A stretch of 64,000 bases of DNA, from assembly GCF_003429565.1 (NCBI RefSeq), contig NZ_QUAK01000005.1, positions 1 through 64,000 on the forward strand. The letters run 5' to 3'. Each line of letters begins with the position of its first letter. The first letter of the stretch is position 1. A program made the position numbers and the translations under genes. Of the stretch, positions 1 through 64,000 are shown piece after piece. The DNA is from Streptomyces triticagri. Its GTDB lineage: Bacteria; Actinomycetota; Actinomycetes; Streptomycetales; Streptomycetaceae. The notes below the pieces were generated by a model. It saw nothing but the letters and a program-made list of their open reading frames with translations, was not told the origin of the DNA and did no database searches.

Positions 1-197
1 CGGCCTGGTGGCCGGGGGCCGCCGGGGCGGGAGGGGCGGGTGGTGGAGCCTGCTGGGCCCACTGCGATTCGAGCCGGGTGAGCGCCTCGAGTTCGCCGTA
101 GTCCAGGAATATCCCCCGGCAGCCGCTGCACTGCTCGATCTGGACGCCGTTGCGGTTGTACGTCTGCATCGGTGCTCGGCACTTCGGACACTGCATT
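1..197 (-). CDS. Zinc-ribbon (zf-TFIIB type) protein, 3' end cut by window edge
   Basis: The gene starts at the ATG at 197 and runs off the left edge, so about 65 residues are visible. The N-terminus carries two CxxC knuckles (MQCPKCRAPM and, about 20 residues later, CSGCRGIFLD), followed by GELEAL and then a Pro/Ala-rich tail. CPxC...CxxCxGxWLDxGE is the hallmark of the TFIIB-type zinc-ribbon family, small actinobacterial proteins of unknown role thought to bind one zinc ion. The assignment rests on the motif. Function is unknown and the C-terminus cannot be seen. Confidence 0.75.
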
Positions 198-265
198 TCG
201 GGCTCAACTCCTCGCCGCTCGGAACAGCTTCACCGGTACGGAGTCCGGCTTCCTTCTCCGGAACC

Positions 266-1228
266 CTACTTGGGAAATGCGGTGTCCAACTCCGGTGGGA
301 GAGCGGCCATTCGGACACACGAGTCGACCATCGCCTGCTCCACCTCATCCAGCGCACGGCCCGCGGCGGCCGCCTTGGCGACGGCCGTGGCAGCGGTCTG
401 GACCGTGAGGGCGCGTGCGGGTACGTCGAGTGCCGGCCAGGGGTCGCCGGCCGGTGGCACGGCAGGGCCGCGGGCCGCTCGATAAGCGTCCAGGAAGCGG
501 GCGAAGTCCTCCGCGGGCAGCAGGTCCGAGGCGTACCAGGCGGCGGGGCGCGCGAGGTCCCAAGCCGGTACGCCGAGGCCCAGGTCGTCGACGTCGATGA
601 GCAGCCAGCCGTGGGCGTCGTCCGTGGTCCGTACGAGCTGGCCGAGATGCCAGTCGCCGTGGCAGAGGGCGGCCGGGGCCGGCATCGGCGCTGCCGCACG
701 GGCCCAGGCGGGCAGAGTCTGCCAGGCCTCTTCCACGGCTCGGGCCGCCGGACGGGTGGCGGTGCGGCGCATCCGGTCGAGGGACGCGGCCGCCTTCTCG
801 GGGCCGCGCATCGGCGGCAGCGGGCCCGGGAGACCGGCGGGGTCGGTGCGGTGCAGGCGGGCGAGGAGCGTGCCGGCGGCGGACCAGGGGGCCTGGTGGG
901 GAGCCTCGGGATCGACGGGGGAACCGTAGGGCCAGCAGGACACGGGGCGGCCGTCGACCGCGGTGAGTGGAGCGGGCGAGGCCGGCAGTGGGGGAAGCAG
1001 CACCCCGGCGAGCGTGGGATGGGCGGCGACTGCGATGCGTACGGCCAGCCGGGACGGGTCGCCGTCGGACGCGTGCGCCTTGGCGACCGCCGGTCCGTGG
1101 CGGACGACGGTGCCGTCGGCACGGTCGGCGAGTACGGCCCGGCGCACCGTGCAGGCGCAGGTGTCACGTGCCGGGTGCACCAGGTCGCGGACGACGGCCG
1201 TCAACTTCCGCTGGAAGGTACTGGTCAC
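266..1228 (-). CDS. Aminoglycoside phosphotransferase-fold (APH) kinase
   Basis: 320 residues from a GTG at 1228, preceded by GGGGGAGC; the frame opens further upstream but without a better ribosome site. Phosphotransferase signatures are the Brenner-like loop CHGDWHLGQL (about residue 190) and the metal-binding loop LIDVDDLGLG about 20 residues later, followed by WDLARP. The Asn normally found at the end of the Brenner loop is Gln here, as in a subset of actinobacterial members. The family transfers phosphate from ATP (or GTP) to a hydroxyl of small molecules such as aminoglycosides, choline or homoserine. The substrate cannot be read from sequence, and drug resistance should not be assumed. 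A terminator at 1311-1342 separates it from the gene upstream. Confidence 0.8.
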   Translation of the reverse strand: MTSTFQRKLTAVVRDLVHPARDTCACTVRRAVLADRADGTVVRHGPAVAKAHASDGDPSRLAVRIAVAAHPTLAGVLLPPLPASPAPLTAVDGRPVSCWPYGSPVDPEAPHQAPWSAAGTLLARLHRTDPAGLPGPLPPMRGPEKAAASLDRMRRTATRPAARAVEEAWQTLPAWARAAAPMPAPAALCHGDWHLGQLVRTTDDAHGWLLIDVDDLGLGVPAWDLARPAAWYASDLLPAEDFARFLDAYRAARGPAVPPAGDPWPALDVPARALTVQTAATAVAKAAAAGRALDEVEQAMVDSCVRMAALPPELDTAFPK

Positions 1229-1310
1229 CGCTCCCCCGCCGTAGGCCGGACTTCGCGTCGAGCCTACGGGGACCGGCCGCACGGCGGCCCGGGAGTGTGC
1301 GCACACAAAA

Positions 1311-1342
1311 ATGCTCGCGCAGCTCCCCAGCTGCGCGAGCAT
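1311..1342 (-). terminator. Rho-independent terminator
   Basis: A perfect inverted repeat with 14-bp arms (1311-1324 and 1329-1342) and a 4-nt loop. Read on the minus strand the stem is followed directly by a run of five T residues. It lies downstream of the small membrane protein gene ending at 1430, so it should terminate that minus-strand transcript before the phosphotransferase gene. Confidence 0.85.
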
Positions 1343-1429
1343 TTGTGCCGTCCGCCGCACCCCCGTCCCCACGGGGCTCACTGGCCGGATGTCCCCGCCC
1401 GGACCGCTCTTCCGGGCCTGAGGCGCCGC

Positions 1430-1636
1430 TCAGCGCCCCAGCATCACGCCCACGGACGACGCTTGTGTGACCACTGCTTCCCAGCCGCCGAAGACGACCA
1501 CGAGCAGGGCCGCCAGGGGAAGCACCATGGCCGTGGCCACCAGCGGGTGACGCGTGCCGGACTGGCGGCTTCCGAATGCCGCCTGCACCTTGCGTCCCCG
1601 TGTGCGGATCATGGTCCGCGTCGCGGTGTCGGCCAT
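1430..1636 (-). CDS. Small single-span membrane protein, function unknown
   Basis: 68 residues from the ATG at 1636, with a strong ribosome site (AGGAGAGG, 4 nt before the ATG). The first 30 residues are basic and hydrophilic (RTRGRKVQAAFGSRQ). Residues about 34-52 form one hydrophobic segment (TAMVLPLAALLVVVFGGW), and a short tail ends in VMLGR. The positive-inside pattern predicts a cytoplasmic N-terminus. I do not recognise a named family. The dedicated terminator downstream at 1311-1342 suggests an independent transcript. Confidence 0.65.
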   Translation of the reverse strand: MADTATRTMIRTRGRKVQAAFGSRQSGTRHPLVATAMVLPLAALLVVVFGGWEAVVTQASSVGVMLGR

Positions 1637-1822
1637 GGTTCCTCTCCTGTCGTCTGGCAGCGGCGGGTGTCTGACCTCGGGGGACGAGTGCTGCACCCGC
1701 CGCTTGACAACAAATCTAGGCGGACGGGGCCCTTCGGGCGTCATGCCCTCGTACCTAATGCCGGGCCTCCTGCGGGATGACCCCTCACACCGTCATGTAC
1801 TCCCCTGGGTGGAGACGTGGAC

Positions 1823-2092
1823 CTAGGACTCGGGGACTTCCCCCAGGGGTCGGCGCGCTGCCGCCTCCGCCGGGTCCTCCCTCGGTATCGGTTGTTCGAC
1901 CAGGGCCAGGACCCTGTTCGCCATGAATCGCGCTGTGCGTACGACCGATCCACTGCGGGTGACTTCGCTCACTTCGACCACGCCGCGGCGCACTGCGGTC
2001 TCCACCCGGCGGCCCGCCCGGCCGGCCACCACCTCGTACGTCCGTGTCGTGTCGCCCGCGTCCACGACGATCTCCACCCGGTCACCTTTCAT
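1823..2092 (-). CDS. Small conserved-looking hypothetical protein (89 aa)
   Basis: Starts at the ATG at 2092 with a purine-rich AAGGGGGA about 9 nt upstream. The protein begins MKGDRVEIVVDAGDTTRTYE and continues with alternating charged and beta-prone residues up to RTARFMANRVLALVEQP, then an acidic, Pro/Ala-rich tail. No signal peptide, membrane span or recognised domain is visible; it looks like a small beta-rich cytoplasmic protein. It is divergent from the Ser/Thr kinase at 2337. A weaker relative of the RecA-NDp/PafBC promoter motif lies at 2182-2204. Confidence 0.6.
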   Translation of the reverse strand: MKGDRVEIVVDAGDTTRTYEVVAGRAGRRVETAVRRGVVEVSEVTRSGSVVRTARFMANRVLALVEQPIPREDPAEAAARRPLGEVPES

Positions 2093-2181
2093 GGAGTCAA
2101 TCCCCCTTCTGCGACGGAGTGTTGGGGCTCCGGTCGCGGTCGACGACCGGCCTGCCCGCCGGTTCTTCTGACCATGGGTCA

Positions 2182-2204
2182 ATTCTCCCACCGGGCACTG
2201 ACAA
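2182..2204 (-). promoter_or_regulatory. Candidate RecA-NDp/PafBC-like promoter, weak -10
   Basis: On the minus strand TTGTCAGTG (2204-2196) is followed after exactly 8 nt by GAGAAT (2187-2182). The -35 part is a perfect match to TTGTCRGTG, but the -10 has G where TANNNT needs T. It would drive the 89-residue protein starting at 2092, leaving a leader of about 80 nt. Confidence 0.4.
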
Positions 2205-2336
2205 TCGATCGGTCGGTGAATCGGTCGCCGAAGGCGCGGCCTCTGCACGCTCCCGGCCGGGGAAACGTAAGCTGTGGCTCGTCATTCGGTCAGGGCGGCA
2301 AGGACAACCGGGCACCAAGGGCGACAGGGATTCAGC

Positions 2337-3698
2337 ATGGCGATGATGCGGCTCCGGCGCGAGGATCCGCGTGTCGTCGGCTCGTTCAGGCTGCACCGCA
2401 GGCTCGGTGCGGGCGGCATGGGCGTCGTGTATCTGGGCTCCGACCGCCGGGGGCAGCGGGTCGCTCTCAAGGTGATCCGGCCCGATCTGGCGGAGGATCA
2501 GGAGTTCCGCTCCCGGTTCGCCCGTGAGGTGTCGGCGGCCCGGCGGATCCGGGGCGGCTGTACCGCGCGCCTGGTCGCCGCGGATCTGGAGGCCGAACGC
2601 CCCTGGTTCGCCACGCAGTACGTCCCCGGCCCCTCGCTGCACGACAAGGTCGCCGAGGAAGGCCCGCTGTCCGCGGCCGAGGTCGCCGCGGTCGGCTCGG
2701 CGCTGTCGGAGGGCCTGGTCGCGGTGCACGAGGCCGGAGTGGTGCACCGGGACCTGAAGCCGTCCAACATCCTGCTGTCCCCCAAGGGGCCGAGGATCAT
2801 CGACTTCGGTATCGCCTGGGCGACCGGCGCCTCGACTCTGACGCATGTGGGCACGGCGGTCGGCTCTCCCGGGTTTCTGGCGCCCGAGCAGGTGCGCGGT
2901 GCGGCCGTCACACCGGCCACCGATGTGTTCTCGCTGGGCGCGACGCTGGCGTACGCGGCCATGGGTGACTCGCCCTTCGGGCACGGCAGTTCGGAGGTCA
3001 TGCTCTACCGGGTGGTGCACGAGACCGCACAGCTGCGGGGGGTGCCGGACGCTCTGGCGCCGCTGCTGAGCGCGTGTCTGGCCAAGGACCCCGAGGAACG
3101 GCCCAGCACGCTTCAACTGTCCCTGCGGCTGAAGGAGATCGCCGCTCGCGAGGCGCACGGCCTGACCGACACCCGGGCTCCCGCACCGCGGCGGGAGAGC
3201 GACCGCCCTTCGGTGGGCAGGTCCGCCGAGGAGCGCACCGAATCGCAGGCCCATCGGCGCGCATCGGGCAGCGGTACGACCGGCGCGCAGCGAGCCTCGG
3301 GGGCGCGCGTGGGGCAGCGTCCGCCGGCGCAGCGGAACACGACCCGTCCGGGCCGCCGTCCCGCGCCGCGCAGTGGAGCCGGCCGCCCCGCCTCCCGTAC
3401 CACCGGGACCGGACGGCGGGTGCCGGCCAATCCGCGGCTGCTGCGGCAGCGGCTGGTGGTCTTCGTCGTGGTGACCCTCCTGGTGGCGCTCGGTATTGCT
3501 GCCGCGCAGGGCTGTCAGGGGCCCGCCCAAGGGTTCGGCGGAGCCGGCTCGCCGCGGAGCGCCGAGGTCGGTGGGGCGGTGGCCGCGGTCAAGTCCCAGG
3601 CGGTGACGGCCGGTTCGTCGCCGACGGCCACCCGGCCGGGGCGCAGCACGGAGAAGTTGGCGCTGAAGACGACCCCTCCCCCGGCCGAGCGCCGATAG
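2337..3698 (+). CDS. Membrane-anchored serine/threonine protein kinase
   Basis: 453 residues from the ATG at 2337. The N-terminal kinase domain (about 14-275) has the glycine loop GAGGMGVVYLG, the ATP-binding Lys in ALKVI, the catalytic loop HRDLKPSN, the Mg loop IIDFG, and an APE-like APEQV, so all catalytic residues of an RD-type PknB-family kinase are present. A basic Pro/Arg-rich linker follows, then one transmembrane helix (about 378-398, VVFVVVTLLVALGIAAA) and a short extracellular tail with no PASTA or other sensor domain. The last 184 nt overlap the convergent MOSC gene antisense, and the final 35 residues are low-complexity and probably acquired by stop-codon loss. The ligand and targets are unknown. 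Confidence 0.9.
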   Translation: MAMMRLRREDPRVVGSFRLHRRLGAGGMGVVYLGSDRRGQRVALKVIRPDLAEDQEFRSRFAREVSAARRIRGGCTARLVAADLEAERPWFATQYVPGPSLHDKVAEEGPLSAAEVAAVGSALSEGLVAVHEAGVVHRDLKPSNILLSPKGPRIIDFGIAWATGASTLTHVGTAVGSPGFLAPEQVRGAAVTPATDVFSLGATLAYAAMGDSPFGHGSSEVMLYRVVHETAQLRGVPDALAPLLSACLAKDPEERPSTLQLSLRLKEIAAREAHGLTDTRAPAPRRESDRPSVGRSAEERTESQAHRRASGSGTTGAQRASGARVGQRPPAQRNTTRPGRRPAPRSGAGRPASRTTGTGRRVPANPRLLRQRLVVFVVVTLLVALGIAAAQGCQGPAQGFGGAGSPRSAEVGGAVAAVKSQAVTAGSSPTATRPGRSTEKLALKTTPPPAERR

Positions 3699-4402
3699 CC
3701 GGCCAGGCTCCGCAGCGGCTCCGGGCCCGCCTTGGTGCCCGACTCCTGGTCGACGAGGGTGACGGCGCAGCGTACGACCTGTTTGGCGAAGGCCAGCTCG
3801 GTGTCGCCGAGTTCGATCCGGCGGACGTCGTCCTCGCGGTGCGCCGCCCAGTCGTCCAGGACGACATTGGGCCGGAAACGGCTCATCGGCAGGGGAGCGC
3901 GGCCTGCTCGTACGATGCGGTCGTTCAGGGTGTCCAGGGCGGCTCGGGAGACCATGTTGACCGCGCCGCTGTCGGCCCAGGCGCAGGTGCCGGGGGTGAG
4001 GCCGTCGGTCACCCGGTCGTGCTCGGGTGGTACGCGGACGAGGCCGCTCTCGGCGCCGAGCACCTCGGAGAGCCAGCCGGACGCGTCCTTGTGCTGGGCG
4101 ATGCCGCGGTACCGCTCGCCGAACAACTCCACGTCGCAGCGCGGTGATTCGAGGTCGATGTCGATGGTGAGGGGCTCGATGTCAGGTGCGCTCAGCGTCA
4201 GGCTGGTCCCGTCGGGGCTCGGCTCGGGCCGGATCACCGCGAGCCGTGGGTGGCCGCGCTGGCTGCGGTAGACGCCCTGCCCGTCGACGACCATGAAGCT
4301 GCGGTCGTGCTCGAGACCTGCGGTGGTGAGGCGGGCATGCTGCAGCGGCGTGCCGGCGCATCCCTTGACGGGGTAGGTGATCAGCTCTGCGACTACTGCC
4401 AT
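3515..4402 (-). CDS. MOSC domain protein with N-terminal MOSC beta-barrel
   Basis: 295 residues from the ATG at 4402. The N-terminal beta-barrel (about 1-120, AELITYPVKGCAGTPLQHA) and the C-terminal MOSC domain (about 140-265) match the YcbX/mARC-like family, which binds molybdenum cofactor and usually reduces N-hydroxylated compounds. A conserved Cys is present in FAKQVVRCAVTLVDQ, near the usual cofactor ligand position. The C-terminus carries about 30 extra residues beyond the domain, which run antisense into the kinase gene. No Shine-Dalgarno sequence is seen; instead a promoter at 4409-4431 ends 6 nt before the ATG, predicting a leaderless mRNA. The electron donor is not encoded nearby. 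Confidence 0.82.
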   Translation of the reverse strand: MAVVAELITYPVKGCAGTPLQHARLTTAGLEHDRSFMVVDGQGVYRSQRGHPRLAVIRPEPSPDGTSLTLSAPDIEPLTIDIDLESPRCDVELFGERYRGIAQHKDASGWLSEVLGAESGLVRVPPEHDRVTDGLTPGTCAWADSGAVNMVSRAALDTLNDRIVRAGRAPLPMSRFRPNVVLDDWAAHREDDVRRIELGDTELAFAKQVVRCAVTLVDQESGTKAGPEPLRSLAGYRRSAGGGVVFSANFSVLRPGRVAVGDEPAVTAWDLTAATAPPTSALRGEPAPPNPWAGP

Positions 4403-4408
4403 GCGGTC

Positions 4409-4431
4409 ACGTTAAGCCCCGGTACTGACAA
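4409..4431 (-). promoter_or_regulatory. RecA-NDp/PafBC-type promoter, leaderless geometry
   Basis: Minus strand TTGTCAGTA (4431-4423), 8-nt spacer, TAACGT (4414-4409): eight of nine -35 positions and the full TANNNT -10. Only 6 nt separate the -10 from the ATG of the MOSC gene at 4402, which predicts transcription starting at or next to the start codon. Confidence 0.6.
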
Positions 4432-4485
4432 CCGTGCAGGCGCCCAGGAGTTCGGGACCGGACCCGACCGGGGCTCCGGCCCTCG

Positions 4486-5355
4486 TCAGGCCGTGCGCTC
4501 GGTCCTGAAGCGGGTCGCGTAGAAGGCCACTGCGGAGGCGGCGGCGACGTTCAGGGAGTCGACGCCGGAGTGCATCGGGATGCGGACGTGTTCGTCGGCG
4601 GCCATCAGGGCGTCCTGGGTCAGGCCGTCGCCCTCGGTGCCGAAGATCAGTGCCAGTTTCTCCGGGTTCCGTGCGGCGAGCTCGTCGAGGCTGATGGCCT
4701 GTTCGCTCAGGCAGAGCGCCGCCGAGGTGAAGCCGGCGCGTCGCAGCAGCTCGGCGTCCTTCGGCCACAACTCGAGCCTGGTCCAGGGGACTTGGAAGAC
4801 GGCACCCATGGAGACCTTCACCGCCCGCCGGTAGAGAGGGTCAGCGCAGCGCGGTGTGAGGAGTACGGCGTCGACTCCGAGGGCCGCGGCGTTGCGGAAG
4901 GCGGCGCCGAGGTTGGCGTGGTCGACGATGTCCTCGAAGACGGCGACCCGGCGGATGCGGGGCGCGGCGGCCGGGCCGGCGGGTGCAGCGGTGTCCTCGC
5001 CGGGCAGACCGAGGAGTTCGGCGGGGCCGGGCAGCGGCCTGCGCTGCATCGAGGCGAGGGCGCCGCGGTGCACGTGGTAGCCGGTGACACGTTCGGCGAG
5101 CTCGGGGCTCACGGCGTAGACGGGGGCCGGGAGTTCGTCGATGACGTCGCGCATCACATCGATCCACTTGGCCGAGAGCAGCATGGAGCGCATCTCGTAG
5201 CCGGCGTCCTTCGCGCGCCGGATCACCTTCTCGCCCTCGGCGATGAACAGTCCCTCGGCCGGCTCGCGCCTGCGGCGCAGCTCGACGTCGGTCAGGTTGG
5301 TGTAGTCGCCGAGCCGGGGGTCGTCGGGGTCTTCGACAGTGATGAGGTCGGACAC
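4486..5355 (-). CDS. TrmH/SpoU-family RNA 2'-O-methyltransferase
   Basis: 289 residues from a GTG at 5355 (the frame continues to a TTG at 5391, but VSDLITVEDPDDPRL looks like the natural start). The N-terminal part (about 1-95, ending FIAEGEKVIRRA...) is the substrate-binding region. The C-terminal SPOUT domain has motif 1 NLGAAFRNAAALG with the catalytic Arg, motif 2 IFGTEGDGL and motif 3 IPMHSGVDSLNVAAASAV, which together make the trefoil-knot SAM site. The family methylates ribose 2'-OH groups in rRNA or tRNA. The precise nucleotide cannot be told from sequence. Confidence 0.9.
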   Translation of the reverse strand: MSDLITVEDPDDPRLGDYTNLTDVELRRRREPAEGLFIAEGEKVIRRAKDAGYEMRSMLLSAKWIDVMRDVIDELPAPVYAVSPELAERVTGYHVHRGALASMQRRPLPGPAELLGLPGEDTAAPAGPAAAPRIRRVAVFEDIVDHANLGAAFRNAAALGVDAVLLTPRCADPLYRRAVKVSMGAVFQVPWTRLELWPKDAELLRRAGFTSAALCLSEQAISLDELAARNPEKLALIFGTEGDGLTQDALMAADEHVRIPMHSGVDSLNVAAASAVAFYATRFRTERTA

Positions 5356-5420
5356 AGGGGTGATACTGCCTTGTCGTGCGAAGGGTGCCAACGGGGTGCG
5401 CGCGATTTGGTTACCTGCGG

Positions 5421-6689
5421 TTACCGATCACCGTGCGGATCTCCGTGCGGATCGCCGTGCGCGCCCGGGCCCACCTCCACGACGTCGCCGATCACGATGA
5501 CGGCCGGCGGCCTGACCTCTTCGCGTACGACGGTCTCGGCGACGGTTTCGAGGGTGGCGTCCACCCGGCGCTGGGCGGCCGTCGTGCCCTCCTGGACGAG
5601 GGCCACCGGTGTGCTCGGGGCGCGCCCGCCCGCGACCAGGGCCGCGGCGATCGCGCCGATCTTGTCGACGCCCATCAGGACGACGAGTGTGCCGCGCAGC
5701 CGGGCGAGCGCGGGCCAGTCGACCAGGGAGCGCTCGTCGTCCGGTGCCACATGTCCGCTGACCACGGTGAATTCGTGTGCCACCCCGCGGTGGGTGACCG
5801 GGATGCCGGCGGCGCTCGGCACGCTGATGGAGCTCGAGATGCCGGGCACCACGGTGCAGGGGATGCCGGCCTCGGCGAGTGCCTGGGCCTCCTCCATGCC
5901 GCGTCCGAAGACGAAGGGGTCGCCGCCCTTGAGGCGTACGACGGCCCGGCCGGCCTTGGCGTGTTCGATCAGGGCGTTGTTGATGGCCTCCTGGGCCATG
6001 AAGCGGCCGTACGGGATCTTCGCGGCGTCGATCACCTCGACGTGCGGCGGGAGTTCGGCGAGCAGGTCGCGGGGGCCGAGGCGGTCGGCGATCACCACAT
6101 CGGCCTCGGCGAGCAGGCGCCGGCCGCGGACGGTGATCAGGTCGGGGTCCCCCGGGCCCCCGCCGACGAGCGCGACCCTGGGTCCTTCGGGTGCCGTGCG
6201 GTGCTGCGGAGCCACCAGGGTGCCGTCGCGCAGGCCCTCCACCACGGCGTCCCGTACGGCCGCGGTGTGGCGCGGGTCGCGCTCCGCGAGCTCGGTGGTG
6301 AGCACGGCCACGGTGACGCCGGAGGTGTGGCCGGTGGCGGGGGTCAGGGCGGTGGCGACGTCCGCGTTGTCGCTGCGGACGCACCAGACCCGGTGGGCCT
6401 CGGCCTCCGCGGACGCGCGGGCGTTCGCCTCGGGGTCGCCGGTGGCGATCAGGGCGTACCAGGCGTCGGTCAGGTCGCCGTCGGCGTACCGCCTGCGGTG
6501 CCAGGTCAGTTCGCCCGCGTCCGCCATCGCCTCCACCGAGGGGGTCGCGGACGGTGATACGAGGACCACGTCGGCGCCGGCCGCGAGCAGGGCGGGCAGG
6601 CGGCGCTGGGCCACCTGTCCGCCTCCGACGACCACGACGCGGCGGCCGGCGAGACGGAGTCCTACGGGGTAGGCGGGGTGTGCTGCCAT
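5421..6689 (-). CDS. cysG: Fused siroheme synthase: precorrin-2 dehydrogenase + uroporphyrinogen-III C-methyltransferase
   Basis: 422 residues from the ATG at 6689. Residues about 8-110 form the NAD-binding precorrin-2 dehydrogenase domain (GRRVVVVGGGQVAQRRL). The SAM-dependent methyltransferase domain (about 165-405) has the classic SUMT motifs VALVGGGPGDPDLIT, VIADRLG and RLKGGDPFVFGRG. The enzyme turns uroporphyrinogen III into precorrin-2 and on to sirohydrochlorin, feeding both siroheme and the cobalamin pathway of the neighbouring cob genes. A chelatase domain as in enteric CysG is not obvious beyond the dehydrogenase part. The C-terminus ends in three copies of HGDP/HGDR from a 12-nt repeat. 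A pair of palindromes precedes it. Confidence 0.9.
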   Translation of the reverse strand: MAAHPAYPVGLRLAGRRVVVVGGGQVAQRRLPALLAAGADVVLVSPSATPSVEAMADAGELTWHRRRYADGDLTDAWYALIATGDPEANARASAEAEAHRVWCVRSDNADVATALTPATGHTSGVTVAVLTTELAERDPRHTAAVRDAVVEGLRDGTLVAPQHRTAPEGPRVALVGGGPGDPDLITVRGRRLLAEADVVIADRLGPRDLLAELPPHVEVIDAAKIPYGRFMAQEAINNALIEHAKAGRAVVRLKGGDPFVFGRGMEEAQALAEAGIPCTVVPGISSSISVPSAAGIPVTHRGVAHEFTVVSGHVAPDDERSLVDWPALARLRGTLVVLMGVDKIGAIAAALVAGGRAPSTPVALVQEGTTAAQRRVDATLETVAETVVREEVRPPAVIVIGDVVEVGPGAHGDPHGDPHGDR

Positions 6690-6831
6690 GGCGGTGGGGC
6701 TCCCGGTGCGGCTGGGCTGCTGCTGCCGCTGCGACGGTGGAGCGGCTCTTGACGTGCGGTGACGGGGTGTGGGGGTGCGGGTCCACGATACGGCGCGGGG
6801 GCGGCGAGGTCTTACCCGGTACGCGTCCGTG

Positions 6832-6908
6832 CGTGGTCGTGCTCCACGCGCGCGTGGAGCACGACCACGGACGGTTCTCACCCCTCACACGCGCGCGTGG
6901 AGGGGTGA
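6832..6908. repeat. 38-bp perfect palindrome plus second hairpin between cobT and cysG
   Basis: 6832-6869 is a perfect, loopless palindrome (19-bp arms beginning CGTGGTCGTG). Nine bases on, 6878-6908 forms a second stem: TCACCCCTC (6878-6886) pairs with GAGGGGTGA (6900-6908) around the self-complementary CACGCGCGCGTG (6888-6899), with one bulged A at 6887. Both share a CACGCGCGCGTGGAG core. They follow the cobT stop codon (6974) and precede cysG (6689). A transcription terminator or processing signal is the simplest reading, although no T-tract follows. A protein-binding site is the alternative. Confidence 0.85.
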
Positions 6909-6973
6909 TCTGCTGTCGCTCCCCCGTCACGCTTCGCTCGCTCGCCGAGCGGTGGCGGCCGTACGGGACGGCG

Positions 6974-9900
6974 CTACTTCTCGGTGACGCCGGCCGAGTC
7001 GAAGGTGGCGACCTCGTGCATCACGCGCGCGGCGCTCTGCACGATCGGCAGTGCGAGAAGCGCGCCGGTGCCCTCGCCGAGGCGCAGGTCCAGGTCGACC
7101 AGCGGACGCAGGCCGAGCTTGGTCAGTGCGGCGACATGGCCCGGTTCGGCGCTGCGATGGCCGGCGACGCACGCGGCGAGCACCTCGGGGGCGATCGCCC
7201 GGGCCACCAGTGCGGCGGCTCCGGCGCTGACTCCGTCCAGGATCACCGGCGTACGCAGCGAGGCGCCGCCCAGCAGCAGGCCCACCATCGCGGCGTGCTC
7301 GAGCCCGCCCACCGCGGCCAGCACGCCGACGGGGTCGGCCGGGTCCGGCTTGTGCAGGTCGAGAGCACGGCGTACGACATCGACCTTGCGGGCGTGCATC
7401 TCGTCGTTGATGCCCGTGCCGCGGCCGGTGACCTCGGCCGGGTCGGTGCCGGTGTACACCGAGATGAGGGCCGCCGACGCGGTGGTGTTGGCGATGCCCA
7501 TCTCGCCGGTGAGCAGGGCCTTGTTGCCGGCCGCCACCAGGTCGCGGGCGGTGTCGATGCCCACCTCGATCGCGGCCTTCACCTCTTCGCGGGTGAGCGC
7601 GGGACCGGTGGTCATGTCGTTCGTACCGGCCCGGATCTTGCGCGGCAACAGGCCCGGTGTGGCCGGGAGTTCCTCCGCCACGCCGACGTCGACGACACAG
7701 ACCTCGGCTCCGACCTGGTGGGCGAAGGCGTTGCAGACCGCGCCGCCGCCGAGGAAGTTGGCCACCATCTGGCCGGTCACCTCCTGGGGCCAGGCGGTCA
7801 CGCCCTGGGCGTGCACACCGTGGTCCCCCGCGAAGATCGCCACGGCCGCGGGCTCGGGCACCGGGGGCGGGCACATCCGGGACAGGCCGCTGAGCTGCGC
7901 GGAGATGATCTCCAGCATGCCGAGGGCACCGGCCGGCTTGGTCATCCGCTTCTGGCGCTCCCATGCCTCGCCGAGCGCCTTCGCGTCCAGCGGGCGGATG
8001 TTGCCGATGGTCTCGGCGAGCAGGTCGTGCGGCTCCTCGCCGGGCAGCGCACGCCTGCCGTACGTCTCCTCGTGCACCACCCAGGACAGCGGGCGGCGCT
8101 TCGACCAGCCGGCGGAGAGGAGTTCGGGCTCCTCGGGGAACTCCTCGACGTAGCCGACGCAGAGGTACGCGACCACGTCGAGGTGCTCGGGCAGGCCGAG
8201 CGTGCGCACCATCTCACGCTCGTCGAAGAAGCTGACCCAGCCGACGCCGAGGCCCTCCGCGCGGGCGGCGAGCCAGAGGTTCTCCACGGCGAGGGCCGAG
8301 GAGTACGGCGCCATCTGCGGCTGGGTGTGGCGGCCGAGGGTGTGCCGGCCGCCGCGGGTGGGGTCGGCGGTGACGACGATGTTGACGGGGGTGTCGAGGA
8401 TGGCCTCGATCTTGAGTTCCTTGAACTGCTTGGCGCGGCCCTTGGGCAGGGACTTGGCGTAGGCGTCCCGCTGACGCATGGCGAGTTCGTGCATGGTGCG
8501 CCGGGTCTCGGCGGACCGGATCACGACGAAGTCCCAGGGCTGCGAGTGGCCGACGGAGGGCGCGGTGTGCGCTGCTTCGAGGACGCGCAGGAGCACCTCG
8601 TGCGGGATGGGGTCGCTGCGGAAGCCGTTGCGGATGTCGCGGCGTTCGCGCATGACGCGCTGCACGGCGGCGCGTTCGGCCTCGTCGTAGCCCGGGGCGG
8701 GGGCGCCTGCCTGGGCGGGGGCCGGCTGCGGCACGGAGTGCTCGCCCGTCGGCCGGCCGGGCTCGGCGGCGGCGGAGGGGTGCTGCGGGGCGTGTGTCTG
8801 GGGGGTGTTCACGTGCTCTCCGGCCTTCGGGTTCTGAGGGGGCGACCCGTCGGCTCGCGGGCCGTCGGCCGAATCGTTCGGCAGCGTCGCTCGGTTGCCG
8901 GCCGCCGCGCCCTGATCACCCTCGCGCGGGGCGGGCACGGCGGCCTCGGGTTCCTCGTGCAGTTCGATGGGCGGTACGACGAAGGGCACCGACTGCGCGG
9001 AGATCTCGTCGCCGAAGGTGGCGGGGCGGTCCGGGACTGGGGCGGGGGCGGCCGCGGGTGCGGGGGTCGGGCTCTGGGCCCCGGGCGCGTGTGCGGCCGG
9101 GGTTTCGGTCCGTACGTCCGCGGGGCGGGGGCTCGGTGCCTCCTGTGGGGCACCGGGCGGGGCGGGTGCCAGGTGTGGGTCGGTCGGCACCTGGCCGTCG
9201 GTCTCGGCGAACTCGCCCATGGGCAGCGGGTCTTGAGGCGTCGGGGCGGGGCCGCGGGAGGTCGATGTTCCGTCCTGGGGAGCGGGTGCGCCCTGCGCCG
9301 CGGCGGCGGGCGCGGCCGCGTGGGGGTGGGGTGCGTCGTCGGAGGACGTGGCCTGGACGGGGCTCGGCCCGTCGTCGGGTACGGCCACTGCCGGCGCGGG
9401 CCGGGATGCCTCGCCAGGAGGCGGTACGTGAGTGGCGTGCGCGGCGGCGCCGGGAAGCGGGGCCTGACCAGTCGCAACCGGCCCGCCGGGCGCGACAACG
9501 CCATCCGCCGGCAGGGCTTCGCCGGGAGCGGCGCCCTCGGCCGGCTGGGTAGCCTCCGCGGCGCCGACGCCACGAGGAAGCTGCGCCGCGCCGTCAACCG
9601 GAACCGATCCGTCGGTCGGCGCGACCGCACCGACCGACGCAGGATCGGTCGCGGACGGCGCCTCTCCGGAGGCAGTCACCTCGCCGGACCGGGAGTCCTC
9701 GCCGCCCGTCGCGGCCTCGCTCGTCGGCGACGCCCCATCCACCGGAACCGGTCCGCCGGACCGCTCGGCCTCGCCGGTCTGTGCCGCCTCGTCGAAGAGT
9801 TCGGCCTCGTCGGCCTTGTTCGGCCCGCCGCGTCGTGCGGCCTCGTCGGCCGATTCAGCCGCTCCGGCGTGCGATGCCTCGTCGGCCGCAGCACCCTGGC

Positions 9901-12900
9901 TGGGGGCCTCCGCGGGGGCGCCGTCGGTGAGCGGCGCCCCATCAGACTGCCCGCCGGAAGGCGCGGCGCCGCCGGCCGACGCAGAATCACCCGCGAGCGG
10001 CGCCTCACCAGTCCGCGAGCCCTCACCCGTTACGGCCTCGCCGGCAAGCAACACCCCACCGGCCGGAACCAGCCCGTCGGACCCTGCGACCACGCCGGCC
10101 GACGCAGAATCACCCACGAACGGCGCCTCGCCGGGCGCAGCCGACCCGCCGGATGCGGCCACCCCAGCGGCCGACGGCCCGTCACCAGGCGTAGCACCGT
10201 CACCGGTCCGGGCCGCCTCGCCGGTCGCGAGCTCGCCGGGAAGCAACGGCTCACCAACCGGAGCCGGTCCTCCGGAACTTCCGGCTCCACCGGTCGGAGC
10301 AAGCCCATCCTCGGGCGGCGCCTCACCGGGCTGTGCGGCCACCGAGTCGGCAGTACCAGGGAGCGACGCCCCGTCGACCGGAGCGGTCTCGCCAGGAGGC
10401 AGCGGCTCGCCGGCCGCGGTGGTAACACCCGGAGTCGTGGCGCCGCCGGCCGGCACGGTCCCCGCAGGCGGGTACGAGTTGCCCGGAACGGGCGACCCCT
10501 CGGACGGAGCCGGTTGGCCGGGCCGTGATACTGCACCCGACTCGACGCCCTCGCCGGGCTGGGACGCCTCACCGACCGGGGCAGCCCCACCAGCAAGCGG
10601 TGCCTCGCCGATCGGAACGGGCCCGCCGGGCCGAGGAGCCTCGCCGGACGATGCGGCCTCGCCGGACGATGCGGCCTCGCCGGACGATGCGGCCTCGCCG
10701 GTCGCCATGACCTCTGCGGGCGCCATGCCCTCTGCGGTCGCCGTGATCTCGCCGGTCGGGGCCGCATCTCCGGGACGGGACGGCGACCCGCCGACCGGGG
10801 CGGTGTCACCGGTGAGTGACGTCTCGTCGAGCGAGTCCGGCCCGCCGGGCCGAGCAGCCTCGCCCGTGAGCGGCGACGCATCGGCCGGGGTGCTCACGCC
10901 TGGACGCGCCGCCCCATCCCCCGGCACGGGCCCGTTCGGCCCGGTTGCCTCGGTGGCCGTGACGCCACCCTGGTCGATCGGGGCGGCCGACGGCGTCGTG
11001 GTGTCGGCCGCAGCGCTGCCCGGATCGGTGTCCGGCGCCGAGGCTGCCTGTCGCGGGTCGGCTGAGGTCGGCTGAGGCTGGACGGAATCGGGCCGGGTTG
11101 TCGCCCCCGTGGAAGCACCGTTCTGCGCAGCACCGGCCTGAGCGGCACCGGTCGCGGGCGACGCGGCCTCGGTGGGCGGGCCCGCATCCGTAGGCGATAC
11201 GACACCGTGCGGGTGGTGGTGAGCCCCGCCGGCCGCTGGTCCGTGCGGCTGCGGGGCCTGAGAACGTACCGCCGGCTGCGGCTGCACGATCCGGCGACGG
11301 CGCCCGGTGCCGGCCTTCGGCGCCGGAGTCGGCGTGAGCGCCTGGGCGGGATCGGCGATCCGCTGCTCCTGGTCGGTGGTCGGAAGCCGGTCGGGCTGCC
11401 CCTCGGTCTCGGGCAGTTGTGCGCCTACGGCTTCGGGGCCGGCCGGCGCCGACTGCTGCGCGGAAACCGTGGCCGGGGTCTCGGACGAGGTAGGGATGTG
11501 CTGCTCGTCCGCCGCCCCGACCCGCACCGTGGCGGGCGCCCCTGCCGAAGCGGGCCGGGCGGCCGGCGGCTGCCCACCGGTTGTCCCCTGCCCACCGGTT
11601 GCCCCCTGCCCTTCGATCGCCGACGCGATCGAGGTCGCCTGGCCCCCGGCCGCCGGGTCGGCGACCGTTTGTGCGACGCCACCGTTCCGCGCCACACCGG
11701 TGTCGTTCTGCTGCGCGCCGGCGGCCGGCTGCCCGGCGCTCACCGCGTCCCCCGCACCGCCGGCATCCACCTGGCCTTGCGGTGCCCCGCCGGGCTGCTG
11801 GGCCACATCGGCGGCAGTCTGCCGCGCGTCACTCATGCCTGCCGCCCCGTGAGCGGCGGCCGTCACCGGTCCGGCCTGCGCCGGAGCGGCCTGCGCCGGA
11901 GCGACCTGCGCCGGCTCTCGCACGGCGGTCTCGTGGACCGCGTCCGGTGCGGACTGCGTGCCCTCCGCGGCCGCCGAGGCACCGCTCGGCGTCTGCGGCC
12001 GGGCACCTGGCCCGTTCGCTGCCGGGTCGCCCTGGCCGACCGCATCGCCCTGCGTGCGCTCGTGTCCGGCGCCCTCGGAGCCGCCCTGACCGTCCGCAGG
12101 CCCCGGGGCGACTGGGCCGGCCGCTCCGGTCTGCACCACACGCTGCACGGCCGACAGCGCGGCATCCGCGGCGAGCGCCTGCCGGCCCGCCGCATCCTCG
12201 GCGCCGCCCGGCTCGGAGCCCGCGCCCCCGGCCGCCTCCATGGACGGACCCGCCTGGTCCGCCACCCGGCCACGCTGCAGGGAAACGCCTCGCGACGGCG
12301 CGACGCCGCTCGGCCCCGGCGACACCGCGGCCATCTCGGCGGCATCCTGCGGAGCGTTCTGCTCAGGGACGACCGTTTCTGCGGGAGCAGTCACCGGACC
12401 GCCGGAAGGCATGACCGCATGCTCGGGAGACATCACCGGATAGTTCTGCACGGGCGCCCAGGGAGCGGCACCCAGGGGCGGAATCGTCCCCAACTGCGGC
12501 CCGGGCATCGGCGCCTCGTGCGGCGGTACGTCCAGATACTCCGGCCCACCGGCCGTCGCGTCCGCACCGGGTACGGCCGGTGCGTCACCGGCCCACGCAT
12601 CACCGGCCGACCCATCACCGGCCGGGACGCCACCGCCCGCGACACCAGGCACCGGTCCGCCCGTCACCACCGGCCCGCCGACGCCACCAGCGCCGGCTCC
12701 GACACCCACGGGCCCCTGCCCGGCACCCGGCACCGCCACAGCCTGCGCCGAAGAAGAAGCCACCGACGGCGCCGCCGCAGGCCCCCGATCGGCCAGCGAA
12801 CGCACCGGGCTCCCCGCGCCCGTGGAACCGGGAACGGGCGGACCCATGTGCAACGGCCGCCGCACGGGCGCGCCCTGAGCCTGCCGTTGTCCGTCCTGCC

Positions 12901-13336
12901 CCACCGCCGAAGGCTCCGGCGCGGCGGGCACGCCGCCCCGGGCACTCCCCGAACCGTGCACACCCGCACCCACCACGTCGTACTGCCCGGACGCCGCACC
13001 GGGATGCCCAAGGGCCCCCGCGTCTCCGCCGCCGGATCGCACCGCGCCCAGGTCGAGGGATCCGCTGTCGCGCCCCGACTCCTCGTGCGCACCGGCCACC
13101 GGCGCCCCGGGCCCGGGAACAGCGGCCGCCGCCTGCGGATCCGCCAGGTGCGTCTCGGCCCACGCCCCCTGCGCGCCCGGCATCAGAAACAGATCGTCGT
13201 CCTCGCCCGCCGGAGCGCCGCCCGTACCGGGAACGTCCCGCATGGTGTACGCACCCGGGATGTCCGTGCCCGGCTGCTCCACCGTGCCCGCGTCCTGAGG
13301 CAGTCCCTCGCCCGGGACCTGGCCGGTGTCGGTCAT
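6974..13336 (-). CDS. cobT: Giant fusion: disordered N-terminus + BluB-type nitroreductase + CobT
   Basis: 2120 residues from the ATG at 13336, with GAGGGG 7 nt upstream. Residues 1 to about 1549 are low-complexity Ala/Pro/Gly/Glu-rich sequence, including long runs of xxxGEAxxxG units. About 1550-1760 is a flavin nitroreductase-like 5,6-dimethylbenzimidazole synthase domain (RRDIRNGFRSDPIP, APSVGHSQPWDFVVI), which makes DMB from FMNH2. About 1765-2120 is nicotinate-nucleotide:DMB phosphoribosyltransferase (GDHGVHAQGVTAWPQEVT, GMGIANTT-like EMGIANTTASAAL, catalytic-Glu region LRLGEGTGALL), which makes alpha-ribazole phosphate. Two consecutive steps of the lower cobalamin ligand are thus in one polypeptide. 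Streptomyces CobT proteins often carry Pro-rich N-termini, but this one is exceptionally long. The extension's role is unknown. Confidence 0.9.
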   Translation of the reverse strand: MTDTGQVPGEGLPQDAGTVEQPGTDIPGAYTMRDVPGTGGAPAGEDDDLFLMPGAQGAWAETHLADPQAAAAVPGPGAPVAGAHEESGRDSGSLDLGAVRSGGGDAGALGHPGAASGQYDVVGAGVHGSGSARGGVPAAPEPSAVGQDGQRQAQGAPVRRPLHMGPPVPGSTGAGSPVRSLADRGPAAAPSVASSSAQAVAVPGAGQGPVGVGAGAGGVGGPVVTGGPVPGVAGGGVPAGDGSAGDAWAGDAPAVPGADATAGGPEYLDVPPHEAPMPGPQLGTIPPLGAAPWAPVQNYPVMSPEHAVMPSGGPVTAPAETVVPEQNAPQDAAEMAAVSPGPSGVAPSRGVSLQRGRVADQAGPSMEAAGGAGSEPGGAEDAAGRQALAADAALSAVQRVVQTGAAGPVAPGPADGQGGSEGAGHERTQGDAVGQGDPAANGPGARPQTPSGASAAAEGTQSAPDAVHETAVREPAQVAPAQAAPAQAGPVTAAAHGAAGMSDARQTAADVAQQPGGAPQGQVDAGGAGDAVSAGQPAAGAQQNDTGVARNGGVAQTVADPAAGGQATSIASAIEGQGATGGQGTTGGQPPAARPASAGAPATVRVGAADEQHIPTSSETPATVSAQQSAPAGPEAVGAQLPETEGQPDRLPTTDQEQRIADPAQALTPTPAPKAGTGRRRRIVQPQPAVRSQAPQPHGPAAGGAHHHPHGVVSPTDAGPPTEAASPATGAAQAGAAQNGASTGATTRPDSVQPQPTSADPRQAASAPDTDPGSAAADTTTPSAAPIDQGGVTATEATGPNGPVPGDGAARPGVSTPADASPLTGEAARPGGPDSLDETSLTGDTAPVGGSPSRPGDAAPTGEITATAEGMAPAEVMATGEAASSGEAASSGEAASSGEAPRPGGPVPIGEAPLAGGAAPVGEASQPGEGVESGAVSRPGQPAPSEGSPVPGNSYPPAGTVPAGGATTPGVTTAAGEPLPPGETAPVDGASLPGTADSVAAQPGEAPPEDGLAPTGGAGSSGGPAPVGEPLLPGELATGEAARTGDGATPGDGPSAAGVAASGGSAAPGEAPFVGDSASAGVVAGSDGLVPAGGVLLAGEAVTGEGSRTGEAPLAGDSASAGGAAPSGGQSDGAPLTDGAPAEAPSQGAAADEASHAGAAESADEAARRGGPNKADEAELFDEAAQTGEAERSGGPVPVDGASPTSEAATGGEDSRSGEVTASGEAPSATDPASVGAVAPTDGSVPVDGAAQLPRGVGAAEATQPAEGAAPGEALPADGVVAPGGPVATGQAPLPGAAAHATHVPPPGEASRPAPAVAVPDDGPSPVQATSSDDAPHPHAAAPAAAAQGAPAPQDGTSTSRGPAPTPQDPLPMGEFAETDGQVPTDPHLAPAPPGAPQEAPSPRPADVRTETPAAHAPGAQSPTPAPAAAPAPVPDRPATFGDEISAQSVPFVVPPIELHEEPEAAVPAPREGDQGAAAGNRATLPNDSADGPRADGSPPQNPKAGEHVNTPQTHAPQHPSAAAEPGRPTGEHSVPQPAPAQAGAPAPGYDEAERAAVQRVMRERRDIRNGFRSDPIPHEVLLRVLEAAHTAPSVGHSQPWDFVVIRSAETRRTMHELAMRQRDAYAKSLPKGRAKQFKELKIEAILDTPVNIVVTADPTRGGRHTLGRHTQPQMAPYSSALAVENLWLAARAEGLGVGWVSFFDEREMVRTLGLPEHLDVVAYLCVGYVEEFPEEPELLSAGWSKRRPLSWVVHEETYGRRALPGEEPHDLLAETIGNIRPLDAKALGEAWERQKRMTKPAGALGMLEIISAQLSGLSRMCPPPVPEPAAVAIFAGDHGVHAQGVTAWPQEVTGQMVANFLGGGAVCNAFAHQVGAEVCVVDVGVAEELPATPGLLPRKIRAGTNDMTTGPALTREEVKAAIEVGIDTARDLVAAGNKALLTGEMGIANTTASAALISVYTGTDPAEVTGRGTGINDEMHARKVDVVRRALDLHKPDPADPVGVLAAVGGLEHAAMVGLLLGGASLRTPVILDGVSAGAAALVARAIAPEVLAACVAGHRSAEPGHVAALTKLGLRPLVDLDLRLGEGTGALLALPIVQSAARVMHEVATFDSAGVTEK
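10638..10691 (-). repeat. Three perfect copies of an 18-bp tandem repeat inside cobT
   Basis: Units at 10638-10655, 10656-10673 and 10674-10691 are identical, and a partial fourth follows. On the coding strand they encode tandem GEAASS units at about residues 882-900 of the low-complexity region. Being a multiple of 3, the unit can expand or contract without breaking the frame, which offers a route by which the N-terminus may have grown. Confidence 0.9.
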
Positions 13337-13793
13337 GCGTACCCCTCGCCCATTGGTCGTGCTCCACTCTCGGCCGACTCGCCCGGGGCGGCTCGGCGGC
13401 CACCCATGGACAAGAACGAGCGTGCGCGCCGTGCGGCACGAACATCCCGTCTCCAAGACGCCGAAGCGCCATGACGACAAAGCGCCAGAACGCCCGAACG
13501 CCAAGGCCATTGTTGTGGCCGCACCAGCATCACAACGGAAGATCCGTCACGACCCCGTTGTGGGCTGCGCCACGTCGCGCGTCCCCCGGCCGCTGCCGTA
13601 CCACAGTCACCCCAAATCGGGCGCACTTTCCGGGTCATTGACGTACGAAACGACGAACGCCCGGGAGTAGTACAACGATCGGCCAGCCTACCGCGCGCGC
13701 CCGGCGAGCAAGGTCACGGGGCGACGGCCCACCCGCACGAGGGGCCCTCATCCGGCGCGGACCGCGGCGGTGGCGGAGCGCGGCGCGGCCCGA
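13337..13793. other. 457-bp intergenic region upstream of bluB-cobT
   Basis: Lies between the cobL stop (13794) and the giant cobT start (13336), both minus strand, so it must hold the cobT promoter or a long 5' leader. I looked for the B12-box and conserved helices of a cobalamin riboswitch on both strands and saw none. Several repetitions of GGCGTT/GGCGCTT-like words occur at about 13450-13510 on the minus strand. No convincing -35/-10 pair or gene was found. Confidence 0.5.
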
Positions 13794-14999
13794 TCAGGAG
13801 GCGGGCCGGTCCAGTTGGGCGGAGATCAGGAAGGCGATCGAGCGCTCTCGCTCGGTCCAGACGCGGGTGTCCAGTTCCACGGACTGCAGCAGGGCGCACT
13901 CGACGACGTACCCGTGCTCGCCGAGGTCGCGGCCGATCAGCTCGGCCTCGTCGCGGGTGGCGGCATGCGTCACGATCCGCTCGGGGCGCCGGTCGGCCAC
14001 GGCCGCGACGACCGGTGCACCGCCGCCGCCGACCCGTACGACGTCGGGTTCCGGCAGGTCCTCGAGCACATGCGGGGCGCTGCCGTGCACGACCTGGAGC
14101 TGCACGCCGAAACGGCGGGCGGACGCGGTGGTGCGGCCGCAGGTGTCGGCGTCCCGGTCGACCGCGATCACCGCGGCCCCGAAGCGGGCGGCCTCCACGG
14201 CGAATGCGCCGACGCCGCAGCCGATGTCCCAGACGAGGTCGCCGACGCGGGGGCCGAGGCGGGCCAGTTGGGCGGCTCGGAGCCGTTCGTTCTCGCCCTC
14301 GCCGGTGCCGCCGCCGTAGGCCTCGGCGGGCAGCGCCCAGCCGCGCGGCTTGGCTCCGGGGTCGCGGCCGGCGATCCAGCCGGTCTCGGCGGCCACCGGG
14401 CCACCGATGACGATGACCACGTTGGGGTCGCGCCAGGTGTGGTCGGCGGCGCTGTCGGAGGTGATGACCGTGACCTGCTCGCGTTCGGTGCCGAGTTCTT
14501 CGCAGACCACGAAGGTGCGGTGCACACCGGCGAGCAGCAGGGCGAGTTCGGCGGGTCCGGCGCCCGGTGAGGTGAGGACGGCGACCTTGGTGTGGGCGCG
14601 GCAGACGTTGACCGCGCGGCGCAGAGTGCGGCGGTGGGCGGACACGACCTGCGCGTCGTCCCACGGCATTCCGGCCCGGGCGAAGGCCTGGGCGACGGAG
14701 GACACGGCGGGTACGACCTCGACCTCGAGACCGTGCTCGGGGGCCCGCAGGGTGCGGACGACGCCGAAGAAGCCGGGGTCGCCGTCGGCGATGACCACGG
14801 CGGTGCCGCGGTGGGCGGCGATCCTGCGGGCGGCGAGCCCGACGCTGCCGAGCCGTACGCGCTCGGCGTGTGCGGGGACTTCGGGCAGATCCAGGTGGTG
14901 TGCGGCTCCGGCGACGAGGGTGGCGGCGCCGAGCGCCGCGCGTGCCGCCTCGGTCAGCGGCGGTCCGTCCCAGCCGATCACCGTCACCCGGTCGGCCAT
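13794..14999 (-). CDS. cobL: Precorrin-6Y C5,15-methyltransferase, decarboxylating (CbiE-CbiT fusion)
   Basis: 401 residues from the ATG at 14999. The N-terminal CbiE half (about 1-200) is a tetrapyrrole methylase with GWDGPPLTEAARAAL, the SAM-loop ADGDPGFFGVVRTL and PAVSSVAQAFARAG. The C-terminal CbiT half (about 215-390) is a class I SAM methyltransferase with motif I VWDIGCGVGAFAVEAARFG and AVDRDAD. Together they methylate C5 and C15 and decarboxylate the ring in corrin formation. Its place beside cobT and cysG fits a cobalamin cluster, although the remaining cob genes are not in this window. Confidence 0.9.
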   Translation of the reverse strand: MADRVTVIGWDGPPLTEAARAALGAATLVAGAAHHLDLPEVPAHAERVRLGSVGLAARRIAAHRGTAVVIADGDPGFFGVVRTLRAPEHGLEVEVVPAVSSVAQAFARAGMPWDDAQVVSAHRRTLRRAVNVCRAHTKVAVLTSPGAGPAELALLLAGVHRTFVVCEELGTEREQVTVITSDSAADHTWRDPNVVIVIGGPVAAETGWIAGRDPGAKPRGWALPAEAYGGGTGEGENERLRAAQLARLGPRVGDLVWDIGCGVGAFAVEAARFGAAVIAVDRDADTCGRTTASARRFGVQLQVVHGSAPHVLEDLPEPDVVRVGGGGAPVVAAVADRRPERIVTHAATRDEAELIGRDLGEHGYVVECALLQSVELDTRVWTERERSIAFLISAQLDRPAS

Positions 15000-15110
15000 G
15001 GTCGTCAGTCTCCTGGGGGTTCTCGCAGGTGGTCGTGGGGCTGCCGCACAGCCGACCCGGGGAGCCTACCTGCCAGGGCCACGGATCGTGTCAGGGCCGG
15101 CGTCGGATCG

Positions 15111-15176
15111 GTCCCCTCGGGGCAGTCGGAACGGGGCCCCTCCGGGCAGTCGGAACGGTTCGCCTCCGGACAGCGG
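15111..15176. repeat. Imperfect 24-bp tandem repeat, 2.7 copies
   Basis: Copies at 15111-15134 and 15135-15158 share CCCCTCxGGGCAGTCGGAACGG with two or three mismatches; 15159-15176 is a degraded partial third copy. The array lies directly downstream of the GNAT gene stop at 15178, in the 178-bp gap before cobL. No stem or ORF of note is formed. Confidence 0.8.
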
Positions 15177-15177
15177 G

Positions 15178-15816
15178 TCAGTTCCATTCCGGGAAGGACG
15201 TGTATCCGGAGGCTTCCGCGAACTGCTCGCTGACGCCGTCGAGGTCTTCGGGCAGCAGGCTCCAGACGATGAGGTCCGTACGGAACTCGCTCCACTCACC
15301 GCCGCCGTCCCTGGCCCGCGCTATCCAGGCGCCCCTGAGGACTCCCTCGCTGATGCAGCCGATCTTCTGGGCGACCTGCTGGGCCGCGGTGTTGTCGGCG
15401 GCGGTGCGCAGTTCGACGCGCTCGAAGCGCTGGTCGTCGAAGAGCCACTGCACGGTGGCGAGGGCGGCCTCGCTCGCGTACCCCTCGCCGCGCGCCCAGG
15501 GGGCGATCAGGTAGGAGAGTTCGGCGGACCGCACCCGCCAGTCGGTGTGGCTGAGGCGCACGACGCCGACGAGGCGCTGGGTGAGGAACTCGGTGACGGC
15601 AAAGACGATTCCGCGGCCCCGGGAGCGCTCGGCGGGCGCCTGACGGGTGATCCACTCCTGGGCGTCGTCCCGTGTGTAGGGCTGCGGCACCGTGGTCCAG
15701 GACGTGATCAGCTCGTCGTTCATCATCTCGGTGCAGGCGTCGATGTCCACGTCCTCGAACGGTCGCAGCACCAGCCGATCGGTGCTGATGGAGATGTCCG
15801 GGAAGGTGGTCGTCAT
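15178..15816 (-). CDS. GNAT family N-acetyltransferase (RimJ/RimL-like)
   Basis: 212 residues from the ATG at 15816 (GGAG about 8 nt upstream). It opens with the RimJ-type strand TDRLVLRPFEDVD, has the beta-4 region LSYLIAPWARGEGYASEAALATVQWLF with the acetyl-CoA pyrophosphate loop (APWARGEGYASEA in place of the usual Q/RxxGxG/A), and the later VELRTAADNTAAQQVAQKIG. The family acetylates protein N-termini or small amines with acetyl-CoA. Position next to met and cob genes gives no substrate clue. Confidence 0.85.
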   Translation of the reverse strand: MTTTFPDISISTDRLVLRPFEDVDIDACTEMMNDELITSWTTVPQPYTRDDAQEWITRQAPAERSRGRGIVFAVTEFLTQRLVGVVRLSHTDWRVRSAELSYLIAPWARGEGYASEAALATVQWLFDDQRFERVELRTAADNTAAQQVAQKIGCISEGVLRGAWIARARDGGGEWSEFRTDLIVWSLLPEDLDGVSEQFAEASGYTSFPEWN

Positions 15817-15880
15817 CGCGCCGCTCCGTCGCTACAGGCTGCTGAAGTGCCCAGCATGCAGCATGCACGCGCATAACTGC

Positions 15881-15920
15881 ACCACAGGGTCCGCACCTTG
15901 AGCGGTGCGGACCCTGTGGT
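15881..15920 (-). terminator. Strong hairpin terminator after metQ
   Basis: Perfect 17-bp arms at 15881-15897 and 15904-15920 with a 6-nt loop. It sits 62 nt downstream of the metQ stop codon on the minus strand, with no clear T-run. Such T-less stems are common Streptomyces terminators. It could also act from the other side on the GNAT promoter region. Confidence 0.8.
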
Positions 15921-15982
15921 AGACGGCTCGTTGCGAGCGGGTCGCGGGGCGCGCCCGGCGGCCCCGGGACTCAAGTCCCGCT

Positions 15983-16807
15983 TCAGAACGCCGGGATGAC
16001 GGCGCCGTCGAACTCGTCCTCGATGTACTTCTTGACCTCGGGCGAGTTCAGCAGCTTCGCGAGCTTCTTCACGCGGGGGTCGTTCTCGTTGCCCTTCTTG
16101 ACGGCGAGGAGATTGTTGTACGGGTTGCCCTTGGCCGCCTCCTGCACGAGGGCGTCCTCGGCCGGGCTGAGCTTGGACTCGACGGCGTAGTTGCCGTTGA
16201 TGACCGCGGCGTCGACATCGCCGAGCGAGCGCGGGACCTGGGCCGCCTCGAGCTCCTTGAACTGGATGTTCTTGGGGTTCTTGGCGATGTCCTTCGGGGT
16301 GGCGCTCTCGCCGGCGCCGTCCTTGAGGGTGATCAGGCCGTTCTTGTCGAGGAGCTGGAGGGCGCGCGCCTCGTTGGTGGTGTCATTCGGCAGGGCGACG
16401 GTGGCGCCCTTCTTGAGGCCGTCCAGGTCCTTGATCTTCTGCGAGTACACGGCGAGCGGCTCGAGGTGGACGTCGACGAGCGGGACGATGTCCGTCTTGT
16501 TCTTCTCGTTGAAGTCCTCGAGGTACGGCTTGTGCTGGAAGAAGTTGGCGTCGACGGAGCCGTCCTGGGTGGCCGTGTTCGGCAGGACGTAGTCGGTGAA
16601 CTCCTTGACCTCGAGCTCGAGCCCTTCCTTTTTCGCCAGATTGTCCTTGACATAGTTGAGGATCTTGGCGTGCGGGGTGGGGCTGGCGGCGACGGTCAGC
16701 GGACCGTCGGAGTCGCCGGAGCCGGAGTCGGAGCCGCAGGCGCTGAGCCCGAGGGTGAGGGCTCCGGCGGTGAGGACAGCAGCGGTGATCTTGGTGGTGT
16801 TACGCAC
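15983..16807 (-). CDS. metQ: Methionine ABC transporter, substrate-binding lipoprotein
   Basis: 274 residues from a GTG at 16807 with GGAGAAAGG upstream. The signal peptide MRNTTKITAAVLTAGALT ends in the lipobox LSAC with Cys24 as the lipidation site, followed by a Ser/Gly/Asp linker. The mature NlpA-family domain shows AASPTPHAKILNYVKD, DANFFQHKPYLEDFN and AVINGNYAVE, matching MetQ. The protein captures methionine outside the membrane for MetN/MetI, encoded just upstream in the same operon (65-bp gap). A terminator at 15881-15920 closes the transcript. Confidence 0.93.
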   Translation of the reverse strand: MRNTTKITAAVLTAGALTLGLSACGSDSGSGDSDGPLTVAASPTPHAKILNYVKDNLAKKEGLELEVKEFTDYVLPNTATQDGSVDANFFQHKPYLEDFNEKNKTDIVPLVDVHLEPLAVYSQKIKDLDGLKKGATVALPNDTTNEARALQLLDKNGLITLKDGAGESATPKDIAKNPKNIQFKELEAAQVPRSLGDVDAAVINGNYAVESKLSPAEDALVQEAAKGNPYNNLLAVKKGNENDPRVKKLAKLLNSPEVKKYIEDEFDGAVIPAF

Positions 16808-16885
16808 GAAAAGTGCCTTTCTCCATGGGTGGTACGACCCCGAAGCGGGTGTCGGGGCGGATCGGGAAGCCCGGAGGTGCCGGGT

Positions 16886-17620
16886 TCAGGAAGCCTTGGT
16901 GGGCTCGACGGCGGCCGGTGCGGGGGTGCGCAGCAGCCGCAGCTTGGGGACGGTGGAGCCGCGTCCGCGCCGCGCGAGGGAGCGGGCCGCGAGGTCTCCG
17001 GCGAACTGGATGGCGGAGATGACCACGGCGAGCACGCCGACGGTGATCCACATCATCCCGGTCTCGAAGCGCTGGTAGCCGTAGCGGACGGCGATGTCAC
17101 CGAGACCGCCCGCACCCACGGTGCCGGCCATCGCGGAGTAGCCGATGAGCACCACGATCGTGGTGGTGGCGCTGGAGATCAGCGAGGGCAGCGACTCGGG
17201 GATCAGGACCTTGCGTACGACGGTCCAGGTGTTGCCGCCCATTGCCTGTACGGCCTCGACGAGTCCGTGGTCCACCTCGCGCACCGCGGTCTCCACGAGT
17301 CGCGCGAAGAACGGGATGGCACCGATGGCCAGCGGCACGATCGCGGCCTCGACGCCGATCGTGGTGCCGGTGATCCATCGGGTGAAGGACATCAGGGCGA
17401 CCATCAGGATGATGAAGGGCATCGACCGCGCGATGTTCACGATCTGCCCGATCACCTTGTTGACGACCGTGTTCTGCAGCAGCCCGCCGCGGTCGGTGAG
17501 GACCAGGAGCACGCCGAGCGGCAGTCCGCCGACGACGGCGATCAGGGTGGACCAGCCGACCATGTAGAGGGTGTCCCAACAGGCCTGCTCCAGCAGCGGC
17601 TGCATCTCCGACCAGGTCAC
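16886..17620 (-). CDS. metI: Methionine ABC transporter permease
   Basis: 244 residues from a GTG at 17620 that overlaps the metN stop by 4 bp (GTGA). About five hydrophobic helices are visible. The typical MetI region RSMPFIILMVALMSFTRW and the EAA-like loop EAVQAMGGNTWTVVRKVLIPESLP that docks on the ATPase are present. A basic, Pro-rich tail of about 25 residues follows the last helix. It forms the membrane channel of the MetNIQ importer. Confidence 0.93.
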   Translation of the reverse strand: MTWSEMQPLLEQACWDTLYMVGWSTLIAVVGGLPLGVLLVLTDRGGLLQNTVVNKVIGQIVNIARSMPFIILMVALMSFTRWITGTTIGVEAAIVPLAIGAIPFFARLVETAVREVDHGLVEAVQAMGGNTWTVVRKVLIPESLPSLISSATTTIVVLIGYSAMAGTVGAGGLGDIAVRYGYQRFETGMMWITVGVLAVVISAIQFAGDLAARSLARRGRGSTVPKLRLLRTPAPAAVEPTKAS

Positions 17621-18684
17621 TTGACGCCCTCCTTGACGAGCTGGGGTGCCGATTCGGCGAGCCGGGGCGCGGCCTCGCCGTCGTGTCCGGCCACCTCGAC
17701 CTGCAGGCCCTGCTCGCGCAGGAAGCCGATCGGCACGACGTTCTCCTCGAAGGCTCCGGGCAGTTCGATGCGCATCCGCCCGACCTGCCGGCCCGCGACG
17801 GTGTCCATCGCGGCGCCCAGGATCGAGATGTCGATGTTGTACGTACGGGAGAGCTGGGAGATGACCGGCTGGGTGGCGGCCTCGCCGTGGAAGGTCACGT
17901 CGACCACGGTGCGCTCGTCGCCGGACGCCTCGCCGCTGACCGGGAAGAGGGCGGCGGCCAGTTCGGAGCCGGGGGTGGCGAGGAGCTCGTCCACGGTCCC
18001 GGACTCCACGATCCTGCCGTGTTCCATCAGGGCGGCCGAGTCGCAGATGGTCTTCACGACGTCCATCTCGTGGGTGATGAGCAGCACGGTGAGGCCGAGC
18101 TGGCGGTTGAGGTCGCGCAGGAGCTCCAGGATGGAGCGGGTGGTCTCCGGGTCGAGGGCGCTGGTGGCCTCGTCGGAGAGCAGCACCTTGGGGTCGCCGG
18201 CCAGGGCGCGGGCGATGCCGACGCGCTGCTTCTGGCCGCCGGAGAGCTGGCTCGGGTAGCTCTTCGCCTTGTCGGCGAGGCCGACCAGGTCGAGGAGTTC
18301 GAGTGCCTTGCGGCTGCGCTCGCGGCCGGACTTGCCGAGGATCTCCAGGGGGAGCTCGACGTTGTCCTGCACGGTCCGCGAGGACAGCAGGTTGAAGTGC
18401 TGGAAGACCATACCGATACGGCTGCGCGCCTCGCGCAGTTCCCGGCCGGCCCGCTGGCCGCGGCCGGCCAGTGCGGTGAGGTCGACGCCGTCCACGGTCA
18501 CGGTGCCGGCGGTGGGCTTCTCCAGGAGATTGACGCAGCGGATGAGCGAGGACTTGCCGGCGCCGCTCTGGCCGATGACGCCGTACACCTCGCCCTCCCG
18601 CACATGCAGATCGACGCCGTCGAGGGCGGTGACCTCGCGGCCGCGGGAGCGGTAGACCTTGGTCAGGCCCGTAGTGGTGATCAC
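17617..18684 (-). CDS. metN: Methionine ABC transporter ATP-binding protein
   Basis: 355 residues from a GTG at 18684. The ATPase domain (about 1-240) has Walker A GQSGAGKSSLIR, Q-loop FQHFNLL, signature LSGGQKQR, Walker B VLLSDEATSALD and switch His in LITHEMD. The C-terminal ACT-like NIL domain (about 265-340, ATQPVISQLSRTYNIDISILG) is the methionine sensor that shuts the transporter when cytoplasmic methionine is high. First gene of metN-metI-metQ. A 209-nt untranslated region separates it from the leader peptide ORF at 18894-18980. Confidence 0.93.
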   Translation of the reverse strand: MITTTGLTKVYRSRGREVTALDGVDLHVREGEVYGVIGQSGAGKSSLIRCVNLLEKPTAGTVTVDGVDLTALAGRGQRAGRELREARSRIGMVFQHFNLLSSRTVQDNVELPLEILGKSGRERSRKALELLDLVGLADKAKSYPSQLSGGQKQRVGIARALAGDPKVLLSDEATSALDPETTRSILELLRDLNRQLGLTVLLITHEMDVVKTICDSAALMEHGRIVESGTVDELLATPGSELAAALFPVSGEASGDERTVVDVTFHGEAATQPVISQLSRTYNIDISILGAAMDTVAGRQVGRMRIELPGAFEENVVPIGFLREQGLQVEVAGHDGEAAPRLAESAPQLVKEGVK

Positions 18685-18893
18685 TGGGTTTCCGTCACTG
18701 TCGAGTGCGCGGCGCGGTGTGCACCGGGCACGGGGGCGTTCGTCTTCTCGGGCGCGCAGGCGGAGTGCTCCCCGGGATCGGTGCGGGGAAGGCGATCGGC
18801 GCGTACGCGGGGCAGGCTCGGTCGGACGGGAAGTGCTGTCCTGACACGGCTCGCGGTCTCGCTTCGGGGCGCGAGGCGGGGGTGCGGGGGCCC
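18685..18893 (-). promoter_or_regulatory. Leader region between Cys/Met leader ORF and metN
   Basis: 209 nt of probable 5' untranslated RNA. Short GC stems can be drawn (for example CTCGC...GCGAG around 18860-18885), but I cannot fold it reliably. No SAM-riboswitch core (GGCAACC with flanking helices) is present in the right arrangement. If the upstream peptide controls metN, the switch in RNA structure or Rho access must lie here. Confidence 0.45.
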
Positions 18894-18980
18894 TCAGAAG
18901 GCGCGCATTCGACACATACAACGAGCACCGGGCGCGGTGTACGCCTCGGTCGCAGGGATGCGGTTGCTCGTCGTGGTCAT
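18894..18980 (-). CDS. Cys/Met-rich leader peptide upstream of metNIQ
   Basis: A 28-residue ORF starting at the ATG at 18980, with GGGGGA 1 nt before it. It begins MTTTSNRIPATEAYTAPG and ends ARCMCRMRAF just before the stop, so the last eight residues hold two Cys, two Met and two Arg codons. Short ORFs with Cys codons near the stop precede sulfur-assimilation operons in actinobacteria, and in mycobacteria such an ORF mediates cysteine-responsive attenuation. Here it precedes the methionine importer. The strong ribosome site and the codon clustering support a real attenuator. Control by cysteine rather than methionine is inference. Confidence 0.65.
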   Translation of the reverse strand: MTTTSNRIPATEAYTAPGARCMCRMRAF

Positions 18981-19074
18981 GTCCCCCAGTAAAACAGACG
19001 GCACGACGAGCCGATCAACGGCGTCCGCATAACGGACGCGGGGCGCCCGGCACCCGGACGCCCCGCGAGTTTGC

Positions 19075-19719
19075 TCAGCCCTCGGTGGTGATATCCACCC
19101 CGTCGTCCGTAACCTGCACGGACACCGCGGAGAGATCGGGTACGACGACATCGGCGGTGAGCTGGTCGGCCCGGTGCGTTGTGGTCAAGGCCACGGTCCG
19201 CATGCCGGCCGCACGGCCGGAGGCGAGCCCGGCGGGGGCGTCCTCGAAGACCACGCAGCGCGCCGGGTCGACGCCGAGGCGCTCGGCTGCGAGCAGGAAC
19301 GGCTCGGGGTCGGGCTTGCCGCGCGTGATGTCGTTCGCGGCGATCATCGTGGGGAAGTCGATGCCGACCTCGTGGAGTCGGGCGGAGGCGAGCGGTCGGG
19401 TGGCGGAGGTGACGACGGCCCAGCGGTCGGCGGGCAGCTTCTGCAAAAGTTCCTTGGTCCCGGGCAGCAGTACGACCCCACCGGCCACGTCCTCCACCTC
19501 GAGCCGCTCGATACGGGCGACGGCTTCGGGGACCTGCTCGGCGGGGAGCACCTCGGCGAGGATCTCCGCGGCGGGCCGGCCGTGCAGATCGGTCGAGGCC
19601 ATCGCCTCGGTGACGCCGTACTCCTGCGCCAGACGGGTCCAGCAGCGATAGACGGACTCCATGGAGGAGATCAGGGTTCCGTCGTTGTCGAACAGCAGGG
19701 CTTCGGCGTGGATCTTCAT
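19075..19719 (-). CDS. HAD-superfamily sugar-phosphatase-like hydrolase
   Basis: 214 residues from the ATG at 19719. HAD motifs are motif I ALLFDNDGTLI (the nucleophile position and the second Asp, in DNDGT in place of DxDGT), motif II VVTSATRP, motif III Lys in GKPDPEPFLLAAERLG, and motif IV VVFEDAPAGLASGRAAG. The helical cap (about 18-85, STDLHGRPAAEILAEVLP) marks subfamily IA, close to beta-phosphoglucomutase-like and hexitol/2-deoxyglucose-6-phosphate phosphatases. A -10-like TAGGGT lies about 9 nt before the ATG with no ribosome site, so the mRNA may be leaderless. Confidence 0.85.
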   Translation of the reverse strand: MKIHAEALLFDNDGTLISSMESVYRCWTRLAQEYGVTEAMASTDLHGRPAAEILAEVLPAEQVPEAVARIERLEVEDVAGGVVLLPGTKELLQKLPADRWAVVTSATRPLASARLHEVGIDFPTMIAANDITRGKPDPEPFLLAAERLGVDPARCVVFEDAPAGLASGRAAGMRTVALTTTHRADQLTADVVVPDLSAVSVQVTDDGVDITTEG

Positions 19720-19788
19720 GGTCCCCGACCCTACGGGGCGTCCGGGGCCGCGCGCATCGGGCCATTCGTCCCGTAATAGGCTCGCGGC

Positions 19789-20148
19789 ATGCTTACCGCC
19801 CTGACGATCGCGACCGGTGTGGCCGCGCTCGTGCTCGCCGCGTGGTGCGGCTTCGCCGCCTGGCGCGATCAGCCCACCAAGGACTGGCACTTCATCGGCA
19901 TGGCCGTGGTGTCGCTCCTTGCGATCGTCCAACTGATCGTGGGAATCGTGCAGTTGGCGCGGGGTGAAGAGCCGGAGCAGGGCACCGTGATTTTCGTCGC
20001 GTATCTCGTCGGCTCGGCGGCGTGCATTCCGGCGGCAGGCTTCCTGTCGCTCGCGGAGCGCACCCGGTGGGGCTCGGTGACCGTGGCGGCGGGTGCCGTG
20101 GTGCTCGCCGTACTCGAAGTCCGGCTGCACGACATCTGGGGAGGCTGA
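19789..20148 (+). CDS. Integral membrane protein, four predicted helices
   Basis: 119 residues from the ATG at 19789. Hydrophobic segments are at about 4-24, 37-57, 65-84 and 95-112, separated by short charged loops such as WRDQPTKDWH and LARGEEPEQG. No Shine-Dalgarno sequence is seen, and TAGGCT lies 6 nt before the ATG, suggesting a leaderless transcript. The gene ends one base before the next membrane protein gene, so the two are translationally coupled. I do not recognise the family and assign no function. Confidence 0.7.
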   Translation: MLTALTIATGVAALVLAAWCGFAAWRDQPTKDWHFIGMAVVSLLAIVQLIVGIVQLARGEEPEQGTVIFVAYLVGSAACIPAAGFLSLAERTRWGSVTVAAGAVVLAVLEVRLHDIWGG

Positions 20149-20149
20149 G

Positions 20150-20626
20150 ATGACGGACGGATCCGAGAAGTCCGGGACGGCCGACGAGGCGAACGGTCCC
20201 GCGGGCGCATCGAAAGGCAGCACCCGCTCCCGCCTGATCACCGGCCCCGGCCTACTGCTGCTCTGGCTGTACGGGGTCATGGTGGTGGGCGCACTGTCGC
20301 GCTCCGTCTACCAGATGTCCACGGAGCTCGACCGGGCGCCGCTCGCCTATTCGCTGTCGGCGCTCGCCGCCCTGGTCTACGCGTTCATCACGTACACCCT
20401 GGTCCGCGGCGGAGAGAAGGCCCGCAGGGCGGCCTTCGCCTGCTGTGCGGCGGAGCTGGCCGGTGTGCTGATCGTGGGCACCTGGACGCTGGTCGAGCCC
20501 TCCGCGTTCCCGGACGCCACGGTCTGGTCCGACTACGGGATGGGGTACGTGTTCATCCCCGTACTGCTGCCGGTGACCGCGATGTACTGGCTGCGGAGGG
20601 CCAGGACTCAGGCGCTCGCCGCGTAG
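20150..20626 (+). CDS. Integral membrane protein, four predicted helices
   Basis: 158 residues from the ATG at 20150 (TGAG-ATG junction with the gene before, ribosome site GGGGAGGC inside it). A hydrophilic N-terminus of about 35 residues (MTDGSEKSGTADEANG) is followed by helices at about 36-56, 68-90, 98-118 and 134-150, with a basic end RRARTQALAA. It is probably produced together with the preceding membrane protein. Its last 19 nt overlap the convergent GNAT gene. Family not recognised. Confidence 0.7.
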   Translation: MTDGSEKSGTADEANGPAGASKGSTRSRLITGPGLLLLWLYGVMVVGALSRSVYQMSTELDRAPLAYSLSALAALVYAFITYTLVRGGEKARRAAFACCAAELAGVLIVGTWTLVEPSAFPDATVWSDYGMGYVFIPVLLPVTAMYWLRRARTQALAA

Positions 20627-21141
20627 GCGGACGGCGCGGCGGGGGCGGCGTCCTTGGTGAGCGTGATCAGGGTGAGGCGGCCGTTGACGACCTCGGTGGA
20701 GACCGGGGCGTAGCCGTGCTTGCGGTAGAGCTGCAGGTTGTTCTCGCTGCGGTGGCCGGTGAAGAGCTGGAAGCGCTTGACCGTGGACGAGCCGCCGAGC
20801 CGCTGCTCGATGGCGATGAGCAGCCGGCCGCCGAGCCCGTGCCGCTGCATCCGGGGATGGACGATCAGCTTGTTGATCCGGGCGGTGCCGTCGGGATCGA
20901 CGCTGCCGCGGACGGCGGCCACCACCTCGTCGCCGAGGCGGGCGACCAGCACGCCGCCGGCGGTCAGCTCGCCCTTGATCGAGTCGAGCGGCTCGGTGAG
21001 CGGCTCGATCGTGTAGTCGCCGTACAGCTCCGCCTCGCTCTGGTAGCAGAGGAACTGCAGCTTCAGGATCTGTTCGGCGTCCTGCTCGGTCGCCGCAGAG
21101 ATGGTCACGCTGATGCCCATGTGTGCATGCCTCTCGCTCAC
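20608..21141 (-). CDS. GNAT family N-acetyltransferase
   Basis: 177 residues if translation starts at the GTG at 21141, whose GTGA overlaps the stop of the sigma-factor gene upstream; an ATG at 21120 preceded by GAGAGG is the alternative. The GNAT core shows INKLIVHPRMQRHGLGGRLLIAIEQRL, with the acetyl-CoA loop RMQRHGLG, and the C-terminal FTGHRSENNLQLYRKHGYAP. The N-terminal LQFLCYQSEAELYGDYTI resembles Streptomyces GNATs that act on small amines. Tight coupling to a sigma-70-like gene is unusual and suggests shared expression. Confidence 0.85.
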   Translation of the reverse strand: MSERHAHMGISVTISAATEQDAEQILKLQFLCYQSEAELYGDYTIEPLTEPLDSIKGELTAGGVLVARLGDEVVAAVRGSVDPDGTARINKLIVHPRMQRHGLGGRLLIAIEQRLGGSSTVKRFQLFTGHRSENNLQLYRKHGYAPVSTEVVNGRLTLITLTKDAAPAAPSAYAASA

Positions 21142-21701
21142 CTGTCCACCGGTTGCCTACCCCGCACTGTTCCCCATGGGCCGTGCGGCGCAACCTCCGC
21201 CGCGAGCATTCTGCGCAGGCATCCCAGGCATCGGGAACGTTCCGGCCCCAGGCTGCCCTGTGACATTCCCAACTGCCCTGCGATTTCGCGGTAGGTGAGG
21301 TCCTGCGGGGACAGCAGGGCGCCGAGCAGCCGGGGGCAGCGGCCGGGGAGCCTGCGTACCGCCGCCCGGATGACCCGGCCCTGCTCGGCGGCGAGCGCGA
21401 GACGCTCCGGACCGTGACCCCCGGCGGGTCCCGCCGGCTGCCCCTCGTCGGCGTACGGCACCTCGCGGCGGGCCCGGCGCCGGGCGATCCGCGCCTCGGC
21501 CCGTACCGCCGCACGCATCCACCGCGGTGCATCGGTGACCGGATCTCCCGCGCCGGCGCGCTCGAACAGCCGCAGCCACACGGTCTGTTCGAGGTCGCCG
21601 GGATCGATGCCGGCCGCGGCGGCTTCGGCGGCCGCCTCGGCCCTGAGCAGTGGGTGCAGGCTCGCGAGGCCGGCCGGCAGGAGGGATTTCGCTCGGGTCA
21701 T
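21138..21701 (-). CDS. Sigma-70 family (ECF-like) sigma factor
   Basis: 187 residues from the ATG at 21701. The region 2-like part includes DPGDLEQTVWLRLFERAG and APRWMRAAVRAEARIARRRARREV. The region 4 helix-turn-helix is LSPQDLTYREIAGQLGMSQGSLGPERSRCLGCLRRML, close to the usual ECF arrangement. No anti-sigma gene lies next to it; the downstream partner is a GNAT gene overlapping by 4 bp. The target promoters are unknown. RNA-polymerase interaction is inferred from the fold. Confidence 0.75.
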   Translation of the reverse strand: MTRAKSLLPAGLASLHPLLRAEAAAEAAAAGIDPGDLEQTVWLRLFERAGAGDPVTDAPRWMRAAVRAEARIARRRARREVPYADEGQPAGPAGGHGPERLALAAEQGRVIRAAVRRLPGRCPRLLGALLSPQDLTYREIAGQLGMSQGSLGPERSRCLGCLRRMLAAEVAPHGPWGTVRGRQPVDR

Positions 21702-21819
21702 GCCGATCTTGACGAGCGGGCGGGGCGGCAGGTTTCCGGCAGCGCCCGAAGCTCATCCCGAACGGTGAAGGAGGGGCAGGACGGTGACACACTGCCGCCC
21801 CGCCCTGGACGGCGCGGGG

Positions 21820-22986
21820 TCAGCGGCCCCCGATCTCGGCCGCCGCGAGCAGCGCCGTGTCCGGGTTGTCGGAGAAGATCCCGTCGATCCCGGTGTCGAG
21901 ATAGGCCTTGAGCGCGCCGAAGACGTCGCCGTAGGCGTTCGGGTCCGTGCCGCGCCGGTAGTCGGCGGGCAGGAAGGTGTTCTCGTTGCGGAAGGTGTAC
22001 GGGTGCAGCACGAGCTTCTGGGCGTGTGCGTCCCGTACCAGCGTGGTCGGCTCCAGGAGCTTGCCGTCCTCGTCCTTCGGGATGATCAGGTCGAGGGTCG
22101 GCCCGATGCCCTGCGCGAAGGAGGCGATCCACTCAAGGCCCTCGGGGGTGATCAGGTCGGCGACCGTGCGCGGGTCGCCCGCCTCGACGAAGTCCCAGGG
22201 CTGGGTGTCGGCGTCGCCGAGCAGCACGACCAGCGGGCCGTCCACCAGCTTGCCGAGGCGCTCGATGCTGGACGGCTCGAAGGACTGCAGGAACGTCGGC
22301 GAGTTCTTCTTGTGCCGGCCGTACTTGCGCAGCAGCTTGACCAGCGGCTCCTCGAGGCCGAGGCCGAGCTTCCGGAAGTACGTGGGGTGCTTGGTCTCGA
22401 CGTGCAGCCAGATGCGGCGGCCGCGCTTCCTGCCCTCCTTCTCGGCCCACTGCAGGACCTCCTCGAAGGTGGGCACGGACCAGCGGCCGTCGAAGATCGT
22501 GTTGCGCTGCCGGTTCTCGGGGATCCGCTCCTTCGCGCGCAGCGTCTGCAGCTCCGCGAGCGTGAAGTCCTCGGTGAACCAGCCGGTCAGCGAGACGCCG
22601 TCCACGGACTTGGTGGTCTTGCGGCCGGCGAACTCCGGGTGGTCGGCGACATCGGTGGTGCCGGTGATGTCGTTCTCATGACGGCATACGAGATGGCCGT
22701 CCTTGGTGGGCACCAGATCCTGCTCGATGACGTGCGCGCCCATGTCGAGCGCGAGCTGGTACGAGCCGAGCGTGTGCTCGGGGCGATAGCCGCTCGTACC
22801 GCGGTGGGCGACGACCAGGGGCACCGGCAGATCGTCGTGGGAGTGGCCGCGCCCTCGCTCGGCGGCTCTCGCCGTGCCGGGCAGCCCGAGCGCCGCGCCA
22901 CCTGCACCGAGGACCGCGGCCCCCAGAAGTGCGCGCCGCCCCGGTCCTGTGCCCGGCTGCTGCTCCTTCGTCGTGCCCTGCGTCAT
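21820..22986 (-). CDS. Secreted glycerophosphodiester phosphodiesterase
   Basis: 388 residues from the ATG at 22986 with GGGAGGAG upstream. A signal peptide with an RR pair (GRRALLGAAVLGAGGAALGL...ARA) suggests Tat export. The GDPD TIM-barrel starts with LVVAHRGTSGYRPEHTLGSYQLALDMGAHVIEQDLVPTKDG, giving the catalytic His, the metal ligands E/D and, soon after, a second His (VCRHE). It ends with GIFSDNPDTAL. The enzyme cleaves glycerophosphodiesters to glycerol-3-phosphate and an alcohol outside the cell. A long insert at about 115-160 (ADHPEFAGRKTTKSVDG...) is typical of the larger GlpQ-like members. Confidence 0.9.
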   Translation of the reverse strand: MTQGTTKEQQPGTGPGRRALLGAAVLGAGGAALGLPGTARAAERGRGHSHDDLPVPLVVAHRGTSGYRPEHTLGSYQLALDMGAHVIEQDLVPTKDGHLVCRHENDITGTTDVADHPEFAGRKTTKSVDGVSLTGWFTEDFTLAELQTLRAKERIPENRQRNTIFDGRWSVPTFEEVLQWAEKEGRKRGRRIWLHVETKHPTYFRKLGLGLEEPLVKLLRKYGRHKKNSPTFLQSFEPSSIERLGKLVDGPLVVLLGDADTQPWDFVEAGDPRTVADLITPEGLEWIASFAQGIGPTLDLIIPKDEDGKLLEPTTLVRDAHAQKLVLHPYTFRNENTFLPADYRRGTDPNAYGDVFGALKAYLDTGIDGIFSDNPDTALLAAAEIGGR

Positions 22987-23228
22987 GGGTCTCCTCCCGG
23001 ATCGCCGTCCGCGGCCGCGGACGCGACATGTCCCGCACCTGTCAAAGCGGGTGACCGATGCTAGGACGCTACGCATGACGACGGGGAGACCCTTGGACGA
23101 ACACAGTGCAAAGACAGGTCAACACTGCGTATCCGCTCCGTGAACCCGATGTGCAATCGGTGCGGGCCCGCGAGTATCGTCCTCACCTGCACATACCTCA
23201 TCCCCGCTGCTTGACACCGGAGGGCTAG
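22987..23228. other. Divergent intergenic region
   Basis: 242 bp between the phosphodiesterase (minus) and the acyltransferase (plus). It must hold both promoters. I see no palindrome or convincing -35/-10 pair and no small gene. Confidence 0.4.
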
Positions 23229-23900
23229 TTGTCCCGCTTTGCGTTCATCAAGGCAGTACTCGGACCGGTCCTGCGCCTGATGTTCCGACCACGGGTGGAG
23301 GGCGTGGAGAACATTCCGGCCACCGGCCCCGTGATCCTCGCGGGCAACCACCTGACGTTCATCGACTCGATGATCATGCCGCTGTTCTGCAACCGGCAGG
23401 TCTTCTTCATCGGCAAGGACGAGTACGTCACCGGCAAGGGAATCAAGGGCCGCCTGATGGCCTGGTTCTTCACCGGCTGCGGAATGATCCCGGTGGACCG
23501 CGACGGCGGGCGCGGCGGAGCGGCCGCCCTGATGACGGGGCGCCGCGTCCTCGACGAGGGCAAGGTGTTCAGCATCTACCCGGAGGGCACCCGCTCGCCC
23601 GACGGCCGCCTCTACCGCGGCCGTACCGGCATCGCCCGGCTGACCCTGATGACCGGCGCCCCGGTGGTGCCGTTCGCCATCATCGGTACGGACAAGCTCC
23701 AGCCGGGCGGCGCCGGGCTGCCCCGGCCGGGCCGGGTGACGGTCCGCTTCGGCGAGCCGATGGAGTTCTCCCGCTACGAGGGCATGGGCCGCGACCGCTA
23801 CGTGCTGCGGGCCGTGACCGACTCGGTGATGAGCGAGGTCATGACGCTGTCCGGTCAGGAGTACGTGGACATGTACGCCACGAAGGCCAAGGCCGCCTGA
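23229..23900 (+). CDS. 1-acyl-sn-glycerol-3-phosphate acyltransferase (PlsC family)
   Basis: 223 residues from a TTG at 23229, chosen because GGAGGG lies 5 nt upstream. The family blocks are present: block I GNHLTFIDSMIMP (NHxxxxD), block II around GMIPVDRDGGRG, block III YPEGTRSPDGRLYRGRTG and block IV VVPFAIIGTDKL. It transfers an acyl chain from acyl-CoA or acyl-ACP to lysophosphatidic acid in membrane phospholipid synthesis, at the cytoplasmic membrane. It is divergent from the glycerophosphodiesterase, so both neighbours concern glycerolipids. Confidence 0.9.
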   Translation: MSRFAFIKAVLGPVLRLMFRPRVEGVENIPATGPVILAGNHLTFIDSMIMPLFCNRQVFFIGKDEYVTGKGIKGRLMAWFFTGCGMIPVDRDGGRGGAAALMTGRRVLDEGKVFSIYPEGTRSPDGRLYRGRTGIARLTLMTGAPVVPFAIIGTDKLQPGGAGLPRPGRVTVRFGEPMEFSRYEGMGRDRYVLRAVTDSVMSEVMTLSGQEYVDMYATKAKAA

Positions 23901-23919
23901 CGGTCTCCTCCCCCGCGGC

Positions 23920-25467
23920 TCACAGATGCTCGACGCCGTCCTCGAGGCGGCTGTCGCGCAGCAGGAACCAGGCGGCGACTGAGGCGGCGAGCAGCACGGC
24001 CGCGCCCACGCCTGCCGCCACCCGCAGTCCGTCCACGAAGGCGCTCTGGGCGGTCCCGAGCAGTTCGGCGGCCTGGGCGGCGGGCAGTGCGCGCGCCGAT
24101 TCCACCGCCCCGCCGAGCGACTCGCGGGCGGCCTCCACGGCCTGGCCCGGAATTCCGTCCGGGGCGCCGAAGTCCCGGTAGATGCCGGTCACGATGGATC
24201 CGAGCAGGGCGATACCGAGCGCCGTGCCGAGTTCGTACGCCGTCTCCGAGACCGCGGATGCCGCGCCCGCCTGCTCCTTGGGCACGCTGGAAAGGATCAC
24301 GTCGGCGGTCACGGTGAAGGCGAAGCCGGCTCCGATGCCGACCACGAGCAGCACCGCGCCGAGCAGCGGATAGCCCGTGGTCCGGCTGAGCATGGTCAGC
24401 ACGGCGAGCGAGAGGCCCACCGCCGCCAGGCCGCCGGCCACCACGAGCCGTACCGAGAAGCGTCGGGCGGCACGGCCGGCGAGCAGACCGGCGGTCACCG
24501 CGCCCACCGCGGCGGGCAGTTCGGCGAGCCCCGCCTCCAGCGGCTGCCGGCCCTGGACCAGCTGCAGGAACTGCGACAGGAAGAAGATCAGGCCGGAGAG
24601 TCCGAGGATGGTCAGGAGGTCGGCGAGCACGGCGCCGGAGAAGCCCTTGTTGCGGAACAGCTGCACATCGAGCAGCGGCGCATCGAGCGCCCGCTGCCGG
24701 CGTACGAACCAGACCAGGGCCAGCACGCCGAGCACCGCGGTCGCCGCGACGTCCCAGCGCATGCCGTGCGCGGCGGCCTCCTTGATCGCGTAGACCACCG
24801 CGACCATGCCGATCAGGGACAGGCCGACGCTGGGCAGATCCCAGGGGCCGGGCGACGGGTTCTTCGACTCGGGCAGCAGCTTGACGCCGACGACCACGAG
24901 GACCGCCATCACGGGCAGGTTGATCAGGAAGACGCTGCCCCACCAGAAGTGCTCAAGCAGGAATCCGCCGACGACCGGGCCGACCGCCGCACCGGCCGAC
25001 GCGGCAGCGCCCCAGATCCCGATGGCGACCGAGCGCTCCCGCGGGTCGTGGAAGATGTTCCGGATCAGCGCGAGCGTGGACGGCATCAGGGTCGCGCCGG
25101 CCACGCCGAGCAGCGCCCGCGCGAGGATCATCAGCTCGGGCGTGGTGGCGTACGCGTTCAGAAGTGACACCGCGCCGAAGGCGGCGGCGCCGGTGAGCAG
25201 CAGCTTCTTGCGCCCGATGCGGTCGCCCAGGCTGCCCATGGAGACCAGGAGTCCGGCGATGACGAACGAGTAGACGTCACCGATCCACAGCAGCTGGGTG
25301 CCCGAGGGCTTCAAGTCCTCGCTGATGTACGGGGTGGCGAGCGCCAGCACGGTCGCGTCCACGGCGACCAGGAGGACGGCGAGCACCAGAACGGCCAGCG
25401 CGATCCAGCGTCCGGGGCGGTGCAGAGCCCCCTCGTCCGCGGTCGTACGCTCCTTGATGCCGGTCAT
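23920..25467 (-). CDS. MFS drug exporter, DHA2 (14-helix) family
   Basis: 515 residues from the ATG at 25467, which overlaps the stop of the TetR gene by 4 bp. Fourteen hydrophobic segments are visible. Motif A is GSLGDRIGRKKLL, and the DHA2 region LDATV-like LLVAVDATVLALATPYISEDL is at helix 1; motif C lies around GAAASAGAAVGPVVGGFLLEHFWW. The family (QacA, SmvA, EmrB) exports cationic or hydrophobic toxicants by proton antiport. Its regulator and operator lie immediately upstream. The substrate is unknown. Confidence 0.92.
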   Translation of the reverse strand: MTGIKERTTADEGALHRPGRWIALAVLVLAVLLVAVDATVLALATPYISEDLKPSGTQLLWIGDVYSFVIAGLLVSMGSLGDRIGRKKLLLTGAAAFGAVSLLNAYATTPELMILARALLGVAGATLMPSTLALIRNIFHDPRERSVAIGIWGAAASAGAAVGPVVGGFLLEHFWWGSVFLINLPVMAVLVVVGVKLLPESKNPSPGPWDLPSVGLSLIGMVAVVYAIKEAAAHGMRWDVAATAVLGVLALVWFVRRQRALDAPLLDVQLFRNKGFSGAVLADLLTILGLSGLIFFLSQFLQLVQGRQPLEAGLAELPAAVGAVTAGLLAGRAARRFSVRLVVAGGLAAVGLSLAVLTMLSRTTGYPLLGAVLLVVGIGAGFAFTVTADVILSSVPKEQAGAASAVSETAYELGTALGIALLGSIVTGIYRDFGAPDGIPGQAVEAARESLGGAVESARALPAAQAAELLGTAQSAFVDGLRVAAGVGAAVLLAASVAAWFLLRDSRLEDGVEHL

Positions 25468-26015
25468 CGCTTCACGCTCCGTCGTGCGCCGCCGAGCAGC
25501 AGCTCGACGATCATGTACTGGAAGTCCTTGGCGGCGAGCCGCCCGTCCTGCACCGACCAGGCGCCCGAACTGATCAGCCCGTACAGGGCGTCGGTGAGCC
25601 AAGCAGGCGTGAGGTCGATCCGGAACTCGCCCGACTCCTGGCCTCGGCGGAACAGCGCCGAGACGCGGTCGTCGATCCGGTCCCAGCCCTCGTTCATGCC
25701 CTCGGCCTCGAAGAGCTGGTTCTCGGTGATCAGGAAGGCGAGTACGCCCGCGACGGGCTCGGCCTCGGCGACCAGCCGGCGCAGCGCGTCGGACGCCTCG
25801 TCCTCGTCCAGCCGGGCGGCGTCCAGCGCCTCCTCGAAGCGCCGCAGGCTCATGTCCTCGATCGCCCGCACCAAGGTGTCGCGCCCGGCGAAGAGACGGT
25901 GCAGGGTGGCCCGGCTGATGCCGGCGGCCCGCGCCACCTCGTCCATCGTCGCGGTGGCCTTCCGGGTGAGGAGGGCGGCCGCGGACTCGAGCACCTGCTC
26001 TCGATCGGTCGTCAT
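25464..26015 (-). CDS. TetR-family repressor of the adjacent MFS exporter
   Basis: 183 residues from the ATG at 26015. The N-terminal helix-turn-helix is TMDEVARAAGISRATLHRLFAGRDTLVRAIE; the rest is an all-helical ligand domain. Its stop overlaps the exporter start (ATGA), and a 20-bp palindrome at 26034-26053 lies 18 bp before its start codon, so autorepression and co-repression of the exporter by the same operator are very likely. The inducer is presumably an exporter substrate. Confidence 0.9.
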   Translation of the reverse strand: MTTDREQVLESAAALLTRKATATMDEVARAAGISRATLHRLFAGRDTLVRAIEDMSLRRFEEALDAARLDEDEASDALRRLVAEAEPVAGVLAFLITENQLFEAEGMNEGWDRIDDRVSALFRRGQESGEFRIDLTPAWLTDALYGLISSGAWSVQDGRLAAKDFQYMIVELLLGGARRSVKR

Positions 26016-26033
26016 GAGACGACCATAACCCGA

Positions 26034-26053
26034 ATGAGACATAGATGTCTCAT
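26034..26053. promoter_or_regulatory. TetR operator
   Basis: Perfect palindrome ATGAGACAT-AG-ATGTCTCAT (9-bp arms, 2-nt centre), the size and symmetry expected of a TetR-family operator. It sits immediately upstream of the regulator/exporter pair and 72 bp from the divergent gene at 26126, so it could affect both directions. Confidence 0.85.
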
Positions 26054-26125
26054 CCAATATGCGGCTAGGGTCGGCCCTGCACACGCGTGGGAACTCCACC
26101 GAAGCGGGGGAAGCGGGAGGCAGCC

Positions 26126-26590
26126 ATGGCGCCGGAGACCTTCACGACGCGTATCGAGCTGGGCGACAAGACCGCCACCGGGTTCCGGGTGCCCGCGGAG
26201 GCCGTCGAAGCGCTCGGCCAGGGCAAGCGCCCACGAGTCCTGGTGACCGTCGGACCCCATACGTACCGCAGCACGGTGGCCGTGTACGGCGGCGAGTACA
26301 TGCTGCCGCTCAGCGCGGTCAATCGCGAGGCCGCCGGCGTCCGGGCCGGCGACACCTGCGAGGTGACCATCGCCCTGGATCTCGCGGAGCGCACCGTCGA
26401 GGTCCCCGAGGACCTCGCCCGGGCCCTGGGGCAGCACCCGGGCGCGACCGAGGCGTTCGCCGCGCTCTCCTACAGCAGACGGCGCGAACGCGCGGAAGCC
26501 GTCACCTCGGCCAAGCGCGCGGACACCCGCGAGCGGCGGATCGCCGGGATCGTCGCCGAACTGACGACGGCCCGGCCACCTCAGCGGTGA
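26126..26590 (+). CDS. DUF1905/YdeI-type protein
   Basis: 154 residues from the ATG at 26126 (GGGAGG 6 nt upstream). The first 95 residues match the DUF1905 beta-barrel (FTTRIELGDKTATGFRVPAEAVEALG...RVLVTVGPHTYRSTVAVYGGEYMLPLS). The remainder (VEVPEDLARALGQHPGATEAFAALSYSRRRERAEAVTSAKRADTRERRIAGIV) is the bacteriocin-protection, YdeI or OmdA-like helical domain. This pairing is common in actinobacteria, with no established enzymatic role. It is divergent from the TetR/MFS pair. Confidence 0.8.
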   Translation: MAPETFTTRIELGDKTATGFRVPAEAVEALGQGKRPRVLVTVGPHTYRSTVAVYGGEYMLPLSAVNREAAGVRAGDTCEVTIALDLAERTVEVPEDLARALGQHPGATEAFAALSYSRRRERAEAVTSAKRADTRERRIAGIVAELTTARPPQR

Positions 26591-26634
26591 CCGGGCCGTT
26601 GCGGCTCAGCGGGTGAACCGTGCCGTCGAGGGGG

Positions 26635-28221
<1,587 letters not shown>

Positions 28222-28755
28222 TCAGCGCGTGTCCTGCGCCAGATGCAGCATGTGGTCGGCGAGCGCCTGGCCGCCGTCCGGCTCCCGGCTGATGAGCATG
28301 AGGGTGTCGTCGCCCGCGATGGTGCCGAGGATGTCGTGCAGCTCGGCCTGATCGATGGCCGAGGCCAGGAACTGCGCAGCCCCCGGCGGCGTACGCAGCA
28401 CCACGAGATTCGCCGAGGCCTCCGCGGAGATCAGCAGCTCAGCGGAGAGGCGCCGCATCCGCTCCTCCTTCGCCGACTCGCCGAGCGGGGCCCGCGGGGT
28501 GCGGAATCCGCCCTCGCTCGGCACCGCGTAGATCAGGTCGCCGTCGTTGTTGCGGATCTTGACCGCGTTGAGTTCGTCCAGGTCGCGCGAGAGCGTGGCC
28601 TGGGTGACGGTCAGGCCGTCGTCGGCGAGCAGCTTCGCCAACTGGCTCTGGGAGCGCACCGCCTGCCGGTTGAGGATGTCCACGATCCGGCGGTGGCGGG
28701 CGGTGCGCGTCTGCGGCACCGCCGGCCCGGCTTGCTCGTTCTCCTGCAGGCTCAT
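28222..28755 (-). CDS. argR: Arginine repressor
   Basis: 177 residues from the ATG at 28755. The N-terminal winged helix carries the family motif [18 protein letters not shown] (SR pair contacting ARG boxes). The C-terminal hexamerisation and arginine-binding domain ends with [17 protein letters not shown], whose GDDT binds L-arginine. It represses arginine biosynthesis when arginine is plentiful. Encoded 19 bp after argD, as last gene of argC-argJ-argB-argD-argR, so it is autoregulated through the argC operator. Confidence 0.95.
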
Positions 28756-28774
28756 CGTCGTCCCATTCTCCGGA

Positions 28775-30009
<1,235 letters not shown>

Positions 30010-30013
<4 letters not shown>

Positions 30014-30924
30014 GCGTCCACACCTTTGCTCGTGGGGTCGGCGTCGGGCACGACCATGGTGCCGATGCCTTCGTCGGTGAAGATCTCGAGGAGGATCGAG
30101 TGCTGCACCCGTCCGTCGATCACGCGGGCCGTGTGCACTCCGTTGCGTACGGCGTGCAGGCAGCCCTCCATCTTCGGGACCATGCCGCTCGCCAGCTCCG
30201 GGAGCAGTTTCTCGAGTTCCTTCGCGGTGAGGCGGCTGATCACCTCGTCGCTGTTCGGCCAGTCCTCGTAAAGGCCCTCGACATCGGTGAGGACCATCAG
30301 GGTCTCGGCATCAAGTGCCGCAGCGAGTGCCGCAGCCGCCGTATCAGCATTGACGTTGTAGACATGTCCGTCGTCCTCGGAGCGGGCGATGGAGGAGACG
30401 ACCGGGATACGGCCGTCGGCGAGCAGGGCCTCGATGGCGCCGGTGTCGATGGCAGTGATCTCACCGACCCGGCCGATGTCGACCAACTCTCCCTCGATAC
30501 GCGGCTGGTGCTTGGTCGCGGTGATGGTGTGGGCGTCCTCGCCGGTGAGGCCGACGGCGAGCGGGCCGTGCTCGTTGAGCAGGCCGACCAGCTCGCGCTG
30601 CACCTGGCCGGCGAGCACCATACGGACCACGTCCATGGCCTCGGGCGTGGTGACCCTGAGGCCCGCCTTGAACTCGCTGACCAGGCCGTGCCGGTCGAGC
30701 TGGGCGCTGATCTGCGGCCCACCGCCGTGCACCACGACCGGCTTCAGGCCGGCATGCCTGAGGAAGACGACGTCCTGGGCGAAGGCGGCCTTGAGGTCCT
30801 CGTCGATCATGGCGTTGCCGCCGAACTTGATGACGACCGTCCTGCCGTGGTGCCGGGTCAGCCAGGGCAGTGCCTCGATGAGGGTCTGCGCCTTGGGCAG
30901 TGCGGTGTGCTTACGGGTGCTCAT
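30010..30924 (-). CDS. argB: Acetylglutamate kinase
   Basis: 304 residues from the ATG at 30924, overlapping argJ by 4 bp (ATGA). Amino-acid-kinase motifs are [57 protein letters not shown] and [16 protein letters not shown]. The N-terminal helix (about 1-25, [20 protein letters not shown]) is the type found in arginine-inhibited hexameric kinases, so feedback inhibition by arginine is likely. It phosphorylates N-acetylglutamate, the controlled step of the pathway. Confidence 0.95.
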
Positions 30925-32078
30925 GAGCTGTACGCGCTGTTCTCGTGGACGTAGTCGGCGGTGAGGTCGTTGGCCCAGACGACCACCGGTTCGGTGTCTC
31001 CTGCGGCCAGGTCGGCGGTGATCCTGACCTCACGGAAGCGCATGTCGACGCCGGTGCGGTCCTCGCCGACCGAGCCGTTCTTGCAGACCCACACGTCGTT
31101 GATGGCCACGTTGAGCCGATCCGGGTCGAAGGCGGCGGAGGTGGTGCCGATCGCCGAGAGGACGCGGCCCCAGTTGGGGTCCTCGCCGTGGATCGCGCAC
31201 TTGAGGAGGTTGTTGCGGGCGATGGAGCGGCCCACCTCGACGGCGTCGTCCTCGCTCGCGGCGTTGATCACCTCGATGCGGATGTCCTTGCTCGCCCCTT
31301 CGGCGTCCCCGATCAGCTGACGTGCGAGGTCGGCGCAGACCGTCCGTACCGCCTCGGCGAACTCCTCGTACTCCGGAGCGACTCGGGACGCTCCGGAGGC
31401 GAGGAGCAGCACCGTGTCGTTGGTCGACATGCAGCCGTCGGAGTCGACCCGGTCGAAGGTGGTCCGGGTGGCGTCGCGCAGGGCGCGGTCCAGTGCGGAC
31501 GCGTCCACGTCGGCGTCGGTGGTCAGGACGACGAGCATGGTGGCGAGGCCGGGGGCGAGCATGCCGGCGCCCTTGGCCATGCCTCCGACGGTCCAGCCGT
31601 CGCCGCCGGCCACCGCCGTCTTGTGCACGGTGTCGGTGGTCTTGATCGCGATGGCGGCCTTCTCGCCACCGTGCTCGGACAGGGCCTCGGCCGCCTTCTC
31701 GACGCCCGGCAGGAGCTTGTCCATCGGCAGGAGTTCGCCGATGAGCCCCGTCGACGCGACGGCCACCTCGCCGGCGCTGTGGCCCGGAAGCACCTCGGCG
31801 GTTTTCTCGGCCGTGGCATGGGTGTCCTGGAAGCCCTGCGGGCCCGTACAGGCGTTGGCGCCACCGGAGTTGAGGATCACCGCGGAGATACGACCGCCCT
31901 TGACGACCTGCTCCGACCACAGGACCGGCGCCGCCTTGACGCGGTTGGACGTGAAGACTCCGGCGGCCTCCAGGCGGGGGCCGTTGTTGACCACGAGGGC
32001 CAGGTCCGCGTCCCCGCTCTGCTTGATTCCTGCTGCGATGCCGGAGGCGGTGAAGCCTCCTGCTGCCGTCACGCTCAC
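30921..32078 (-). CDS. argJ: Glutamate N-acetyltransferase/ornithine acetyltransferase
   Basis: 385 residues from a GTG at 32078 with AGGAG upstream. The self-cleavage site is visible in [19 protein letters not shown]: the Thr of ATML becomes the N-terminal nucleophile of the beta chain. Other family features are [13 protein letters not shown] and [22 protein letters not shown]. It moves the acetyl group from acetylornithine to glutamate, making the pathway cyclic; whether it also uses acetyl-CoA cannot be told. It is preceded by a 73-bp gap after argC and followed by argB with a 4-bp overlap. Confidence 0.95.
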
Positions 32079-32151
32079 TGTGTCTCCTCGTTCACTTCCG
32101 CGTTCGCTCCGGCGTACCGCGCCGGGGTGGTGCTCGGGTGGCCGGGGGCGT

Positions 32152-33233
<1,082 letters not shown>

Positions 33234-33240
33234 CGCGACG

Positions 33241-33493
33241 CCGGGACAGCCGTTCGCCCTCGTGTGGCTGTGAGCTACTGCAACAAGTCGATCATGCTCG
33301 GTCGTGGACCAGGCCAGGCGTTGAGCTGCGGGTCGCTGTCCAAGTGGTGCGTCGTCGTCTCGGCGATGAGTTCCGCGAGCCCGCGGAGTCTGAACCGTAG
33401 GCCGGCGTATCCCGCCAGGCGGTCGTCGAGGTCGACCCGATCACCCACCTGGCGACCGTGGTACGCGGCCTGGGGACACGGCAAGGAGAGACG
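33241..33493. other. Intergenic region with no assigned gene
   Basis: 253 bp between the argC promoter and the VOC gene. The reading frame just ahead of the VOC start encodes VVEVDPITHLATVVRGLG in natural-looking codons but is closed by a TAG about 20 codons upstream, and reads in other frames give nothing recognisable. It may hold a decayed gene end. No promoter was identified. Confidence 0.35.
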
Positions 33494-34261
33494 ATGAGCG
33501 AGCTGACCACCAAGCAGCCGGCCGGCACACCGACCTGGATCGACCTTGGCATCCCGGATCTCGACCGCGCAATGGCCTTCTACGGCGCGTTGTTCGGTTG
33601 GGAGTTCGATGTGGGACCGGCGGAGTTCGGCCACTACACCCAGTGCTTGCTACGGGGCAGACCCGTCGCCGCCATCAGGCCGAACCCCGATCCCGACGCC
33701 ACGGAATTCTGGTGGAACGTCTACTTCGCGACGGATGACTGTGACGCCGCGGCCGCCCGAGCGCGGGACGCGGGCGGCTCGATCATCACCGGTCCGATGG
33801 ACGTGCTGGACCAGGGCCGGACGGCGATCATCAGGGACCCCACCGGTGCACAGTGTGGACTGTGGCAGGCCGGTACCCACATCGGCTGCCAGATCGTCAA
33901 CGAGCCGAACGCCCTGCTCCGCAACGACCTGGTCACCGCGGAACCCGGGCCCGCACGCGACTTCTACGTCGCGGTCTTCGGCTACACGTTGGATGCCAAC
34001 CCGGACATGCCCGAGCTCGACTTCACGTTCCTGCGCAGACCGGATGGCCACGAGATCGGCGGCATCGCCGGTGACCCAAAGGCCACCAAGTCCCGTTGGG
34101 GGACCTTGTTCCAGGTGGACGACGCCGATGCGGCGGCGCGGCGAGCGGTCGACGCGGGTGGGACCTCGGCCGAGCCCTACGACATGATCTACGGGCGGGT
34201 CGCGAACATCACGGACCCGTTCGGCACGGAGTTCGATGTCGGTGCGGCGACGACGAGCTGA
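33494..34261 (+). CDS. Two-domain VOC/glyoxalase-like protein
   Basis: 255 residues from the ATG at 33494 (AAGGAGAG 5 nt before). Two tandem VOC modules: about 13-125 (TPTWIDLGIPDLDRAMAFYGALFGWEF ... IIRDPTGAQCGLWQ) and about 135-250 (VTAEPGPARDFYVAVFGYTLD ... NITDPFGTEFDVG). Metal-ligand positions are incompletely conserved in the usual H/E pattern, so catalysis is uncertain; Streptomyces has many such proteins annotated as hydroxylases or resistance factors without evidence. It is a paralogue of the protein at 41411-42223 (shared PTWIDL and FTFLRRPDGHEIGGI). Confidence 0.85.
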   Translation: MSELTTKQPAGTPTWIDLGIPDLDRAMAFYGALFGWEFDVGPAEFGHYTQCLLRGRPVAAIRPNPDPDATEFWWNVYFATDDCDAAAARARDAGGSIITGPMDVLDQGRTAIIRDPTGAQCGLWQAGTHIGCQIVNEPNALLRNDLVTAEPGPARDFYVAVFGYTLDANPDMPELDFTFLRRPDGHEIGGIAGDPKATKSRWGTLFQVDDADAAARRAVDAGGTSAEPYDMIYGRVANITDPFGTEFDVGAATTS

Positions 34262-34561
34262 ACCGGCGGTCAGCTGCCCGCCGAAGTGGCGGGAGATCCG
34301 GCACCATCTGGGACTCATCCACGGCACGATCAGCTGCCTGGTGATCCGTAGCCAGCTTCTCGGTGGCCTTCCCGACGCGCAGGAGGACCTCGTCGAGATC
34401 GTGGCCACACCTGCGGGCCCGACGCCGCTCTGCCAACTGAGCGCCGTACTCGGTGAGTCGGGCCAACTCACGCACTCAGTCACACCTCGACCAGTCCGAC
34501 GGCTTCGCGGCTTCACACTGAGCCGATCAGCCGGCAGTCTCGTCCGCCGGCGTCTCCCGGC
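34262..34561. other. Intergenic region, possible gene remnant on minus strand
   Basis: 300 bp. On the minus strand a short open frame reads ARLTEYGAQLAERRRARR and LLRVGKATEKLATDHQAA in plausible codons but lacks a good start and ends inside the VOC gene. I see no domain. It may be the relic of a regulator. The promoter of the next gene follows at 34562. Confidence 0.3.
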
Positions 34562-34584
34562 CTGTCGGTGGCTGCTTCTACTCT
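34562..34584 (+). promoter_or_regulatory. RecA-NDp/PafBC-type promoter, leaderless geometry
   Basis: CTGTCGGTG (34562-34570), 8-nt spacer, TACTCT (34579-34584): eight of nine positions of TTGTCRGTG and a full TANNNT. The -10 ends 6 nt before the ATG at 34591, the same spacing as at the MOSC gene (4402), and no Shine-Dalgarno sequence is present. Confidence 0.55.
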
Positions 34585-34590
34585 TTGCCC

Positions 34591-35166
34591 ATGGGGAACT
34601 ATTTCCAGACTGTCGTCGACCTCGACGCCACGCATGCGGACGCCCACACCCTGGCAGCCGGGGGACTCGACTGGCTGGTCAAGGAGGGGATGGTTCGGGC
34701 CGAGCTCAGCGACTGTGTTCTCGGGGCGCCGTCGGGGCATCCACCCGGTCCCTCCTGGGCCAAGGCGGTCGAGCAGAAGGACTGGGAGCCCGGCGGCGGG
34801 CTCAGGATCGAGACCGACCGCACCGTGTTCAACTGCGGTCAGGGAGAAGCCAGGTTCGCGGTGTGCCCGCACTGTGCCGGGCGGGCGGTCTTCTTCACCG
34901 ACCGGCTGGAGGAGATCGAGGGGGTATGGGAACCCTTCGGTGCAGCCATCAACGACTGGAGCGACACAGGCAGCGCGGCAGTCGTCTGCCCGCTGTGCCG
35001 ACGCTCCGGTGACCTGACCGCGTGGACCTGGTCGGATCACTTCTTCGCCTTCGGGTATCTCGGTTTCGAGTTCTGGGACTGGCCCGACTTCGACCCGGAG
35101 TTCCTCGAAGGTCTCGCCCGCGCGCTCGGGGGTCATCGCACGGTTCTCATGGCGGGCAAACTCTGA
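34591..35166 (+). CDS. Conserved hypothetical protein with two CPxC zinc knuckles
   Basis: 191 residues from the ATG at 34591 (MGNYFQTVVDLDATHADAH). The first half contains LAAGGLDWLVKEGMV and LGAPSGHPPGPSWAKAVEQ. The second half has VCPHCAGRAVF (about 94) and VCPLCRRSGDL (about 134), two Cys pairs that together could bind one zinc, then an aromatic-rich stretch FGYLGFEFWDWPDFDPEF. I recall close relatives across Streptomyces but know no function. The promoter at 34562-34584 suggests a leaderless, possibly DNA-damage-inducible transcript. Confidence 0.75.
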   Translation: MGNYFQTVVDLDATHADAHTLAAGGLDWLVKEGMVRAELSDCVLGAPSGHPPGPSWAKAVEQKDWEPGGGLRIETDRTVFNCGQGEARFAVCPHCAGRAVFFTDRLEEIEGVWEPFGAAINDWSDTGSAAVVCPLCRRSGDLTAWTWSDHFFAFGYLGFEFWDWPDFDPEFLEGLARALGGHRTVLMAGKL

Positions 35167-35243
35167 GGGACTCCGAGCGTTCTCCGATGAGTTTGCGGGC
35201 TCCGGGCGGTCCAAGCTCCTGACACCTCTGAGAGGAAACCGCC

Positions 35244-35849
35244 ATGTCTGAGCTTCTCGTCGACTTCATCACGTCCCTCGACGGCTACGCATCGGGAGAG
35301 GGATGGCCCGGGTTCTGGGGCCTCGAGGGCCCGGAGTACCTCGCATGGCTCGCCGATCAGCCCGAGGCCACGTACCTGATGGGGGCGAACACCTACCGCC
35401 TGATGTCGGGGTTCGCCGCCGGCGAGGTCCCGACCGGTCAGGACGAGTTCAGGCCCGACGAGGAGGCGTCCGTCGACGAGCTCACGCAGGCCTCCAAGGT
35501 GGTGTTCTCCTCCTCGCTCGAGGATCCGCTGACATGGGCCAACGCCACCCTTGTCCACGACGACGCAGTCGAGGCGGTCCGCGCCATGAAGTCGAACGGT
35601 TCGGGGCTGCTCAGCACGATCGGCAGCCTCAGCCTGTGCCGGACCCTGCTGCGAGCCGGGCTCGTCGACCGGTTCCGCGTCGTGATGTTCCCCGTGATCA
35701 CCGGGGCCACGGGTGCAGAACGCATCTACGACGGCTATCCGGACGTCGCCCTCGAGATGACCGAGCACCGTACCTTCGACGGCGGTATCCAACTCGTCGA
35801 GTACAGGCCCCGGGTGCTCGAGCACCCGCCACTCGGCGATCCCGCCTGA
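35244..35849 (+). CDS. Dihydrofolate-reductase/RibD-C-like reductase
   Basis: 201 residues from the ATG at 35244 with GAGAGGAAA upstream. It starts with LVDFITSLDGYASGEGWPGFWG and shows the RibD C-terminal signatures YLMGANTYRLMSGF, KVVFSSSLEDPLTWANATLV, GSLSLCRTLLRAGLVDRFRVVMFPVITG. This NADPH-binding fold is usually a stand-alone reductase of unknown substrate (YwjB/YyaP type), not a true folate enzyme. It is followed 32 bp later by a second member of the same family. Confidence 0.82.
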   Translation: MSELLVDFITSLDGYASGEGWPGFWGLEGPEYLAWLADQPEATYLMGANTYRLMSGFAAGEVPTGQDEFRPDEEASVDELTQASKVVFSSSLEDPLTWANATLVHDDAVEAVRAMKSNGSGLLSTIGSLSLCRTLLRAGLVDRFRVVMFPVITGATGAERIYDGYPDVALEMTEHRTFDGGIQLVEYRPRVLEHPPLGDPA

Positions 35850-35881
35850 CGGTGCCCGCCCGCCGACCGAGGAGGACCCCG

Positions 35882-36445
35882 ATGCGCAGCGTGACCTACT
35901 CCATGACCATGTCGGCCGACGGCTGCATCGTCGCACCGGACGGCTCCTTCGACTGGGCGGCACCCGACGAGGAGGTCTTCCGCCTGGCCACCGACGAGGT
36001 GCGCGGTGCGGGCGTCCATCTCCTCGGCCGGCGGCTGTACGAGACGATGCTGTACTGGGAGACCGCCGAGCAGAATCCGTCGCTCGACTTCTCGACGCGC
36101 GAGTTCGCCGCTCTCTGGCAGGCGCTCCCGAAGGTGGTGTTCTCCACAACGCTGTCGGCGGTGCAGGGCAATGCCCGCCTCGCGACCGGCAGCCTCGCCG
36201 AGGAGATCGAACGGCTCCGCGCCGAACCGGGCACGGGCGACATCGCGATCGGCGGCGCGGCTCTCGCGTCCCAGGCGGCCGCGGCGGGACTGATCGACGA
36301 GTACCGGGCCCGGGTATATCCGATACTGCTCGGCGGCGGTGTCCCGTTCTTCCCTCGCAGCGAGCGCCGGGTGGATCTCGAACTCGTCGAGAACCGCACG
36401 ATCGGCGCAGGGGTCGCCTACGTCCGCTACCGGGTGGCACGCTGA
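35882..36445 (+). CDS. Dihydrofolate-reductase/RibD-C-like reductase (second copy)
   Basis: 187 residues from the ATG at 35882 (GAGGAGGA upstream). Features are YSMTMSADGCIVAPDGSFDW, VHLLGRRLYETMLYWE, KVVFSTTLSAVQGNARL, IAIGGAALASQAAAAGLIDEYRARVYPILLGGG and ending VAYVRYRVAR, typical of the family. It differs enough from the preceding gene to be an old duplicate or independent acquisition. The two probably form one transcript. Substrate unknown. Confidence 0.82.
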   Translation: MRSVTYSMTMSADGCIVAPDGSFDWAAPDEEVFRLATDEVRGAGVHLLGRRLYETMLYWETAEQNPSLDFSTREFAALWQALPKVVFSTTLSAVQGNARLATGSLAEEIERLRAEPGTGDIAIGGAALASQAAAAGLIDEYRARVYPILLGGGVPFFPRSERRVDLELVENRTIGAGVAYVRYRVAR

Positions 36446-36529
36446 CCGGCTCACTCCGGACGCGCTGATGACCGCGGGCACGGCGTCGGGCCTGAGCACC
36501 GACGCCGCGCCCCGCGGCCGGGACGACGC

Positions 36530-37588
36530 TCAGAGCATGATGAGCAGGCGCGTGTTCGGCTTCAGCTTTCTGTTCACCGAGCGGCTCTGGACGTAGACCT
36601 CGAGGTCCGGATTGTTCCCCGCCTTCACCGAGACCGTGCCCTGAATTCCCGTACCGAAAAGAAGGCTGCGTGCCGCGTCGCCCGTATAGGCGCGGTCGGT
36701 GCTCTTCTCGACGACTATCACTTCCTTGTTCGCCTGGACCTGGGCTCGGGCGCCCAATTGGTAGTAGCACGCGCCGCGTTCGTAGGTGACGCCCGGGTGC
36801 GAGTCGACGAAGGGGCGGATCTCGGCCTCCTTGTCGACCTTCAGGAGGCGGTACCGGTCGGCCGGGATCGGCTCGAGGCTGGCCCGCACCTCGTCCACCG
36901 ATATGTCCTGGCCGACCGCGAACAGGTTCTTGGTGCCGCGCACGCCCTGCTCGCGGCCGCGCAGGAAGCTGGTGGCGGCGGCACGCACGGTGCCGATCGC
37001 CTCCTCGACGCCCTCCTTGGACTCTGCGTCCCAGATCGCGATGTTCCCCGCGGGGAAGCCGTAGTTCTGGGCCGTGCGCTTGGCCAGCGAATTCGGCACG
37101 AGGATCGCCGAGGTCCAGTGGCCCGGGAGCGCGCCCATCTTGGCCGTGATCCGGTCGAGCCAGGGGCCGAGGATCGTCATGTCGCCGTCGTGCCGGCGGT
37201 CGCCTCCCGAGGCGTTCTCCTCGCCGTCCGTGACCACGATCTGGAGGAAGCTGTGCTCGCCGTACTCCTCCCAGATGTGGCCGAGGTCGTCAAGGGACTT
37301 CAGGGATGCCTGGATGAGTGCCGTCGCGCCGTTCTCCACGCGGTACAACCCGCGCATGGACGGGAGGTGTTTGACGTCCATGTCCCAGACCAGGTTTTCC
37401 ACTCTGTGGTCGAAGGAATAGAGGCTGATCCTGGTCTCGTGACCGAGGCTGTCCGATTCGGCTTTGAGGCCCGCCACGAATTCGTCGACGACGCGGACGA
37501 GTTGGTCCTGATGCGGGTGCATGGAACCCGAACAGTCCACGACAAGGGCTACGTGATTCACCTTGTGCTGAATCTTCTTCACGGACAC
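36530..37588 (-). CDS. Stand-alone von Willebrand factor A (vWA) protein
   Basis: 352 residues from a GTG at 37588 with GGAGGGGGAG upstream. The vWA domain (about 10-220) has the metal-ion-dependent adhesion site DCSGSM (DxSxS), the conserved Thr in ENGATALIQASLKS and TDGEENAS (third MIDAS part). No signal peptide or membrane span is seen, so it is cytoplasmic. The C-terminal 110 residues (from about VTYERGACYYQLGARAQVQ) are beta-rich and I do not recognise them. Intracellular vWA proteins often work with AAA+ ATPases or stress proteins, but none is adjacent. A full RecA-NDp/PafBC motif lies upstream at 37628-37650. Confidence 0.82.
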   Translation of the reverse strand: MSVKKIQHKVNHVALVVDCSGSMHPHQDQLVRVVDEFVAGLKAESDSLGHETRISLYSFDHRVENLVWDMDVKHLPSMRGLYRVENGATALIQASLKSLDDLGHIWEEYGEHSFLQIVVTDGEENASGGDRRHDGDMTILGPWLDRITAKMGALPGHWTSAILVPNSLAKRTAQNYGFPAGNIAIWDAESKEGVEEAIGTVRAAATSFLRGREQGVRGTKNLFAVGQDISVDEVRASLEPIPADRYRLLKVDKEAEIRPFVDSHPGVTYERGACYYQLGARAQVQANKEVIVVEKSTDRAYTGDAARSLLFGTGIQGTVSVKAGNNPDLEVYVQSRSVNRKLKPNTRLLIML

Positions 37589-37627
37589 GCCTGTGCTCCC
37601 CCTCCGGAGTGCTGAAGTGATGAATTC

Positions 37628-37650
37628 ACTCTATGCGGAGGCACTGACAA
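37628..37650 (-). promoter_or_regulatory. RecA-NDp/PafBC-type promoter of the vWA gene
   Basis: Minus strand TTGTCAGTG (37650-37642), 8-nt spacer, TAGAGT (37633-37628): perfect at every defined position of the actinobacterial DNA-damage promoter TTGTCRGTG-N8-TANNNT. The GTG start at 37588 lies 39 nt beyond the -10, leaving room for the purine-rich ribosome site. Confidence 0.7.
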
Positions 37651-37689
37651 CGGAGTTGGGCGCGGGGTCGGGCGCAAGGCCCGGCCGCC

Positions 37690-38358
37690 TCAGCCCTCGG
37701 CCGCCGCCCGCTCCGGGCGTCCCGCCTCCGCCTCGAACCCGGACAGCAGGGCGCCCAGGGCGAAGTCGAAGCGTTCCGCGGCAGGTGCCGCACCCGACTC
37801 CTCCGCCGCACGCACCAGGAGCGGATAGGCCTCCGGATCCATTGCAGCGAGGTCGGCGCTCTCGCCGTCGGCCTCCCCCACGGCGCCGCCCTGCGCCGCC
37901 GCATGGCCGATCACGAAACTGGTCACCGCGTACACCACATCGAGGGCCCGGCGCAGCGGGAAGCCCGCCCCGTGCAGCGCACCGACCACGGTCTCCATCA
38001 ACTGCAGATTGCGCGGCGTGACCGCCGGCCGGGACATCAGCAGCGGCACCACCTGCGGATGCGCGGCCAGCGCGGCGTCCAGCGCCGCCGCGTAAGTACG
38101 CAGCCCCTCCTGCCAGTTGGCGGGCCCGAACTCCTCGGGCACGGCCTCGGCCACCACCTGCTCGACCATGCCGTCCAGGAGTGCGTCCTTGTTCGGCACG
38201 TGGTGATAGAGCGCCATCGCCTCCACGCCCAGCTCCTCGCCGAGCCGGCGCATCGACAGCGCCTTCAGCCCGTCCCGGTCGGAGAGACCCAGGGCCGCTT
38301 CGAGTACGACCTGCCGTGTCAGCCCTGCACTGTGACCGCGCGCCCTTCTGGCCGCCAT
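37690..38358 (-). CDS. TetR-family regulator (TetR_C type)
   Basis: 222 residues from the ATG at 38358 (GGAGGCGG upstream). The N-terminal helix-turn-helix region is VVLEAALGLSDRDGLKALSMRRLGEELGVEAMALYHHVPNKDALLDGM, the form seen in tetracycline-type TetR proteins with a long C-terminal dimer domain. It is divergent from the membrane protein at 38531, with a pair of operator sites between them (38440-38491), so autorepression and repression of the neighbour are expected. The ligand is unknown. Confidence 0.88.
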   Translation of the reverse strand: MAARRARGHSAGLTRQVVLEAALGLSDRDGLKALSMRRLGEELGVEAMALYHHVPNKDALLDGMVEQVVAEAVPEEFGPANWQEGLRTYAAALDAALAAHPQVVPLLMSRPAVTPRNLQLMETVVGALHGAGFPLRRALDVVYAVTSFVIGHAAAQGGAVGEADGESADLAAMDPEAYPLLVRAAEESGAAPAAERFDFALGALLSGFEAEAGRPERAAAEG

Positions 38359-38439
38359 GCCACCGCCTCCTTCGCTGCCGGATCCCGGCACGTCCCGATG
38401 TCCGGAGATCCCGGTCGGCGTCCGGAGATCCCGGTTGAC

Positions 38440-38491
38440 GATTCTTACGGCGTAAATATAGCCTGGCAGTGAAATTTACGACGTAAGAATC
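38440..38491. promoter_or_regulatory. Double TetR operator in divergent promoter
   Basis: Two near-identical sites TTACGGCGTAA (38446-38456) and TTACGACGTAA (38475-38485), each a palindrome with one central base. Their 18-bp flanked forms (38440-38457 and 38474-38491) are inverted repeats of one another with a single mismatch. TTGACG (38435-38440) and TATAGC (38457-38462) form a plus-strand promoter overlapping the left site. Just upstream, TCCGGAGATCCCGGT occurs twice in tandem (38401-38415 and 38421-38435). Confidence 0.8.
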
Positions 38492-38530
38492 ACACCGAAC
38501 CGATCGCACCGAACCGAAGGGGTGACGACC

Positions 38531-39007
38531 ATGACCTCCCGCACAGCGATGCATCTGGGCCTTGCGCTCACCGCCGCAGTCGCGGTGGTTCCACTCGCCG
38601 ATCTGGCCACCGCCGACAGCATCGCAAGCCACGTCCGCGACGCCTATCCGCACTGGTCCGCCTCCGAAGTGGCCAAGGACCGCACGGCGATCACCGCCTA
38701 TCTGGGCATCGTCGGACTGCTCGGCATCCCCTGCTGGCTCTGGGCGATCCGCTGGGCCCGCCGCGGCTCACGCCATGCGCTCGCGCTCGCCGGCACGCTG
38801 TTCGCCGCGGGCAGCTGCCTGGCGCTGTTCGGCCTGACGTACGCGTCCGCGCCGTACGACCGGGTGCTGCCGCTCTCCTACGGACTGCTCGGCCTGCTCC
38901 CCTGCCTTGCGGGGCTCGCGGCGGTCGTCCTCCTGCGCAGGGAACGCAGCGCCTCCCGCGCCACCGCCCCCGCACCCACCGGAGCGGCACCCTCCCGAGT
39001 CCGGTGA
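38531..39007 (+). CDS. Four-helix membrane protein under TetR control
   Basis: 158 residues from the ATG at 38531 (AAGGGG 9 nt upstream). Hydrophobic segments lie at about 5-25, 55-73, 84-106 and 115-137. The loop between helices 1 and 2 (SIASHVRDAYPHWSASEVAKDRTA) is probably extracellular; the end is basic and Ala/Pro-rich. I do not recognise a named family. It is small for a transporter. Divergence from a TetR gene with shared operators implies ligand-induced expression. Confidence 0.75.
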   Translation: MTSRTAMHLGLALTAAVAVVPLADLATADSIASHVRDAYPHWSASEVAKDRTAITAYLGIVGLLGIPCWLWAIRWARRGSRHALALAGTLFAAGSCLALFGLTYASAPYDRVLPLSYGLLGLLPCLAGLAAVVLLRRERSASRATAPAPTGAAPSRVR

Positions 39008-39010
39008 GCC

Positions 39011-39421
39011 TCAGCGGTCGAGCACGGCGACGGCCTCCACCTCGACCAGATGCTCGGGCACATCGAGCGCGGCCACGCCGAGCAGTGTGGCGGGCGCCAT
39101 CGGCCTGCTGCCGAGACGTTCGGCCGCGCGGTCGATTCCGGCCAGCAGCCGGGGCATCAGGTCGGGCGTCCAGTCGACGACGTGGACGTTCAGCTTCGCC
39201 ACATCGGCGAAGCTCGCGCCGGCCGCGGCGAGCGCGGTGCCGACATTGACATAGGCCTGCTCGACCTGCACGGCGAGGTCGCCCGCACCGACGGTCCGGC
39301 CATCGGTGTCCCAGGCGACCTGACCGGCGACGAAGACCAGCCTCGAGCCGGTCGCGACCGAGACCTGCCGGTACACCGGGACTTCGGGCAGCCCCTCGGG
39401 ATCGATCAGGGTGATGGCCAT
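39011..39421 (-). CDS. RidA/YjgF-family protein
   Basis: 136 residues from the ATG at 39421. Family features are VATGSRLVFVAGQVAWDTDGRTVGAGDLAVQVEQAYVNVGTALAAAGASFADVAKLNVHVVD and ending VEVEAVAVLDR. The catalytic Arg of genuine imine deaminases, normally in a CRxxV-like stretch near the end, is not evident, so it may belong to a non-deaminase Rid subgroup. Its stop lies 3 bp from the stop of the convergent membrane protein gene. Confidence 0.85.
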   Translation of the reverse strand: MAITLIDPEGLPEVPVYRQVSVATGSRLVFVAGQVAWDTDGRTVGAGDLAVQVEQAYVNVGTALAAAGASFADVAKLNVHVVDWTPDLMPRLLAGIDRAAERLGSRPMAPATLLGVAALDVPEHLVEVEAVAVLDR

Positions 39422-39515
39422 GGCGTCCGCCTTCCTCGGGGCAGAGCGCGCGGGCGGACGTCCGAGCTCCCACGCCCGGAATCGGCGCGGGATCACCACC
39501 CGCACGCTCTCTGCT

Positions 39516-39584
39516 GGTTACTCAAGAACCGTAGGAGAGCGTGGCGCGACGTGGAAGAACGCACTTTTCGGTGACTCAGGAACC
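39516..39584. repeat. Two 15-bp direct repeats upstream of ridA-like gene
   Basis: GGTTACTCAAGAACC (39516-39530) and GGTGACTCAGGAACC (39570-39584) match at 13 of 15 positions, with starts 54 bp apart (about five helical turns). Each has GGT...ACC end symmetry of the kind bound by HxlR-type winged helix proteins. The second copy ends right at the stop codon of the DUF4345-like gene. They probably regulate the RidA gene starting at 39421. Confidence 0.6.
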
Positions 39585-40007
39585 TCAGAGTGACCCTGCA
39601 GGCCGGCGATCCGCCCCGGCCCGGCTCGCGGCCTCGTCCGCCCCCGAGAGCCAGAACAGGATCGGCGACACCACCAGTTCGACGCCACCGAGGGCGAGTT
39701 GGAACCAGTGCGGCCGCCCCTCCACCGCCAGCGAGAGGATCCGGCCGAGCGCGCCGAGGAAGAACACCGCCGTCAGCCACCGCACCGCCAGGGCCGGGAT
39801 CGGCGACTGACGCGCCACCCAGAGCCAGGCGAGCCCGTACCCCGCGAAGGTCGCACCCAGGAAGCGACCCAGACTGTCGACCGTGGGCCCCGCCGACGTG
39901 GCGCCCGGGATCGCCAGATTTCCTGCCAGTACATGGAAGAGGCCGATCGCCACACCGGCCCAGCCCATCACCGACGCGAGCAGTCGCAATGCCTTGACCT
40001 GAGACAT
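39585..40007 (-). CDS. DUF4345-like integral membrane protein
   Basis: 140 residues from the ATG at 40007, with GGAG 10 nt upstream (a GTG at 40016 is possible). Four hydrophobic helices at about 8-28, 48-67, 75-93 and 100-120 with the pattern GLFHVLAGN, SLGRFLGATFAGYGLAWLWVARQ and FFLGALGRILSLAVEGRPHW, which fits the DUF4345 family. Function is unknown. It is divergent from a TetR gene (40132) with two strong operator palindromes between, so it is probably the regulated target. Confidence 0.8.
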   Translation of the reverse strand: MSQVKALRLLASVMGWAGVAIGLFHVLAGNLAIPGATSAGPTVDSLGRFLGATFAGYGLAWLWVARQSPIPALAVRWLTAVFFLGALGRILSLAVEGRPHWFQLALGGVELVVSPILFWLSGADEAASRAGADRRPAGSL

Positions 40008-40022
40008 GACCGCCACACTCCT

Positions 40023-40074
40023 AGCTGGTTGCCGCTAGCCGGTTGCCTCCAGCTGATCACCTTGCAGCTGGTTG
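40023..40074. repeat. Repeated AGCTGGTTG words
   Basis: AGCTGGTTG at 40023-40031 and 40066-40074, with AGCCGGTTG at 40037-40045 and a related AGCTGATCA at 40051-40059. The cluster lies in the DUF4345-like gene leader and abuts the TetR operator at 40072. It could be a slippage product or additional binding half-sites. Confidence 0.55.
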
Positions 40075-40118
40075 ACACGTGTCTACCAGCATAGGCGTCA
40101 CTGATAGACACGTGTCAA
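40072..40118. promoter_or_regulatory. Double TetR operator
   Basis: TTGACACGTGTCTA (40072-40085) and TAGACACGTGTCAA (40105-40118) are exact reverse complements of each other, and each contains the 10-bp palindrome GACACGTGTC. Site centres are 33 bp apart (about three helical turns). They lie between the divergent DUF4345-like and TetR genes, the second only 13 bp before the regulator start codon, which is ideal for autorepression. Confidence 0.85.
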
Positions 40119-40131
40119 GTAGCATGGCTTC

Positions 40132-40782
40132 GTGCCTCCTCGCCGGCGACTGACGCCCGATGCCCGACGCGACCAGATCCTCGCGGTCGCCGCCCGACTC
40201 TTCGCCGAGCGGCCGTACGACGAGGTGCTGATGGAGGAGGTGGCGACCCGGGCGGGGATCTCGCGAGCGCTGCTCTACCGCCACTTCCCGGGCAAACGCG
40301 AGCTGTTCGCCACGCTCTACCGGCAGGCGGCCGAGCAGCTCCTCGAGCGGACCCGGCTCGACCCCGCGGACACCCTCGTCGAGCAGCTGACCCAGGGCCT
40401 CGACGCACACATCGAGTACTTCGCGGAGAACCGCAACACGGTCCTCGCCGCGAACCGCGTGCTGGCCGGCGACCGTGTCATCCAGACGATCATGACGGAC
40501 GAACTGGGCGCGCTCCGCGAGCGCCTGCTCGCCGTACTGCCGGTCACGGACGACGCCGTCCGCCGTGCCGTGTCGGGAGTGCTGAACGGCTGGCTCGTCT
40601 TCGTCCAGGTGCTCTGCGTCGACTGGCTGACCGAGGAGAGCTGCAGCCGGACCGAGCTGCGCGACGTCTGCATCGGCGCGGTGCTCGGCGCGATCCGGCC
40701 GCTCCTGGACGAGGATCCGGCGCCGGACTGGCCGCCGGCGGGCTCGGCCCCGGACGGTCGACCGGGCTCACGGAAAGCGTGA
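40132..40782 (+). CDS. TetR-family regulator
   Basis: 216 residues from a GTG at 40132 with no clear ribosome site, so translation may be leaderless. The helix-turn-helix is LMEEVATRAGISRALLYRHFPGKRELFATLYRQ. The C-terminal ligand domain contains NTVLAANRVLAGDRVIQTIMTDELGALRERLL. A Pro/Gly-rich end follows. It probably represses itself and the DUF4345-like membrane protein through the two operators at 40072-40118. Confidence 0.88.
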   Translation: MPPRRRLTPDARRDQILAVAARLFAERPYDEVLMEEVATRAGISRALLYRHFPGKRELFATLYRQAAEQLLERTRLDPADTLVEQLTQGLDAHIEYFAENRNTVLAANRVLAGDRVIQTIMTDELGALRERLLAVLPVTDDAVRRAVSGVLNGWLVFVQVLCVDWLTEESCSRTELRDVCIGAVLGAIRPLLDEDPAPDWPPAGSAPDGRPGSRKA

Positions 40783-40814
40783 CGCACTCGCCCGGAGGGG
40801 ACGTCGACGCCAGG

Positions 40815-41357
40815 TCAGACCCGGTCGAGCGGCCGGTGCGGGCCGGCCGGAAGCTCCGCCACCACGGCGTCGCCCGGGTGCACCACTCCCCCGTCCACGA
40901 CGACGCTCATGATGCCGGCCTTGCGTACGACACCACCGCTGCCGTCCCGCCCCACGACCTGCTTGAGCAGTCCGTCCTGGAAGGCGTCGATCTGCCGACA
41001 GGGGTTGCGCAGCCCCGTCACCGCCACGACCGCCTCCGGGCCGATGCGCAGCAGGGTGCCGGCCGGCAGGCCGAGCAGGTCGATCCCGCGGGTGGTGATG
41101 TTCTCGCCGAGGGCGCCGGGCGCCACGTCGAATCCGGCGGCCGCGACCTCGGCGAAGAGTTCCTCGTGAAGGAGGTGGACCTGCCGGAGGTTCGGCTGGG
41201 TGGGGTCCTTGGCGACCCGCGAGCGGTGCTTGACGGTGACTCCGGCGTGTACGTCACCGTCCACGCCGAGGCCGGCGAGGAGAGTGATCCGCTCCCGGTT
41301 CGGCTTGGTGAACGAGTACGCGCCGTTGCTGCTGACCGCGGTGACTGTCCCGTCCAT
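40815..41357 (-). CDS. MOSC domain protein (YiiM-like)
   Basis: 180 residues from the ATG at 41357. It consists of one MOSC domain: GAYSFTKPNRERITLLAGLGVDGDVHAGVTVKHRSRV, LRQVHLLHEELFAEV, ALGENITTRGIDLLGLPAGTLLRIG and the conserved Cys in VVAVTGLRNPCRQIDAFQDGLLK, the likely molybdenum ligand. Unlike the larger MOSC protein at 3515-4402 it lacks the N-terminal beta-barrel, which fits the YiiM type acting on N-hydroxylated compounds. No partner is adjacent. Confidence 0.88.
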   Translation of the reverse strand: MDGTVTAVSSNGAYSFTKPNRERITLLAGLGVDGDVHAGVTVKHRSRVAKDPTQPNLRQVHLLHEELFAEVAAAGFDVAPGALGENITTRGIDLLGLPAGTLLRIGPEAVVAVTGLRNPCRQIDAFQDGLLKQVVGRDGSGGVVRKAGIMSVVVDGGVVHPGDAVVAELPAGPHRPLDRV

Positions 41358-41410
41358 GCCCGAAGCCCCCTCCGTCGCACCGTACCGGTCACCGGCGACC
41401 CTACCTCCGG

Positions 41411-42223
41411 TCAGCCGGCGGGTGGCCGGGCGATGATGCCGAACGCGGTGCCGAGCGGATCGACGATCTCGGCCGTGCGCCCGTACGGCGAATCGATGAC
41501 CGCACCGGCCTCGCCGCCCGCGGCACGCGCGAGCGCCGCCGAGCGGTCCGCGTCCGCCACCTCGAACACGGTGTGCCAGGCGGCCTGTTCGGCACCCGGG
41601 TTCCCGAAGATGCCGCCGATCTCGTGTCCGTCCGGGCGGCGCAGAAACGTGAAGTCGAAGTCCGGCAGATCGTCGTTGCGGTCCAGGGTGTACGTGAAGA
41701 CCTCCGGGTAGAACGCCCGGGCGGGGCCGGCGTCGGGGGTGACGAGGTCCTGGCGGACCAGCGAGTCCGGTTCGTTCACCAGCTCGCAGCCCGGGGACCG
41801 GCGTCCCTGCCACAGTCCGAACTCGGCGCCCTGCGGGTCGACTACGAGGGCGAGGCGGCCCAGGTCGTCGACCTCGTGCGGGCCCTCGGTGAGGCTTCCG
41901 CCGGCCGCGACGGCGCGCGCGGACGCGGCGTCGCAGTCGTCCGCCGCAAAGTACATACGCCAACGGCGGGGATTTGGCGGGCTGTTGAGCTGTCCCTGGC
42001 CGGGGCTCCCACCGGTGGCGCCGGCCGTCGGCCTGAATCCGGCGACGGCACCGCCGCGGAGCAGACACGTGACATGTCCGGGCCCCCGTTCGGGACTCGC
42101 GCGGAACTCCCAGCCGAACAGCGAACCGTAGAAGTCCTGTGCCCGCTCGGTCTCGTCGCCGGACAGGTCGAGATCGATCCAGGTGGGGGTGCCGTCGGGC
42201 TGGTTCACGTCGATGACGCTCAT
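41411..42223 (-). CDS. Two-domain VOC/glyoxalase-like protein
   Basis: 270 residues from the ATG at 42223. Modules at about 10-140 (TPTWIDLDLSGDETERAQDFYGSLFGWEF ... VVDPQGAEFGLWQ) and about 145-265 (VTPDAGPARAFYPEVFTYTLD ... IVDPLGTAFGIIARP). It is paralogous to the protein at 33494-34261 but carries an insert of about 15 residues in the first module (AGATGGSPGQGQLNSPPNPRR). No regulator is next to it; the ribosome site is weak. Confidence 0.85.
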   Translation of the reverse strand: MSVIDVNQPDGTPTWIDLDLSGDETERAQDFYGSLFGWEFRASPERGPGHVTCLLRGGAVAGFRPTAGATGGSPGQGQLNSPPNPRRWRMYFAADDCDAASARAVAAGGSLTEGPHEVDDLGRLALVVDPQGAEFGLWQGRRSPGCELVNEPDSLVRQDLVTPDAGPARAFYPEVFTYTLDRNDDLPDFDFTFLRRPDGHEIGGIFGNPGAEQAAWHTVFEVADADRSAALARAAGGEAGAVIDSPYGRTAEIVDPLGTAFGIIARPPAG

Positions 42224-42316
42224 GGTGGGTCGCCCTTTCAGGGGTGCCGCGGGTGGTTGCCGTATGCGCACCATAGGAAGTAAGTAGGACCGCTTCCGGC
42301 CGCTTTCGCGCGGGCC

Positions 42317-43513
42317 TCACGAGTTTCGCCCGCGCGGCAGCAGCGCTGCGGCGCTCAGTGCGGCGAGTGCGTGGACGCCGGCCGCGACGAGGAGTGCGGC
42401 GGGCAGGGAGAGGGCCGCCAGGGCGCCGGCCGCGGCGGCGCCGCAGGAGTATCCGGCGAGTTTCAGACTTGCTCCCGTGGTGAAGATCTGCGCGCGCAGT
42501 CCGGCCGGTGCGCATCGGTGCCGGATCGCGAACAGGGCCGCGAGCTGCGGCCCTTCGGCCGCTCCGGCGAGCAGCGCGGCCACGATCACGGCGACCGGGT
42601 CGAGTACGGCGGCCAGGCTCATGGCCGCCGCGAGCACCAGCGGGGCGCCCACCAGGATGCGGGGCGGGCGCAGCAGTCGGGGCCGGCGGGCGAGCAGCGC
42701 ATTGGCGGCCAGCGCGGGCACGGCCGTGGCGGCGATGAGCAGCACGCCGTGCGGCGCCGCGCCGAAGACCCGCACGCCGAGCAGTGGAAGGCAGGCGACG
42801 AACAGCCCTTCCGCGGCGCAGCTCAGCGTGGAGGACAGGGCGGCCCCTGCCAGCGCCCTGCTCCGCCGCAGGGCCGCGAACCCTGCCGCGAGGTCGCGTA
42901 CGAACCCGCGCGTCCGTTGCCGCGGGACGACGCCGGGCTGCGCGTCGGCTCGCGGTCGCCCGCCTCCCGTCCCCCAAGTCGCCGATGAGGCGGCGCAGAT
43001 GAGGAGGGCGGCCGAGGTGAGGCCGGCCACCGCGCCGAACCGGGCGGCGACGAGTCCGGCGAGAGCGGGGCCGGCCAGGCTCGCCACGTGGAATGTCATC
43101 GCGTCCACGGTCGCGGCCCGATCCAGGCGTCCTGACGGTACGACCAGGGGCAGTTGCGAGGTCCAGCCGCCGGAGAGGGCGGGGCCGAGCAGCCCGGCAG
43201 CGACGGCCATGAGCAGCGCGCCCGCGTACGTGGCACCGAGCACGGGGGCCACCACGGCGAGGGCCGCGCCGTGGCCGAGCACCGCCAGGCCGAGGAGGCG
43301 TCCTGGCGCGGGCGAGCGGTCGAGGAGCGTGCCGAGCACCGGCCCGCCGACCGCGGCCGCGGCTGTGGCTCCCGCGAGCAGCGTGCCCGCGGCCGGCGCG
43401 GATCCGGTGACCGCGAGTCCGGCGAGGAGCAGGGCCGGGCCCGACATCTCGTCTCCGACGCGAGCGAGCGTGGCGCCGGCGACGTAGCGCGGCCACGGGT
43501 AACGCAGGATCAT
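42317..43513 (-). CDS. MFS transporter
   Basis: 398 residues from the ATG at 43513, no clear Shine-Dalgarno sequence. Twelve hydrophobic segments in an Ala/Gly/Leu-rich background, with a motif-A-like loop after helix 2 (GTLLDRSPAPGRLLG) and a central basic loop (RADAQPGVVPRQRTRGFVRDLAAGF). It resembles small actinobacterial drug-efflux MFS members. It is divergent from a CGNR-type regulator 57 bp away, its probable controller. Confidence 0.82.
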   Translation of the reverse strand: MILRYPWPRYVAGATLARVGDEMSGPALLLAGLAVTGSAPAAGTLLAGATAAAAVGGPVLGTLLDRSPAPGRLLGLAVLGHGAALAVVAPVLGATYAGALLMAVAAGLLGPALSGGWTSQLPLVVPSGRLDRAATVDAMTFHVASLAGPALAGLVAARFGAVAGLTSAALLICAASSATWGTGGGRPRADAQPGVVPRQRTRGFVRDLAAGFAALRRSRALAGAALSSTLSCAAEGLFVACLPLLGVRVFGAAPHGVLLIAATAVPALAANALLARRPRLLRPPRILVGAPLVLAAAMSLAAVLDPVAVIVAALLAGAAEGPQLAALFAIRHRCAPAGLRAQIFTTGASLKLAGYSCGAAAAGALAALSLPAALLVAAGVHALAALSAAALLPRGRNS

Positions 43514-43570
43514 CCAGGAGACGTTACGAGTGCAACGGTAAGTTCCGCCACAAGCGTTACAGTGGGCGCC

Positions 43571-44173
43571 ATGCCCCCGTCCGGATCAGCATCTTCCGCA
43601 TCAGGCCCGGCGGCGACTCATGAGTGGTCCACCAGGCATTCCGTCCTCACCCTGGCCCGCCGCACGGTCGCCCTGCTGAACGCGCTCAGTCCCGAGCCGC
43701 CGGAGCCCGAGGCCGTGGCGGCCGTACTCCTGGAGTACGGCGAACCGGGACCGGTCCGGCTCACCGAGGCGGACGTGGCCGATCTGCGGGCCGCCGCCGA
43801 GGAGCTGCGTGCGGTGTTCGAGGCCACCGATGTGGATCTCGCCGCATCCCGCCTCAACCGGCTGCTGGCCCGTGGCACGGGTTCGCTGCGGCTGAGTTCC
43901 CATCACGGCGAGAGTCCCTGGCACCCGCATCTGGACAGCGACGACGAAGCGCCATGGGGCGAGTGGCTGCTCGCCTCGTCGTGTCTCGCGCTGACGGTGC
44001 TGCTCTGGGACCGGCAGGAGCCGCCGGGTGGTGTGTGCGCCTCACCGAGCTGCCGGCACGTCTTCATCACCCGGGGCAGCGGACCGGACCGCCGCTACTG
44101 CTCCCGCCGCTGCGCCACCCGCGAGCGCGTCGCGGCCCACCGCCGCCGCGCCGCCGGGGGCGGCGGGGGGTAG
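43571..44173 (+). CDS. ABATE/CGNR zinc-finger transcriptional regulator
   Basis: 200 residues from the ATG at 43571. The helical N-terminal ABATE domain (about 15-140, TRHSVLTLARRTVALLNALS...) may sense a ligand. The C-terminal CGNR zinc finger reads CASPSCRHVFITRGSGPDRRYCSRRCATRERVAAHRRR, with four Cys (two CxxxC pairs) and, in place of the usual CGNR, CATR. TACAGT lies 7 nt before the ATG with no ribosome site, suggesting a leaderless mRNA. It probably controls the divergent MFS transporter. Confidence 0.85.
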   Translation: MPPSGSASSASGPAATHEWSTRHSVLTLARRTVALLNALSPEPPEPEAVAAVLLEYGEPGPVRLTEADVADLRAAAEELRAVFEATDVDLAASRLNRLLARGTGSLRLSSHHGESPWHPHLDSDDEAPWGEWLLASSCLALTVLLWDRQEPPGGVCASPSCRHVFITRGSGPDRRYCSRRCATRERVAAHRRRAAGGGGG

Positions 44174-44662
44174 GGGCGCATGTCCCTGCGGGACAGGCAG
44201 CATGATGCGCGGGCCCGGCACCTACACCGCGCCCGCTCCGGGGACAGCCCGGATTCAGCCCTGCTCAGGCCCGGCCTCAGGCACCGGGACGACTCAGCCC
44301 GACCCTCGGGCTCGGGCCGGGGCTGTACGCGGATCCAGCCGACCGGAGCACCCTGTCACCCGCCCACCTCAGGGACCGCCCGGAGCCCGATCCGGCCAGG
44401 CAGCACGGCTGGTGCAACGTGCCAGAACCACTCGACCGGACACCACCCCGGCCGACACCGCCCATCATCCAGGCGACCGGAACACCCCTGGCACCCGCCC
44501 GTCCCCAAGCCCGATCCGGCCAGGCAGCAAGGCCGGCGGGACGCGCCCAGCCGACTCGGTCGGACGCCGGCGAGGTTGGGGCCGGCCCCCGAGCGGGGTG
44601 CTGATGAGCCGGACCGGGCCGGAGGGCGAAGTTCCGGGGCAGGCCGTGCCGGCGCTCGCAGG
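44174..44662. other. 489-bp intergenic region containing a duplicated segment
   Basis: Between the CGNR regulator and the phosphatase-like gene, whose stops converge on it. No reading frame resembles a protein. It carries a duplicated block: AGCCCGATCCGGCCAGGCAG plus CA at 44384-44405 recurs at 44508-44529 (22 bp exact), and the preceding ACCGGAxCACCC...CACCCGCCC words also recur (about 44341-44371 and 44475-44500). The copies are 124 bp apart. No transposase end or tRNA is seen. Confidence 0.6.
44384..44529. repeat. 22-bp exact direct repeat in a longer imperfect duplication
   Basis: Exact copies at 44384-44405 and 44508-44529. Similar flanks extend the duplication to roughly 50-60 bp per copy. 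No inverted-repeat ends are seen, so local duplication is more likely than a mobile element. Confidence 0.75.
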
Positions 44663-45235
44663 TCAGCCCGCGTCGAGTCGTAGGCTCCAGCGGCCCGCCT
44701 GGCCCGTGAGGCTCACGGTGGAGAGAGGGCGGACGTCGATGTTCCAGTACGTCGCGGGCGGTGCCTTCAGGGCGTAGACCAGGGCCGCGCGGACCACGCC
44801 CGGTTCGGCGACCGCGACGATACGGCTGCCGTCGTCCATGGGGCGGGTGTCCAGCCACCGGCCGACGCGCGAGATGAACGCGAGCAGCGACTCGCCGCCG
44901 TGCGGCGCGGATCGCGGGTTGCTCAGCCAGGCGTCGACCGAGGCCGGGTCGCGAGCGGTCACGTCGGCCAGGGTGTAGCCGCGCCAGTGCCCCATGTCGC
45001 AGTCGCGCAGCGCGGGCTGGGCCAGCGGCGCAAAGCCGAGGGCGTCGCCGGTGGCCCTGCTGCGCGCGGACGGCGAGCAGTAGCGCAGCTCGGCGGCCCC
45101 GAGCGGGACGAGGGCATGCGCGGCGAGCTGCACTTCGTGCCAGCCGGCCTGATCGAGCGGCCGGTCGTCGTCGAAGCGCTCCGCAAGCAGCGAGGAGCTG
45201 CGGGCGGCGGCTATGAGCGTGACCCGAACGTGCAT
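44663..45235 (-). CDS. Histidine-phosphatase-fold protein lacking catalytic histidines
   Basis: 190 residues from the ATG at 45235. The layout is that of CobC/phosphoglycerate-mutase proteins: DRPLDQAGWHEVQLAAHAL, ELRYCSPSARSRATGDAL, LRDCDMGHWRGYTLADV, GGESLLAFISRVGRWLD. But the N-terminal RHGE motif is replaced by IAAARSSSLLAERF and the second catalytic His (usually SHGGVIR) by AEPGVVRA. With both His gone it should not form the phosphohistidine intermediate, so it is a pseudo-enzyme or binding protein, or works by another mechanism. The Arg of SPSARSRAT is kept. Related Streptomyces proteins share this loss as far as I recall. Confidence 0.75.
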   Translation of the reverse strand: MHVRVTLIAAARSSSLLAERFDDDRPLDQAGWHEVQLAAHALVPLGAAELRYCSPSARSRATGDALGFAPLAQPALRDCDMGHWRGYTLADVTARDPASVDAWLSNPRSAPHGGESLLAFISRVGRWLDTRPMDDGSRIVAVAEPGVVRAALVYALKAPPATYWNIDVRPLSTVSLTGQAGRWSLRLDAG

Positions 45236-45331
45236 GCGGTGATCGTGGAGGCACACGCTCCGGTGGTCAAGAGGCCGCCGCCGGCACGGGGTGCCGAGGT
45301 CCGGGCATATCGGATCAGTCCTGCGCGGTGG

Positions 45332-45748
45332 TCACTCGAAGAAGAGCGCCATCCAGTTGTCCGGCCTGGCCAGCGGCTCGAAGCCGACCTTCGCGTACAC
45401 CCCGTGCGCGTCCTCGGTGGCGAGCAGGATCCGGCGTATCCCGTGCGGCCGCAGCTCCTCGCGGACCGCCGTGGCCAGGGCCGTGCCGAGCCCGGTGCCG
45501 CGGGTGGCGGGGGCCACGTACACATCGCAGAGCCAGGCGAAGGTCGCGCGGTCGGTGACCACGCGCGCGTAGCCGAGCTGCTCGCCGGTGGCCCTGTCGT
45601 ACGCGCCGAAGTTCAGGGAACTCGCGATGGCGCTGTCCTGCTTCGCACGGCTCCGGCCGAGTGCCCAGTAGGCGTCGGTGGAGAGCCAGTGGTGGATGCG
45701 CGCCGCATCGAGGCGGGCCGGGTCGGTGGAGATCTCGTACTCGCTCAT
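45332..45748 (-). CDS. GNAT family N-acetyltransferase
   Basis: 138 residues from the ATG at 45748. The acetyl-CoA loop is ATRGTGLGTALATAVREEL (RGTGLG), preceded by TFAWLCDVYVAP and followed by GIRRILLATEDAHGVYAKVGFEPL. The N-terminal TDPARLDAARIHHWLSTDAYWALGR is the signature of a small GNAT subgroup found across actinobacteria. The substrate is unknown. It is separated by 70 bp from the MocR gene upstream, on the same strand. Confidence 0.88.
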   Translation of the reverse strand: MSEYEISTDPARLDAARIHHWLSTDAYWALGRSRAKQDSAIASSLNFGAYDRATGEQLGYARVVTDRATFAWLCDVYVAPATRGTGLGTALATAVREELRPHGIRRILLATEDAHGVYAKVGFEPLARPDNWMALFFE

Positions 45749-45818
45749 GCGGCGAAGGCTTGCAGGCCACGATCCGCGCGCGCCACTGGGTTCCGCACCG
45801 TGGGCCACCCCACGAGCG

Positions 45819-47255
45819 TCACCGCAGCGTCTGTTCGCAGGCCGCCGCGAGCCGCCGTACGCCTTCGCCGATCTCCGCCACCGAGCCGAGGAAGGCGAAG
45901 CTCAGGCGCACATGCCCGGCCGTCGGTTCCGCGCAGAAATACGGGCGCCCCGGTGTGATCGCGACACCGGCGCGGAGTGCTGCGGAGACCAGAGCGGCCT
46001 CGTCCGCGCCGTCCGGCAGCCGTGCCCAGAGATGAAAGCCGCCGGACGGCACATGGGTGGGGGCGAGCGCCGGCAGATCCCTGAGCAGCGCGGTGACCAT
46101 GGTGTCCCGCCGCTGCCGCAGCTCTCCCGCCACCGTGCGCAGATGCCGGTCCCAGGCGGGGGATCCGACGAGCTCCACCGCCGCCTCCTGCAGCGGCCGC
46201 GGCACGAAGAACTGCTCGACGATGTGGATCGCGCGAAGACGTTCCAGCACGGGCCCGCGGGCCACCAGGGCGCACACCCGGAAACTGGGCGAGGTGGCCT
46301 TGGTGAGGGAGCAGACGTGCACCACCACTCCGTCGGGGTCCTCCGAGATGAGCGGTGGCGGCAGCTCGCCCGCGTCGTCATGGGCGAGCCGCCGTACGAA
46401 GTCGTCCTCGATCACGAAGGCGCCGGCCGCCCGCGCGATCCGGACGACCGCACGGCGCCGGTCGGCCGCGAGCACGGCGCCGGTCGGGTTCTGGAACAGC
46501 GGCTGGCAGACGAAAACCCGCGCCCCGGTGGCCCGGAAGGCGGATTCGAGCAGTTCGGGGCGTACGCCGTCGGTGTCCACCGGCACGGGCACCGGCCGCA
46601 GCCCGGCGGCCCGCGCGATCGCCAGCATCCCGGGGTACGTCGGCGATTCGACGAGCACATGGGCACCGGGCGGAGCGAGGGCGCGCAGCGCGGTGGTGAG
46701 GGCCGACTGGCCGCCCGCCGTGATCAGCACCTCGGCCGCGGTGACGGCCCCTCCGCAGCCGCGCGCGAACCATTCGCGCAGCTCCGGGACACCGTCGGTG
46801 GGCGGGCGCCCCCAGGCGCCGGGCCGGCGGCCGGCGCGGGCCAGCGCGGTGGCCATGGCGCGCTCGGGCTGCAGCACGGGATGCAGATAGCCGCCGTTGA
46901 ACTCGATGACCCCGGCGGGCTGCGCGGCCAGATTGACCATGACTCCGGTGGCGTCGACGGACCGCGGCATCAGGTCGTTGCTGGAGTCGGCGCTCAGCGC
47001 CAGCTCCTGCCAGGAGGTGTCCCCGGCCGGATCCGCGGCGGCTCGCGGCTCGGCGCGGAAGGCGCCGGCGCCGGGCCGGGTGACGACGAGCCCCTCGGCG
47101 ACCAGCTGCGCGAGGGCACGCGACACGGTGACCGGACTGACCCGATACGTCTCCACGAGGGCCCTGCTGGACGGCAGCTTCCCACCCGGTGAGTAGCGGT
47201 TCACCTCCGTCCGCAGGATCTGCGCCAGTTGGGCCACACTGCTACTCTCGTGCAT
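45819..47255 (-). CDS. MocR-type GntR/aminotransferase transcriptional regulator
   Basis: 478 residues from the ATG at 47255. The winged helix (about 7-70) reads SRALVETYRVSPVTVSRALAQLVAEGLVVTRPGAGAF. The fold-type I PLP domain (about 115-478) contains LITAGGQSALTTALRAL, VESPTYPGML, CQPLFQNPTGAV, VIEDDF and the PLP-Lys in SLTKATSPSFRVCALV. MocR proteins use PLP chemistry to sense amines or PLP itself. The start codon overlaps that of the divergent DMT transporter, and a 14-bp palindrome at 47265-47278 lies 10 bp upstream. A -10-like TATCCT 8 nt before the ATG suggests a leaderless transcript. Confidence 0.92.
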   Translation of the reverse strand: MHESSSVAQLAQILRTEVNRYSPGGKLPSSRALVETYRVSPVTVSRALAQLVAEGLVVTRPGAGAFRAEPRAAADPAGDTSWQELALSADSSNDLMPRSVDATGVMVNLAAQPAGVIEFNGGYLHPVLQPERAMATALARAGRRPGAWGRPPTDGVPELREWFARGCGGAVTAAEVLITAGGQSALTTALRALAPPGAHVLVESPTYPGMLAIARAAGLRPVPVPVDTDGVRPELLESAFRATGARVFVCQPLFQNPTGAVLAADRRRAVVRIARAAGAFVIEDDFVRRLAHDDAGELPPPLISEDPDGVVVHVCSLTKATSPSFRVCALVARGPVLERLRAIHIVEQFFVPRPLQEAAVELVGSPAWDRHLRTVAGELRQRRDTMVTALLRDLPALAPTHVPSGGFHLWARLPDGADEAALVSAALRAGVAITPGRPYFCAEPTAGHVRLSFAFLGSVAEIGEGVRRLAAACEQTLR

Positions 47256-48207
47256 GACAGCAGAGGATAGCGCTATCCAGACCAGGTCGATAGCGGTGAC
47301 GGACGATCCCCCCGTGGCGGCCGCCCTGAGCCCCGACCCCCGCCGACCGACCCCACGGGCGGCCACCGTCCAGGCCGCACTCGGTGTCACCGCCTTCTCG
47401 CTGACCTTCCCCGCCACGGCCTGGGGCCTCGAAGGCTTCGGTCCCTGGTCCCTGGTGACCGTGCGCAGTGTGCTCGCCGCTGTGATCGCGGGTGCCTGTC
47501 TGCTCGCCCTGCGCGTCCCGCTGCCCTCGCGGGCCCACTGGGGCGGCCTCGCGGTGGTCGCGGCCGGCGTCGTACTCGGCTTCCCCATGCTGACCACCCT
47601 GGCCCTGGAGACCTCGACGACCTCCCATGCCGCGGTCGTGGTGGGGCTGCTGCCGCTGACCACCGCGGTGTTCTCCTCGCTGCGGACCGGCGCCCGGCCC
47701 TCGCGGGTCTTCTGGGGCGCCGCGCTGGCCGGCGCGGCCGTGGTGATCGCCTTCACGGTCGGGCAGAGCGGCGGTGCACTCACCACGGCGGATCTGTATC
47801 TGTTCGCGGCACTGCTGATCTGCGCGGCCGGGTACACGGAGGGCGGGCGCCTGGCGCGTGTGATGCCGGGGTGGCAGGTCATCGGCTGGGCGCTGGTCGG
47901 CTGTCTGCCGCTGGTGGTGCCCGGGGCGGTGGTGGCACTCGCCTTCGAGCCGGTGCAGCTGACCGCGCACAGTGTGACCGGGCTGCTCTGGGTCGCCGCC
48001 GGCTCCCAGTTCCTCGGCCTGGTCGTCTGGTACCGGGGGATGGCGACGATCGGGGTGCCACGGGCCAGCCAGCTGCAGCTGGCGCAGCCGCTGCTCACGC
48101 TGGTCTGGTCGGTGCTGCTGCTCGGTGAGGACCTGGGCGCCGCGGCTCCGCTGACCGCACTCGCCGTCCTGGTGTGCATCGCGGTGACGCAGCGGTCGCG
48201 CGGTTGA
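47254..48207 (+). CDS. DMT-superfamily (EamA) transporter
   Basis: 317 residues if it starts at the ATG at 47254, whose bases overlap the divergent MocR start codon; a GTG at 47296 (VTDDPPVAAAL) is an alternative lying beyond the palindrome. About ten hydrophobic helices in two EamA repeats, e.g. FPATAWGLEGFGPWSLVTVRSVLAAVIAG and the second-half ASQLQLAQPLLTLVWSVLLLGEDLG. The family exports amino acids, amines or metabolites. Its pairing with a MocR regulator is common and suggests the exporter's substrate is sensed through PLP chemistry. Confidence 0.88.
   Translation: MTAEDSAIQTRSIAVTDDPPVAAALSPDPRRPTPRAATVQAALGVTAFSLTFPATAWGLEGFGPWSLVTVRSVLAAVIAGACLLALRVPLPSRAHWGGLAVVAAGVVLGFPMLTTLALETSTTSHAAVVVGLLPLTTAVFSSLRTGARPSRVFWGAALAGAAVVIAFTVGQSGGALTTADLYLFAALLICAAGYTEGGRLARVMPGWQVIGWALVGCLPLVVPGAVVALAFEPVQLTAHSVTGLLWVAAGSQFLGLVVWYRGMATIGVPRASQLQLAQPLLTLVWSVLLLGEDLGAAAPLTALAVLVCIAVTQRSRG
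47265..47278. promoter_or_regulatory. Palindromic operator between MocR and DMT genes
   Basis: GGATAGCGCTATCC is a perfect 14-bp palindrome. A further half-site GATAGCG lies at 47289-47295. The palindrome lies inside the first codons of the DMT gene if that starts at 47254, and upstream of MocR. It is the obvious MocR binding site, probably autoregulatory. Confidence 0.75.
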
Positions 48208-48339
48208 GGGTCGCCGAAGGGGTATGACGGAGGCGTACGGGGAGCCGTTCGGGGCCTGTTCCGCCGGGTCCCGGTGGGCGTCCCGGCCGTAGAATTGCGG
48301 CACGTACCGCTCCCCGTTCGAACGAGGAGGTCACGTCCC

Positions 48340-48525
48340 ATGGAAGCAGCAGTGGGCGACCGGCTCCTGGTGCACGGCCGCACCGTCGGACAGCACGACC
48401 GGATCGCCGAGGTCGTCGAAGTGCTCGGCGACGACGGCACTCCCCCGTACCGGGTCCGCTTCGAGGACGGCCATGAATCGGTGATGTCCCCGGGGCCGGA
48501 CACCGTCGTCAGGCATCCCGAGTAG
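48340..48525 (+). CDS. DUF1918 small protein
   Basis: 61 residues from the ATG at 48340 (GAGGAGG 10 nt upstream). The sequence MEAAVGDRLLVHGRTVGQHDRIAEVVEVLGDDGTPPYRVRFEDGHESVMSPGPDTVV fits DUF1918, an SH3-like small barrel frequent in actinobacteria. Role unknown; nucleic-acid or protein binding is only a guess from the fold. Confidence 0.88.
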   Translation: MEAAVGDRLLVHGRTVGQHDRIAEVVEVLGDDGTPPYRVRFEDGHESVMSPGPDTVVRHPE

Positions 48526-48604
48526 CTCCGGCAGGAGCCCCGCCGGATCAGTCGGTCCCGGCGGCCCGGGCGCTGTCCGGGCCGCCGGGCCGAGCCGGTA
48601 CCGG

Positions 48605-49852
48605 TCAGCGCGGCGGGCGCACCGGCCTGAGGTAGTGGTCCCGTACGACCCGGGCCATCGCATCCGTCGGGTCCTGGGCGATCTCCGTGCCGGAGAAGTA
48701 CGCATGCCCGCGCACTTCGGGGAAGTCCTTGGCCAGGGTGAGGTGCCGGGACAGTTCGGCCGGGTCCTGCCAGGGCTCGGGCTGCTCGGGATCGCCGGCC
48801 TTGTAGAGCGCCTCGCCGACGACCAGCTGGACGCCGGTGCCCCGTACGGTCTCGGCCCACCAGGGCAGCAGCTTGGCGTAGTCGGCCGCCTCGAAGCCGA
48901 TGTTCCAGTACAGCTGGGGCGCGATGTAGTCGATCCAGCCGTTGCGGATCCACTGGCGGGTGTCGGCGTGCAGGTCGTCGTAGGTCTGCACGCCGGCGGT
49001 GGTGTCCGAGCCCTCCGGGTCGGTGGCCTTGTTGCGCCAGACGCCGAACGGGCTGATGCCGAAGCGCACACCCGGGCGCTCGCGCCGGATCCGTTCGGAC
49101 ATCTCGCACACCAGCCGGTCCGTGTTGTCCCGGCGCCAGGCGGCCTTGTCGGGGAAGCCCGCGCCGTAGCGCCGGTACGTGGCGTCGTCGTCGAAGACCT
49201 CGCCCTCGACGGGATACGGGTAGAAGTAGTCGTCCCAATGCACCGCGTCGATCGGGTAGCGCCGCACCGCGTCGAGCATCGCGTCCTGGACGAAGCGGCG
49301 GACCGCCGGGATCCCCGGGTCGTAGTAGAGCTTCCCGCCGTACGGCAGCACCCAGTCGGGGTGCACGCGGGCGGGGTGGTCGGGTGCGAGCTTGCCCGGA
49401 TCGGTGTGAAGGGCGACACGGTACGGGTTGAACCAGGCGTGCAGTTCGAGTCCGCGCCGGTGGGCCTCCTCGACGGCGGTGCCGAGCGGGTCCCAGCCCG
49501 GGTCGCGGCCCTGCGTGCCGGTGAGCACATCGGACCAGGGCTCGTACGGCGAGGACCACAGGGCGTCCGCGGTCGGGCGGACCTGGAGGATCACCGCGTT
49601 GAGCCGGCGGTCCACCGCGGTGTCCAGGAAGCCCGTGAGCTCTGCCCGCTGCTGTTCGGCGCTCTGCCCCGGCGCCGTCGGCCAGTCCCGGTTGTCGACA
49701 CTCGCCAGCCACATCCCGCGGAACTCCGAGTGGCCGGTCGCCGGGCCCGGGACCTGCGGCCGGCGGGCCCCCGCGGCCGCGTCTCCGGCCGTCGCGATCC
49801 CGGTCAGCGCGGCCGCCGCGGCGACCGTGAAGCCCCTGCGCGTCATACGCAC
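48605..49852 (-). CDS. Secreted GHL10/DUF187-type glycoside hydrolase-like protein
   Basis: 415 residues from a GTG at 49852, favoured because AAGGGGG ends 8 nt upstream; an ATG at 49846 is the alternative. The signal sequence MTRRGFTVAAAAALTGIATA has a twin-arginine motif (RRGFTV). The GHL10 barrel shows HSEFRGMWLASVDNRDWP, LNAVILQVRPTADALWSSPYEPWSDVLTG, LELHAWFNPYRVA, IDAVHWDDYFYPYP and YIAPQLYWNIGFEAADYAKLLPWWAE. The family is related to YngK and acts on cell-wall or polysaccharide substrates. The precise linkage is unknown. Confidence 0.88.
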   Translation of the reverse strand: MRMTRRGFTVAAAAALTGIATAGDAAAGARRPQVPGPATGHSEFRGMWLASVDNRDWPTAPGQSAEQQRAELTGFLDTAVDRRLNAVILQVRPTADALWSSPYEPWSDVLTGTQGRDPGWDPLGTAVEEAHRRGLELHAWFNPYRVALHTDPGKLAPDHPARVHPDWVLPYGGKLYYDPGIPAVRRFVQDAMLDAVRRYPIDAVHWDDYFYPYPVEGEVFDDDATYRRYGAGFPDKAAWRRDNTDRLVCEMSERIRRERPGVRFGISPFGVWRNKATDPEGSDTTAGVQTYDDLHADTRQWIRNGWIDYIAPQLYWNIGFEAADYAKLLPWWAETVRGTGVQLVVGEALYKAGDPEQPEPWQDPAELSRHLTLAKDFPEVRGHAYFSGTEIAQDPTDAMARVVRDHYLRPVRPPR

Positions 49853-50087
49853 CGAATGCACCCCCTTGCAACTTTTGCTCAGTAGTGGTCCCGCACAGGA
49901 TGCCCGCCCCAGTCACCGGATGCACAGAACCTCGGAGTACCGTCGTGGGCTCGAGGGTGCGAGGGACGTCCCGTACGCACCCCGAGCAAGCGGTCCCGAC
50001 CGGACCGAGGGCGGGAGACCAGCTCCGCAGGACGGGCGCCGCAGCCTTGAGCAACCGGTCGGCCCGAAGACCAGCGAGAGGCACGAG

Positions 50088-50960
50088 GTGACGGACCCCA
50101 TGGGGGATATTGCACGCGTCGGCGTAGTCGGATGCGGCCAGATGGGGGCGGGGATCGCGGAGGTCTGCGCCCGCGCAGGACTGGACGTCAAGGTCGCCGA
50201 AACCACCGGTGAGGCCCTCGAGTTCGGCCGCACCCGGCTGCTCAGCTCCCTGACCAAGGCGGCCGAGCGCGGCAAGATCTCCGAGGAGGAGCGGGAGGCC
50301 ACGCAGTCGCGGCTGAGCTTCACCACCGACCTGGGCGAGTTCGCCGACCGCGATCTGGTGATAGAGGCGGTGGTGGAGAACGAGGCGGTGAAGACCGAGA
50401 TCTTCCAGGTCCTCGACCACGTGGTGACCCGCCCGGACGCGATTCTCGCGTCCAACACGTCGTCCATCCCGCTGGTGAAGCTGGCCGTCGCGACCTCGCG
50501 CCCGGACCATGTCATCGGCATCCACTTCTTCAACCCGGCCCCCGTGCAGCAGCTCGTCGAGCTGATCCCGGCGCTGACCACGTCGGAGGGCACCATCAGC
50601 CGGGCCGAGGCCGTGGTCGAGAAGGTGCTCGGCAAGCACGCGATCCGCGCCCAGGACCGCTCGGGCTTCGTGGTCAACGCGCTGCTCATCCCGTATCTGC
50701 TCTCCGCGATCCGGATGTTCGAGTCGGGCATCGCGAGCCGCGAGGACATCGACAACGGCATGGAGATGGGCTGCGCCCACCCGATGGGCCCGCTGAAGCT
50801 GGCCGATCTCATCGGTCTGGACACCGTCCACTCGGTCGCCGACTCGATGTACGCCGAGTACAAGGAGCCGCTGTACGCCGCTCCCCCGCTGCTGCAGCGC
50901 ATGGTGGACGCCGGACGGCTCGGCCGGAAGACCGGCTCGGGCTTCTACACGTACTCCTGA
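50088..50960 (+). CDS. 3-hydroxybutyryl-CoA dehydrogenase
   Basis: 290 residues from a GTG at 50088 with GAGAGG 5 nt upstream (an ATG at 50100 also fits). The Rossmann nucleotide loop VGVVGCGQMGAGIAEVCARAG is at the N-terminus. The catalytic His is in HVIGIHFFNPAPVQQLVELI with the Ser/Asn of ASNTSSIP, and the C-terminal domain has DRSGFVVNALLIPYLLSAIRMFESG and MGPLKLADLIGLD. It interconverts acetoacetyl-CoA and 3-hydroxybutyryl-CoA with NAD(P), for butyrate-type metabolism or ethylmalonyl-CoA precursor supply to polyketides. The 225-bp divergent gap to the glycosidase must hold its promoter. Confidence 0.92.
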   Translation: MTDPMGDIARVGVVGCGQMGAGIAEVCARAGLDVKVAETTGEALEFGRTRLLSSLTKAAERGKISEEEREATQSRLSFTTDLGEFADRDLVIEAVVENEAVKTEIFQVLDHVVTRPDAILASNTSSIPLVKLAVATSRPDHVIGIHFFNPAPVQQLVELIPALTTSEGTISRAEAVVEKVLGKHAIRAQDRSGFVVNALLIPYLLSAIRMFESGIASREDIDNGMEMGCAHPMGPLKLADLIGLDTVHSVADSMYAEYKEPLYAAPPLLQRMVDAGRLGRKTGSGFYTYS

Positions 50961-51002
50961 CCCGCACGAACGGCATCCGGCCGGCTCGCTCCGGTCGAAC
51001 GC

Positions 51003-51037
51003 AGGGGCCGTCACCCGGACTTCGGGTGACGGCCCCT
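51003..51037 (+). terminator. Hairpin terminator after 3-hydroxybutyryl-CoA dehydrogenase
   Basis: Perfect 15-bp arms (51003-51017 and 51023-51037) around a 5-nt GACTT loop, 43 bp downstream of the stop codon. CTCTG follows, with no long T-run, as is usual in Streptomyces. Confidence 0.8.
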
Positions 51038-51332
51038 CTGCGTACCGGGAGCCTCGGGCGCCCCGCTGTTTTCAGCCACGCAGGGTAGCGAGGCTCGGAG
51101 CGTGAATCGGCCACGCTCCGTATCGTTCCGGCCAGGAACACGCCCTCCGACGGCCCTCGCGGCCCTCGGGCGCGCGCCCGGCTCCCCCGGTTCGCACGGT
51201 GTGTGCACCGCGGTACACGCATATGCCCCGCGCACACACTTCCGCCGCATCCACCAGCCGAGTTGACTGTGCGTGCGCCAGCGACCCGGCTGTGCGCACG
51301 GCAGCCGGCACCGACCGGAGAGGAGCACGCCC
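51038..51332. other. Intergenic region
   Basis: 295 bp between the terminator and the small membrane protein at 51333. TTGACT occurs at about 51263, but no matching -10 lies at 16-18 bp. Short GTGTGTGCACCGCGGTACACGC-like inverted words around 51198-51218 can pair. No gene seen. Confidence 0.35.
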
Positions 51333-51590
51333 GTGACCGCCGACCCGGAGCATCCCGTGGCCCCGGAAGAACACGCAGAGTTGCGCCGGAGCCTCGATGT
51401 GGGACTCACCCGCGTCGAAGGACACCTCGCACTGCTCACTCAGCGCGACGACCGGAGCGCCAAGGATCTGGAGGAACTGAGCGCCCGGGTCGCCGCCCTG
51501 GAGCGAACTCGCTGGCCGCTGCCCGCACTTGCGGTGCTCGCCGCGCTCGGCGCGCTGGTGGTGGCGGTGTGGCAGGCCGTGGGCCACTGA
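51333..51590 (+). CDS. Small tail-anchored coiled-coil membrane protein
   Basis: 85 residues from a GTG at 51333 (GGAGAGGAG about 7 nt upstream). An acidic N-terminus (VTADPEHPVAPEEHAELRR) is followed by a heptad-like helix (about 17-52, LDVGLTRVEGHLALLTQRDDRSAKDLEELSARVAALE) and one C-terminal transmembrane segment (WPLPALAVLAALGALVVAVW). It should be anchored in the membrane by its tail with the coiled coil in the cytoplasm. Function unknown; small tail-anchored coils of this kind recur in actinobacteria. Confidence 0.75.
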   Translation: MTADPEHPVAPEEHAELRRSLDVGLTRVEGHLALLTQRDDRSAKDLEELSARVAALERTRWPLPALAVLAALGALVVAVWQAVGH

Positions 51591-51662
51591 CACCCCGACC
51601 CGCACACCGCCGGCCCCACGCGGGGCAACGCGAGGGGCAACTCGCCCTCGGGGAGACGCCCC

Positions 51663-52193
51663 CTAACCGAGCCGCAGATGGTGCAGGAGCAGCAGCGCCG
51701 CCGCCATGTTGGCGGCCGGGACCTCACCGCGGGCGATCATGTCGGGCACCAGCTTGAGCGACACCCACTCGCGGCGGGAGGACTCGAAGTCGTCCTCGGG
51801 GTGCCCGATGTAGGTGCCCTCCTCCGACCAGTAGATGTGGTGGCGTGCGTCGGTGAGCCCGTTGGAGGGTTCGACGCTCATCAGATGTCTGAGCGGTCCC
51901 GGTCGCCAGCCGGTCTCCTCCTCCAGCTCGCGGGCCGCCGCGACGTCGATGCCCTCGCCGTCCTCGACGACGCCGGCCGCCAGCTCCCAGCCCCAGCTGT
52001 CGGTGATGAACCGGTGCCGCCAGAGCAGCAGCACCTCGTTCGCCGGATTCACCACCGTCGCCACCGCGACCGGGCGCAGGCGTATCACGAAGTGGTCGAG
52101 ATGCCGTCCGTCGGGCAGCTCCACATCGGCGAGATTGACCTGGAACCAACGGTTCCCGTACACAGTCTGTTCGTCTCGTGTCGTCCACTGCAC
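51663..52193 (-). CDS. NUDIX hydrolase
   Basis: 176 residues from a GTG at 52193 (GCAGG close upstream; other GTG codons lie further out). The Nudix box GVVEDGEGIDVAAARELEEETGW matches GX5EX7REUXEEXGU exactly. The N-terminal VNLADVELPDGRHLDHFVIRLRPVAV is typical of ADP-ribose pyrophosphatase-like members, which cleave nucleoside-diphosphate-X compounds. It lies 53 bp after the TPR regulator gene on the same strand, an arrangement I recall as common in Streptomyces, and is probably cotranscribed with it. Confidence 0.9.
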   Translation of the reverse strand: MQWTTRDEQTVYGNRWFQVNLADVELPDGRHLDHFVIRLRPVAVATVVNPANEVLLLWRHRFITDSWGWELAAGVVEDGEGIDVAAARELEEETGWRPGPLRHLMSVEPSNGLTDARHHIYWSEEGTYIGHPEDDFESSRREWVSLKLVPDMIARGEVPAANMAAALLLLHHLRLG

Positions 52194-52246
52194 GGTCCTG
52201 CCCACCTTCCGCCGGGATAGGGGCAATATCCCAGCCGGAGAGCGGT

Positions 52247-53596
52247 TCACAGCGGTACGCGCAGCGCTCCGTCGATGAGGGCGGCCGCCTGGTCGGTGCC
52301 CGAGCAGCCGTTGCGTACGAGATGCTCACGCACCGAACGCAGCCGGTCGCGCAGCCGCTGGGACTCCATCCCCCGTGCCTGTTCGGCCATTTCGACCGCG
52401 GTGGCCACGGCCCGATCGGCCTCGCCCTGCCGCAGCTCGATCTGGGTGAGCATCGCCAGACGGTGCACCCGGCCACGGTCGTGGGCCGGGGTGTCCACGG
52501 CGGCCGCCGCGTGCTCGCGGGCCGCGATCAGATCGCCGAGGCTGAAGAGCGCCTCCGCCACCTGCACATTGACCAGGCCCGGCTGGACGTACCCGGTCTC
52601 GTCCGGCTCGCGGCTGCGGTGGATGCGTTCGGCGGCCGACTCGGCCCGTCCGATGCATGCCAGGGCGCTCGAACCGTCGCCGAGATGGGCGTACGACTTG
52701 GCCTGCATCGCGTACAGATCGGCGGCGAGCGCGGGGGTGATGTCGTGCCCCGCGGCCCTGAGCGCTGCCTCCGCGAAGGCCACCGCCTGCCGGAACTCCC
52801 GCATGAACAGGGACTGGTTGACGAGCAGCGCGATCACATACGCCCCGAGGCCGCGGTCCCCGCTGGCCTTGGCCAGGCGCAGTGCCTGGTGGAAGTAGCG
52901 CTGCGCCAGGCCGTGCGCATCGGAGTCGTAGGCGCAGATGCCGGCGACCGCGACCAGGCCGCCCGTCGCCCTGTGCAGATGCCGGCCCGTGTCGTCCGAG
53001 TAACTGCCGCGCAGGAGCGGGGCGGTCTCGGCGTTCAGGAAGCGGATGATCCGGGCGCGGGTCGCCACCCCGCCGGTCTTGCGGTACATCTGCTCGTAGT
53101 GGGCCCGCGCCGAGCGGAGCATCGCGATGTCGGACATGCTGACCCGCTGGCGTCCGCCGCGGGACACATCGACGTCCTCCGGCGGGTTCTCCCACTCCCA
53201 GACCGGCATCACCGCAGGGGTGCCGGTGACGGCCGGTGCGCCCAGGATGTGCGGCCGCTGCTGTTCGTCGGACCGCCACAGGGCGGTGGCGCGCTCGACG
53301 AATCCGGACAGGCTCGCACCGACTCCGCCCCACTGGGCGGCGGGGCCTCCCGGCACGCCGAGGCCGATGTCGTCGAGGGTGACCGGCCGGTGCAGTCGCG
53401 CCGCGAGCACCTCGCAGATCAGGTCCGGCACCTGCCCGCGCGGGCGCTGGCCCTTCAACCAGCGGGCCACGGCGGTGTGTTCGTAGCGGAGCGTCAGGCC
53501 GCGGCGCCGGCCCGCCTGGTTGACGTGCGCGGCGAGACCGGCGTGCGAGACACCGGCCTCGTCGAGGATGGCGTCGAGCAGGGTGTTGGGCTGCAT
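52247..53596 (-). CDS. NsdA-like helix-turn-helix/TPR regulator
   Basis: 449 residues from the ATG at 53596. The N-terminal DNA-binding region (about 1-80) reads MQPNTLLDAILDEAGVSHAGLAAHVNQ and YEHTAVARWLKGQRPRG, an XRE-like fold. The rest (about 170-449) is helical with TPR-like pairs such as AVAFAEAALRAAGHDITPALAADLYAMQAKSYAHLGDGSSALACIGRAESAAER. The architecture matches the Streptomyces NsdA/NsdB family, in which NsdA is a negative regulator of antibiotic production and sporulation. Which paralogue this is cannot be decided here. Confidence 0.8.
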   Translation of the reverse strand: MQPNTLLDAILDEAGVSHAGLAAHVNQAGRRRGLTLRYEHTAVARWLKGQRPRGQVPDLICEVLAARLHRPVTLDDIGLGVPGGPAAQWGGVGASLSGFVERATALWRSDEQQRPHILGAPAVTGTPAVMPVWEWENPPEDVDVSRGGRQRVSMSDIAMLRSARAHYEQMYRKTGGVATRARIIRFLNAETAPLLRGSYSDDTGRHLHRATGGLVAVAGICAYDSDAHGLAQRYFHQALRLAKASGDRGLGAYVIALLVNQSLFMREFRQAVAFAEAALRAAGHDITPALAADLYAMQAKSYAHLGDGSSALACIGRAESAAERIHRSREPDETGYVQPGLVNVQVAEALFSLGDLIAAREHAAAAVDTPAHDRGRVHRLAMLTQIELRQGEADRAVATAVEMAEQARGMESQRLRDRLRSVREHLVRNGCSGTDQAAALIDGALRVPL

Positions 53597-53849
53597 GCGG
53601 CCCTCCGGTGACTCGGTGCCAAGGAGCCTGGTCGCCAAGGAGCCTACTCGCCCCGCCTTCACACGGGGTGTGAACCGAGTGCCCGCGGCCGGGCGGCTCG
53701 CGCGCTGCCCTCGCACCCTCGGGCCCGGTTCACTTGGAATGCCCCGAAAATCCCCCCACCGTCCGGCTCCCTCGGGCCGGACCCGCCGGCCTCGTCAGAG
53801 GCGGCCGGGGCCGCCGGCTCCCCCTCGTACAGTGCGGCGGTCCATCCCA
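53597..53849. other. Intergenic region with short repeat
   Basis: 253 bp between the TPR regulator start and the mannosidase terminator. GCCAAGGAGCCT occurs twice, at 53617-53628 and 53634-53645, 17 bp apart. No clear promoter or gene seen. Confidence 0.4.
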
Positions 53850-53899
53850 CGTCGTCCGCCGGGCCGCCTGCCGATCACCAATGCGGCCGGCGGACGACG
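53850..53899 (-). terminator. Terminator after the alpha-mannosidase gene
   Basis: CGTCGTCCGCCGG-GCCGC (53850-53867) pairs with GCGGCCGGCGGACGACG (53883-53899) with one bulged base. It lies 58 bp downstream of the GH38 stop codon on the minus strand. The loop is 15 nt. Confidence 0.7.
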
Positions 53900-53956
53900 C
53901 CGGTCGCGTCGGCCATCGATCGGGGGCGGACCGCGCGGCCCGCCCCCTGCCGGCGG

Positions 53957-56900
53957 TCAGTCCGCGGCGCGGGTCAGCCGCAGCGTCACCAGCTCGAACG
54001 GGCGCAGGTCCAACGACACGACACCGTCGGCGAGTTCGAGCGCCGCGGCATCGGCGAGCGGCCGCTCGAGCAGGTCGGTCGCCACCACACCGCCGGCCGT
54101 GAATCCGGTGGTGAGGCGTGCCCGGGCGCGGCCACCGGCCGACTCGTAGAGCCGCACCACGAGGTCGCCGCTCGCATCGTCCGCGAGCTTCACCGCACTG
54201 ACCACCACCGCGTCGTCGTCGACGGTGACCAGCGGCGCCACGGCGGCGTCGCCGGTGACCCGCCGCTCGGGCAGATTGGTGCGGAAGCCCTCGCGGACGG
54301 CGTCCCCGATCGTCGCGCCCGGCACCAGGGCGTGCCGGAAGCGGTGCAGCCCCTGGTCAGTCTCCGGGTCGGGGAAGCGGGGCGCGCGCAGCAGCGAGAC
54401 CCGGACGGTGGTGGTCGTCCCGCGCCGCACCCCGGCGGCCGGGTCGGCGGCCCGCACGGTGCGGGTCACATCGTGGCCGTACGTCGAGTCGTTGGCGAGC
54501 GCCACGCCCCAGCCGGGCTCCTCCAGGTGGACGAAGCGGTGGTTGCAGGCCTCGAACTTGGCGGCCTCCCAGCTGGTGTTGGTGTGGGTGGCCCGGTAGA
54601 AGTGACCGAACTGGGTCTCGGAGGCGTACCGTTCGGCGTGCAGGTCGAGCGGGAAGGCCGCCTTGAGGAACTTCTCCGTCTCGTGCCAGTCGACCTCGGT
54701 GTCGATGTCCAACCGCTTGACGCCGGGCGGCAGTTGCAGCACCTGGGTGACCCGCGAGTCGCCGAAGGAGCGCACGATGCGGACCGCGGGCGCGCCGTCG
54801 GCGTCCACCACACCGAGTTCGTCGAGATCGACGAGGTCGGTGACCGTGTTGCGGTAGAACTCGTCCACGTCCCAGGCGTCCCACATGTTCGGGAAGTCGG
54901 GGTGGATCTGCAGCAGGTTCGCCGCGTCGCCGGGTGCGACGGCCTCCCGCTCCTGCTCCAGGTCGTAGGCGGAGATCACCAGGCCGCGGGCGTCGATCTC
55001 GACGCGCAGGAGACCGTTGTCCAGGACGTGCCCGCCGCCCGGGCGGTCGGTGATCCGGGTCTCGCCGGTGACGGCCGCCGGTGCGGCGCCGCCCGCCGGG
55101 ACTCCGGAGCGGGTGTGCGGGGCGGAGTTGAAGGTGATCGTCCGGCTGCCCTCGCCCGCGAGCGCCCGCTGCGCCGCGTCCACGATGCCGTTCAGCTCCT
55201 CGGCGACGGCGGCGTATGTCGCAGCCGCCTCGCGGTGCACCCAGGCGATGGAGGAGCCGGGCAGGATGTCGTGGAACTGGTGCAGCAGGACGGTCTTCCA
55301 GATCCGGTCCAACTGCTCGTACGGGTACGGGAATCCGGCCCGCACGGCAGCGGTGGCGGCCCACAGCTCGGCCTCCCGGAGCAGGTGCTCGCTGCGCCGG
55401 TTGCCCTGCTTGGTCTTCGCCTGGCTGGTGAGGGTGGCCCGGTGCAGCTCCAGGTACAGCTCCCCCACCCAGACCGGCGGGTTGGCGTACTCGGCCTCCG
55501 CTTTGGTGAAGAACTCCTCGGGCGTCTCCCACCGGACGGTCGCCGAGCCTTCGAGGTCCCGCATCCGGGCGGACTTGGCGACCATCTCGCGCGTCGTGCC
55601 GCCACCGCCGTCGCCCCAGCCGGTCGGCGCGAGCGAGTGCCGGGCGACGCCCTTGTCCTTGAAGTTCTTCGCCGCGTGGGCGATCTCGCTGCCCTTCATC
55701 GAGCAGTTGTAGGTGTCGACGGGCGGGAAGTGCGTGAAGATCCGGGTGCCGTCGATGCCCTCCCACTGGAAGGTGTGGTGCGGGAACTTGTTCGTCTGCG
55801 ACCACGAGATCTTCTGGGTGAGCAGCCACTTGGAGCCGGCGGCCTTGATGATCTGCGGAAGACCCGCCGCGAAGCCGAAGGTGTCCGGCAGCCAGGCCTC
55901 GTCGTTCTCGATGCCGAACTCGTCCAGGAAGAACCGCTTCCCGTGCACGAACTGCCGCGCCATCGCCTCGGATCCGGGCATGTTGGTGTCGGACTCGACC
56001 CACATCCCACCGGCCGGTACGAACCGCCCCTCGGCGACGGCCTTCTTGACCTTCGCGTAGACCTCCGGCCGGTGCTCCTTGATCCAGGCGAACTGCTGCG
56101 CCTGCGACATGGCGAAGACGAAGTCCGGCTCGTCCTCGATCAGCGCGGTCATGTTCGACGTCGTACGCGCCACCTTGCGCACCGTCTCGCGCAGCGGCCA
56201 CAGCCACGCGGAGTCGATGTGCGCATGGCCGACCGCGCTGATGCGGTGCGCGGACGGCTGCGCGGGCGTGGCGAGCACCTCGGTCAGCCGCGCGCGGGCG
56301 GCGGCCGCCGAACCGTTCACGTCCTGCAGGTCCACGGCGTCCAGGGCGCGGTCGACGGCGCGCAGCACCTCCCATCGCCGTGCGCCCTCGACCGGCAGTT
56401 CCGCCATCAACTCGCCCAGGACTTCGAGGTCCTGGACGAGATTCCAGACCTCCTCGTCGAAGACCGCGAGGTCCATCCGGGTCAGCTTGTACTGGAGCTC
56501 GCTGCCGGCGGTCTCCTTGTCACCGAGCTGTGTCGGCAGGAAGGGGTGGTAGTCGAGGATGACCGGGTTCGAGGCGGCCTCGATGTGCAGGCGCACCTCC
56601 TCGCCGCCCTCGACCGGTGCGCCGATGCGGACCCACTGGTTGCGCGGATTGAGGCCCTTCACCGGGCTGCCGTCGGGACGGTAGACCAGGCCCTCGCACT
56701 GGAAGCCGGGCATGTTCTCGTCGAAGCCGAGGTCGAGGATCGCCTCGACGGTACGGCCCGCCCACTCGGCGGGCACATGCCCGGTGACGCGGAACCAGCT
56801 GGTGCCCCATGGAGCACCCCACTGCTCGCCGACGTCGATCGGTTCGGGGGCGGCGGCGAGGCCTTCGGCGACCGGGACCGGCTCGCCGGGCGCATTCCAC

Positions 56901-57004
56901 ACGGCGACCTGGAGCGGGACCGATTCCGGGTACACGGCGGGGCGGATGCGCTCGTCGAGGACGCGCTTGAGTCGGGCCTCGACCAGGGTGCGGTCGTCAT
57001 GCAT
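53957..57004 (-). CDS. Alpha-mannosidase, GH38 family
   Basis: 1015 residues from the ATG at 57004; no signal peptide, so intracellular. The GH38 catalytic barrel starts at about 255 with SAVGHAHIDSAWLWPLRET, whose HxD binds zinc. The nucleophile Asp is in AWLPDTFGFAAGLPQI (about 370), and further zinc/substrate residues lie around RIFTHFPPVDTYN. C-terminal beta-sandwich domains follow. The N-terminal domain (about 1-250) carries VPAEWAGRTVEAILDLGFDENMPGFQCEG. It removes alpha-linked mannose from oligosaccharides. It is the last gene downstream of the ABC importer and a GH5-like gene, implying import followed by cytoplasmic cleavage. Confidence 0.93.
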   Translation of the reverse strand: MHDDRTLVEARLKRVLDERIRPAVYPESVPLQVAVWNAPGEPVPVAEGLAAAPEPIDVGEQWGAPWGTSWFRVTGHVPAEWAGRTVEAILDLGFDENMPGFQCEGLVYRPDGSPVKGLNPRNQWVRIGAPVEGGEEVRLHIEAASNPVILDYHPFLPTQLGDKETAGSELQYKLTRMDLAVFDEEVWNLVQDLEVLGELMAELPVEGARRWEVLRAVDRALDAVDLQDVNGSAAAARARLTEVLATPAQPSAHRISAVGHAHIDSAWLWPLRETVRKVARTTSNMTALIEDEPDFVFAMSQAQQFAWIKEHRPEVYAKVKKAVAEGRFVPAGGMWVESDTNMPGSEAMARQFVHGKRFFLDEFGIENDEAWLPDTFGFAAGLPQIIKAAGSKWLLTQKISWSQTNKFPHHTFQWEGIDGTRIFTHFPPVDTYNCSMKGSEIAHAAKNFKDKGVARHSLAPTGWGDGGGGTTREMVAKSARMRDLEGSATVRWETPEEFFTKAEAEYANPPVWVGELYLELHRATLTSQAKTKQGNRRSEHLLREAELWAATAAVRAGFPYPYEQLDRIWKTVLLHQFHDILPGSSIAWVHREAAATYAAVAEELNGIVDAAQRALAGEGSRTITFNSAPHTRSGVPAGGAAPAAVTGETRITDRPGGGHVLDNGLLRVEIDARGLVISAYDLEQEREAVAPGDAANLLQIHPDFPNMWDAWDVDEFYRNTVTDLVDLDELGVVDADGAPAVRIVRSFGDSRVTQVLQLPPGVKRLDIDTEVDWHETEKFLKAAFPLDLHAERYASETQFGHFYRATHTNTSWEAAKFEACNHRFVHLEEPGWGVALANDSTYGHDVTRTVRAADPAAGVRRGTTTTVRVSLLRAPRFPDPETDQGLHRFRHALVPGATIGDAVREGFRTNLPERRVTGDAAVAPLVTVDDDAVVVSAVKLADDASGDLVVRLYESAGGRARARLTTGFTAGGVVATDLLERPLADAAALELADGVVSLDLRPFELVTLRLTRAAD

Positions 57005-57065
57005 CAGGGGTGCTCCGGGGGTTGGTGATGTCTCTTACCGAAGTGTCCGCTGTCGGGGCGGACAA

Positions 57066-58361
57066 CTACCAGGGGTGTGCGGCGGTGGCGGCATCCGACG
57101 TGCTGCTGGTGCCGGCCTGCTCGGGGGTGACGACCTCCGTGATGCCGCGGGCCGCCAGGTGCGCGGGGTCCGCGGAACGGTCCGCCAGGACGGTGGTGGG
57201 CCGGGCACCGTCCGCGGTGAGCCGCGCGAACGCCTCGAAGACGGCACCACCGGGCGCACAGACCGAGCGACCGGGCGCGGTGTGCTCGTCCCCGGCGTCG
57301 ACGACCAGGGCCGTGCTGCGCGGCACCGGGACATGCGGCTGCCGGCGCTGCTCGGCGACGAGGGCGGCGATCGCCTCGCCGGCCGGCTTGCCCCGGCCGT
57401 CGTTGGTGAACAGGCCCAGGCTGTACTCGAGTTCGGGGAAATCGGCCAGCGAACGGGACACGTCGTGCGAGCACCACCAGGTGACGCCCCACAGGTCCGG
57501 GCAGTCCAGGGCAGCGGTCACGGTCGCGGTGGAGAACGCGGCGGCGTGCTCGGCCGGGATGAGCGGCGCCGGAGCACCGACCTCCTGCAGCCAGACCGGC
57601 CGATGCGGCTCCAGGGCCCAGGCCTTGGACAGCTCGACGAGGTACGCGGCGTGCTGCTCGGTCGCCACTCCGGTGCGCCCGTGCCGCTGCGCCGTGCCGT
57701 TGAACACCCAGGAGTGCACGGCCGTCAGAGCGCCGATCCGGGCGGCCTGCGCGGGCGTGAAGGGCTGATCGTCCTGGTACCAGGCGGCGTCGTAGGCGGC
57801 ATGCAGATGCAGCCGCCCGGGTGCGCCCTGCTCGCAGGCGTCGAGCAGGGTGTGCAGCCAGTGCTCCGCCTGGTCGGCGGTGATGCGGTCGGGATCGGGG
57901 TGCGGTCCCGCGGCGAACTGGTTGACCTCGTTCCCGAGCGTCATGCCGAGGAAGTTCGGCCGGTCGGCGAGGGCGGCGGCGAGCGTACGCAGATACTCGG
58001 CCTGCCCGGCGACGACGTCCGGGTCGTGGAAGATGTTCCGCCGGTGCCAGGTCTGGGTCCAGGCGGGCAGGAAGTCGAAGCTGGAGAGATGGCCCTGCAG
58101 TCCGTCCACGTTCACGTCGAGACCGCGTTCGGCCGCGGCGTCGGCGAGTCGGACCAGCTGGTCGACGGCCGCCGGGCGGATCAGGGTGCGGTTGGGCTGG
58201 AAGAGCGGCCACAGCGGGAAGACCCGGATGTGGTCCAGGCCGAGCCCGGCGATCTGGTCGAGGTCGGTGCGTACGGCGTCGAGGTCGAAGTCGAGCCAGT
58301 GGTGGAACCAGCCCTGGCTGGGCGTGTAGTTGACGCCGAAGCGCGGCGCGGTGGAGCTCAT
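57066..58361 (-). CDS. GH5-like (cellulase/mannanase-type) glycoside hydrolase
   Basis: 431 residues from the ATG at 58361. A TIM-barrel with the catalytic pair typical of clan GH-A: acid/base in FLGMTLGNEVNQFA (NE) and nucleophile in RPVWLQEVGAPAPL (E). N-terminal strand FGVNYTPSQGWFHHWLDFDLDAVRTDLDQIAGLGLDHIRVFPLW. No signal peptide is seen, so it acts inside the cell, presumably on beta- or mixed mannosides brought in by the adjacent ABC importer. The family assignment within clan A is uncertain (GH5, or a related unclassified family). Confidence 0.8.
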   Translation of the reverse strand: MSSTAPRFGVNYTPSQGWFHHWLDFDLDAVRTDLDQIAGLGLDHIRVFPLWPLFQPNRTLIRPAAVDQLVRLADAAAERGLDVNVDGLQGHLSSFDFLPAWTQTWHRRNIFHDPDVVAGQAEYLRTLAAALADRPNFLGMTLGNEVNQFAAGPHPDPDRITADQAEHWLHTLLDACEQGAPGRLHLHAAYDAAWYQDDQPFTPAQAARIGALTAVHSWVFNGTAQRHGRTGVATEQHAAYLVELSKAWALEPHRPVWLQEVGAPAPLIPAEHAAAFSTATVTAALDCPDLWGVTWWCSHDVSRSLADFPELEYSLGLFTNDGRGKPAGEAIAALVAEQRRQPHVPVPRSTALVVDAGDEHTAPGRSVCAPGGAVFEAFARLTADGARPTTVLADRSADPAHLAARGITEVVTPEQAGTSSTSDAATAAHPW

Positions 58362-58429
58362 GGAGAGGTGGTGTCCCGAATCTCGTGGTGGTGGTCGGCG
58401 GGCGTGCCCGTGTGTGGCGCCGGTCCCCG

Positions 58430-59344
58430 TCAGCCCTTGACCGCGCCCTCGCCCACGCCGCGGAAGAAGAACCGCTGCAGACAGGCGAAGAGGACGATCA
58501 GCGGCAGCACGGCGATGATGGTGCCCGCGGCGACCAGGCGTTCGTCGTTGGCGAAGGTGCCGTGCAGATAGTTCAGGCCGATGGTCAGGGTGAAGTTCTC
58601 CGGGTCGGAGAGGACGATCAGCGGCCACAGGAAGTCGTCCCAGGCGCCCATGAAGGCGAAGATCGCGACGACCGCGAGGGTGCCCTTGACCGCGGGCAGG
58701 GCGATGCGGGTGAACCGCTGCCAGACGTTGGCGCCGTCCACGAAGGCCGCCTCCTCCACCTCCTGGGGCAGGTTGAGGAAGGCGTTGCGCATCAGCAGGA
58801 CGTTGAGCGCGCTGACGCAGCCGGGCAGCAGGACGGCGATCAGGGTGTTGTTGAGTCCCAGGTCCCGCATGGTGGTGAACTGGGCGATGATGATGCCCTC
58901 CACGGGCACCAGCATCGCCAGGATGAAGGCGAGCAGCGCCGCCTTGCGGCCGCGGTAGCGCATGCGGGCCAGGGCGTAGCCGGCGAGCGCGGCGCCGACG
59001 CAGTTCGTCAGGACGTTGGCGACGGCGACCTTCAGCGAGTTGAAGGCGTAGTCCCATACGGGAATGGTGTCGGCGACCCGGCCGAAGTTCCCGAGGGTCG
59101 GTTCGCTGGGCAGGAACTCGGGCGGCGAGCTGAAGATGTCCTCGTGCGGCCCCTTGAGCGAGGTGGACAGCTGCCACAGGAAGGGCCCGATCATCAGGGC
59201 GAGTACGGCGAGCAGCAGGACGTAGCGCACGACGAGCTGCCAGGCGGGGACCCGCTTGCCGTTCTCGTCGGTGATCCGCAGGACCCGGGGAGTACGCCGC
59301 CGCTTCGGCTGCTCGGCGGCCGGCTGCGTGGTCGTGGTGGTCAC
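58430..59344 (-). CDS. Carbohydrate ABC transporter permease (MalG type)
   Basis: 304 residues from a GTG at 59344, overlapping the stop of the other permease by 4 bp. A basic N-terminus (QPKRRRTPRVLR) is followed by six helices. The EAA loop EEAAFVDGANVWQRFTRIALPAVKG contacts the ATPase. It ends FFFRGVGEGAVKG, typical of CUT1 inner subunits. No ATP-binding gene is in the locus, so a shared ATPase such as MsiK is inferred. Confidence 0.93.
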   Translation of the reverse strand: MTTTTTQPAAEQPKRRRTPRVLRITDENGKRVPAWQLVVRYVLLLAVLALMIGPFLWQLSTSLKGPHEDIFSSPPEFLPSEPTLGNFGRVADTIPVWDYAFNSLKVAVANVLTNCVGAALAGYALARMRYRGRKAALLAFILAMLVPVEGIIIAQFTTMRDLGLNNTLIAVLLPGCVSALNVLLMRNAFLNLPQEVEEAAFVDGANVWQRFTRIALPAVKGTLAVVAIFAFMGAWDDFLWPLIVLSDPENFTLTIGLNYLHGTFANDERLVAAGTIIAVLPLIVLFACLQRFFFRGVGEGAVKG

Positions 59345-60303
59345 GCGTCCTCCTTGCGGTCGGCGCGCAGCACGAGCAGCATCAGCGCGACGGTGACGAC
59401 GAAGACGACGACGGATATCGCGGAGGCGTAGCCGACCCGGCCGGTGAGCCCGGTGCCGACGCGCTGCACGAGCATCACCAGGGTGGTGTCCTCGCCGGCC
59501 GGGCCGCCGCTGGGCCCGGCCATCAGATACACCTCGGAGAACACCTTGAAGGCGGCCACCGAGGCGAGCGCCCCGACCAGGACCATCGTGGAGCGGACCG
59601 CCGGCACGGTGACGGTGAGGAAGCGGCGTACCGCCCCCGCACCGTCCACCGCGGCCGCCTCGTGCAGCTCACGCGGTACGTTCGCGAGCGCCGCCAAGTA
59701 AATGATCATGTAGTAGCCGAGGCCCTTCCAGACCGTGACGCCCATCGCGCTGAACAGCAGCAGCCACTGGTCGCTGAGGAAGCCGACCTTGCCGACGCCC
59801 ACGGCCTCCAACACGGCGTTGACGAGTCCGCGGTCGTCCAGCATCCAGACCCAGATCAGGCCGACCACCACGATGGAGGCGACCACCGGGGTGTAGAACG
59901 CGGAGCGGAAGAACGTGATGCCCGGGATGTGCTTCTGCACGAGGAGGGCGAGCAGCAGCGGGAGCAGGACGAGCGCGGGGACGACCCCGAGGACGTAGAG
60001 AGTGCTGTTGCGCAGGCCGATCCAGAACATGTCGTCGTGCAGGAGCTCGCGGAAGTTGTCGAGTCCGACGAACTCGCCGGGGATCAGGGTCCGCTTGTCC
60101 GTGAACGCGTTGACCAGTGTGCTCAGGAACGGATACAGGATGAAGGCGCCGATCACGAGCAGCCCGGGGGCGGCGAACAGCCAGGGGCTGGTGGGCAGTT
60201 GGCGCCTGATCCCGCGCGGGGACCGCCGGCGCGGGGGCGGCGGCGAGGCGCCCTCGGCCGGCAGGTCCGCGGCGGTCGCCCGGATGGCGGTGGGAGTCTT
60301 CAT
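59341..60303 (-). CDS. Carbohydrate ABC transporter permease (MalF type)
   Basis: 320 residues from the ATG at 60303. After a Pro/Arg-rich cytoplasmic N-terminus (about 1-38) come six helices (PWLFAAPGLLVIGAFILYPFLSTLVNAF and others). EAA loop: LHEAAAVDGAGAVRRFLTVTVPAVRS. Partner of the downstream MalG-type permease and of the lipoprotein encoded 11 bp upstream. Same operon. Confidence 0.93.
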   Translation of the reverse strand: MKTPTAIRATAADLPAEGASPPPPRRRSPRGIRRQLPTSPWLFAAPGLLVIGAFILYPFLSTLVNAFTDKRTLIPGEFVGLDNFRELLHDDMFWIGLRNSTLYVLGVVPALVLLPLLLALLVQKHIPGITFFRSAFYTPVVASIVVVGLIWVWMLDDRGLVNAVLEAVGVGKVGFLSDQWLLLFSAMGVTVWKGLGYYMIIYLAALANVPRELHEAAAVDGAGAVRRFLTVTVPAVRSTMVLVGALASVAAFKVFSEVYLMAGPSGGPAGEDTTLVMLVQRVGTGLTGRVGYASAISVVVFVVTVALMLLVLRADRKEDA

Positions 60304-60314
60304 GAGGGTGCGGC

Positions 60315-61598
60315 TCAGCTCTGCTTCAGCAGTCGGTCACAGGTCTTGACAGCGTTGTCCAGGGCGGCCTTGGGGCTCTGCTTGCCCTGCAGGGCCTTGG
60401 CCACCTGGTTCTTGAGCTCGACCTTCATCTGCTCGCTGAACAGCACCGGCGTGTAGTTCTCGGCGGTCTTCAGGGACTCGGCGGCGGCGATCCTGACCTT
60501 CGTCTCGTCGGTGCCGTCCTGCTTGGTGAAGTACGGGTCGTCCAGGGAGCCCTCGGTGCTCGGGAAGACCGCGACCTGCTTGGCGAACTGCATCTGCCGG
60601 GTCTTGTCCGTGACGAAGTGCGCGAAGGCGACGGCCGCGGGCTTCTGCTTCGTCTGCGAGTTCACCATCACGCCCATGACGTACATGTTGGCCTTGCCCG
60701 TACTGCTGATCTGGTCGGTGATGCCGATGTTCTTGTACAGGCTCGGGGCGTCCTTCTTGAAGTTCGCCAGGTCGAGCGCGCTGCCCGGGTTCATCGCCAC
60801 GGACTGGGTGAGGAACTTGTGGCCCGCGGACTCCGGGGTCGCGGTCAGCGCCTGCGCGTCGAGGCCCTCCGCGTCGTACAACTTCTTGTAGCGGGTGAGG
60901 AGTTCGACGCCCTTCGCGTCGTTGAAGGCGAAGCCGGTGCCTTCCTTGTTCATCAGCGGGACGCCGTAGCGGCCGAAGTCCTCGATGGCGGGGACGTTGG
61001 CGAGGGCGGCGACCTTGCCCTTGCTGTTCTTCGCCATCTCCGTGCCGGCCTCGAAGACGTCGTCGTACGTCTTCGGGGGCTTCTCCGGGTCGAGTCCGGC
61101 GTCCTTGAAGAGCTTCTTGTTGTAGAAGACCGGGCCGGTGTTCAGGTACCAGGGGAAGGCGAAGGTGCCCTCGGTGCCGGGTATCTGGTGGCTCTTCCAG
61201 GCGCCGTCCAGGTACTCCTTGCGGTACTCGGACGCCTCCTTGTCGAGGTCGAGGGCGAGGCCCGCCTTGGCGAGCGGGGCGACCAGGTCCGGGGAGACGT
61301 TGACGACGTCGGGCAGCGTGCCGCCCGCCGCATCGGCGCTGATCTTGTCGGCGTATCCCTCGGCAGGCCGGTCGACCCACTCCACCTCGGTGCCCGGGTT
61401 CTTCTTCTCGAAGTCCGCGATGACGCCGTTGAAGTAGTCCTTGAACTCGGCCTTCAGGTTCCAGGTCTGGAAGGTGATCTTGCCTTCGACCTTGCCGGAG
61501 GCGTCGCTCGAGCCGGAGTCGGAACCACCGCAGGCACTCAGCGGCAGAACGGTGGCGAGGACGGCGGCAGTGGCGAGGGCCCTGCGGGAGATACGCAC
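60315..61598 (-). CDS. Sugar-binding lipoprotein of a CUT1 ABC importer
   Basis: 427 residues from a GTG at 61598 with AAGGAG 9 nt upstream. Signal peptide VRISRRALATAAVLATVLPLSAC with lipobox LSAC (Cys about 23) and a Ser/Gly-rich linker. The mature part is a type 1 solute-binding fold: ITFQTWNLKAEFKDYFNGVIADFEKKNPGTEVEWVDRP, FPWYLNTGPVFYNKKLFKDAGLDPEKPPKTYDD, and ending AVKTCDRLLKQS. First gene of the uptake operon; the substrate, by gene context, is probably a mannose-containing oligosaccharide. Confidence 0.92.
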   Translation of the reverse strand: MRISRRALATAAVLATVLPLSACGGSDSGSSDASGKVEGKITFQTWNLKAEFKDYFNGVIADFEKKNPGTEVEWVDRPAEGYADKISADAAGGTLPDVVNVSPDLVAPLAKAGLALDLDKEASEYRKEYLDGAWKSHQIPGTEGTFAFPWYLNTGPVFYNKKLFKDAGLDPEKPPKTYDDVFEAGTEMAKNSKGKVAALANVPAIEDFGRYGVPLMNKEGTGFAFNDAKGVELLTRYKKLYDAEGLDAQALTATPESAGHKFLTQSVAMNPGSALDLANFKKDAPSLYKNIGITDQISSTGKANMYVMGVMVNSQTKQKPAAVAFAHFVTDKTRQMQFAKQVAVFPSTEGSLDDPYFTKQDGTDETKVRIAAAESLKTAENYTPVLFSEQMKVELKNQVAKALQGKQSPKAALDNAVKTCDRLLKQS

Positions 61599-61791
61599 GG
61601 TGAACGGCTCCTTAGTTCGGACCAGGCGTGCGGACGGAAGGGACGCCAGGGCGGTACCAGGAACCGCCGACTGCGTTCGCAGCAGACCTTGCACGGCGAG
61701 TGGGGAGAAAGTCAATGGATTCTCCGGAAAGAGCTTTACGCTCCGACACAACTGCAGGTCAGAGCAACCTTCTTGAGGGATTGCCAGTCGT
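61599..61791. other. Leader between sugar-uptake operon and LacI operators
   Basis: 193 bp, the probable 5' leader of the sugar-binding protein mRNA. The minus-strand TTGACT at 61812-61817 is a candidate -35, but no good -10 follows at 16-18 bp. No ORF or strong stem seen. Confidence 0.35.
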
Positions 61792-61844
61792 GACTAATGC
61801 GCTTTAGAGTCAACGCCTGACTCATCAGCTCAAGCGCATTAGTC
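61792..61844. promoter_or_regulatory. Two inverted LacI-family operators in divergent promoter
   Basis: GACTAATGCGCTT (61792-61804) and AAGCGCATTAGTC (61832-61844) are exact reverse complements. Extended forms CTAATGCGCTTTAG (61794-61807) and, on the other strand, CTAATGCGCTTGAG (61842-61829) each look like a LacI operator with central GCGC. A plus-strand promoter overlaps the left site: TTGCCA (61781-61786), 18 bp, TAGAGT (61805-61810). The LacI start codon is at 61920. Sites are 35 bp apart, allowing cooperative binding. Confidence 0.8.
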
Positions 61845-61919
61845 GATCGGTGCACACCTCTCGACCGGATCCGTCCGAGGCCTTACGATGCGCAGGGACC
61901 AACGGGGAAAGGGGCACGG

Positions 61920-63029
61920 GTGACTGCGAACTCCCCGTCCGCCGACGACATTCCGCCGGCCCGCCGCAGCGCCGCGCGCAGGCCGACGATGAAGGACATA
62001 GCCCGGCGGGCCGGAGTCTCGGAGAGCGCCGTCTCCTTCGCGCTCAACGACCGGCCGGGCGTCTCCGAGGTCACCCGCGACCGAATCCGCCGGGTGGCCG
62101 CGCAGTTGGGCTGGCACCCGAGCACCGCGGCGCGGGCCCTGTCCGGCGAGGGATCGGCCACCGTCGGACTCGTGGTGGCCAGGCCGGCACAGACCCTCGG
62201 TGTGGACTCGTTCTTCCTGCAGCTGATCTCCGGCATCCAGGAAGTGCTCGCCGATCGCCGCCTCGGCCTGCTCTTCCAGGTGGTGGACGACGTGCCCGCC
62301 GAATGCGCGGTCTACCGGCGCTGGTGGGCCGAGCACCGGGTGGACGGCGTCCTGGTGGTCGATCCGCGCGTCGACGACCCGCGACCGGCGCTCCTCGCCG
62401 AACTCGGCCTGCCCGGCGTGGTCATCGGCGGACTCCCGGGCGACGAGACCCATGCCGGACTCTCCCAGATCCGCGCGGACGACATCGGCGCCATGTCCGC
62501 CGTCGTGGGCCGGCTGTACGAGCTCGGCCACCGCCGCATCGTGCACATCGCGGGCCTCGACTCGCTCACCCACACCGAGCGCCGCATCCGCACCCTGCGC
62601 GAGGAGGCCACCCGCCGCGGACTGACCGGCGCGCGCTCGGTCACCACGGACTACTCCGACACCGAGGGCGCCACGGTCACCCGCCGCGTACTGGAGGAGT
62701 CCGAGCCGCCCACTGCCCTGATCTACGACAACGACGTGATGGCCGCCGCCGGCGCCGCCGTCACCGCGGGCCTCGGCCTCGGCGTCCCCACCGACGTGTC
62801 CATCGTGTCCTGGGAGGACTCCGTGCTGTGCCGCATGGTCCACCCCTGGCTCACCGCACTCTCCCGGGACACCCTCGCCTTCGGCCGCCTCGCCGCCCAG
62901 GAGCTCACCGCCCTGCTCGACGGCGGGCCGGAGCGCACCGCCCGGATGCCGCTGCCGACCCTGATCGAGCGGGAGAGCACGGGAGTGCCCGCACGGAACG
63001 TCACCGGCCCCGGGCCGCGGTCACGGTGA
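61920..63029 (+). CDS. LacI-family repressor of the mannoside locus
   Basis: 369 residues from a GTG at 61920 (GGGGAAAGG upstream). The LacI helix-turn-helix reads TMKDIARRAGVSESAVSFALNDRPGVSEVTRDRIRRVAAQLGWHPS, with hinge helix ARALSGEGSATVGLV. The periplasmic-binding-like sensor domain (about 80-340) has DDIGAMSAVVGRLYELGHRRIVHIAG and PTALIYDNDVMAAAGAAV. Divergent from the sugar importer operon with two operators between, so it should repress uptake and hydrolysis until a mannoside-derived inducer binds. Its last 9 nt overlap the WYL gene antisense. Confidence 0.93.
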   Translation: MTANSPSADDIPPARRSAARRPTMKDIARRAGVSESAVSFALNDRPGVSEVTRDRIRRVAAQLGWHPSTAARALSGEGSATVGLVVARPAQTLGVDSFFLQLISGIQEVLADRRLGLLFQVVDDVPAECAVYRRWWAEHRVDGVLVVDPRVDDPRPALLAELGLPGVVIGGLPGDETHAGLSQIRADDIGAMSAVVGRLYELGHRRIVHIAGLDSLTHTERRIRTLREEATRRGLTGARSVTTDYSDTEGATVTRRVLEESEPPTALIYDNDVMAAAGAAVTAGLGLGVPTDVSIVSWEDSVLCRMVHPWLTALSRDTLAFGRLAAQELTALLDGGPERTARMPLPTLIERESTGVPARNVTGPGPRSR

Positions 63030-63995
63030 CTCCTCGTAGCGGGCGGCGATCGCGGCTGCCCGCTCACGCAAGGACGTACGCAGCCACTCGGGCGCCAGCA
63101 CCTCCGCGTCCGTGCCCAGCTGCCACAGCGCCCACACGGCATGCCGCCGGTCCTGGAAGCTCGCCTCGACGCACAACAGTCCGTCCGCACCGGCGACTTC
63201 GGCGCGGACGGCCAGCGCCGTGCCGACCAGCTCAGCGCGCCGCTCCGCCGCCACCCGTATCTGCACGGTGACTTGCTCGCCCCCGGTCCGGAATCGCGTG
63301 CTGCGCTCCTGCCACAGCCGCTCCAGATCGACCCGTTCCGCACGCTGCGCCGGCTCGGCGGCCTCTTCGGCGGCCAGGATGCGCGCAAGCCGGTAGGTGC
63401 GGTCCGCACCCGACCTCGTGGCCAGCAAGTAGCCCTGCCCGCGGACCGTGACCAGGCCGATCGGATCGACGGTGCGCCACTTCGGGGTCCGGTCCACGGC
63501 CGCGTAGTGGATGCGCAGCCGGTGCCCGGCGAACACCGCGCGCCGGACCTCGGCCACGACAGCGTGCGGCAGCTCCTCGGCCGGCTCCCGACGCGCGAGC
63601 AGATCGGTGTCCGGGTCGATGAGCAGACGCCGGGCCGCGTCGGCGGCGACGTCCCGGTAGCTCGCGGGCAGGGCGTCGACCACCTTGAGCATGGCCGAGG
63701 CCAGTGCCGATCCCAGGCCGAACGCCTGCGCGCCGCGGCGTGATCCGGCGACGAGCAGCGCAAGCGCCTCCTCGTGGTTGAGCCCGGTGAGTTCGGTACG
63801 GAAACCCGGCAGCAGGGCGAATCCGCCGTGCCGGCCACGCTCCGCGTACACCGGCACTCCCGCCGCGGACAGCGCCTCGACGTCGCGCAGCACGGTGCGG
63901 GTGGACACCTCGAGTTCGCGGGCGAGCGCGGTCGCGGACAGCCGGCCGTACTGCCGAAGGAGCAGGACCAGTGACACCAGGCGGTCGGCGCGCAT
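63021..63995 (-). CDS. HTH-WYL domain transcriptional regulator
   Basis: 324 residues from the ATG at 63995. The N-terminal winged helix is MRADRLVSLVLLLRQYGRLSATALARELEVSTRTVLRDVEALSAAGVPVYAERG. The WYL part (about 145-215) has LRIHYAAVDRTPKWRTVDPIGLVTVRGQGYLLATRSGADRTYRLARI, and the WCX extension closes it (QDRRHAVWALWQLG). WYL proteins sense single-stranded DNA, nucleotides or other ligands; PafB and PafC belong to the same superfamily, but this gene is not clearly either. No target gene is visible within the window, so its regulated neighbour probably lies to the right. Confidence 0.9.
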   Translation of the reverse strand: MRADRLVSLVLLLRQYGRLSATALARELEVSTRTVLRDVEALSAAGVPVYAERGRHGGFALLPGFRTELTGLNHEEALALLVAGSRRGAQAFGLGSALASAMLKVVDALPASYRDVAADAARRLLIDPDTDLLARREPAEELPHAVVAEVRRAVFAGHRLRIHYAAVDRTPKWRTVDPIGLVTVRGQGYLLATRSGADRTYRLARILAAEEAAEPAQRAERVDLERLWQERSTRFRTGGEQVTVQIRVAAERRAELVGTALAVRAEVAGADGLLCVEASFQDRRHAVWALWQLGTDAEVLAPEWLRTSLRERAAAIAARYEESP

Positions 63996-64000
63996 GCCCG

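Follow-up and report, generated by a model that had tools for sequence, protein, structure and literature searches.

Background

Among the systems described so far, one of the closest to the gene examined here is the BluB/CobT2 fusion of P. freudenreichii, a protein of 626 residues which, according to the available part of PMC4657239, is active when purified, produces 5,6-dimethylbenzimidazole (DMB) and turns it into alpha-ribazole phosphate. One line of the same part of that source remarks on an extra N-terminal portion in the S. griseus protein. The gene of Streptomyces triticagri resembles the P. freudenreichii fusion in carrying BluB and then CobT on one chain and differs from it in possessing a long N-terminal extension. 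Stand-alone BluB (PDB 2isj) and CobT (PDB 1d0s and 1wx1) are homologous to the respective domains over almost their full length and are, unlike the present protein, unfused and devoid of an extension.

In FtsZ and SSB, disordered linkers end in a conserved C-terminal peptide that binds known partners. The FtsZ linker with its tip and the SSB linker with its acidic tip thus offer a possible analogy, having a similar outline of a hypervariable disordered linker that bears a conserved peptide; they differ in being C-terminal, far shorter and part of unrelated proteins, and in having known partners. A further likeness is provided by the cysteine desulfurase cargo of Family 2 encapsulins, where, in the portion of PMC8049743 available, the enzyme follows an N-terminal region that is disordered and sparsely conserved and bears short motifs; that domain differs in having about 225 residues and other motifs, and in adjoining the shell gene. 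A conserved head followed by a long leash on a BluB-CobT enzyme was not found described in the open-access literature searched.

Results and discussion

Domain organisation and genomic context

The window, i.e. the whole stretch of 64,000 nucleotides analysed, contains the fusion gene and its neighbours as listed in Table 1. The BluB-CobT fusion proposed in the original prediction is borne out by two complete domains: BluB at residues 1550-1755 (TIGR02476, 299.8 bits against an NCBIfam cut-off of 150, positions 1-205 of 205) and CobT at residues 1784-2117 (TIGR03160, 414.4 bits against a cut-off of 319.3, positions 2-334 of 334), with Pfam concurring with both NCBIfam assignments. The GEGxGA segment of CobT is the site of the catalytic Glu, and it is present here as LGEGTGA in alignment with the PDB CobT chains. 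By homology, the fusion enzyme is predicted to make DMB and then convert it to alpha-ribazole phosphate. No Rfam RNA element was detected at gathering scores in the whole window.

Table 1. Features of the bluB-cobT locus, with coordinates in the 64,000-nucleotide window
Feature	Coordinates	Strand	Basis or remarks
bluB-cobT fusion gene, long low-complexity N-terminus	6974..13336	-	2120 aa plus stop
BluB domain (5,6-dimethylbenzimidazole synthase)	8072..8689	-	TIGR02476 and PDB alignment
CobT domain (NaMN:DMB phosphoribosyltransferase)	6986..7987	-	TIGR03160 and PDB alignment
CobL-like upstream neighbour	13794..14999	-	CbiE above cut-off, CbiT below its cut-off
CysG-like downstream neighbour	5421..6881	-	NAD_binding_7 plus TP_methylase
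Possible 6-residue leader ORF, MGEGYA-stop	13333..13353	-	sequence
Head motif M1, MTDTGQVPGEGLP...VEQPG	13265..13336	-	comparison of loci
Head motif M2, EDDDLFLMPGAQGAW (acidic run, LLMP, Q, W)	13160..13204	-	comparison of loci
Head motif M3, GRDSGS	13058..13075	-	91/127 loci vs 0.1 in shuffles
Head motif M4a, PLHMGPP	12836..12856	-	108/127 loci vs 1.1 in shuffles
Head motif M4b, VRSLADR	12785..12805	-	115/127 loci vs 0.0 in shuffles
Head motif M5, PEYLD	12530..12544	-	91/127 loci vs 0.1 in shuffles
Motif M6, closer to enzyme, VPTDPHL	9170..9190	-	69/127 loci vs 0.0 in shuffles
Linker, hypervariable, disordered by composition	8690..12529	-	composition, dN/dS
Linker segment, degenerate six-residue GEAxxx periodicity	9347..10786	-	autocorrelation, TRF
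Basic patch RRRR (context GTGRRRR) in linker	11291..11302	-	sequence

Composition and coding status of the extension

The extension comprises residues 1-1549, which make up 73% of the protein and are of low complexity. It matches no family in Pfam or NCBIfam at E <= 0.001, and its first 360 residues find no Pfam family even at E <= 5. Disorder-promoting residues account for 77-86% of each block, a composition that suggests that the extension is probably disordered. The linker of about 1280 residues is acidic and almost free of Lys and Cys, and the net charge is negative in all 127 extensions compared (median -0.13 per residue). Summed over these loci, Arg amounts to 2.0% in the coding frame, whereas the two alternative frames of the same strand reach 29.3% and 27.9%; on this evidence, the extension is more than a mere open GC-rich frame. 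Two other long open frames of the window contain 10-34% Arg upstream of their domains.

The GEA-type units described earlier are real, Gly and Glu each recurring every 6 residues over residues 851-1330 (autocorrelation 0.38 for either), and TRF reports short arrays with periods of 15, 18 or 36 bp. Runs of at least four R/K, such as the basic patch of the linker, occur in 9 of the 127 extensions. Cell-envelope association, which had been suggested as a possible role, gains no support from the extension: its best 19-residue mean hydropathy is 1.45, with no membrane-like stretch, and no membrane anchor was present in the four extensions checked. For L170 (960 aa), the shortest of the named relatives that are full-length, a structure prediction from a 40-sequence alignment gave a mean pLDDT of 43.5, the known enzyme core being mostly low-scoring too, and carries no information on docking.

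Translation from position 13336, as originally proposed, is very probable. An SD-like sequence precedes the start in all 126 loci whose start codon could be identified (none was identified in L076), by a pattern that is permissive and was applied without a control, and a 20-mer ending in the ATG is identical in 91 of 127 loci. The possible leader ORF contains the SD-like GAGGGG and ends in a TGA that overlaps the start codon of bluB-cobT; exact MGEGYA is found in 66 of the 127 loci.

Conserved motifs of the head

The first 270 or so residues, referred to here as the head, contain a set of short conserved motifs (Table 1), for which the patterns were composed after viewing the sequences of the 127 loci, themselves related. 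The two N-terminal segments that had looked conserved in the single sequence are indeed motifs conserved across the loci; M2 occurs in 122 of 127, having also been a criterion for choosing them. An M2 profile (A1) searched against its own genome at E <= 10 recovered bluB-cobT, which is present on two duplicate contigs, and a single further place, at the chance-level E of 1.27 and, by eye, at the C-terminal end of an aldo/keto reductase-like frame. The head as a signal common to other proteins was therefore rejected, the profile of M2, the one head motif searched genome-wide, being specific to this gene. M2 has no match among PDB sequences at E <= 5, and the first 299 residues have none in 72,556 plasmid records at E <= 0.001.

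Distribution, length and selection

Head and BluB lie within one open frame in 127 of the 141 loci examined, or 127 of the 134 in which a head was found, as counted with a profile that catches diverged heads. In the remaining 7 of 134 they are split by a frameshift, stop or gap, and 2 of these 7 contain N runs. Programmed frameshifting was considered for 5 loci with head and BluB in different frames and rejected, as no common site was seen. Other Streptomycetaceae genera contribute 17 loci, in 15 of which the head is in frame, a fusion without the head extension occurs in the same family (L088), and the main head motif is found in none of 354 genomes of the class outside the genus.

The extension varies from 389 to more than 1700 residues (median 678, 127 loci). 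That of S. triticagri is the fifth longest; such an extension is a family-wide trait rather than a peculiarity of this gene. Assembly error is an unlikely source of the length, since extensions of 1598 and 1632 residues are present in L047 and L048, each on an 8.4-Mb contig. The long members carry repeats of differing period (6, 12 and 28 residues, with weaker others), observed without a chance control. Length seems to grow through lineage-specific repeats, lineage being judged here by core identity and not by a tree, and the S. triticagri gene is apparently a long version reached by repeat expansion.

Over 22 pairs, the median dN/dS is 0.08 (0.02-0.14) for the enzyme part, 0.31 (0.08-0.93) for the first 110 residues, where the upper value comes from a single pair, and 0.51 (0.31-0.88) for the remainder of the extension, with values below 1 in 22/22 pairs.

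Proposed role of the extension

The sequence data support the coding status, the start site, the recurring motifs, the selection on the frame and the taxonomic range of the extension. The extension is not required for catalysis, since the purified P. freudenreichii fusion is active without it and L088 lacks it. A conserved peptide is joined to a hypervariable linker, disordered by composition, which is the arrangement of a leash, and we give roughly even chances to the reading that the BluB-CobT enzyme is held near a partner by a docking head and a hypervariable acidic linker. The head would bind the partner, the linker would serve as a spacer whose precise sequence and length are of little importance, and the enzyme would be held near the place where alpha-ribazole phosphate is used. 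As to the partner, our first guess is the late-B12 machinery anchored in the membrane (CobS, CbiB, CobU). The leash reading is favoured by the recurrence of the motifs, the single frame of head and BluB, the dN/dS medians, the uniformly negative charge, the presence of the head in other genera and the specificity of the M2 profile, and also by the available part of PMC8092220, which proposes that CobT belongs to a membrane-anchored complex for the late B12 steps. The same part describes Salmonella CobT as cytosolic. This counts against the reading, as do the dispensability of the extension for catalysis, the lack of matches for M2 in PDB and for the head in Pfam, the 7 of 134 loci in which head and BluB are split, and the head dN/dS of 0.93 in one pair.

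Tolerated drift, by which minisatellite expansion would have lengthened a neutral spacer with the start region alone kept for translation, is an improbable account. The repeats of different period among the long members and the fairly relaxed dN/dS of the linker favour it, but it leaves unexplained the motifs at residues 88-269 and 1383, which recur in 69-115 of 127 loci, and the maintained charge bias. The view that drift alone does not easily explain such an extension is thus upheld by the single frame in 127/134 loci, the median linker dN/dS and the bias in composition.

Aromatic and Arg residues are the usual stickers of condensates. The low complexity, the expanded repeats and the several separate motifs of the extension might suit a condensate or self-assembly, in which the long acidic region gathers the enzyme into foci by multivalent weak contacts with the motifs as stickers; however, Phe (0.7%), Tyr (0.6%), Trp (0.3%) and Arg are scarce in the 127 extensions, and the net negative charge of every chain favours repulsion, making this quite improbable.

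The disordered N-terminus might instead load BluB-CobT into a Family 2 encapsulin shell, by analogy with the N-terminal domain of the Synechococcus cysteine desulfurase, which we consider very improbable. The shell (PF19307) is present in 99 of 101 genomes of the genus, S. triticagri included, and an argument against cargo from patchy encapsulin presence was dropped for this reason. The two shell-less genomes (G007 and G049), both fragmented drafts, also lack BluB at E <= 1e-20, but G078 lacks BluB and yet has two shell matches. The fusion gene lies between cobL and cysG and not beside the shell gene, which is on contig C126 and adjoins a polyprenyl synthase whose N-terminus, by eye, has no head motifs. 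Published cargo motifs of Family 2 encapsulins are LARLANEFFS, AASPYYFLDG (given in the available part of PMC8049743) and GPTGLGT. The [YF]x[FY]LD of the head (60/127 loci) loosely resembles the second, but the S. triticagri protein lacks the YxFLD form, GPTGLGT, PYYFLDG and LARLANEF are each found in 0/127 extensions, and the extensions, at 389 to more than 1700 residues, are far longer than the 50-225 residues published for cargo domains.

Production of the active enzyme by proteolysis or by internal initiation, such as the start near 8690 that the original prediction named as a refuting outcome, with the long part separate or minor, is likewise very improbable. In its favour, S. triticagri has an in-frame GTG, preceded by an SD-like sequence, at 41 codons ahead of BluB, and 66/127 loci have some such site from -60 to +20 codons. 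Against it stand 45/127 in linker control windows, a common site at +11 within the BluB homology in 42 loci and frame continuity in 127/134.

Implications

An enzyme of an ancient pathway thus carries, across most of a family, an extension often larger than the enzyme itself, in which motifs are kept while the linker varies. Under the leash reading, a bolder proposal, which we regard as rather doubtful, is that Streptomycetaceae evolved a dedicated tether, with a multi-motif head and a leash of up to more than 1700 residues, that would bring the synthesis of the lower ligand to a site of B12 assembly, be it a membrane complex, an encapsulin or a condensate. If this is true, the head could serve to pull down the late-B12 complex that has been proposed. 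If the head docks to CobS, CbiB or another partner, it would offer a direct way of testing the membrane-bound last steps of B12 synthesis put forward in the part of PMC8092220 consulted. For B12 engineering in Streptomyces, core-only constructs would lack the part that may position the enzyme.

Methods

The comparison covered 141 loci, comprising the window, 60 chosen to cover a range of lengths and genera, and the 80 best of 586 others, with short-flank loci excluded; the two locus sets overlap (the same frame occurs in L042 and L193) and the counts given are not counts of species. dN/dS was computed by the Nei-Gojobori method for 22 of 30 selected close pairs with core nucleotide identities of 0.94-0.98. 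The head of the N-terminal extension (its first ~270 residues) was sought with A1, a profile built on motif M2, in samples of the order and the class, in which Streptomyces is the only member of Streptomycetaceae; the other genera of this family were assessed by reading the loci directly.

Results and Discussion

The original prediction of a BluB-CobT fusion is borne out, both domains lying above the NCBIfam cut-offs in one open frame and aligning throughout with solved BluB and CobT chains, including the GEGTGA segment, the site of the catalytic Glu of CobT. Such a fusion is already known, with activity shown in P. freudenreichii, and the paper in question describes an extra N-terminal part in S. 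griseus as being of unknown function (PMC4657239). No description of the disorder, motifs, range or length variation of the extension (residues 1-1549, ahead of BluB) was found in the open-access literature searched. The locus numbers of cysG (SCO1553) and cobT (SCO1554) are adjacent in S. coelicolor (PMC4991794). The genome of the window also carries a second, short CobT (G000:C55:7349-8341, L058) in an open frame of 405 aa. Two of its contigs, C185 and C196, match the window exactly, in the opposite orientation, across the 20,000 and 12,735 bases compared, so that the region seems to be present in duplicate in the assembly.

Features of the bluB-cobT gene, its neighbours and the other long frames of the window. 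Loci with a motif are set against shuffles; the patterns were composed after the sequences had been seen and the loci are related, so that the shuffles show only that composition fails to explain the motifs
Feature	Residue(s)	Coordinates	Strand	Observation
bluB-cobT		13336-6974	minus	single open frame, 2120 codons and stop
M1, MTDTGQVPGEGLP	1
M2, EDDDLFLMPGAQGAW	45
M3, GRDSGS	88			91/127 loci, shuffles 0.1
M4a, PLHMGPP	161			108/127 loci, shuffles 1.1
M4b, VRSLADR	178			115/127 loci, shuffles 0.0
M5, PEYLD	265			91/127 loci, shuffles 0.1
M6, VPTDPHL	1383			69/127 loci, shuffles 0.0
Basic RRRR patch	679	11291-11302	minus	in acidic linker
BluB	1550-1755			above NCBIfam cut-off, nearly full model
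CobT	1784-2117			above NCBIfam cut-off, nearly full model
Possible leader ORF		13333-13353	minus	6 residues, MGEGYA-stop; TGA overlaps bluB-cobT start codon
CobL-like gene		13794-14999	minus	upstream of bluB-cobT
CysG-like gene		5421-6881	minus	downstream of bluB-cobT
Long open frame		45819-51014	minus	sole domain region C-terminal: GntR and aminotransferase
Long open frame		40815-43496	minus	sole domain C-terminal: MOSC

Five lines of evidence, namely composition, start site, frame continuity, dN/dS and motifs, indicate that the long N-terminal part is very probably real protein. Over 127 loci, Arg makes up 2.0% of the extension frame, Lys 0.1% and Cys 0.0%, whereas Arg accounts for 29.3% and 27.9% of the other two frames of the same strand. 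In contrast, ahead of their recognisable domains the two other long frames of the window contain 10-34% Arg, and these Arg-rich parts look like spurious read-through. Under a permissive pattern and without a control, a Shine-Dalgarno-like sequence precedes the start in each of the 126 loci whose start codon was identified (L076 being the exception), and a 20-base stretch ending in ATG is identical in 91 of the 127. Exact MGEGYA is found in 66/127 loci, a plain Shine-Dalgarno taking its place in some loci of other genera (L078, L087, L091, L092); the overlap of this possible leader ORF with the start could serve translational coupling.

One open frame joins head and BluB in 127 of the 141 loci; among the other 14, a contig edge cuts six, the head lies in another frame in five, a stop intervenes in two and one has no head. 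The frameshift or stop that parts head from BluB in L045, L053, L205, L079 and L168 falls in a region without runs of N and is either a sequencing error or a real break. Over the 22 pairs, the first 110 residues have a median dN/dS of 0.31, the remaining extension, M4 and M5 included, one of 0.51 and the enzyme one of 0.08; the value for the remaining extension is below 1 in every pair. Internal initiation, one of the rival explanations, is rated improbable.

M2 occurs in 122/127 loci, though these had been selected by its profile; P, Q and W are invariant in its alignment (29 segments), and the most distant genera (L076, L077, L080) keep it. VRSLADR is kept in L076 and L077 while L080 keeps only SLADR, and a basic LPPRRQRR motif is common to all three. 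A [YF]x[FY][LPQ] pattern, present in 110/127 loci, is absent from the window, and runs of at least four R/K occur in nine of the 127, from several lineages. The net charge of the extension is negative in 127/127 loci (median -0.13 per residue), no membrane-like stretches were found in the four extensions checked, and composition, rather than a disorder predictor, suggests that the extension is disordered.

BluB scores above cut-off in 283/295 Streptomyces genomes and, in the family sample, in 148/150 genomes and 16/17 genera. Profile A1 matches 101/119 genomes of the order sample (Streptomyces 101/104, other families 0/15) and 39/394 of the class sample (Streptomyces 39/40, outside the genus 0/354); BluB is present in 80 genomes of the latter outside Streptomyces, in open frames of 217-1402 codons (frame lengths only). 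In other genera of the family, the head is in frame in 15/17 loci, the exceptions being L079, with a stop between head and BluB, and L088, whose fusion is short and diverged (36% identity), has neither head nor linker and may have been acquired by transfer. As the head occurs in Streptomyces and other genera of the family, and A1 matched none of the sampled genomes from outside it, the probable point of origin is the ancestor of Streptomycetaceae or close to it.

The length from start to BluB ranges from 389 to 2470 residues (median 678, 127 loci), the maximum, in L076, being counted from the first codon of the frame and the next longest being 1733; the window, with 1549, ranks fifth, and the length is 578-1187 residues in the twelve loci closest to it in core identity. 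The nearest relatives of the other very long forms (L047 and L048; L076 and L077) differ from those of the window, which suggests more than one origin of long extensions. The GEA-type units predicted originally were recovered as a degenerate hexapeptide, GEAxxx, at residues 851-1330, forming part of the excess length. The best repeat periods in other long members are, without a chance control, e.g. 12 or 28, and also 6 in the relative L158; growth by tandem duplication, with decay, fits these patterns. A length free within wide limits beside a kept head matches the expectation for a leash.

On the sequences compared, the combination of a retained head with a freely varying linker is best interpreted as a docking element. 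Drift and condensation are unlikely alternatives; the rival taken most seriously, albeit with a low probability, is that BluB-CobT is loaded as cargo into a Family 2 encapsulin shell via its putatively disordered N-terminus. Such shells are nearly universal in Streptomyces (99/101 genomes), the two genomes without them also lack BluB, and a disordered N-terminus with sparse motifs can load Family 2 cargo (PMC8049743). However, G078 has shells yet lacks BluB, the cargo motifs differ from those of the bluB-cobT head, the shell gene is not near bluB-cobT and the extension is excessively long. In the genome of the window, a Family 2B-type shell (SrpI-like with a cNMP-binding domain; G000:C126:33002-33754, in L228) adjoins a polyprenyl synthase. 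As regards docking, the product of CobT, alpha-ribazole phosphate, is used by CobS, a polytopic membrane protein, and the leading guess, offered as such and not as a result, is that the head would recruit BluB-CobT to the site of CobS.
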